Below, piece by piece: positions 1-23,647 of a DNA stretch of 23,647 nt. Location: positions 1-23,647 of IMG/VR virus record IMGVR_UViG_3300023444_000009. One strand, 5' to 3'. The notes beneath the pieces were generated by a model. It was not told where the DNA came from. It searched no databases and was given only the letters and a program-made list of their open reading frames with translations. Within the stretch, counting starts at the first letter, position 1; each line of letters begins with the position of its first letter. Source of the DNA: a virus. The translations under genes and the position numbers were made by a program.

Positions 1-1227
1 TGATGGCGTGCCACCTTCACCACCGCTAGCTCCCCCATCACCCTCACCATGCATTGGAGTACCTAACGCATCCAAACCACCTCTTTCATAAAGTTCACGT
101 TGGCGCTTATATACATCTAGTCCTGTGTTGATGATGTCGGTGATTATAGTGTCACGTTTTGCTTTTGGCATACCAGCGAAGACAACATTTGTCCCAACAC
201 TCCTTCCCACCTGTGAAGCTAGATTACGAAGGAATTTTGCATTCACATCCTCACCTCGTTCTTCAGCCGCTTTCTTAATTCGCGTCTCGATTTCCTTCTC
301 TGTAAATGGCCATCTTGCTTCTTCCTCTGCTTGCGTTCTCTTCTTAGCCGCCTCTGCTTTGACATCAGCAGTTTCACTAATCTTACGCTTCTCAAGTTTG
401 ATAGCTTTATCTATCTGCCCCTCCTGATATGCTTCATGATTCCTACGAGCAATATCTTGCAATTCTTTAGTCAACTCTTTCCTCGTTGCCGCATCTATTT
501 TTTTCGTAGGATCAGTTAATTTTTGTCGCGCAATTTGCTCTACCAAAGCCTGCTGCTCATTAAAGGTAGTTTGAACTTCATCAACAGATCCGGGTTTCAT
601 CCCTTTAGGATAGAAAGCGCGTTCAAGCATATTACTATCAGAATTATAAACTGAGAATGCAATACTACCATCGCTGAAAGGTTTGTTTGAAATAAACAAT
701 TCTCTTCCCAAATCATCAGCAATGCCAGTAGCACGAATGCCAGGTTGGCCTTTCAACTCTGCTTGCTTATTGTAATCCATCACTCCATTTTCAATTTCTC
801 CCCGGCGAAATTGTTCTTTAGCTGATGTGAGAAGGCGATCGGCTTCAGCGCGTTGGGTTTGAAGTACAGTAGCTTTAAGTTTTTGCACTTCCTGAAATGT
901 AGCGAGTTCTTTATTAATTATCTTATTCGCTAAATGGGGAGCGCCTTCAGCTATAGTTACAGCAGCTACTTCAGCAGGAATGTCTGAAGGATTGGGTAAG
1001 GTAAGTATTCCACCAGGTTTTTCTAAGGGAGATGGTAAGATCGCTCCGCTGGGTGAAGTGGGTTGAGCTGCCCCACCATCCTCTAAAGTAAGCCCAGCTT
1101 CCCTCTTCGCCAACCTTGTTTCTATCTTACGTTCAGCTTCCTGATCTTCCATCTCTTGAAATTTTTGTAAAAGGGACAGACCCATATATGTATCTTGGAT
1201 AACTTTCCCAAAATCAATTTTCGTCAT
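1..1227 (-). CDS. large helical virion/ejection-type protein, C-terminus beyond the left edge
   Basis: The frame is open from an ATG at 1227 to the left edge, giving 409 codons without a stop, so the C-terminus is missing. An AAGGAG ribosome site sits just before the ATG, and the gene follows the Ala/Gln-rich ejection protein after an 11-bp gap. The protein is highly charged and mostly predicted helical. It has a Pro-rich linker near residues 53-85, then long Glu/Lys/Ala-rich stretches likely to form coiled coils (about residues 90-150 and 225-330), and a Gly-rich tract at the cut end. I recognise no enzyme motif. Position after gp4-, gp10- and gp7-like genes matches where P22-type phages encode internal proteins that leave the capsid with the DNA (gp20/gp16 region). 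That role is inferred from place and composition only. Confidence 0.8.
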   Translation of the reverse strand, partial: MTKIDFGKVIQDTYMGLSLLQKFQEMEDQEAERKIETRLAKREAGLTLEDGGAAQPTSPSGAILPSPLEKPGGILTLPNPSDIPAEVAAVTIAEGAPHLANKIINKELATFQEVQKLKATVLQTQRAEADRLLTSAKEQFRRGEIENGVMDYNKQAELKGQPGIRATGIADDLGRELFISNKPFSDGSIAFSVYNSDSNMLERAFYPKGMKPGSVDEVQTTFNEQQALVEQIARQKLTDPTKKIDAATRKELTKELQDIARRNHEAYQEGQIDKAIKLEKRKISETADVKAEAAKKRTQAEEEARWPFTEKEIETRIKKAAEERGEDVNAKFLRNLASQVGRSVGTNVVFAGMPKAKRDTIITDIINTGLDVYKRQRELYERGGLDALGTPMHGEGDGGASGGEGGTPS

Positions 1228-1238
1228 CTGAAATCTCC

Positions 1239-2399
1239 TTATTCTAACGGTGATTCGTTCAGAGGGAGTGGTACTCCACCGAATGTGGAAACGTTAGGAT
1301 ATGTATTTGCGTACTCGTATGATGTTGGAATAGGTTGAGTATTACTGGGTAATATTGGCGACTGACCTTGATTCGCATTAATAAACCCAGGTAATGCGGA
1401 AGCTGCATTCAATGTGATGGGGCTAAGGAAAGCCTGCGAACCAATATTAGTAGCTTGAGTGTTAATTGCGGCAAGCGTGGGAGTGAGGGTGGATGCGAAT
1501 GTAGTAGTACCTTGCATCCCAGTTTCCACTGCTCCTGAAGCAGCTTCAAATGCGGCAGTATTAAGGTTGGCTAAATTAGCGCCAGTTTGCGAATAGATAT
1601 TTGCCCCAGCCACACCCAACTGACCTGCAAGAGATCCTGCGGCAGAAGCTTGCGTTGCCGCTAACTGACCTCCAATCCCCGCAGCTTGCACACCTGCCCC
1701 AACTAACGTATTCGCAGCTTGCAGTTGAATTTCCTGGGCACGTTGAATTTCAGCCGCACTTAAGCTTTGAACCAAATCTGCATGAGCTTGAATTGCAGCC
1801 CCGCCTCCAGTCAACCCCATTGCGGAAAGTTGTTGATTAAGGGCTTTTTGATTCTCTTGGAGTTGATATTGGAAAGCTTGAGAGGTTAATGGGTTAGATG
1901 TGTCTTGAAGTAGGCCAGTTAACGCATCAACCCCAGTTGCGCCCCCAGCAATATAAGGTTGAAGATCCGCTAAACTGGCATCCATAAATGAATTTATGTC
2001 AGCCATTCCTTGGGAATAGGTGCCTTGAAGAAGGGCTAAAGCTTGGTCTTGCGCTTGTAAGAGTTGATTTGTTCCAGTTTCAGTACCAGCGGAAATAAGA
2101 CCAAGAGATTGGTTGACTGCATCTTGCATATATTGATTGTACCCACCCACTAAAGTAGCAAGATCTTGCTTACCTTGAGCAGTTTGTTGTTCGATGTAAG
2201 CGGGGAGGTTGGTGAGTTGGGCTAAGTTAAGTTCAGCATCAACTTCTGCCTCAGTGCCGGAGCTGGAGATAGCTTGAGAAAGTATACTTCCTCCTGCCAT
2301 CGTACCTGCTGCGACCACAAGTGGTGCAACCCCATAAATTTTTTTCCCAATCAAACTTTCATCATATCCAAACCCAATCTGTACAGGATCAAGTCTCAT
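1239..2399 (-). CDS. Ala/Gly/Gln-rich DNA-ejection (pilot) protein, P22 gp7-like
   Basis: 386 aa, starting at an ATG with an AGGAGG site seven bases upstream. After residue 35 the composition is dominated by Ala, Gln, Gly, Ser, Thr and Leu, with almost no Cys or Trp. Residues 25-45 form a Gly/Ala-rich hydrophobic segment (PLVVAAGTMAGGS) that could touch or cross a membrane. Residues 90-300 look like long amphipathic helices. This composition and the place directly behind the tail-closure genes are typical of podoviral injected proteins such as P22 gp7, which leave the virion with the genome and help it cross the envelope. The C-terminal 45 residues are Pro/Asn/Ser-rich and probably disordered. 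Sequence identity to gp7 cannot be judged by eye, so the family is an inference. Confidence 0.7.
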   Translation of the reverse strand: MRLDPVQIGFGYDESLIGKKIYGVAPLVVAAGTMAGGSILSQAISSSGTEAEVDAELNLAQLTNLPAYIEQQTAQGKQDLATLVGGYNQYMQDAVNQSLGLISAGTETGTNQLLQAQDQALALLQGTYSQGMADINSFMDASLADLQPYIAGGATGVDALTGLLQDTSNPLTSQAFQYQLQENQKALNQQLSAMGLTGGGAAIQAHADLVQSLSAAEIQRAQEIQLQAANTLVGAGVQAAGIGGQLAATQASAAGSLAGQLGVAGANIYSQTGANLANLNTAAFEAASGAVETGMQGTTTFASTLTPTLAAINTQATNIGSQAFLSPITLNAASALPGFINANQGQSPILPSNTQPIPTSYEYANTYPNVSTFGGVPLPLNESPLE

Positions 2400-2409
2400 A
2401 ACATACCTC

Positions 2410-3021
2410 CTAAATCCATCTCAAGCTATGGATATTTACATTAGCGTAATGAATTTTACTATCCCATGGCACGCTTGCATTATCTGTCATAATCATGACA
2501 CCCACTGTATCGCCATTTGTAGCATCTACATTACTTTCATTATCTAGTTCTAGTATACCAGTTAAAGAGATGGTTGTGGGCCGGGTAGTAGTAGGAAAAT
2601 ATTGACCAGCAAAAACTTTTGTTGAAGGAGTTCCATTCACTGATGCAGCAATATAAATATTGACACCTGATGCAGTTAGAGAAATAGAAAGTTGTGCATT
2701 AAATAAATACACCCCAGCTCCATTAGCATCAACTCTCATCACTCCATTAGCGCGGTCTAATGTAATAACGCCTTCATTGGAAGTAGATTCTGGGCGTACA
2801 AACCTCCCACTTTCCCCATCAGCACCAAACCCAGTAATAGCGTACCAAGTATTTGCTGCGGCCATTGTGATAACTATATTCCCGCCATGTTCAGATGTGT
2901 TATGCCACAACTCACCATAGGCGGTTTCAACAGTGAGGATGCGATGTAGGTCATCATTCCACTCAATAACATCTCGCAAATCATTTACATCTGGTGGCAT
3001 CCTTAAACGTTCGATAGCCAT
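2410..3021 (-). CDS. beta-rich structural protein, possible jelly-roll
   Basis: 203 aa, start ATG overlapping the previous stop as TAATG, with GAGGT about ten bases upstream. Residues 1-45 are a charged N-terminal piece (MAIERLRMPPDVNDLRDVIEW) that could be an attachment segment. From about residue 50 to the end the protein alternates short beta-type stretches with Gly/Asn/Thr turns and ends in aromatic-containing strands (HYANVNIHSLRWI). This resembles small trimeric jelly-roll or C1q-like heads on phage fibres, and a second protein of that style lies at 6540-7190. Its place between the gp10-like tail protein and the ejection protein suggests a tail or neck component. I do not recognise a specific family. 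Confidence 0.75.
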   Translation of the reverse strand: MAIERLRMPPDVNDLRDVIEWNDDLHRILTVETAYGELWHNTSEHGGNIVITMAAANTWYAITGFGADGESGRFVRPESTSNEGVITLDRANGVMRVDANGAGVYLFNAQLSISLTASGVNIYIAASVNGTPSTKVFAGQYFPTTTRPTTISLTGILELDNESNVDATNGDTVGVMIMTDNASVPWDSKIHYANVNIHSLRWI

Positions 3022-4595
3022 TAACCTATCACCTCATAATCTTCCTCAGCACTTATAAAATATATACGAGCATTGTCAGTGCTGTACATTTCATATTGCC
3101 TGGCTCTGTATCTCCCAGGACGTTGAATCTTTAGTACAAATTCGCCATCACCAGAAGCGCCAAGATCTAATGTGTGCCAATTTTTCCAAGCACTAGCATC
3201 TCCATCATTATCACGCCATCTTATATAAACTTTTGGAGAAGTACTTGTAGCATCGTGAATGCCATCTCCACGACGAAATTTAAACATAATCCGCTCTGAA
3301 ATTTTCCATCCACGAGTGCCATGATCAATCCATCCAGTTCTAAGATAGAATCGAATTGGCATACTATCGTCCTTAATATCAGGATCGATAAAGTCGTATT
3401 GTGGTGAAAAATTAGATAGCATAGCGTATATGGTTCGCCCTAAATTTGTGCCAATATAGGTGGTTGAAGTATAAGAAGCAACTGCAACAGCTGTCATAGG
3501 AAATGCTGATAATGCATCATCATTCCATTCATTTCCGGCAGTTGGTATTGTGGCAGATGGGTTTCCAGAATCCCAATACCCCCACTTAAACCAACGATTT
3601 CGATTTAAGTCGAAAACGAATGTAGAATCCAAAACGTTAATATAGTAATAATCACCATATTGGAGCCTTAATATGTGGGCAGAACCATATAAATTGGAAA
3701 CACTTTCTAATTGATCCGTAATAGGTTGACTTAGTGGTTGAATCTGACGGCCCGACAATAAAACAACTCTATTATATCTATCTAAAAATATAAAAGCCTC
3801 TTTATATCGAACAACAGACTTCCCACTTTCACAACCATAAGGTAATACACCATTACCAATTCGACTAAATGGAGTTGATCCATCATTTCGCCAAATCTCG
3901 ATGGATTCAGCACCAAAAATATATAAATCCCTATTGAGTTTTTTGATTATTTGTATGTTATCTGAGCTGGCGCGTGGGGCAAAGAAATTCAATGCGTTAA
4001 ATGTGGTTGGGGCATCGAAATCGCTTCGGTATACAACATACCTCTTATACCCACCACCACCCGCAGGAATATAACCAGACATCAATACATAATCATCAAG
4101 AGATTCAAGATGTTTAGGAACAAATGTAGCTGTTGGGACGGGAAGGGTTAAGTCATACGATGTACCAACAGCACTTTCTCTTATATAAGCTACATCTGCG
4201 CCATTGCAAAATAAACAAAACCGCTCTCCATTTTGTGTTTTATAGATAGTTGAAGATATATAAGACTGATATGCAAGAGCAGTATGACCTGTGTATTCTG
4301 TCCATCCAAAAATATCACCAACATATATACGATATTGGCCAAGAGCACCGTCCCAAGCTGTTACCACAAGTGTATCTATATCCCACATATCAATACTACC
4401 AATTTCTGTAATATTTGCAGATGGGAGAATGGGGTATAAAGTGCCATCAAAATAAGGTATTAATTGCGGCCTTGTGATAAGGGTGTTGAGATCGTCACAA
4501 ATCACATCACTTTGTGCAACGTTAAGGTTTGTAGCTTCCTCCCCAACTGCAGTAAAGTATGCTTGTTCATGGAAGGGAAGTTGAGCACGTGGCAT
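3021..4595 (-). CDS. P22 gp10-like tail accessory / packaged-DNA stabilisation protein
   Basis: 524 aa, ATG overlapping the upstream stop as TAATG and preceded by GGAGGCG. The N-terminus (residues 1-50) has a string of short segments ending in RPQLIPYFDGTLYP, like gp10 proteins where it contacts the tail stack. The body is rich in beta strands with repeated aromatic and Asp/Asn turns (IYVGDIFGWTEYT, YRSDFDAPTTFNAL, FVFDLNRNRWFKWG), and the C-terminus carries paired RWRDNDGD/KNWHTLDLG strands. P22 gp10 (about 470 aa) plugs the portal channel after packaging and joins the tailspikes and needle. The length, the beta-propeller-like repeats and the place directly downstream of a gp4-like gene support the assignment. 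The match is from memory of the family, not alignment. Confidence 0.75.
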   Translation of the reverse strand: MPRAQLPFHEQAYFTAVGEEATNLNVAQSDVICDDLNTLITRPQLIPYFDGTLYPILPSANITEIGSIDMWDIDTLVVTAWDGALGQYRIYVGDIFGWTEYTGHTALAYQSYISSTIYKTQNGERFCLFCNGADVAYIRESAVGTSYDLTLPVPTATFVPKHLESLDDYVLMSGYIPAGGGGYKRYVVYRSDFDAPTTFNALNFFAPRASSDNIQIIKKLNRDLYIFGAESIEIWRNDGSTPFSRIGNGVLPYGCESGKSVVRYKEAFIFLDRYNRVVLLSGRQIQPLSQPITDQLESVSNLYGSAHILRLQYGDYYYINVLDSTFVFDLNRNRWFKWGYWDSGNPSATIPTAGNEWNDDALSAFPMTAVAVASYTSTTYIGTNLGRTIYAMLSNFSPQYDFIDPDIKDDSMPIRFYLRTGWIDHGTRGWKISERIMFKFRRGDGIHDATSTSPKVYIRWRDNDGDASAWKNWHTLDLGASGDGEFVLKIQRPGRYRARQYEMYSTDNARIYFISAEEDYEVIG

Positions 4596-5311
4596 TATAC
4601 ACGCCTCCTTCCTGTGCGAGCGGGGCGAATGTTGAGGGGAGCGCTATTGGCTTGGATATTATCAAAGCCTTTCGCATAGTTGAATTCCTTGTCTGCTGTG
4701 ATGGTAAGGGCTTTAAGTAAGTCGCCTCGGTGGTATTCTAAAGCAAGGTCAGCAGCCAATCCATATACTAGCGCCTTATACCACCTTGGAGGGGTATCTG
4801 GCCCATCGCCACTTGCAGTGAAATCTTGCAGTTTCCTGATCCCACGAAAGTAAATAGTATCAGTGGAATTGTGAGGAGATGGCCACACATACATCGTAGT
4901 AGAAGCAAGTTGGTAATCTATTGCGATTTTCAGTGGCTGGCCTGTTGAACTCTTATCTGCTATCTCATCATATTCACTGAGTGAGATCAGAGTAATGGGA
5001 TCATCTCCATTACTGCCACTACGACGCAAAAAGATTCCGGCTGATTCAACGCTCAAAATATCAGTGCTTAAGGTGTAAGAAATTGTGGAAGCTGTCATGG
5101 TTTGGGTGTATTGGGTTTGTGTCCATAATCTGAGGCCACGAGTGTGCCAGCTTTTAACGAGAGTGTTTAAGGCAATCACAGCTTCAGATTCCATATCACT
5201 GCCGGCAGTGACAGATTCACCTTGATCCAATACACCAAGCTTCCTTAATGCAGCACTGATTAATTCATTTCGCGTTTGGTCCCATGTTCTATTTCCTGAT
5301 GGTGTGGCCAT
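4595..5311 (-). CDS. P22 gp4-like head-completion / tail accessory factor
   Basis: 238 aa with an AGGAG site before the ATG. The opening (RTWDQTRNELISAALRKLGV) is the helical signature of gp4-type adaptors. It is followed by ESEAVIALNTLVKSWHTRGLRLWT, a middle beta part with YQLASTTMYVWPSP, and a helical segment (PPRWYKALVYGLAADLALEY) that ends the conserved region. P22 gp4 (166 aa) binds below the portal and makes the first ring of the tail. Longer versions of about 200-240 aa are common in environmental podoviruses. The Arg-rich C-terminus (RPARTGRRRV) may touch DNA or portal. It is coupled to the gp10-like gene by a TAATG overlap, the order expected for a P22-like tail. Confidence 0.75.
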   Translation of the reverse strand: MATPSGNRTWDQTRNELISAALRKLGVLDQGESVTAGSDMESEAVIALNTLVKSWHTRGLRLWTQTQYTQTMTASTISYTLSTDILSVESAGIFLRRSGSNGDDPITLISLSEYDEIADKSSTGQPLKIAIDYQLASTTMYVWPSPHNSTDTIYFRGIRKLQDFTASGDGPDTPPRWYKALVYGLAADLALEYHRGDLLKALTITADKEFNYAKGFDNIQANSAPLNIRPARTGRRRV

Positions 5312-5322
5312 CTCTTATTCTC

Positions 5323-5775
5323 CTATCGCCCTATTACTTGTTGGATATTGCTTAGGTCAGTGTAGCATTGCCTAAGTTGGTCAGTGAGAAAGCGGATTTC
5401 ATCAATGAAGATTTGGGTGTCTGGGCAACCTGGACAAGGTTCTGCTTCAGGACATTCATCCGGCCCAGTAAGGCACATTTCAATTTCCCCACTGACAACG
5501 CGAAAGGTAGAGCCATCTTTGCGAATACGAAGGACAGTTCCACCAAAGTCCATGGTGTAGTCATTACCAATGCGTGCCCAGATAAAGGGAACGCGCATTG
5601 TATCCTGCATGGTTGTGAGGAGACCTGTTCCACCATCGTTGATGAAGATTTGAATGTCATTGAAGCGAACAAGTTTTTCTGGACTCCATACAGTTGCGCT
5701 TCCATTCAACTCCATCGCTGTTACATTGATAGGGGTGAAGATTAGCAAGCTTGCGAGTATGAGCTTACGCATCAT
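5323..5775 (-). CDS. exported phage protein with signal peptide and Cys/Pro-rich hinge
   Basis: 150 aa from the ATG at 5775; a second ATG follows at 5772, and a TTG six bases upstream in frame has no better ribosome site. GAGGAG lies just before. Residues 1-20 are a classic type I signal peptide: MRK basic start, hydrophobic core LILASLLIFTPIN, and a VTA cleavage site before Met21. The mature part is beta-type to residue 95, has a Cys/Pro/Glu-rich hinge (residues 101-118, with PCPGCPD), and ends in a helix (IFIDEIRFLTDQLRQCYTDLS). An export signal in a late gene next to the endolysin suggests a role at lysis or in envelope modification, but there is no lipobox or anchor that would mark a spanin. 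Function unknown. The start overlaps the previous gene by 11 bp. Confidence 0.75.
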   Translation of the reverse strand: MMRKLILASLLIFTPINVTAMELNGSATVWSPEKLVRFNDIQIFINDGGTGLLTTMQDTMRVPFIWARIGNDYTMDFGGTVLRIRKDGSTFRVVSGEIEMCLTGPDECPEAEPCPGCPDTQIFIDEIRFLTDQLRQCYTDLSNIQQVIGR

Positions 5776-6076
5776 CGCCAATCTCCTCTACTTTAACATC
5801 ATTATAGGCAGACTCTACCGCACCATTCTCTATATTGATCACTATATTGTCATTATCCGGGATTTCCATAATCACTCGAAGGCGCTGAATAACAGGAAGA
5901 ACTACAACATCATCAATGGTATTATCAGTTTGCTGAACGTAATCTTCAATGAAATCGAAAATCCCATCCACAAGAGCTACATAATTCTCCCTGGTGATTA
6001 GTTCTTTGAGGGCGTCCATTGCAGAAGCCAACGCCCAGCCCATCAATTTTGCTCCCAAGATTGCTTTCAGTCCCAT
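5765..6076 (-). CDS. small acidic helical protein beside the endolysin
   Basis: 103 aa from the ATG at 6076, chosen because AAAGGAGGG sits five bases upstream; an in-frame ATG at 6100 has no such site. The N-terminal 30 residues are hydrophobic and helical (MGLKAILGAKLMGWALASAM) and could be a weak membrane or packing helix. The middle is an amphipathic helix (YVALVDGIFDFIEDYVQQTD), followed by a conserved-looking VVLPVIQRLRVIMEIPDND. The C-terminus is acidic. Genes of this style are common near lysis genes in environmental phages, but I know no demonstrated function. It could be a holin partner; the helix is marginal for a transmembrane segment. Confidence 0.7.
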   Translation of the reverse strand: MGLKAILGAKLMGWALASAMDALKELITRENYVALVDGIFDFIEDYVQQTDNTIDDVVVLPVIQRLRVIMEIPDNDNIVINIENGAVESAYNDVKVEEIGDDA

Positions 6077-6087
6077 AATACCCTCCT

Positions 6088-6465
6088 TTAGTAAGTCCAC
6101 AACACATGTTGTGGTTTATTTGCACCACCTCCCAGATGGATGAATTTATCTGAGACACCGATGCGAGTTATGCCTGCCTTAAGGGCGGCAGCGATTAAAT
6201 CATAACGATCTTGGCTGTGTGTGATAGGAATGTCTACTGCAGCACCGTCAATGTGTTCTGAGTCAGGAACGCCGCCAATTGCAGCATTGTGGGCAGGGCA
6301 TCTGCTGCCCGAACTAACATCCATGCGTCTGTCAAAAATTTGACGCACCTCTTCAAGTTTAAACATGAAGGCATCATCCCACTCAAGATACCCACATCCA
6401 CAGCGGCAACGCATCTCATCTTTGGTGAAATGGTCTGTGATGTATTTGTCTGCGAGGTTTTTCAT
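6088..6465 (-). CDS. M15-family peptidoglycan peptidase (endolysin)
   Basis: 125 aa from the ATG at 6465, which has GGAGGT five bases upstream. An in-frame ATG at 6540 would add 25 residues and overlaps the previous stop as TAATG but lacks a ribosome site, so either start is possible. The protein has the M15 (VanY/D-Ala-D-Ala peptidase-like, PF08291 type) layout: an opening DHFTKDEMRC, a SGSRCPAHNAAIGG core, the zinc motif SEHIDGAAVD (His71, Asp78) and the third ligand in KFIHLG (His110). These residues are all present, so it should be active. It has an unusual Cys cluster at 20-24 (CRCGC). Members cut the peptide cross-links of murein, here most likely for host lysis. No signal peptide is seen, so a holin would be needed for release. 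Confidence 0.88.
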   Translation of the reverse strand: MKNLADKYITDHFTKDEMRCRCGCGYLEWDDAFMFKLEEVRQIFDRRMDVSSGSRCPAHNAAIGGVPDSEHIDGAAVDIPITHSQDRYDLIAAALKAGITRIGVSDKFIHLGGGANKPQHVLWTY

Positions 6466-6539
6466 TTGTACCTCCACCATCTTATCTTTCGCCCAGTGGA
6501 ATGCTTTAATGAGGGCGAATGGATTTATTTTAATTAACA

Positions 6540-7190
6540 TTACGCCAATAAGGTTGCTATGAGGGATGTGTGTCGCACACCTCCCACCAAAGTGCAATCT
6601 GCTCCCATAGTGTGGTATGTGTAAAGTTCGACATAATTACCTGAAGAGAGGTAATATATATTACTGGTAGACGCAGTGATGATGTTTGCAGAACTTGTAT
6701 GAACAGCACTTCGCATATTGATAGAACCATTTACATAAAGCCCACAATATACTAAGTTACCTGAAGTGATATTAGTTGCTAGGTAGGATACATTCCCTAC
6801 GATAAGGTAATATCCTTCAACTGAAGGAATATAGCGATAGTTTGTGACAAGGTCAAAATCATCTGTCGTATCTATGATTTTGTAATTCAACTCTACTTTT
6901 GTCCACGTTCCAGTAACTATCCCAGTTTGATTGGCAGATAACCTCACACAACACTTAGGCATGCCATCACCTCTAACATAGTTTGAGGCAGTGATATTCC
7001 CTGTGGCAGTAATGTTTCCTGCGGAAGCGATATTACCAGAAGAAGAGATTGCTGGAGCATTACCAAAGAGATTCGCTATGGTGGAACGCATTGTACTATT
7101 CGCCCCGCCAGCAGGATCTTGTACTACAATAAGATCAGTTGAAGCTGGAGCAGTTTCTTCTGTCAGATCTCGTATCTTCGTATTGGCCAT
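6540..7190 (-). CDS. fibre-like protein with C-terminal C1q-type jelly roll
   Basis: 216 aa, ATG overlapping the upstream stop (TAATG) with GAGGTGG before it. The N-terminus (MANTKIRDLTEETAPASTDLI to about residue 42) is the short motif often found at the head of phage fibre and appendage proteins. Residues 48-70 are a Gly/Asn/Ser/Ala low-complexity spacer (SSGNIASAGNITATGNITAS). Residues 80-216 have the strand pattern of a C1q/TNF-like trimeric head: RLSANQTG, a YKIIDTTDDFD loop, YRYIPSVEGYYLIVGNVSYL, and a closing VGGVRHTSLIATLL strand. Such heads trimerise and bind ligands at fibre tips. It is probably a host-contact or decoration appendage. Its location next to the lysis genes rather than the main fibre is common in phages. 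Confidence 0.75.
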   Translation of the reverse strand: MANTKIRDLTEETAPASTDLIVVQDPAGGANSTMRSTIANLFGNAPAISSSGNIASAGNITATGNITASNYVRGDGMPKCCVRLSANQTGIVTGTWTKVELNYKIIDTTDDFDLVTNYRYIPSVEGYYLIVGNVSYLATNITSGNLVYCGLYVNGSINMRSAVHTSSANIITASTSNIYYLSSGNYVELYTYHTMGADCTLVGGVRHTSLIATLLA

Positions 7191-7513
7191 TATTCCACCT
7201 CTATGAATTCTTCAGTTTCACCAGCACGACTGCCTTCCATAACAATCAAGCCACATAACTCTGGTGCCAAGTTGCAATCAACTGCCAGGTATTGCGTCAC
7301 TGTAATGCTTGTGGCATTTGAGATTGTAGAAGAACCTGGAACGATTGGGTTTTCGTCATAGCATTTGGGACATTGCCAGAAACCTTCCCAATTTTGGATT
7401 AATTGTGATTGAAGATAGTCAAACCCGCAATAATCACATTCCTTCCATTGATCATCTGGTATATAACGTTGGGAACCTGGTCTATGAGTTTCTCTCAAAA
7501 TGGTCCTCCACAC
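7190..7513 (-). CDS. small zinc-ribbon protein
   Basis: 107 aa. Residues 25-52 carry two CxxC pairs (CDYCGF ... CPKC) separated by about 20 residues, a zinc-ribbon layout with a conserved-looking LIQNWEGFWQCPKCYDENP. Small proteins with exactly this arrangement recur in phage virion-gene clusters, and no biochemical role is established that I know of. The C-terminal half is beta-type (ATSITVTQYLAVDCNLAP). The start codon has only a weak ribosome site, and the gene overlaps its upstream neighbour by 32 bp, so translation is probably coupled. It also overlaps the C1q-like gene by one base. Confidence 0.75.
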   Translation of the reverse strand: MWRTILRETHRPGSQRYIPDDQWKECDYCGFDYLQSQLIQNWEGFWQCPKCYDENPIVPGSSTISNATSITVTQYLAVDCNLAPELCGLIVMEGSRAGETEEFIEVE

Positions 7514-7673
7514 ATTTTACACACGTCCCAAGGTACCATGAAGCACTGCAAGTACCATCAGCGCGTGTGCGAACACCGTATTTATCTACACCACGCTTAC
7601 ACTTAATTATACCACGCCAGTGTGATACGATGTCGTTGAATTTAGTGACGTTCAGGGAGTTCTTTGTCTCCAT
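7482..7673 (-). CDS. 63-aa small protein with paired Cys
   Basis: The start is well supported: GGGAGG lies five bases before the ATG at 7673. The protein is basic and contains a CxxC near the end (TCVKCVEDH) plus Cys at about residues 25 and 42, so it may bind a metal. It overlaps the membrane-protein gene upstream by 32 bp and the zinc-ribbon gene downstream by 32 bp. I do not recognise a family. The good ribosome site and the regular packing of this strip argue that it is real rather than a chance reading frame. Confidence 0.6.
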   Translation of the reverse strand: METKNSLNVTKFNDIVSHWRGIIKCKRGVDKYGVRTRADGTCSASWYLGTCVKCVEDHFERNS

Positions 7674-7959
7674 ATAAACCTCCCACTTTCTGCACTAAGG
7701 CTGATTGGATTTGAATTTGTTGACGCATGAATGCTTGTGTTTCGCGATGTTGTATTGACATTGTTTTATGGTTGTCTTCTACCTTAGACCAGACTAGGCC
7801 GAATCCGCCTGCGAGTAGTCCACAGATAACTGGGAGGAGAAGTGTCACCAACCATTTAAATATTTTCCAGTTGTTCATAAGCGTCCTCACATCTTCTTTA
7901 AGTTGTGCAAAGGGTTCACACTCTGCACCTGTGTGGCATTTAATGGGTGGTTTGTTCAT
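7642..7959 (-). CDS. single-span membrane protein, holin/XhlA-like candidate
   Basis: 105 aa from the ATG at 7959, with GAGGGAG nine bases upstream; an in-frame ATG at 7977 lacks a site. Layout: a soluble acidic N-terminal part with KEDVRTLMNNWKIF, one strong transmembrane segment (about residues 33-53, KWLVTLLLPVICGLLAGGFGL), then a charged helix (KVEDNHKTMSIQHRETQAFM). This coil-membrane-coil plan fits XhlA-like accessory lysis proteins, small holins or inner-membrane spanin parts. It lies in the same late strip as the M15 endolysin, which itself has no export signal. No other obvious holin is present in the lysis region, so this is the best candidate. A role in lysis is inferred. Confidence 0.7.
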   Translation of the reverse strand: MNKPPIKCHTGAECEPFAQLKEDVRTLMNNWKIFKWLVTLLLPVICGLLAGGFGLVWSKVEDNHKTMSIQHRETQAFMRQQIQIQSALVQKVGGLYGDKELPERH

Positions 7960-8179
7960 GTAATGAATCTCCCTCATGTTTAAGTCGATTTATGGTATAC
8001 TTAGAAACCGACTTCAGCCATGGCGGCGATATCTTTTGACACTGCGTCTTGGTTGCCCCAGCCTTCGGTTTGTTGTGCCAGTAACAAGTCGGGATGCTTT
8101 GGTTTATAATTTGTATTTTCGTTGTTTCATCATCTTTCCATACACAGCCTGAAAATAAGAAATCGAGCGTATTAGCCAT
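7940..8179 (-). CDS. 79-aa hypothetical protein
   Basis: The ATG overlaps the stop of the lipoprotein gene by four bases (ATGA type), and the frame closes 20 bp inside the next gene, so it would fill the only gap in this part of the operon. The protein has no transmembrane segment; it carries three Cys and a Trp-containing stretch (PTCYWHNKPKAG). Composition is mixed and there is no recognisable domain. The ribosome site is not obvious. AT content rises sharply here relative to the GC-rich lipoprotein and fibre genes just upstream, so the junction of two differently composed segments runs through this gene. It could be a decayed or chance frame. Confidence 0.45.
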   Translation of the reverse strand: MANTLDFLFSGCVWKDDETTKIQIINQSIPTCYWHNKPKAGATKTQCQKISPPWLKSVSKYTINRLKHEGDSLHEQTTH

Positions 8180-8436
8180 CAGTGATAATCTCCATATACA
8201 ACGTGCATGGCTTCATGTCGGTATTTCTCCCTGTCCCCGGTCGGCCACAGGAGTAACCCGGGCGCTCCGTCTCTCGGTTCGTAGTAGCACGCCTCTTTCC
8301 CCTGACACACCGAGCGCACCACCTCCGCAGGTCCGCTTATGTATCGCACGCATTTGGTACGGTCGTACCACTCAGGTGATTGCACCACAGGGGCGGCGCA
8401 TCCGACGAGCATCATGAACAGGAGCGTGTGACGCAT
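8179..8436 (-). CDS. small lipoprotein ending in an HExxHxxxGxxH motif
   Basis: 85 aa from the ATG at 8436, preceded by AGGGAGAG; a TTG one codon earlier is less likely. MRHTLLFMMLVGC is a type II signal peptide with lipobox LVGC, so Cys13 would be acylated and the protein anchored in the envelope. The mature part has three more Cys (29, 44, 50). It ends with RHEAMHVVYGDYH, where His74, Glu75 and His78 form HExxH and the last residue is His85. This resembles a minimal zinc-metallopeptidase signature, one residue longer than the metzincin spacing. With only 72 mature residues it is far smaller than known peptidases, so it may bind zinc without catalysis. It shares its high GC with the fibre gene upstream, whose stop it overlaps by one base. 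Confidence 0.75.
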   Translation of the reverse strand: MRHTLLFMMLVGCAAPVVQSPEWYDRTKCVRYISGPAEVVRSVCQGKEACYYEPRDGAPGLLLWPTGDREKYRHEAMHVVYGDYH

Positions 8437-9923
8437 CAATCACTCTCCCTCGTCATCGCCTCGGCGGCGGCCTGGCCCATGTCGCGATTCAGGAGGGCGT
8501 AGGCGTAGATGTGGCCGCACATCTGGAAGCCCACCCTGAGAATGCCTGTTCCGAATGCGCCGTCATAGGATTTTGCTACTCCACTGGACCCGTTTGCCGC
8601 CGCCTGCATCCCACTCGCTCCCCAACGCCCTGCGGCGCGGAATAAATCCGTGAGCGTTATGCTGGTAGTAGGGGCAGTTACCACATTCGTACCATCAACC
8701 ATAAATATCTGGTTGGTGGTAAACCTGGCATATAGCGGAGCGTAATCGTTGTAAATGAAATATATCGAGCTGGACGATTCCCCACTAGCCACACCCATCG
8801 TCCACGCCATCCCCTGCGGATTGTGCACCACGTTAGGGTGAGTCAGGGAATCAGCAGAGTGGGATGCCGCCGCGCCTGTCGTTATGATGGGCGATGTGAG
8901 AAAGGGATGCTCCTCCAGTTGGTTAAGCACCCACCGAAACGTGACGCCATCCGGGACGGTGAACTCAAGCTGATCAGTAATCGCCAGCGGGGTAACGTTT
9001 TCGGCCTTGGTGAGGGAATAGTCCGTGGTGGTTATGTCAGTCGTCGCGCCGCCGGTGAGTTGCATTGTCACGGTCCCGCCGCTCACTTGCGCAAACACCC
9101 CGAATGAATGCGCGTTCAGGTTGCCAACAGTCCCGCCGATAGTGATGGTTTGGGATGCGCCAGTGTCGTTGATGTACTCAAAAACGTTACCATCAGAGCA
9201 AACCGAACTAAGGCCAGCGGCGGCAAGATCGGTTGAATCTGCTTGTCGCGTTATCGCGGTCGCACCGGTAACCGATACGCCCGTCAGCAGAGCATCAGGG
9301 TTGGCATTGTAGTTGGTGTTCTTATTGGTTATACCCATCTCCGCATGATACGCCGCATGAGTGTAATAACCCTTGCACTCCCAGGTCACGCCGTTATCAG
9401 CCACAGTACCCCCAATGGTCGTGGGCCACGTGGGCTCGCTTGCTCCCGTTGTTCCGCCACTCGTGGCCACATAGTAATATCCATTCCCGGGAAGGCCGCT
9501 CTTGAGGGTGTCGGTGGAAATGATGAGGTCGCCGATTGAATACGCCGTGGATACCTGCCATGCGGAGTATGCCGCAGGTACGGTGCCTATATTAGGAAGA
9601 GTTGTGGTTGGGTGAAGAGGGGTCCCTGACCCGTCGTCAAAGGCCCAATCAGAGCCAGTCCACCGCCCCCCACTTATCGCGGGAACATCGGTGCTGACAG
9701 AGATTAGTTTTTCCCCGACGGTCGAATCCCACGCCCAAACAGTCTTACTCCCTGAGCGGGTAAAAGTTTCAACGGGCCCACGTTCGGTCGATATACCTGG
9801 GCGCGTTGATTTCAGAACTAAATCAATACCAAATCCATTTCCACGCGGCAGCGCTATACCCAACTCACCAAGCCGCCCACCCTTTCCCAGTAGGGAGGCT
9901 CTATCAGGACTAATGAGTTCCAA
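8436..9923 (-). CDS. putative tail fibre / receptor-binding protein
   Basis: 495 aa. The start is TTG at 9923, decided by GGAGG six bases upstream and by the previous gene's stop just before it. The N-terminal part (1-80) is probably the virion attachment domain. Residues 121-184 form a compact module (STAYSIGDLI ... EPTWPTTIGGTVADNGVTWEC) of a type repeated in many phage fibres and carbohydrate-binding proteins. Residues 210-340 are Gly/Thr-rich beta structure. The C-terminal 130 residues, ending in GHIYAYALLNRDMGQAAAEAM, look like the closing strands of a LamG/ConA-like lectin domain. A role in adsorption is likely. GC content is clearly higher than in the neighbouring late genes, a sign of horizontal exchange of the host-range gene. 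Confidence 0.72.
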   Translation of the reverse strand: MELISPDRASLLGKGGRLGELGIALPRGNGFGIDLVLKSTRPGISTERGPVETFTRSGSKTVWAWDSTVGEKLISVSTDVPAISGGRWTGSDWAFDDGSGTPLHPTTTLPNIGTVPAAYSAWQVSTAYSIGDLIISTDTLKSGLPGNGYYYVATSGGTTGASEPTWPTTIGGTVADNGVTWECKGYYTHAAYHAEMGITNKNTNYNANPDALLTGVSVTGATAITRQADSTDLAAAGLSSVCSDGNVFEYINDTGASQTITIGGTVGNLNAHSFGVFAQVSGGTVTMQLTGGATTDITTTDYSLTKAENVTPLAITDQLEFTVPDGVTFRWVLNQLEEHPFLTSPIITTGAAASHSADSLTHPNVVHNPQGMAWTMGVASGESSSSIYFIYNDYAPLYARFTTNQIFMVDGTNVVTAPTTSITLTDLFRAAGRWGASGMQAAANGSSGVAKSYDGAFGTGILRVGFQMCGHIYAYALLNRDMGQAAAEAMTRESD

Positions 9924-9924
9924 C

Positions 9925-10323
9925 TTAAACCTCCAGTTGGATTCGAACGGTTATGTCGTAGGTTGAGTTCGCGGCACCTCCATTAGTGGTTAGAAGAAGA
10001 TCCCCAGTTCCGCCAGAGCCAGTGTCAGGGATGCCACCTACGCGGGAAAAATTCTTATACCCCGCTCCCGCAGGAAGTACACAAGCTGTCACATCTGTAT
10101 CACGATCATAGGATAGCTTGATGTAATTGAATCCTTGAATGGCCCATTCAACTTCGAGGATCTTAATTTTGGAAGGAGCGCTTGTACCGTCCGGCCCAGT
10201 CAAACCAGAGATGTCAAGCTTCACAACATCAGTTTCACCAGTGCCATCTGAGATATTAGTGAACTGACGTACAACAGTCTTAGTTCCAGTGCTTATACTG
10301 TTAGTAGAGACTGTATCGGCCAT
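9925..10323 (-). CDS. small beta-rich virion protein
   Basis: 132 aa, ATG preceded by GAGAGGT that lies inside the frameshifted gene upstream. The sequence alternates beta segments with Gly/Thr/Asp turns (VVKLDISGLTGPDGT, KIKILEVEWAIQGFNYIKLSYD, DLLLTTNGGAANSTYDITVRIQLEV) and has a single Cys. Proteins of this size and style follow the capsid gene in many marine and environmental podoviruses and are usually found in virions. Whether it is a head fibre, decoration or neck protein cannot be told from the sequence. It is followed after one base by the TTG start of the fibre gene, whose ribosome site overlaps its last codons. Confidence 0.75.
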   Translation of the reverse strand: MADTVSTNSISTGTKTVVRQFTNISDGTGETDVVKLDISGLTGPDGTSAPSKIKILEVEWAIQGFNYIKLSYDRDTDVTACVLPAGAGYKNFSRVGGIPDTGSGGTGDLLLTTNGGAANSTYDITVRIQLEV

Positions 10324-10326
10324 ATC

Positions 10327-10526
10327 TTACCTCTCTTTCGCTACGAAGATGTAATCGATGCTCATAGTTTTTGAGACAGCTTCACCATTTTTAATGCCAA
10401 AGGAAATGGTGAGTTCTTCATCGTCAGGAAGATTGGTGATAATGGAGGATCAGGTTGCCCCATATCATAGAGAGTGCTAAATTTTGCAGCAGTAGATACG
10501 CCATTCGGCATGCGGGTTGAAGGCAT
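10327..10526 (-). pseudogene. small capsid-proximal gene split by a -1 frameshift
   Basis: A start at 10526 with a perfect GGAGGT seven bases upstream opens a frame reading MPSTRMPNGVSTAAKFSTLY then DMGQPDPP, and then drifts into an unrelated tail ending at 10362 (54 aa in all). Switching by one base near 10440 gives a continuation that reads like real protein, IITNLPDDEELTISFGIKNG then EAVSKTMSIDYIFVAKER, and stops at 10329, three bases before the next start. The two halves together would make a protein of about 65 aa. The second frame is closed by a TGA just before the switch point, so the window for a shift is only a few codons. There is no classic XXXYYYZ slip site, so a one-base deletion or sequencing error is likelier than programmed shifting. 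Confidence 0.6.
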
Positions 10527-10542
10527 ATAAGCTACCTCCATT

Positions 10543-10579
10543 CTTAAAATGAAAGCAGTGAGGGGGAAAGCCCCCTCAC
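10543..10579 (-). terminator. intrinsic terminator / attenuator after the major capsid gene
   Basis: On the minus strand a perfect 9-bp stem (GTGAGGGGG / CCCCCTCAC, 10558-10579) closes a four-base loop, and the sequence after it is T-rich (TGCTTTCATTTT). It begins about 20 bp after the capsid stop. A partial terminator here would raise capsid transcript levels relative to the downstream fibre genes, a common arrangement in phages. The T tract is interrupted, so read-through is expected. Confidence 0.65.
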
Positions 10580-10599
10580 CAGCTTAATTTGTATAAAGC

Positions 10600-11514
10600 T
10601 TACGCTCCAGGAGATCCGAAAATTCCTCGAGGATCAGACCAGCCACTCGCTGCACGCCAAGTGGTTTTGAACTTGGCATTCTCAGTGTCGAAGTCATTAT
10701 CCCTAGTGAATTCAGGTTTACGTCGCCAGAACCACGTAAGGCCATTCGGAACGTTAGTTTGGATAAACCAAGCATCCGGGTCAGTCAGGTAGTGCATGAC
10801 GATATGGCCTTCAGGGATCACTCCCATGGCAGCGGGGTTGATGTCGTTGTTGTTGGTCCCAGGTTCCTGAACAGACTTGAGAAGCTTCTGTGCATTCCAA
10901 TCATTCATGGGATGGACAATGAGCTTCTTCGCCCGCGCATTCATCTTAAGACCTTCATCACTCACAAACTCGCTAATGTCAATCAGCGCCTGTTCGAGGG
11001 ACGCGGCGTTAAGATCAGCAGCGGTGTCTAGTTCGTTACTCCAGGCGGAGCCACTGGTGCCGTAAACCGGATGATCCGTGGCACACAACTCTTTCCCATC
11101 ACCGCCAGTGTAAGAGTTGTTAAATGCGCGATTGAGATGATTGGCTGCAAGAGTCTCTTCCGTCTCACGGTTAGAGTTACTAAGTGCGCCAGGCATTTGC
11201 ATAAACTTGCGATACTGATCATCCTCAAGTAGTTCACGTTCCACAATGAAACCAAGACCATACGTGGTGTGAATGTAGGTAGTGTCGTATCCGTCATTCG
11301 CTTCGTCATATGCTACTGAATCGCCTCGTGGTTTCTCAGGCACGAGACCAAACATGCTGAAAGTGTGGTCACGTTCTTGGTAGCTATTGGACTTTTGAAT
11401 GTTAAATACTTGAGTGTATTCAGTAGGATACCGTTCGTAAGAATCTCCATAGAGCCTATGGAAGATAGGGTAAAATCCACGGAGAAATTTTTGGAATTGA
11501 GCAGAACTAAGCAT
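10600..11514 (-). CDS. major capsid protein, Mu gpT-like
   Basis: 304 aa, ATG with AAAGGAG upstream. It follows scaffold and a putative decoration gene, the normal place for the major head protein, and is followed by its own terminator hairpin. Features that suggest the gpT-type HK97-fold family are a Phe/Tyr-rich N-terminal arm (FLRGFYPIFHRLYGD), the helix TEETLAANHLNRAFN, the motif ELCATDHPVYGTSGSAWSNE, the strand KLIVHPMNDWNAQKLL, and the closing aromatic part TWFWRRKPEFTRDND ... RAASGWSDPRGIFGSPGA. Length agrees with gpT-like proteins (about 300 aa) and is shorter than P22 coat (430 aa). So the head seems to come from a different lineage than the P22-like tail genes. No prohead protease gene is seen, consistent with the separate scaffold. 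Confidence 0.82.
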   Translation of the reverse strand: MLSSAQFQKFLRGFYPIFHRLYGDSYERYPTEYTQVFNIQKSNSYQERDHTFSMFGLVPEKPRGDSVAYDEANDGYDTTYIHTTYGLGFIVERELLEDDQYRKFMQMPGALSNSNRETEETLAANHLNRAFNNSYTGGDGKELCATDHPVYGTSGSAWSNELDTAADLNAASLEQALIDISEFVSDEGLKMNARAKKLIVHPMNDWNAQKLLKSVQEPGTNNNDINPAAMGVIPEGHIVMHYLTDPDAWFIQTNVPNGLTWFWRRKPEFTRDNDFDTENAKFKTTWRAASGWSDPRGIFGSPGA

Positions 11515-11531
11515 TGGCTATTTCTCCTTTC

Positions 11532-12047
11532 TTATACCCCAGCGACCGCAGCGTTGAAGAAGTGTTCGGCGATGACCACTTCAAGCTCTACGTGCTCACC
11601 CCAATCATTTCCAGGTTTATCAATCTTACCCAGAATTTTCAACTGGCCACCAGTACCAATGTCGGAAGCATCAAGTTCGTGACCACTGATTTTCGTAGTG
11701 GACGAACCTGAGCCAGCTACGTGATTTGCGGTATTGAATACGTCTGCCGCCGTGGGCGCTGTGCCCGTATCAGCCTGACACCTAAAGGTGATGTAAGGAT
11801 CACACCAAACTGCAACCTTCACCCCACCAGCACTGGCGCTGTCGTCAGCGTAATGAGAAGCTACGCCAATGACGATAATACCATCATCGGCAGCCGCTGC
11901 CTGAACAGTACCACCAGCTACCACCTTAAGAAGATCGCCTTTATAGACAGTCTCTCCTGTGGTGAGGGTGAATTCTTTGGTGCGGATCTCTCCGCCCGCC
12001 AGATGTCGGTAGGCTTGGAAACCGATTACATTGTCAACGTTTGCCAT
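11532..12047 (-). CDS. putative head decoration/stabilisation protein
   Basis: 171 aa, start with AAAGGGGCAGG before the ATG, and stop 17 bp before the capsid start. The sequence is beta-rich with many Gly/Ala/Thr (TKEFTLTTGETVYKGDLLKVV, DDGIIVIGVASHYADD, GGVKVAVWCDPYITFRCQAD, GTGGQLKILGKIDKPGND) and contains two Cys. The pattern of a barrel followed by a repeat-like second half resembles capsid cement proteins that are encoded just before the major capsid gene in many tailed phages. The role is inferred from that place and composition. I see no enzymatic motif. Confidence 0.75.
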   Translation of the reverse strand: MANVDNVIGFQAYRHLAGGEIRTKEFTLTTGETVYKGDLLKVVAGGTVQAAAADDGIIVIGVASHYADDSASAGGVKVAVWCDPYITFRCQADTGTAPTAADVFNTANHVAGSGSSTTKISGHELDASDIGTGGQLKILGKIDKPGNDWGEHVELEVVIAEHFFNAAVAGV

Positions 12048-12068
12048 AACCTGCCCCTTTCTACATTA

Positions 12069-12539
12069 TTAATCTTGCTCTTGGTGGAACTCGTCTTCTA
12101 CGAGCCCCCCTCTTTTTGCACGTCTTCGGATGGAAGTGGTTTGTTGGTCGGTTTTCTTATCATAATAACGCTTGCGCGCTTCGATCCGAGCCAACGGCAT
12201 TTCGCACAATATCAAACCACGATACCGTTTCGTGCCATCAGATTGCGCGCCATCAATAATGGAGCGAGGTAGGACTAATTCTGTGTCCTCATATTTGTTG
12301 GGCCTCCAACCTTCGTTGTAGCGACGTTCGAATTGTTCGCCTTCTTCAACCCATCTAAGGCCCACGCCTCGGCGTGCTGCATCTTCCTTAATCTCCTTTG
12401 GGACATGCAGCGCGGACACTGGTTCCCACGATTCGTTCGTGGCTGCTTCTAATGCCGCTTCCTTTGTTTTAGCTGTGCGCCTCCGTTTCGGTTTGGGGGC
12501 GGGATTCTGTGCATTCACTTCATCTATTGTCATAGTCAT
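12069..12539 (-). CDS. basic hypothetical protein between scaffold and head genes
   Basis: 156 aa, ATG preceded by AAAGGAGTATGT. The N-terminal 35 residues are Lys/Arg/Ala/Pro-rich (KPKRRRTAKTKEAALEA) and probably disordered and nucleic-acid-like. The middle has a conserved-looking RRGVGLRWVEEGEQFERRYN then EGWRPNKYED, a segment typical of a small uncharacterised family found at this exact place in environmental phages. The C-terminal part is basic again (RKRYYDKKTDQQTTSIRRRA). It could help head assembly or bind packaged DNA. Function unknown. Confidence 0.75.
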   Translation of the reverse strand: MTMTIDEVNAQNPAPKPKRRRTAKTKEAALEAATNESWEPVSALHVPKEIKEDAARRGVGLRWVEEGEQFERRYNEGWRPNKYEDTELVLPRSIIDGAQSDGTKRYRGLILCEMPLARIEARKRYYDKKTDQQTTSIRRRAKRGGLVEDEFHQEQD

Positions 12540-12582
12540 TATACATACTCCTTTCTAATGTGTCAACTTATTGACACTTAAG

Positions 12583-13587
12583 TTAATGTACTTCTTTGAG
12601 GGACTTTAGATAGTCTTCCTCAGTTATTTTAAAGCCGAAACTGTTGGTGAGGTTGATGAGGCTACGTTCGAAATCGCCTATGGTTGCGGGAGCGCTTGAG
12701 TCATAGCCAGTTTGACGGTTACCTTCTACCCCATCCACAGGGGCGCGAGTTTCAGGGGAGTATTTGAAACGATTTTCGATAGTTTTTTTCACATAGGCAA
12801 GGCGTTCTGTGATGGGTTTTGATTGCCATTCAGGAGATTTAGAGAGTCTAACATCCAATGCAACTGCGGCGTCATACATGAGTGGGTCAGTGGGGTTATT
12901 TGCGTCACCAATCCATTCAGTGGAGGTGATGAAGGATTGGATGGCTTTAAGAGCTTCGGTGTCGAGTTGGGGGTCTTTGGGTTCGGTCTTGGTGGGATCT
13001 TCTTCAGAAATAGAAGCATTCTTCATCTCTTCCCTAAAGGCGCGGACTGCGAGCTTTGCATCCACCAATTGTTCAGTGAGGGTGGCCAGAGCGTCAGGAT
13101 CATCTGATGCGGCTGCTTCTTTAATCTGTGCCCGCAAGTCTGTGATTTTATTGATTAATGTAGTTTCTTTCTCACGCCTTTCTTGTGCGATGGCGGCATT
13201 TGCGGTTTGGTCAGCGCCTTGTTTCAACACCTTCGTCAAGGCGGTTTGCTGTTCAGCCATCTCCTTAATAGCATCTTGCATAAGTTTAAGTTCTTGCTTT
13301 AAAGTTTCATTCTCAGCTTTAGCGCGTTCACCTTCCTTTGCGGCAGCGTAAAGTTGGTTAAAGCGTTTAGTAGCTTTCTTTCCAGGCTTTCGTACTTTCC
13401 CATCATCATCAACCCACTCAATGTCATTTACAGTGAGGTCGGGTTTGTCAGAATCATCAGCATCTTTAGGTGGAGTGTCAGGAGGGTTGTCAGGTTTATC
13501 ATCCTCAACCTGCTTCATAACATGTTTAATTGCTTCATCAAAATCCATAGTGATTAGATCTTCGTCAGATACTTGCTTGTCTGCCAT
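12583..13587 (-). CDS. scaffold protein for head assembly
   Basis: 334 aa, starting from the TAATG shared with the co-chaperonin gene and with AGGAGGT upstream. The first 60 residues are strongly acidic and Pro-rich (EDDKPDNPPDTPPKDADDSD). Residues 75-200 are a long Glu/Lys/Ala/Gln helical region expected to form a coiled coil (EGERAKAENETLKQELKLMQ, RREKETTLINKITDLRAQIK). The end is a folded part with DFERSLINLTNSFGFKITEE. This acidic coiled-coil build, the size (P22 scaffold is 303 aa) and the place between portal and capsid are diagnostic for scaffolds, which guide procapsid assembly and then leave. No protease domain is visible. Confidence 0.85.
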   Translation of the reverse strand: MADKQVSDEDLITMDFDEAIKHVMKQVEDDKPDNPPDTPPKDADDSDKPDLTVNDIEWVDDDGKVRKPGKKATKRFNQLYAAAKEGERAKAENETLKQELKLMQDAIKEMAEQQTALTKVLKQGADQTANAAIAQERREKETTLINKITDLRAQIKEAAASDDPDALATLTEQLVDAKLAVRAFREEMKNASISEEDPTKTEPKDPQLDTEALKAIQSFITSTEWIGDANNPTDPLMYDAAVALDVRLSKSPEWQSKPITERLAYVKKTIENRFKYSPETRAPVDGVEGNRQTGYDSSAPATIGDFERSLINLTNSFGFKITEEDYLKSLKEVH

Positions 13588-13973
13588 TATTTGTCACCTC
13601 CTAATGCGTCTGTAAGAGTTTTCTTAGAGACGGGCTTAGGCAGAAATTCTTCTCTAACCACTCCAAGAATGTCTGCCTCATTCATGATTTGGTATTTAAT
13701 ATTTTCAACTTCAAGGTCTGCTGCAGCGTATCTGCCATAGTAAATATATTCACCTGGTTCAGTTGCTCCTACATCCGAACCAACTGCAACTACAAGGCCG
13801 ATGTTGGTTTTGAGTGTCCCATGGCGAGCTTCTTCCGGTACGTATAAACCTCCTTTGGTGAATTCTACCGTAGCGGGAATTACGAAGATTCGTGAGAAGG
13901 TAGGTTCGAAAGGAAAGTTGGCAACTAACTTCTCACTATCCAGAATGGTGATATCAGATAACATTGTACTCAT
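13587..13973 (-). CDS. GroES-like co-chaperonin
   Basis: 128 aa, start with GGAGGT six bases upstream, overlapping the previous gene by ATGA. The order of motifs follows GroES/Cpn10: RIFVIPATVEFTKGGLYVPE (strand, mobile-loop region and the GG-[IL]-x-[LV]-P motif, residues 28-47), IGLVVAVGSDV (58-68; GroES has GEVLAVGNG), PGEYIYYGRYAA (73-84), then YQIMNEADILGVV (94-106), which closely matches the GroES end LIMSESDILAIV. It carries about 20 extra N-terminal residues and an extension after the core. Phage co-chaperonins such as T4 gp31 adapt host GroEL to fold the capsid protein. Encoding it between portal and scaffold fits that job. Assembly into a GroEL cap is inferred. Confidence 0.88.
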   Translation of the reverse strand: MSTMLSDITILDSEKLVANFPFEPTFSRIFVIPATVEFTKGGLYVPEEARHGTLKTNIGLVVAVGSDVGATEPGEYIYYGRYAAADLEVENIKYQIMNEADILGVVREEFLPKPVSKKTLTDALGGDK

Positions 13974-14197
13974 TCACACACCTCCTTATTGGAATCTAAA
14001 GTTTGTATGATATGGATGGCGCGTTCGATGCCCTCAGAGATCAAAAGTAGGCTGCGTGGGCGGTCTCCGTCCACTAATGCCGAAGTTTTCGCTTCAAACA
14101 TTAGCTTACTTCCATCCTGCTTTAAATTTTTCAGAAGTGCTTGTGTGACTGGATGGTGGTTCCACTCCAGTACTTCTTCCTTCGTTACTTTCATCAT
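13970..14197 (-). CDS. 75-aa helical phage protein
   Basis: The start is chosen at 14197 (with another ATG at 14194) because GGGAGG lies six bases upstream; an earlier ATG at 14203 is too close to that site. The sequence opens MMKVTKEEVLEWNHHPVTQA, continues with LLKNLKQDGSKLMFEAKTSA, and ends in a helix with IERAIHIIQTLDSNKEVCE. Small helical proteins with a similar KVTKEEVLEWrxHPVT opening are common directly after portal genes in environmental phages. Their role is not known. It overlaps the GroES-like gene by four bases and so is probably translated together with it. Confidence 0.75.
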   Translation of the reverse strand: MMKVTKEEVLEWNHHPVTQALLKNLKQDGSKLMFEAKTSALVDGDRPRSLLLISEGIERAIHIIQTLDSNKEVCE

Positions 14198-14297
14198 ACG
14201 CATCCTCCCATGGACGTCCCCAGTCTATATGATCCCAATTGGCCTCCCATTCTGGGGTAGGGCAGCGAGACCTGGGCGTGTTGTCATGGTGTGGCAT
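14106..14297 (-). CDS. possible 63-aa protein overlapping portal and the 75-aa gene
   Basis: The ATG lies within the last codons of the portal gene (14-bp overlap), and the frame runs 92 bp into the following gene. The first 35 residues look protein-like and unusual, rich in Trp, Asp and Glu (PEWEANWDHIDWGRPWEDAY). The last third lies over the next gene and reads like an out-of-frame tail (Ser/Thr/Pro-rich). No clear ribosome site is present, so it would depend on coupling to portal translation. Without it there is an unfilled gap of about 85 bp after portal, which is long for this operon. Real or chance is about even. Confidence 0.35.
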   Translation of the reverse strand: MPHHDNTPRSRCPTPEWEANWDHIDWGRPWEDAYDESNEGRSTGVEPPSSHTSTSEKFKAGWK

Positions 14298-16422
14298 TGA
14301 CTGCTTGAGATGAGGCAGCTTGGCGTTGGAGAGCTGCTTGGCGCTGGGCCAGGATTTGGTTGCGTTGTTGTGGAGGCATGGTAGCTAGTAGGTAGGCGTT
14401 TGCCTCAGTGCTGAGGATGTGGCGCTCTAAAAGTTTCTTCCCAATGGGGGTTAGGATTGAGTCATATTGTTCGAGGAACTGACGATGTGTGACTAGATGA
14501 GCGTCATGGTCCTGATGGATGAGAGATTCTACATTTTGTTCGCGTAGGAAAGTGGCATTTTCTTCATGCGGCCCCAAGTCTGGTGGAGGGGGAGGGGGCT
14601 GGATGAGGGCGTTCTGATCCTGCTTTGCTACGTCCATCGCTTCGTAAAAGAGTTTGCGAGCGTTCTGAACTACGTTAGGGTTAGCTTGTGTGTGGGGATT
14701 GTTCATTACTTCTTGGTAGACTGCTTGAGCTTTGGTGAGGCGTTCAGCCCGGCTAATGATGTTAGGATCAGAGACTGGAATTACATCAATATTAGGGGAG
14801 AAATCGCGCCCCAAAATTTCCAACACCCTGGGGTCTTGCCCCACTCTAAAATCGCCAAGGATCGCCACATATTCTTCCTTGTTAATGAAAATGGAAAGAA
14901 GGCGATAGATTTTCTTAAGTTCGCGAGCAAAGTTGGCGTGGGTGCGTTTATGAATGGCGCTGAAGAGTTTGCGATTCTCTTCCAGCACAGCGAGAACTGC
15001 TCCTCGTGCTGTGTCACTGGATGGCATCACACCTGTGCTGGCTTCGCTTACTGTGGATACTTGTTTAGCATAGTCGAAGAGCATGCCCAAGATTTGGAAA
15101 GATGCGGGACTGGGACCTTCGAATTTATGGTCATAAAAAGCGTTTTGCAGGTTATCTACCCAAGCATCCAGAGGTTGGTAAACTCCCATTTTAAGATCAA
15201 GGCTACCTTGATCGATGCCTGCGCGAGTAGAGTAAAAGCCTCCACGCTGGTTGGCTAGGGTGGTTGCATCTACTACATCCCGCATCATCCTGTTGGCGGC
15301 GTAGTTGATGCCGCGTAGGAGAGAGCCAAGGCCTAGGCCGTAGAAACCATCAGGGTTGGGAATAAAATCATAATGGGTGAAATATTCAAGAATAGTTTCT
15401 TTCCCAAATGCGTCAAAGGCTCGGCGGGAAGTGATGCGGAAGACTTGTTCTGTTTCCAGATCTACTGTGATAACGTAAGGTTCGAGGATACCATCATTGT
15501 TAAGATCCCACCAACGATGTTGTTCGAGGACTAATCTGGGACGATTGTAGGGTTCGTTAGGTTCTTCAACCCCAGAAACTTCATCCCCAATGTCCTTGAT
15601 GACAGAAGTGTTGGTTTGGGTGCCAGGGCCGAGATTGGCTGCTGTGGGAAGATAGAGTCTCGCTTTCACCATACGATTAATTTCGTATTGATCGCGGTAA
15701 AGGATGTGGGTGATGCGTGAGGCGGATTCGAGATCTTTAGCGTGATATGAGACAACTACATCGCGAGCTGAGCAGTATTCAGAAACTACTCTGCCCAAGG
15801 TGGAGCTGTAGTAGGTTTTGCGGAAGATAGATCCATGTACTGGGAGTTGGATAAGGGACCTATCCATACCTGGGATAAACTCTTCCATCTTATGTCGGAG
15901 AAGGTAGTTCATATAATGTCCGACGCGTTGAGCTTTATCGCGGTCTTCGTGGCCTGTGAAAACGGTGTTGACTATGTCTTTGGCAGGGATGAGGGCTTCG
16001 TAGGCGCGTGCGTGAAATTGGAGGCATGCGATAGTGATGAAGGGAAGGGCGATTACAGAGCCATTCTCGGATTGTTCGTCAGAGGCGTTGGCGTATTGAG
16101 TGAAATGGCGTACTTGTTCAGCCACTTGCTCTTCCCACACTTGCCTGGACGTCATATCGCGTTTATATTCTTCCACCACCACAGAACCCATCTCTTTGAG
16201 GATCTCAGGCCCAGTTTTCTTGTCATTGCCTATGTAGGAAGGAAACATTGGAGATTCTTGTTGAGCTACATAGAAGGCAATATTTACTGTTTCAGGAGCG
16301 TTAATGGCGTTAATGATGTCTTCTTTGGAAAGAATTGTGCCATCTTTGGTAGCAACTATGCCAGCGCGTTTACTTTCAGCAACGGTTGGTTCTTCGATCT
16401 TTATTGGTAATTTCTCTCCCAT
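14284..16422 (-). CDS. portal protein, P22-like
   Basis: 712 aa (P22 portal is 725 aa), ATG with GTAGGAGG upstream, directly after the large terminase. The early part carries SRQVWEEQVAEQVRHFTQYA and the helix FHARAYEALIP, a wing region with SRITHILYRDQYEINRM, then the stem/clip core, with YGLGLGSLLRGINYAANRMM and VVDATTLANQRGGFYST. After that comes VSTVSEASTGVMPSSDTARG, typical of large podoviral portals. The C-terminus has a Pro run (PPPPPPDLGPHEE) followed by a long Gln/Ala helix (PPQQRNQILAQRQAALQRQA) that would form the barrel inside the head. The portal is the 12-fold ring through which DNA is pumped and ejected. Confidence 0.88.
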   Translation of the reverse strand: MGEKLPIKIEEPTVAESKRAGIVATKDGTILSKEDIINAINAPETVNIAFYVAQQESPMFPSYIGNDKKTGPEILKEMGSVVVEEYKRDMTSRQVWEEQVAEQVRHFTQYANASDEQSENGSVIALPFITIACLQFHARAYEALIPAKDIVNTVFTGHEDRDKAQRVGHYMNYLLRHKMEEFIPGMDRSLIQLPVHGSIFRKTYYSSTLGRVVSEYCSARDVVVSYHAKDLESASRITHILYRDQYEINRMVKARLYLPTAANLGPGTQTNTSVIKDIGDEVSGVEEPNEPYNRPRLVLEQHRWWDLNNDGILEPYVITVDLETEQVFRITSRRAFDAFGKETILEYFTHYDFIPNPDGFYGLGLGSLLRGINYAANRMMRDVVDATTLANQRGGFYSTRAGIDQGSLDLKMGVYQPLDAWVDNLQNAFYDHKFEGPSPASFQILGMLFDYAKQVSTVSEASTGVMPSSDTARGAVLAVLEENRKLFSAIHKRTHANFARELKKIYRLLSIFINKEEYVAILGDFRVGQDPRVLEILGRDFSPNIDVIPVSDPNIISRAERLTKAQAVYQEVMNNPHTQANPNVVQNARKLFYEAMDVAKQDQNALIQPPPPPPDLGPHEENATFLREQNVESLIHQDHDAHLVTHRQFLEQYDSILTPIGKKLLERHILSTEANAYLLATMPPQQRNQILAQRQAALQRQAASSQAVNATP

Positions 16423-16431
16423 ATAATCCTC

Positions 16432-18054
16432 CTACTCAAGTCGAGCGACGGTGATGGTTTTGGTCTTTTTACGCAACATGCGTTGGGTTGTTGTGTCTTC
16501 TTGGCGAATGCGCTCACGCTTCCATTGTGGGTCGATGAGGATGAGACGGTATAAGTTTTCCATCATATGGTCATCCTTGTCAACTGGGGTTTGTTTTTCT
16601 CCTCTGTTGGAAGATTTAACCCAATCATCCCAAACGAAGTGGGCAATTTCGTAGCGGAATCTGGTGCAGTTATCTGCTACATAAATTCCCGGGCGTTCTT
16701 GCTCATCAAGTTCAAAGAGCTTTTGCGTTCTGATTATACCATTTGTGGGGTCTTTAGGGGCCTTAATTATAGGACATATGATGCAATTGCGGACCATGGC
16801 TTTGTTAAATTCGGTAGCGAAATCACTCCCTCCACCCAGAATATCGGGGCTCCATGCGAGAGGGTCTACTAGAATGATCTCTGGGATGCGGCCACGGAGT
16901 TTTTCCTTAATGCGCTCTGCCAGCTCTTCCGGAGAGGCTTGGATGAAAAGTTCGTCAACGATGAAAAGAGGGCCCCCGCGTTGGGCTGCGAGGAATAGGA
17001 CAGCATGAGGAGTGCGTGGATGGGGGTCTACGGCGACGTAGATGGTGAAGTCATAAACGCTCTCACCACTGTGCCACCATGAGCCACCCTGGACTAGGTG
17101 GCGATGATCAGAGTATTCTTTGTAGACCAGACCACTGAGGAAGATGAACTTACCCTTACCTCGAACAATGCGTTCTTCCCTGGTATAGTCGTTGAGGATC
17201 TCAATGGCGTCTTTCTTGCTGATAATGGGGTTGTCTATGAGAGATTGGAAGAAGACGTGGATTTGGGGGTTACCTACGCCATTTTCACCTTCGGGGATGA
17301 TGATATCACGATAGCCTACATGCTGGATGTCAATGAGGCGTCCAGTGGTTGGGTCTTCAACGAAATCGTATTCATTTTCAACTTCACGCCCTCGTTTGAG
17401 GTAGATGGTGTCGTAGAGATGCTGCATAGCTCCGCTAATGGGGGTGAGGGAGAAGGTCATCTCACCTGCGGTGTCAATGATGCGGGCTTTATTCTCTTTA
17501 TGAATGTCCTCTGGAGGTTCTTCATCATATCCTATGCTGTGGCGGGATGCGCCTGCGAATTTTTGATCATCCTGAGAGTAGAACATGAATTCGATGAAAC
17601 CACCCTTCTCATTCTCAATGGACTGAACATGGCCTTGGAATTTGATAACTGCTTTAATTTTATCTGAGGGGATGAGTTGTTGAATGTGGGGCCAGATTAC
17701 CTTGTCAAAGAAATTGGGGCGGTCGATCATGCAAAAGCGGAGGCGACGAGTTTGGTCCAGACGGTGTTTGGGGATGGTGCCTTCTAGGGCGGGGGGAACT
17801 TCCCCTGTGAATTGAATGGCGTAATCCATGATGTGAGAGTAAGATTTGCTGGAGCGGTTGGCCCCAAAGACTGCGCGATAGCGTGCGTTGGAAGCATGGT
17901 AGGCTTTGGCGACGATTGTAGGTTCGTAGAGATGGAATTTAGTGTCAGTGCGGCTGGCGAGGTCGTCTGTGGCCTTAACCAGCTTAAATAACTCTTCCTT
18001 TGACATGCGGGCGAGGGCTGTTTCAAGCTCTTCCAGATCGAGCAGGTTACTCAA
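16432..18054 (-). CDS. terL: terminase large subunit (packaging ATPase-nuclease)
   Basis: 540 aa. The start is TTG at 18054, inside the terminase small subunit stop region (8-bp overlap) with GAGGG about ten bases upstream. A first ATG only comes 16 codons later without a site. The ATPase half has Walker A GANRSSKS (64-71) and Walker B IGYDEEP (174-180), followed by the coupling motif FSLTPISG (201-208). The RNase H-like nuclease half has the acidic residues in YVAVDPHP (Asp343), FIVDEL (Asp368), ILVDPLAW (Asp397) and the closing DKDDHMMENLYRL (492-504). All key residues are present. It pumps DNA through the portal and cuts the concatemer. It is the first clearly typed gene of the late operon. 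Confidence 0.95.
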   Translation of the reverse strand: MSNLLDLEELETALARMSKEELFKLVKATDDLASRTDTKFHLYEPTIVAKAYHASNARYRAVFGANRSSKSYSHIMDYAIQFTGEVPPALEGTIPKHRLDQTRRLRFCMIDRPNFFDKVIWPHIQQLIPSDKIKAVIKFQGHVQSIENEKGGFIEFMFYSQDDQKFAGASRHSIGYDEEPPEDIHKENKARIIDTAGEMTFSLTPISGAMQHLYDTIYLKRGREVENEYDFVEDPTTGRLIDIQHVGYRDIIIPEGENGVGNPQIHVFFQSLIDNPIISKKDAIEILNDYTREERIVRGKGKFIFLSGLVYKEYSDHRHLVQGGSWWHSGESVYDFTIYVAVDPHPRTPHAVLFLAAQRGGPLFIVDELFIQASPEELAERIKEKLRGRIPEIILVDPLAWSPDILGGGSDFATEFNKAMVRNCIICPIIKAPKDPTNGIIRTQKLFELDEQERPGIYVADNCTRFRYEIAHFVWDDWVKSSNRGEKQTPVDKDDHMMENLYRLILIDPQWKRERIRQEDTTTQRMLRKKTKTITVARLE

Positions 18055-18628
18055 CTATCGTACCCTCTATCACATCTTTTTTCACTGTTTCAGGTTTATC
18101 TTCGGGAATAACTATCTCAATGGCGTTCGCATCCTCCAACGCCTTCTGCTTCGCCATTTCCTCCTCCTTTTTTCGCATAACCCTACCCAAGATCATTTTT
18201 CTCAATTCAGCCTCAGTCATGTGAACATGGTCAACTTGCACCGAACCTCCCACATCAACCTTCTGCCGCATTACAGCGCCATGACCAGCCCTGTCCAAGA
18301 TATCCCCCGCGACCTTATTCGCCAACTCTTGGGATTGTGTGGTGAGGAGGATTTCTTCTTTCTTCTTAAGAGCGATAGGAGCGAGATTAGCCAACTCTTT
18401 CCTCACATCCAACATACCTTCAGTCATACTCTCCTGCAGGGCCAATAATTCCCTCTTGAAGAGGGGCGAAGCCATCACTGCTTTGACTTTCTCAACGCTA
18501 GCGTCGAGGGTGGCAGCTATTTCCTTGGGGGCCTTCCCAAGAGCAGCAAGGCGCAGCACCGTGCCATGATAAAGCAACCTATCAACTGTAAGACTTTTGG
18601 GTGTGTTAGGATCTACATTATCTGCCAT
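18047..18628 (-). CDS. terS: putative terminase small subunit
   Basis: 193 aa from the ATG at 18628, with GGAGG upstream; a longer frame from 18679 would run through the likely promoter. Residues 31-52 form a helix-turn-helix (GKAPKEIAATLDASVEKVKA), followed by SPLFKRELLALQESMTEGML, a pattern usual in TerS N-terminal domains. A helical oligomerisation part follows. The C-terminus is Lys/Glu-rich (RKKEEEMAKQKALEDANAIE) and ends in an acidic tail. TerS binds the packaging site and recruits the large subunit. The gene order and 8-bp overlap with terL support the call, while sequence similarity to a named TerS is not visible by eye. Confidence 0.75.
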   Translation of the reverse strand: MADNVDPNTPKSLTVDRLLYHGTVLRLAALGKAPKEIAATLDASVEKVKAVMASPLFKRELLALQESMTEGMLDVRKELANLAPIALKKKEEILLTTQSQELANKVAGDILDRAGHGAVMRQKVDVGGSVQVDHVHMTEAELRKMILGRVMRKKEEEMAKQKALEDANAIEIVIPEDKPETVKKDVIEGTIVE

Positions 18629-18648
18629 ATACATCCTCCGTTTCACAC

Positions 18649-18677
18649 AGTATAGCATAGTTTGAGAAGAGTGTGCC
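18649..18677 (-). promoter_or_regulatory. candidate late-operon promoter (extended -10)
   Basis: Read on the minus strand, TGCTATACT (an extended -10, TGnTATACT; hexamer at 18649-18654) lies about 20 bases before the terS start. The -35 position 17 bases upstream is weak (GGCACA), which an extended -10 can offset. The 5' leader would be only about 15 nt, enough for the GGAGG site. Activation by a phage factor is possible. Confidence 0.4.
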
Positions 18678-18683
18678 ATATTT

Positions 18684-18713
18684 TTGACACCCTCACCTCC
18701 CTTATGCTATCAT
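18684..18713 (+). promoter_or_regulatory. candidate rightward sigma70 promoter
   Basis: A perfect TTGACA (18684-18689) is followed after 18 bases by TATCAT (18708-18713) with a TG one base before it (TGCTATCAT). The first transcribed bases would be near 18720. It faces away from the terminase promoter, the two being about 30 bp apart, and would transcribe the C-rich repeats, leader ORF and GC-rich gene block to the right. Confidence 0.5.
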
Positions 18714-18724
18714 CCTTATGGGGT

Positions 18725-19231
18725 GGGGAACGCAGCTCCCCTAAATCCTTTTAACTCCATCTGCGATTGCGGCCCACCCATCCTCCTCCTGGGGCCGCCC
18801 CCACCCCACCTCCCTTACCTCCCTTACCTCCCTTAGCTTAATGCAAACTTACCTACCTTAATACAACTTTGTACATCAAAAATCGGCCCAATTATTTCAG
18901 AGGAGGGATCCAATCAATAATACACTGGCCTCCCTCCCCTCCCCACCCCCCTCGCGCGTGGGCGGGCGCGCGAATCATTTAGGCACACGCGAGCGTATTA
19001 GGGGGGTGTGGCGTTAAAAACACAGGAAAAATGGTGGAAAATCAAGGGGTTGCAGAGGGGTGTGGCGTAGATGCAACAATGTGAGGCGTTTGTGCTACAG
19101 TGAGTTGAGCTGAGGAAGGATGCGGACTACAACATGTTGGGGTGTGGGCGGGGTGAGGTACAAGATGTGAAATGGCATGGTAGATGCATGTAGAATGGCG
19201 TACATAGGTCCACGTCCTGGAGGCGAGGAAC
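18725..19231 (+). other. divergent intergenic region with hairpins and C-rich tracts, no gene seen
   Basis: No convincing gene is visible on either strand. In order it holds: a GGGGA/TCCCC hairpin followed by T-rich sequence (18725-18750), a possible attenuator; a 7-bp GCGGCCC/GGGCCGC hairpin whose loop is CCTCCTCCT (18769-18798); the 9-bp tandem repeats; a pyrimidine-only tract near 18928-18953; a 7-bp TCGCGCG/CGCGCGA hairpin (18952-18973); and two copies of GGGGTGTGGCGT (19003-19014 and 19057-19068) with a related GGGGTGTGGGCG near 19138. The region is likely regulatory for the rightward unit. Confidence 0.55.
18808..18835 (+). repeat. 3x tandem ACCTCCCTT, anti-Shine-Dalgarno-like
   Basis: The 9-bp unit ACCTCCCTT occurs three times head to tail (808-816, 817-825, 826-834), and a fourth ACCTCCCTTA lies at 18695-18704, inside the spacer of the rightward promoter. 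The unit differs by one extra C from ACCTCCTTA, the conserved 3' end of 16S rRNA that pairs with ribosome sites. A rightward transcript would therefore carry several sequences complementary to the GGAGG sites used by most genes of this phage. Confidence 0.8.
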
Positions 19232-19270
19232 ATGGCTGTTACAGCCAGAAAAACCTTGCTAACGTTTTAG
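19232..19270 (+). CDS. 12-codon leader peptide
   Basis: An ATG with GGAGG eight bases upstream (and GAGG closer) encodes MAVTARKTLLTF and stops with TAG at 19268-19270. The start lies at the edge of one hairpin and the stop lies in the right arm of a second, while the ribosome site of the next gene follows 10 bases later. This is the layout of a translated leader that opens or closes a downstream site. The peptide has no obvious run of one amino acid. It may equally be a chance ORF. Confidence 0.4.
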   Translation: MAVTARKTLLTF

Positions 19271-19275
19271 CAAGG
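19233..19275 (+). promoter_or_regulatory. two hairpins ahead of the 123-aa gene
   Basis: TGGCTG-tta-CAGCCA (19233-19247) is followed by the perfect 9-bp stem CCTTGCTAA-cgtt-TTAGCAAGG (19254-19275). The AAGGAGG ribosome site begins six bases later. A ribosome on the leader peptide would melt both stems. There is no U tract, so this is more likely translational control or mRNA protection than termination. Confidence 0.6.
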
Positions 19276-19297
19276 CGAAAAAGGAGGAAAAAAGAGA

Positions 19298-19669
19298 ATG
19301 GTAATAAGATTTACAGAGGGGTTCATCGCCGACGAGCACACTCGTCGAGCGATCACGCGCCGCACGAAGGTGCGGCTCCCCGAAATCCCGCATCAGTGGG
19401 ACTTCGCGGCTTGCCGTGCGTGGAAACGGCAAGCGGTACAGGCTTTAATGGCCCAAGGATGGGCCATCATTTCAGGGAGGCTCGAGGAGGAGAAGAACCT
19501 TCCGCCAGTAGCTTTCCGTGCTGTGGAGACGGCGCGGAAGCAGTTACGGAAGGAATCCGTCCGTCACGCGGTGAGGCGCGCCCAGGAGGGGTATTACGCT
19601 TTCGGCGGGAGAATTGAGACCGCCGAAGTGCAGGAAAGTATTCTGAAAGGTCTTAAGGCCCTTCTTTAG
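19298..19669 (+). CDS. 123-aa basic protein of unknown function
   Basis: ATG with AAGGAGG ten bases upstream. The protein is basic, with Arg-rich segments (DEHTRRAITRRTKVRLPEIP, FRAVETARKQLRKESVRHAV), a Trp-containing helix (WDFAACRAWKRQAVQALMAQ) and a C-terminal amphipathic helix ending in KGLKALL. A nucleic-acid-binding role is plausible but not shown. GC content is much higher than in the gene block further right. The coding DNA contains at least five strong stem-loops (for example 19330-19347, 19359-19376, 19409-19434, 19448-19467, 19601-19627). A frame of 146 aa overlaps on the same strand in another phase but has a poorer start. A small GCCC/GGGC stem at the stop codon may begin termination. 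Confidence 0.65.
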   Translation: MVIRFTEGFIADEHTRRAITRRTKVRLPEIPHQWDFAACRAWKRQAVQALMAQGWAIISGRLEEEKNLPPVAFRAVETARKQLRKESVRHAVRRAQEGYYAFGGRIETAEVQESILKGLKALL

Positions 19670-19726
19670 GGGCGTAATCCCTTCTTGTCGTAATCCCTTC
19701 TTAATCAGGTCTTCGTTCGGTCGAGG

Positions 19727-19756
19727 GGTCCCCAAGCTACGGTTTGGGGATCTTTT
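19727..19756 (+). terminator. intrinsic terminator after the 123-aa gene
   Basis: GGTCCCCAAG pairs with TTTGGGGATC (about ten pairs including two G-U, loop of six), followed directly by TTTT at 19753-19756. It sits about 60 bp after the stop codon and before the next ribosome site. The short U run suggests partial termination. Two copies of CGTAATCCCTTCTT lie just upstream (19673-19702). Confidence 0.7.
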
Positions 19757-19794
19757 CGTATAAAGTGGCCAATTCTATATGAAAGGAGGCGTCT

Positions 19795-20151
19795 ATGCTG
19801 CCCTGTGAAGGCCAGGCACACGGACTTTGTACCATATGCCATATCTGCTACATATGCCATAGGCAGACGTATGTAGCATGCCAGCGCAAGACCGCACGCA
19901 AGCACATGCGAAGGCGGAAAGGTATACCGGCGGAGGTCTATGTGCATTCGTGGCATTCAAAGATCCACGAATGGCCGGGGTTACCTGGGCACATCAGGTA
20001 TTCGTCCGGCGGGTATGAACATACCCGCTATATGTGTGGATGTGATCGCACATACGTCGCAGTGCCGACGAACGTAGGGCCGTATTATGAATTGGTTAAA
20101 TGGGCCCAATGCAACCGGCATTACGGCAAACCTGACTGCAATAACGATTGA
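19795..20151 (+). CDS. 118-aa Cys/His-rich protein, likely zinc-binding
   Basis: ATG with AAAGGAGG five bases upstream. It has ten Cys (4, 12, 15, 18, 21, 29, 81, 83, 106, 115) and many His. Residues 12-21 are a ladder of CxxC steps (CTICHICYIC), residues 30-42 are strongly basic (QRKTARKHMRRRK), and the second half has MCGCDRTYV and CNRHYGKPDC. The mix of metal-binding clusters and a basic patch suggests a small nucleic-acid or protein-binding zinc protein, as phages often use early to redirect host machinery. No family is recognised. The gene contains stem-loops at 19847-19877, 19945-19973 and 20009-20028. Confidence 0.7.
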   Translation: MLPCEGQAHGLCTICHICYICHRQTYVACQRKTARKHMRRRKGIPAEVYVHSWHSKIHEWPGLPGHIRYSSGGYEHTRYMCGCDRTYVAVPTNVGPYYELVKWAQCNRHYGKPDCNND

Positions 20152-20160
20152 CTGTTCTTC

Positions 20161-20341
20161 GGGTCTTCCGCCCACGCGGAAGGCCCTATAGAGTAGTTAA
20201 TCTACTCTCTCATCGTCTCATGACGGCGATGTAAGTTCTTTGCGTGACATACCGCGTATGCGGGGGTGAAGTAGGCTCTACTGACACATATGCGCGACCG
20301 TAGGTCGGCGTGCCAGAGAGCAGGATTACGCGATAAGCGTA
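20161..20341 (+). promoter_or_regulatory. multi-hairpin leader RNA before the 213-aa gene
   Basis: The 200-bp gap holds seven stem-loops in a row: GGGTCTTCCGC/GCGGAAGGCCC (11 pairs with one G-U, 20161-20186), AGAGTAG/CTACTCT (20190-20208), CATCG/CGATG (20211-20231), CCGC/GCGG or alternatively CATAC/GTATG (20248-20263), AGTAG/CTACT (20270-20282), CGACC/GGTCG (20295-20307) and TACGC/GCGTA (20327-20341). The last ends next to the GGAGG site. None is followed by a U tract. I see no known riboswitch or tRNA. The 20248-20263 pair are mutually exclusive, so switching is conceivable. Confidence 0.6.
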
Positions 20342-20353
20342 TGGAGGGGTATC

Positions 20354-20995
20354 ATGAGTAAACTGTATGTGATTAAGGCAGGGGCCTCAATGGGCGAGGC
20401 GGACGAGTACAAGCCGTCCGCAGAACGTATTGCAGAGATTCGCGATCTTTGCAATATCGAAGCCCAGGCTGGGCGCGGCGCGCGAGACGCCACCCTCGCT
20501 GTGGCGAAAGCCGTCGCTCGGGAATTGGTTCCAGGCGTGACCGCGAAGATGATTGCGGATTCTAACGTCTTTAAAGCCGATGGGGGTACGCCATACAGTC
20601 GATCCACCATTGATCTGTATGGAAAGCTTGGAAAGGAAAGTGCTTACTGGCCGACATTCTTTAACGGCGGTTTTGCCGCATGGAGGAAGGCCCGGCGAGA
20701 TGCTGAATACGCAGCAAACCCGGAAAAGGCTGAGCGTAAGAAGGTTCTTCAGAAAGCCAAGGCGCTTACCAAGGCGGTGGAGCAAGAAGTTAAAGGATTT
20801 AAGGAATTGTTCCGTTTTCTCCCATTCGATCAATTGGTAGAGCAGTTAGCTGCCAGGTTCGGGAGCGACCTGGATTCGTGGACGGATTTCAGTGAACAGG
20901 TCACTGAAAAAGTGGTTGCAACCATGGAAGCCGAGCAGGAGCAGGAGCAGGAGCAGGAGCAAAATACTGAAAACGTAAAGGTGGTGAATGCGTAA
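20354..20995 (+). CDS. 213-aa helical protein with C-terminal (EQ)5 repeat
   Basis: ATG with ATGGAGGGG upstream. Residues 15-60 look like a folded helical domain (ERIAEIRDLCNIEAQAGRGA, LAVAKAVARELVPGVTAKMI). Residues 78-110 are aromatic and basic (PYSRSTIDLYGKLGKESAYW, FAAWRKARRDAEY), followed by a Lys/Ala helix (NPEKAERKKVLQKAKALTKA), FLPFDQLVEQLAARFGSDLD, and a low-complexity acidic tail with five Glu-Gln units. It could be a DNA-binding early protein; I recognise no family. It is followed at once by a strong terminator and preceded by the multi-hairpin leader, so it may be a separately regulated gene. Hairpins also lie inside the gene (20399-20421, 20887-20909). Confidence 0.75.
   Translation: MSKLYVIKAGASMGEADEYKPSAERIAEIRDLCNIEAQAGRGARDATLAVAKAVARELVPGVTAKMIADSNVFKADGGTPYSRSTIDLYGKLGKESAYWPTFFNGGFAAWRKARRDAEYAANPEKAERKKVLQKAKALTKAVEQEVKGFKELFRFLPFDQLVEQLAARFGSDLDSWTDFSEQVTEKVVATMEAEQEQEQEQEQNTENVKVVNA
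20933..20962 (+). repeat. GAGCAG hexamer microsatellite, 5 units
   Basis: Four GAGCAG units and a final GAGCAA follow each other in frame and encode (Glu-Gln)5 near the end of the 213-aa protein. The near-identical units show that it grew by slippage and probably varies in length between related phages. Confidence 0.9.
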
Positions 20996-21020
20996 TCCAT
21001 AACGCGCACCATCTCACTTA

Positions 21021-21052
21021 AACCCTATGGGGAAACCCATAGGGTTATTTTT
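21021..21052 (+). terminator. strong intrinsic terminator
   Basis: A perfect 11-bp stem AACCCTATGGG / CCCATAGGGTT closes a GAAA tetraloop, followed by ATTTTTT. It lies 25 bp after the stop of the 213-aa gene and marks the end of the GC-rich transcription unit. No T-run lies on the other side in the opposite direction, so it is mainly one-way. Confidence 0.92.
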
Positions 21053-21079
21053 TAACATTACATATTTGATATGGTGAAT

Positions 21080-21126
21080 GCTAAAGCTTTAGCAAAATGT
21101 ACGATATTGATATCGTATTGCGCAAT
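21080..21126. promoter_or_regulatory. three adjacent palindromes, possible operator
   Basis: GCTAAAGCTTTAGC (21080-21093), ACGATA-ttga-TATCGT (21101-21116) and ATTGCGCAAT (21117-21126) follow each other within 47 bp, just after the terminator and about 85 bp before the next gene. Dyads of this size suit dimeric repressor binding. Promoter elements here are not clear, so the operator reading is an inference. Confidence 0.4.
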
Positions 21127-21209
21127 TTCGATAGGATATGGACGTTAAAACGAAGAATGTTGTTACGACAATCAAACTGATTGGTTAACGCTTTTGAAAG
21201 GGGAATAAA

Positions 21210-21332
21210 ATGAAAGGATTCATAGCGTTACTAGTTAAACTTTTCTGGACCTACATCATGACTGTTTTAGCGGGTATTGGTTGGTTGGGATTGGATGCGA
21301 TTTTAGAGTTATGGAGAATGAATGGGATATGA
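21210..21332 (+). CDS. 40-aa single-span membrane peptide
   Basis: ATG preceded by AAAGGGG. The peptide opens MKGFIALLVKLFWTYIMTVL and continues AGIGWLGLDAILEL, so residues 4-30 form one hydrophobic span, and it ends in a short charged tail (ELWRMNGI). Phages encode many such early membrane peptides, some of which are toxic or exclude other phages; nothing here says which. A 15-codon frame overlaps the stop as ATGA and ends in a weak hairpin (GTGTAG-gatatg-CTACAC, 21371-21388) followed by a T-rich stretch, which may terminate this short unit. Confidence 0.6.
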   Translation: MKGFIALLVKLFWTYIMTVLAGIGWLGLDAILELWRMNGI

Positions 21333-21474
21333 TGCATGAAGATGCATTTGAAAAGGATGGGATGGTTAAGGTGTAGGATATGCTACACTAGACTTATTTT
21401 ATCCTATTTCCTTGGAGGCAAGATAGGCACGCGAATTTGAGTGGGTTTGAGTGGGTTTTGATAAGATAATGTGC

Positions 21475-21513
21475 TTTAATGACATTAATGCGTCATAATG
21501 ACGATAATGACAG
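21475..21513 (+). repeat. left iteron cluster, AATGAC repeats
   Basis: Four AATG(A/C)-type units follow at a spacing of 9-10 bp: AATGACATT, AATGCGTCAT, AATGACGAT, AATGACAG. The final 19 bases ATAATGACGATAATGACAG (21495-21513) recur exactly in the right cluster at 21752-21770. Confidence 0.75.
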
Positions 21514-21708
21514 CCAAAGTGAAGGTATTGTGTGCGTGTTTTGGGGAGGAAGTAAGATAGGGTAATTTAGTTATTATTTATATATATAAATATATATATT
21601 AGATATATATTATCTTATTTATAATTTATATATAGATAATAACACCATATTTACCCCTAAATTTACCCTATTACACTCTCATAATCGCGCACAACACCTT
21701 CATTTAAG

Positions 21709-21817
21709 TGTCATTATAGCGCATTAATGTCATTATCCCGCATGATGCACTATAATGACGATAATGACAGTTTTTTGTACAAAAATGTGTGTCATTAACG
21801 TCATTTTAACGCATTAT
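21709..21817. repeat. right iteron cluster, inverted and direct TGTCATTA units
   Basis: The stretch contains TGTCATTATA (21709-21718), CATTAATGTCATTAT (21722-21736), the 19-base copy ATAATGACGATAATGACAG (21752-21770) and GTCATTAACGTCATTTTAAC then GCATTAT (21791-21817). Units occur in both orientations, so this half is internally symmetric, unlike the left cluster. Confidence 0.75.
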
Positions 21818-21837
21818 CTCAAGCGAAGGAAGGGCAA

Positions 21838-22002
21838 ATGAACGATTTTACCAAACATCACTAACGCAAACTTGCTAAACTCGTTAGCAAATACATCTAC
21901 ATTGATCATAAAGGGAGGAGAGTAAGACCGTTCATCTCTCTTACCAAACTATCTAAACAACACCCAGTACTTGTTAGTGATATTAAGTTAGTCTTATTGT
22001 AA
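21838..22002 (+). pseudogene. 54-codon gene interrupted by an in-frame TAA at codon 9
   Basis: An ATG with AAGGAAGGG upstream gives MNDFTKHH, then TAA (21862-21864). The same frame then continues for 45 codons as RKLAKLVSKYIYIDHKGRRV, RPFISLTKLSKQHPVLVSDI, KLVLL, before a second TAA at 22000-22002. The downstream part is compositionally protein-like, has no internal ATG and no own ribosome site. A single C-to-T change (CAA to TAA) would explain the break. Read-through is the alternative. TAA is a normal stop elsewhere in this window, so a changed genetic code is not supported. Confidence 0.5.
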
Positions 22003-22055
22003 GCAAGATTGTTAGATTTTTCGCAAACCTAATCCACGTTGGCAGGGAGATGATA

Positions 22056-22298
22056 ATGAATAAATACGCATACTATAACATTAAAACAGGAAAAAGAGTA
22101 CGTGTTGATATTTCGTTGAAAGAATTGGGATGGTTTGGACGTAACCTATCAAATCATGAACATTCAAAGATTATTTGTCCTAATGTCGGTGTGCCTGGGC
22201 ATCATGGTTGTGGCTGGTGTTGGGAACACAATCGCCCACGTAACCAATGTACATATGACTGTCATGTCACGCGCAAAGAGCTTCTCACTTCCTCATGA
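22056..22298 (+). CDS. 80-aa small protein with Cys cluster
   Basis: The start at 22056 is preferred over 22050 because GGGAG lies six bases before it. The first half is basic (MNKYAYYNIKTGKRVRVDIS). The second half carries a Cys/His cluster (IICPNVGVPGHHGCGWCWEH, then RPRNQCTYDCHV) with five Cys and several His, which suggests one or two zinc sites. No family is recognised. It is followed by a small hairpin and then another well-started gene, so it sits in a run of short early-type genes. Confidence 0.65.
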   Translation: MNKYAYYNIKTGKRVRVDISLKELGWFGRNLSNHEHSKIICPNVGVPGHHGCGWCWEHNRPRNQCTYDCHVTRKELLTSS

Positions 22299-22305
22299 GA
22301 GGAAT

Positions 22306-22323
22306 TCCCTTCATAAGAAGGGA
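22306..22323 (+). other. intergenic hairpin
   Basis: A perfect 7-bp stem TCCCTTC / GAAGGGA closes the loop ATAA, eight bases after the stop of the 80-aa gene. There is no U tract behind it, so it is more likely an mRNA end-stabiliser or processing site than a terminator. Confidence 0.6.
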
Positions 22324-22376
22324 TATTACAGTAATGCCCGCCCTTTAAAATATAGGTGGGTAAGTAGGAGGTTGAT

Positions 22377-22724
22377 ATGATTATCAACAAAACAAGTGAT
22401 GTGATTATGGGAGAAAGCAAATCTGGTTTGCCTATCCCCAAACCCGAAACCACCATTGTTCGTTTTGAACACTCCCTCCGCACAGACAAGATATCTATCT
22501 ACACCCTTCAGCACGTTGGGAAGAATTGGAGGTGGTGTAACCTTCTCACTCCCAATTACTCAAAGGGAAAGTTTCGCACCATCGAAGCCGCTGTGGAAGA
22601 TGTGTTGGGCAAAGGTACCACGGATGTGGTAGAACGTGTTGTTGCCCAGATTCACGTCCATTCCTTGGGACAGGTTATGACTGCAAATAACTTTCTTCAT
22701 GTGTTGCATGATGTGTTGTTTTAA
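22377..22724 (+). CDS. 115-aa hypothetical protein
   Basis: ATG with an excellent AGGAGG five bases upstream. Segments include TTIVRFEHSLRTDKISIYTL, HVGKNWRWCNLLTPNYSKGK, FRTIEAAVEDVLGKGTTDVV and a helical end (VMTANNFLHVLHDVLF). It looks like a small soluble alpha/beta protein. The stretch with FRTIEAAVEDVL resembles the helix of small phage proteins that act on host factors, but I cannot name a family. Its stop is followed within 10 bp by a structured region. Confidence 0.7.
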   Translation: MIINKTSDVIMGESKSGLPIPKPETTIVRFEHSLRTDKISIYTLQHVGKNWRWCNLLTPNYSKGKFRTIEAAVEDVLGKGTTDVVERVVAQIHVHSLGQVMTANNFLHVLHDVLF

Positions 22725-22730
22725 GTTTAA

Positions 22731-22809
22731 CCTTACCCATTAAAGTAAGGGAACGTTGGTGGGAAGGTGGATTGTTTAGCAAAACCCAACCGCTAATATC
22801 CACCTTCCC
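22731..22809 (+). ncRNA. tandem hairpins with a long composite stem
   Basis: First CCTTAC-(8 nt)-GTAAGG (22731-22750), then a perfect 12-bp stem GGGAAGGTGGAT / ATCCACCTTCCC (22761-22772 with 22798-22809). Inside its loop TTAGC pairs with GCTAA, giving about 17 pairs in all. It fills almost the whole gap between two genes and lacks a U tract. It may be a small regulatory RNA, an mRNA stabiliser or a protein-binding element. The apical loop (AAAACCCAACC) would be the exposed part. Confidence 0.5.
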
Positions 22810-22831
22810 CCATCTCACCTAGGGGGATAGA

Positions 22832-22969
22832 ATGACTTACATTATGGAACGTTTTTCATATAGGAAAGGTTGGGCAAGATACTCCCTTACCGCCTCTGAC
22901 TATATTAAGTATGGGAAGAGGTTAAGAGAATTAGGGTTTAAATTGGTAATCTTTCCACCGGGACCTTAA
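22832..22969 (+). CDS. 45-aa small basic protein
   Basis: ATG with AGGGGGAT upstream. The sequence opens MTYIMERFSYRKGWARYSLT, continues ASDYIKYGKRLRELGFKLVI and ends FPPGP. It is basic, aromatic and has a short helix followed by a strand. The strong ribosome site and the place in a run of short genes make it likely real. Its TAA stop lies in the same frame as the next gene, 21 bp before that start, so one sense change at the stop would join the two. Confidence 0.6.
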   Translation: MTYIMERFSYRKGWARYSLTASDYIKYGKRLRELGFKLVIFPPGP

Positions 22970-22990
22970 GAATTTACAACAAGTAACCTT

Positions 22991-23266
22991 ATGCAACAAG
23001 TTAAAGGCATTCTCATCATTCGTAAAGCGAACAATATCGAATGGATGTTCAACATCCGTGTTCAACATACCAAATGGAACATCACTGGCGGTCCATACGC
23101 TAACAAATACACCGCCCGCACCAGTGGGGTGAATTGTGCTAATGAGTTTACCATTCGCCTCATTAACATTCCAAAATGGAATCAACCTAAGTTTAATAAT
23201 AAAAGAAAGGGATTGCATTGCCAGTCTCTTGATAGAAACTGCACTGATATGCCTGACATAAACTAG
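22991..23266 (+). CDS. 91-aa hypothetical protein
   Basis: The frame opens at an ATG with no clear ribosome site, only a distant A-rich stretch, so translation may depend on the gene before it. The sequence contains GILIIRKANNIEWMFNIRVQ, HTKWNITGGPYANKYTARTS, NEFTIRLINIPKWNQPKFNN and a Cys-containing end (HCQSLDRNCTDMPDIN). Its strand pattern (two beta hairpins and a short helix) suggests a small beta-rich fold. No family is recognised. An overlapping minus-strand frame (22931-23218) was judged a shadow. Confidence 0.55.
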   Translation: MQQVKGILIIRKANNIEWMFNIRVQHTKWNITGGPYANKYTARTSGVNCANEFTIRLINIPKWNQPKFNNKRKGLHCQSLDRNCTDMPDIN

Positions 23267-23327
23267 GAACTAGGATAGAGGTAGAAGACGATGCTTGAAA
23301 CCGATAATTTTAATTGTGGAGATTAGT

Positions 23328-23647
23328 ATGGAAATAAGACTGCGCGGACGTTCAAGGGATAATGGCAAAGATTTGTTTTACCACAATGCTATTGCCGAAA
23401 TATACCACAGTGTAAAAAGCGGCCTGCTGATGGGGTTTGCCGGATACGATGAAAATACAAAAAAACCTGTTTTGCTCGACATAGAAATGGACACTGGGTT
23501 TACCGATGCGAACGGAGCTGAGATCTGGGAACATGACACAATAAAGTGGGCGGATTCAGTTATTTATACTGTTGTATGGTGGCCTGAGCGGGGATGCTGG
23601 GCAGCTGAAACAGATAACACTTTGATCCCACTTTATGAACTGGAACC
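23328..23647 (+). CDS. YopX-family protein, cut by the right edge
   Basis: ATG with GTGGAG six bases upstream, open for 106 codons to the window end. The opening EIRLRGRSRDNGKDLFY and the later MDTGFTDANGAEIWEHDTIK, followed by YTVVWWPERGCWAAE, match the two hallmarks of the YopX family (IKFRGxxxDNGxW...YTGLKDKNGKEIYEGDIV...V.W). YopX-like proteins are small phage and prophage proteins whose function is not known. Only the very C-terminus is missing, judging by the family length of about 120-150 aa. Base composition seems less AT-rich than the preceding short genes. An 11-codon frame lies just before it (23291-23326) and overlaps its ribosome site. Confidence 0.8.
   Translation, partial: MEIRLRGRSRDNGKDLFYHNAIAEIYHSVKSGLLMGFAGYDENTKKPVLLDIEMDTGFTDANGAEIWEHDTIKWADSVIYTVVWWPERGCWAAETDNTLIPLYELE

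Follow-up and report, generated by a model that had tools for sequence, protein, structure and literature searches.

Short hairpins chained through a probably early gene block of a tailed phage, with probable selection on its mRNA for folding

Genome-scale ordered RNA structure (GORS) of RNA viruses and the structured coding RNA of RNA phages are among the closest parallels to the locus described here. To our knowledge, RNA viruses are the familiar case of coding regions that fold pervasively, and DNA phages hardly offer examples. Hairpin promoters of the N4 type are repeated, conserved short hairpins with a small loop, and the RNAs GOLLD and ROOL are frequent in phage or prophage DNA. Both are large, ornate and highly structured RNAs (PMC12286853), and the leader and operator hairpins of T4 are phage mRNA hairpins with known roles (PMC3014915).

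The locus lies in an IMG/VR virus record of 23,647 bases, which was analysed in full (the window) and is probably part of a larger genome. The source virus is a tailed phage; genes for terS, terL, an SU10-like portal, a head protein and a connector form a leftward set from 18679 down, and the best match to terL in the viral scan has 51% identity. The features of the rightward block are as follows.

18684 to 18713, plus strand: promoter-like TTGACA-18-TATCAT with TG before the -10 (11 of 12 matches, by consensus only)
19254 to 19275, plus strand: 9-bp perfect hairpin just 5' of the orfA Shine-Dalgarno (SD) sequence; its minus-strand reading is terminator-like
19298 to 19669, plus strand: orfA, 123 aa, basic, SD AAGGAGG, without homologue
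19727 to 19757, plus strand: terminator-like hairpin TCCCCAAGCTACGGTTTGGGGA, then TCTTTTC, 3' of orfA (from sequence and fold)
19751 to 19787, plus strand: hairpin of 15 pairs (three G.U), predicted by folding to cover the orfB SD
19795 to 20151, plus strand: orfB, 118 aa, Cys/His-rich, with hairpins 19846-19878, 19945-19973 and 20009-20028, without homologue
20146 to 20202, plus strand: hairpin of 24 pairs (four G.U) across the orfB stop codon, containing the stem 20161-20186
20354 to 20995, plus strand: orfC, 213 aa, with hairpins 20428-20456 and 20887-20909, without homologue
21021 to 21046, plus strand: intrinsic terminator closing the block (11-bp stem, GAAA loop, then ATTTTTT)

A rightward transcript would begin near 18720, from the promoter-like sequence, which was the top of six hits (shuffles expect 6.0). 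At 21021-21046 a T run comes directly after a G+C-rich stem, as in an intrinsic terminator, and a terminator scan made no call at 19727-19757. Positions 18720-21046 would form the first rightward unit, running from a host-type promoter to an intrinsic terminator, with timing and transcript ends predicted; judged by position and promoter, this unit is probably early. Near copies of CCCTTACCTCCCTTA occur four times in 18690-18835, one inside the promoter spacer, and CGTAATCCCTTCTT stands twice in perfect tandem directly 3' of orfA (19673-19702), before the terminator-like hairpin. Rightward of the terminator the sequence is AT-rich and carries an imperfect inverted repeat of 37 nt (21466-21502 versus 21710-21746), a TATATA core between its arms and repeated TGTCATTATxxCGCAT units; this region (21466-21840) is likely an origin of replication or a regulatory region. 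One relative (L005) has a comparable stretch, with TATATA and ATCATC, at about 5200-5560.

The initial annotation listed nine perfect stems of at least 8 bp between 18725 and 21046 and put the chance expectation below one. All nine are present, with loops of 3-15, where 200 dinucleotide shuffles gave a mean of 0.34 (sd 0.55, maximum 2); at 7 bp or more, 17 stems were found against 1.3 expected. The stem listed as 19847-19877 reaches 9 bp as 19846-19878, and that at 20161-20186 has the 11 pairs reported, one of them G.U. As had also been noted, most stems lie in open reading frames: seven of the nine are inside genes (three in orfA, three in orfB, one in orfC), against 0.1 expected in the gene sequence of the window. 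The impression that the late genes lack this density held as well, with 5 stems against 2.7 expected over 17.4 kb (1239-18679). The end of the window (21051-23647) is also somewhat enriched (6 versus 0.58), mainly through AT-rich palindromes at 21579-21759.

Clear enrichment is limited to short-range inverted repeats with loops of up to 15. Between 19200 and 20230, inverted repeats of 7 bp numbered 12 against 0.73 expected with loops of 3-15, 2 against 1.1 with loops of 16-40, and 4 against 5.1, without enrichment, with loops of 41-150. In the same segment, neither mirror repeats (1 versus 0.7) nor direct repeats at gaps of 16-150 were enriched, and short-gap direct repeats (3 versus 0.8) were inside the shuffle range. 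An artefact of composition is ruled out by the dinucleotide shuffles together with the mirror and direct repeat controls.

Folding energies followed the same pattern. In a span-limited fold the block gave z-scores of -9.6 on the plus and -8.3 on the minus strand, and three late segments folded in the same way gave -1.5 to +0.9. Taken separately, 19200-19760 had a z-score of -8.2 and 19760-20360 one of -5.1. Mean z in sliding windows of 120 nt was -1.9 (plus) and -1.8 (minus) for the block, and -0.3 and -0.2 for the late genes. The hairpin proposal, which would have fallen had the block folded no better than the rest of the genome, thus came through this comparison.

The fold of orfA relies on its synonymous codons. 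This gene is covered by about ten local hairpins (including 19409-19434, 19448-19467 and 19601-19627), and in shuffles that held amino acids and codon counts fixed its z-score was -4.9, with none of 300 shuffles as low; other runs gave -4.6 and, with other tiles, -4.0. Five of 252 control genes from related and reference phages also fell below -4, which makes the value of orfA extreme without setting it apart if this measure is taken by itself. It has the lowest energy of 266 sampled phage genes (-53 kcal/mol per 120 nt), a sample that includes genes of 68% GC. Late genes of the window, in the sense direction, were at or above -1.8 in one run and -2.8 in another. For orfC the codon-preserving z was moderate (-1.2 to -2.7 by method). 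For orfB it was marginal (-0.8, -1.5 or -2.8) and varied with tiling and method, and because of this dependence on tiling we do not claim codon-preserving selection for folding there. The hairpin across the orfB stop codon has a predicted energy of -33.4 kcal/mol and a mean pair probability of 0.99.

We considered whether the open reading frames are genes at all. Good SD sequences precede all three, and GC by codon position fits coding in orfA and orfC, which weakens a purely non-coding reading of the block; in addition, just three of 1000 shuffles yield one open reading frame of at least 115 aa with an SD. The coding score of orfC (+0.23) is comparable to that of the late genes, that of orfA is barely positive, and orfB scores below its other two forward frames. 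Single-sequence structure predictions were poor (mean pLDDT 54 for orfA, 51 for orfB). No homologue was found for orfA, orfB or orfC in viral contigs, for orfA or orfC among phages, for orfC in plasmids or 39 records of relatives, or for orfA in genome contigs; the collections searched held no DNA homologous to the block, and scans with the portal and orfE found no nearer relatives. Searches of the block for tRNAs and against Rfam, Pfam, PHROGs, NCBIfam and PDB produced no convincing match. At gathering thresholds no Rfam family matched, including GOLLD, ROOL and OLE, and the best weak match (ar14, minus strand) reached 29.3 of the 58.8 bits required.

To place the block among phages we used 131 sequences (about 2 Mb), including T7, N4, lambda, part of T5, SU10 and 14 long relatives. 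In stem density the window ranks first in the set over both 1 kb (7 stems; runner-up 5) and 2 kb (9 stems; runner-up 6). T7 (39.9 kb) has no perfect stem of at least 8 bp with a loop of 3-15 and arms of at least two G or C, far below other phages. In 52 distinct relatives aligned on terL (25-51% identical), the number of stems was 0.9-1.5 times that expected within 6 kb downstream of terL and 2.6-4.0 times that expected 2-5 kb upstream, the upstream excess being 2.9-fold outside genes versus 1.9-fold inside. Because this excess is milder and mostly outside genes, a mild abundance of hairpins upstream of terL is typical of these phages, and the in-gene density is special to the source phage. 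In one relative (L102:984-2400, from G021) the small leftward genes that lie upstream of terS are separated by gaps, each with a hairpin of 8-12 bp, several of which have similar GG-CAGG/CCTG-CC arms. In another (L005:6750-9350) the 866-aa terL contains an insertion, a few hundred residues long, that starts near CLSAGTMIRLANG, ends near VFALENGLLVSN and looks like an intein.

Defects in the stems bear on which molecule was selected. Among stems perfect except for one position, the defect was G.T in seven, A.C in three and another mismatch in six (shuffles 0.7, 0.7 and 2.7; A.C and G.T about 1:1 at 0.7-0.8 each). A G.T defect is paired in plus-strand RNA, and A.C is paired in minus-strand RNA only. 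The surplus of G.T over A.C was larger than in all 80 shuffles at 7 bp, in 79 of 80 at 6 bp and in just 71 of 80 at 8 bp with two defects; it rests on ten stems, and 7:3 by a plain binomial would be non-significant. The open reading frames, promoter and terminator are on the plus strand, the same as the favoured sense RNA. The antisense strand folds almost as strongly as the sense strand, and good folding of both strands is expected because the stems are perfect. Sense-strand RNA is moderately favoured over DNA as the selected molecule. Of four meanings originally offered for the hairpins, RNA structure overlapping the genes gains support from the codon-preserving shuffles (orfA, less so orfC) and from the preference for G.T over A.C, and protection from nucleases by folding is a possible, putative role. 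Recognition of the hairpins by a single sequence-specific RNA-binding protein is not favoured, no sequence being common to stems or loops. Single-stranded DNA hairpins as promoters or entry sites are less favoured, and no repeated promoter-like hairpin was seen. N4-type hairpin promoters were rejected (no sequence shared by stems or loops, loops of 3-15), as were guide-RNA arrays of CRISPR or TIGR type (no direct-repeat array in 19170-21050).

Other explanations would account for part of these observations. A large structured RNA, either non-coding or with a dual function, over about 19200-20210, with orfA and orfB incidental or secondary, would suit the very strong fold of 19200-20360, the low coding scores of these two genes and the failure to find protein homologues; we consider it unlikely in view of their strong SDs, rare in shuffles, the gene-like codon-position GC of orfA and the lack of an Rfam match. 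Slightly less likely are DNA-level hairpins acting in entry, replication or packaging of single-stranded phage DNA and adjoining the likely origin at 21466-21840. The near-equal folding of both strands and the position of the block between terS and the AT-rich inverted repeats would fit such a role, whereas the G.T preference of the defects, the lack of a common stem sequence and the location of most stems inside genes argue against it.

The pattern could also be non-adaptive, if template-switch copying had perfected imperfect palindromes in this part of the genome. Stems that are nearly perfect, short-range, unrelated in sequence and strong on both strands are what such copying would leave, yet it explains neither their confinement to one transcription unit nor the G.T bias, and long-gap direct repeats are not raised; we regard it as improbable. 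Least probable in our estimation, and quite unlikely, is that a small cassette of early genes has simply gathered terminators, attenuators and processing sites in the ordinary way. This reading has in its favour that 21021-21046 is a terminator and that in relatives such as L102 and L064 the small genes upstream of terL have hairpins in the gaps between them; the great majority of the perfect stems, however, lie in genes, far beyond expectation there.

Our preferred reading, held with slightly less than even confidence, is that 18720-21046 is the first, probably early, unit and yields a translated mRNA selected to fold. That the block mRNA has been selected to fold is by itself probable, because its hairpins exceed chance, the phage's own other genes and about 2 Mb of phage DNA. 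This mRNA would give three small proteins and would have been under additional selection for chained short local hairpins, strongest over orfA. Such folding would shield the early message from ribonucleases and set relative translation, with the starts of orfA and orfC in open gaps and that of orfB covered (predicted unpaired probability 0.76, 0.62 and a mean of 0.19, respectively, versus about 0.37 around). The closed orfB start, under the hairpin 19751-19787, fits translational control of that gene as modelled, and the intergenic share of the hairpins would be ordinary terminators and processing hairpins. A stronger proposal, which we find possible if doubtful, is that a dsDNA phage has a hairpin-chained early message that is both translated and structurally functional (nuclease-resistant or trans-acting), its synonymous codons having been selected to suit that fold. 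Should the block fold in the cell, resistance to decay or the setting of translation may be what shapes early phage messages, and RNA structure may partly dictate the protein sequences of two uncharacterised genes. The block is a clean experimental object, via synonymous recoding of orfA.

The small-gene cassettes of relatives (L102, L064, L005 and HTVC023P) share the genome position of the block and an excess of 2.6-4.0-fold, and differ in that their hairpins are mostly intergenic and far less dense. GOLLD and ROOL are unlike the block, which has no Rfam match, open reading frames with SDs, and simple local hairpins. The mRNA hairpins of T4 resemble it in lying near start sites, with possible translational control of early messages, but the known cases are one or two at start sites and the block is a chain through gene bodies. 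With GORS and the coding RNA of RNA phages it shares many local coding stems without common sequence and a coding-sequence energy well below shuffles (z -9.6 for the block, -4.9 codon-preserving for orfA); whereas GORS is spread genome-wide, here the structure occupies one early unit of a dsDNA phage and is absent from the late genes.
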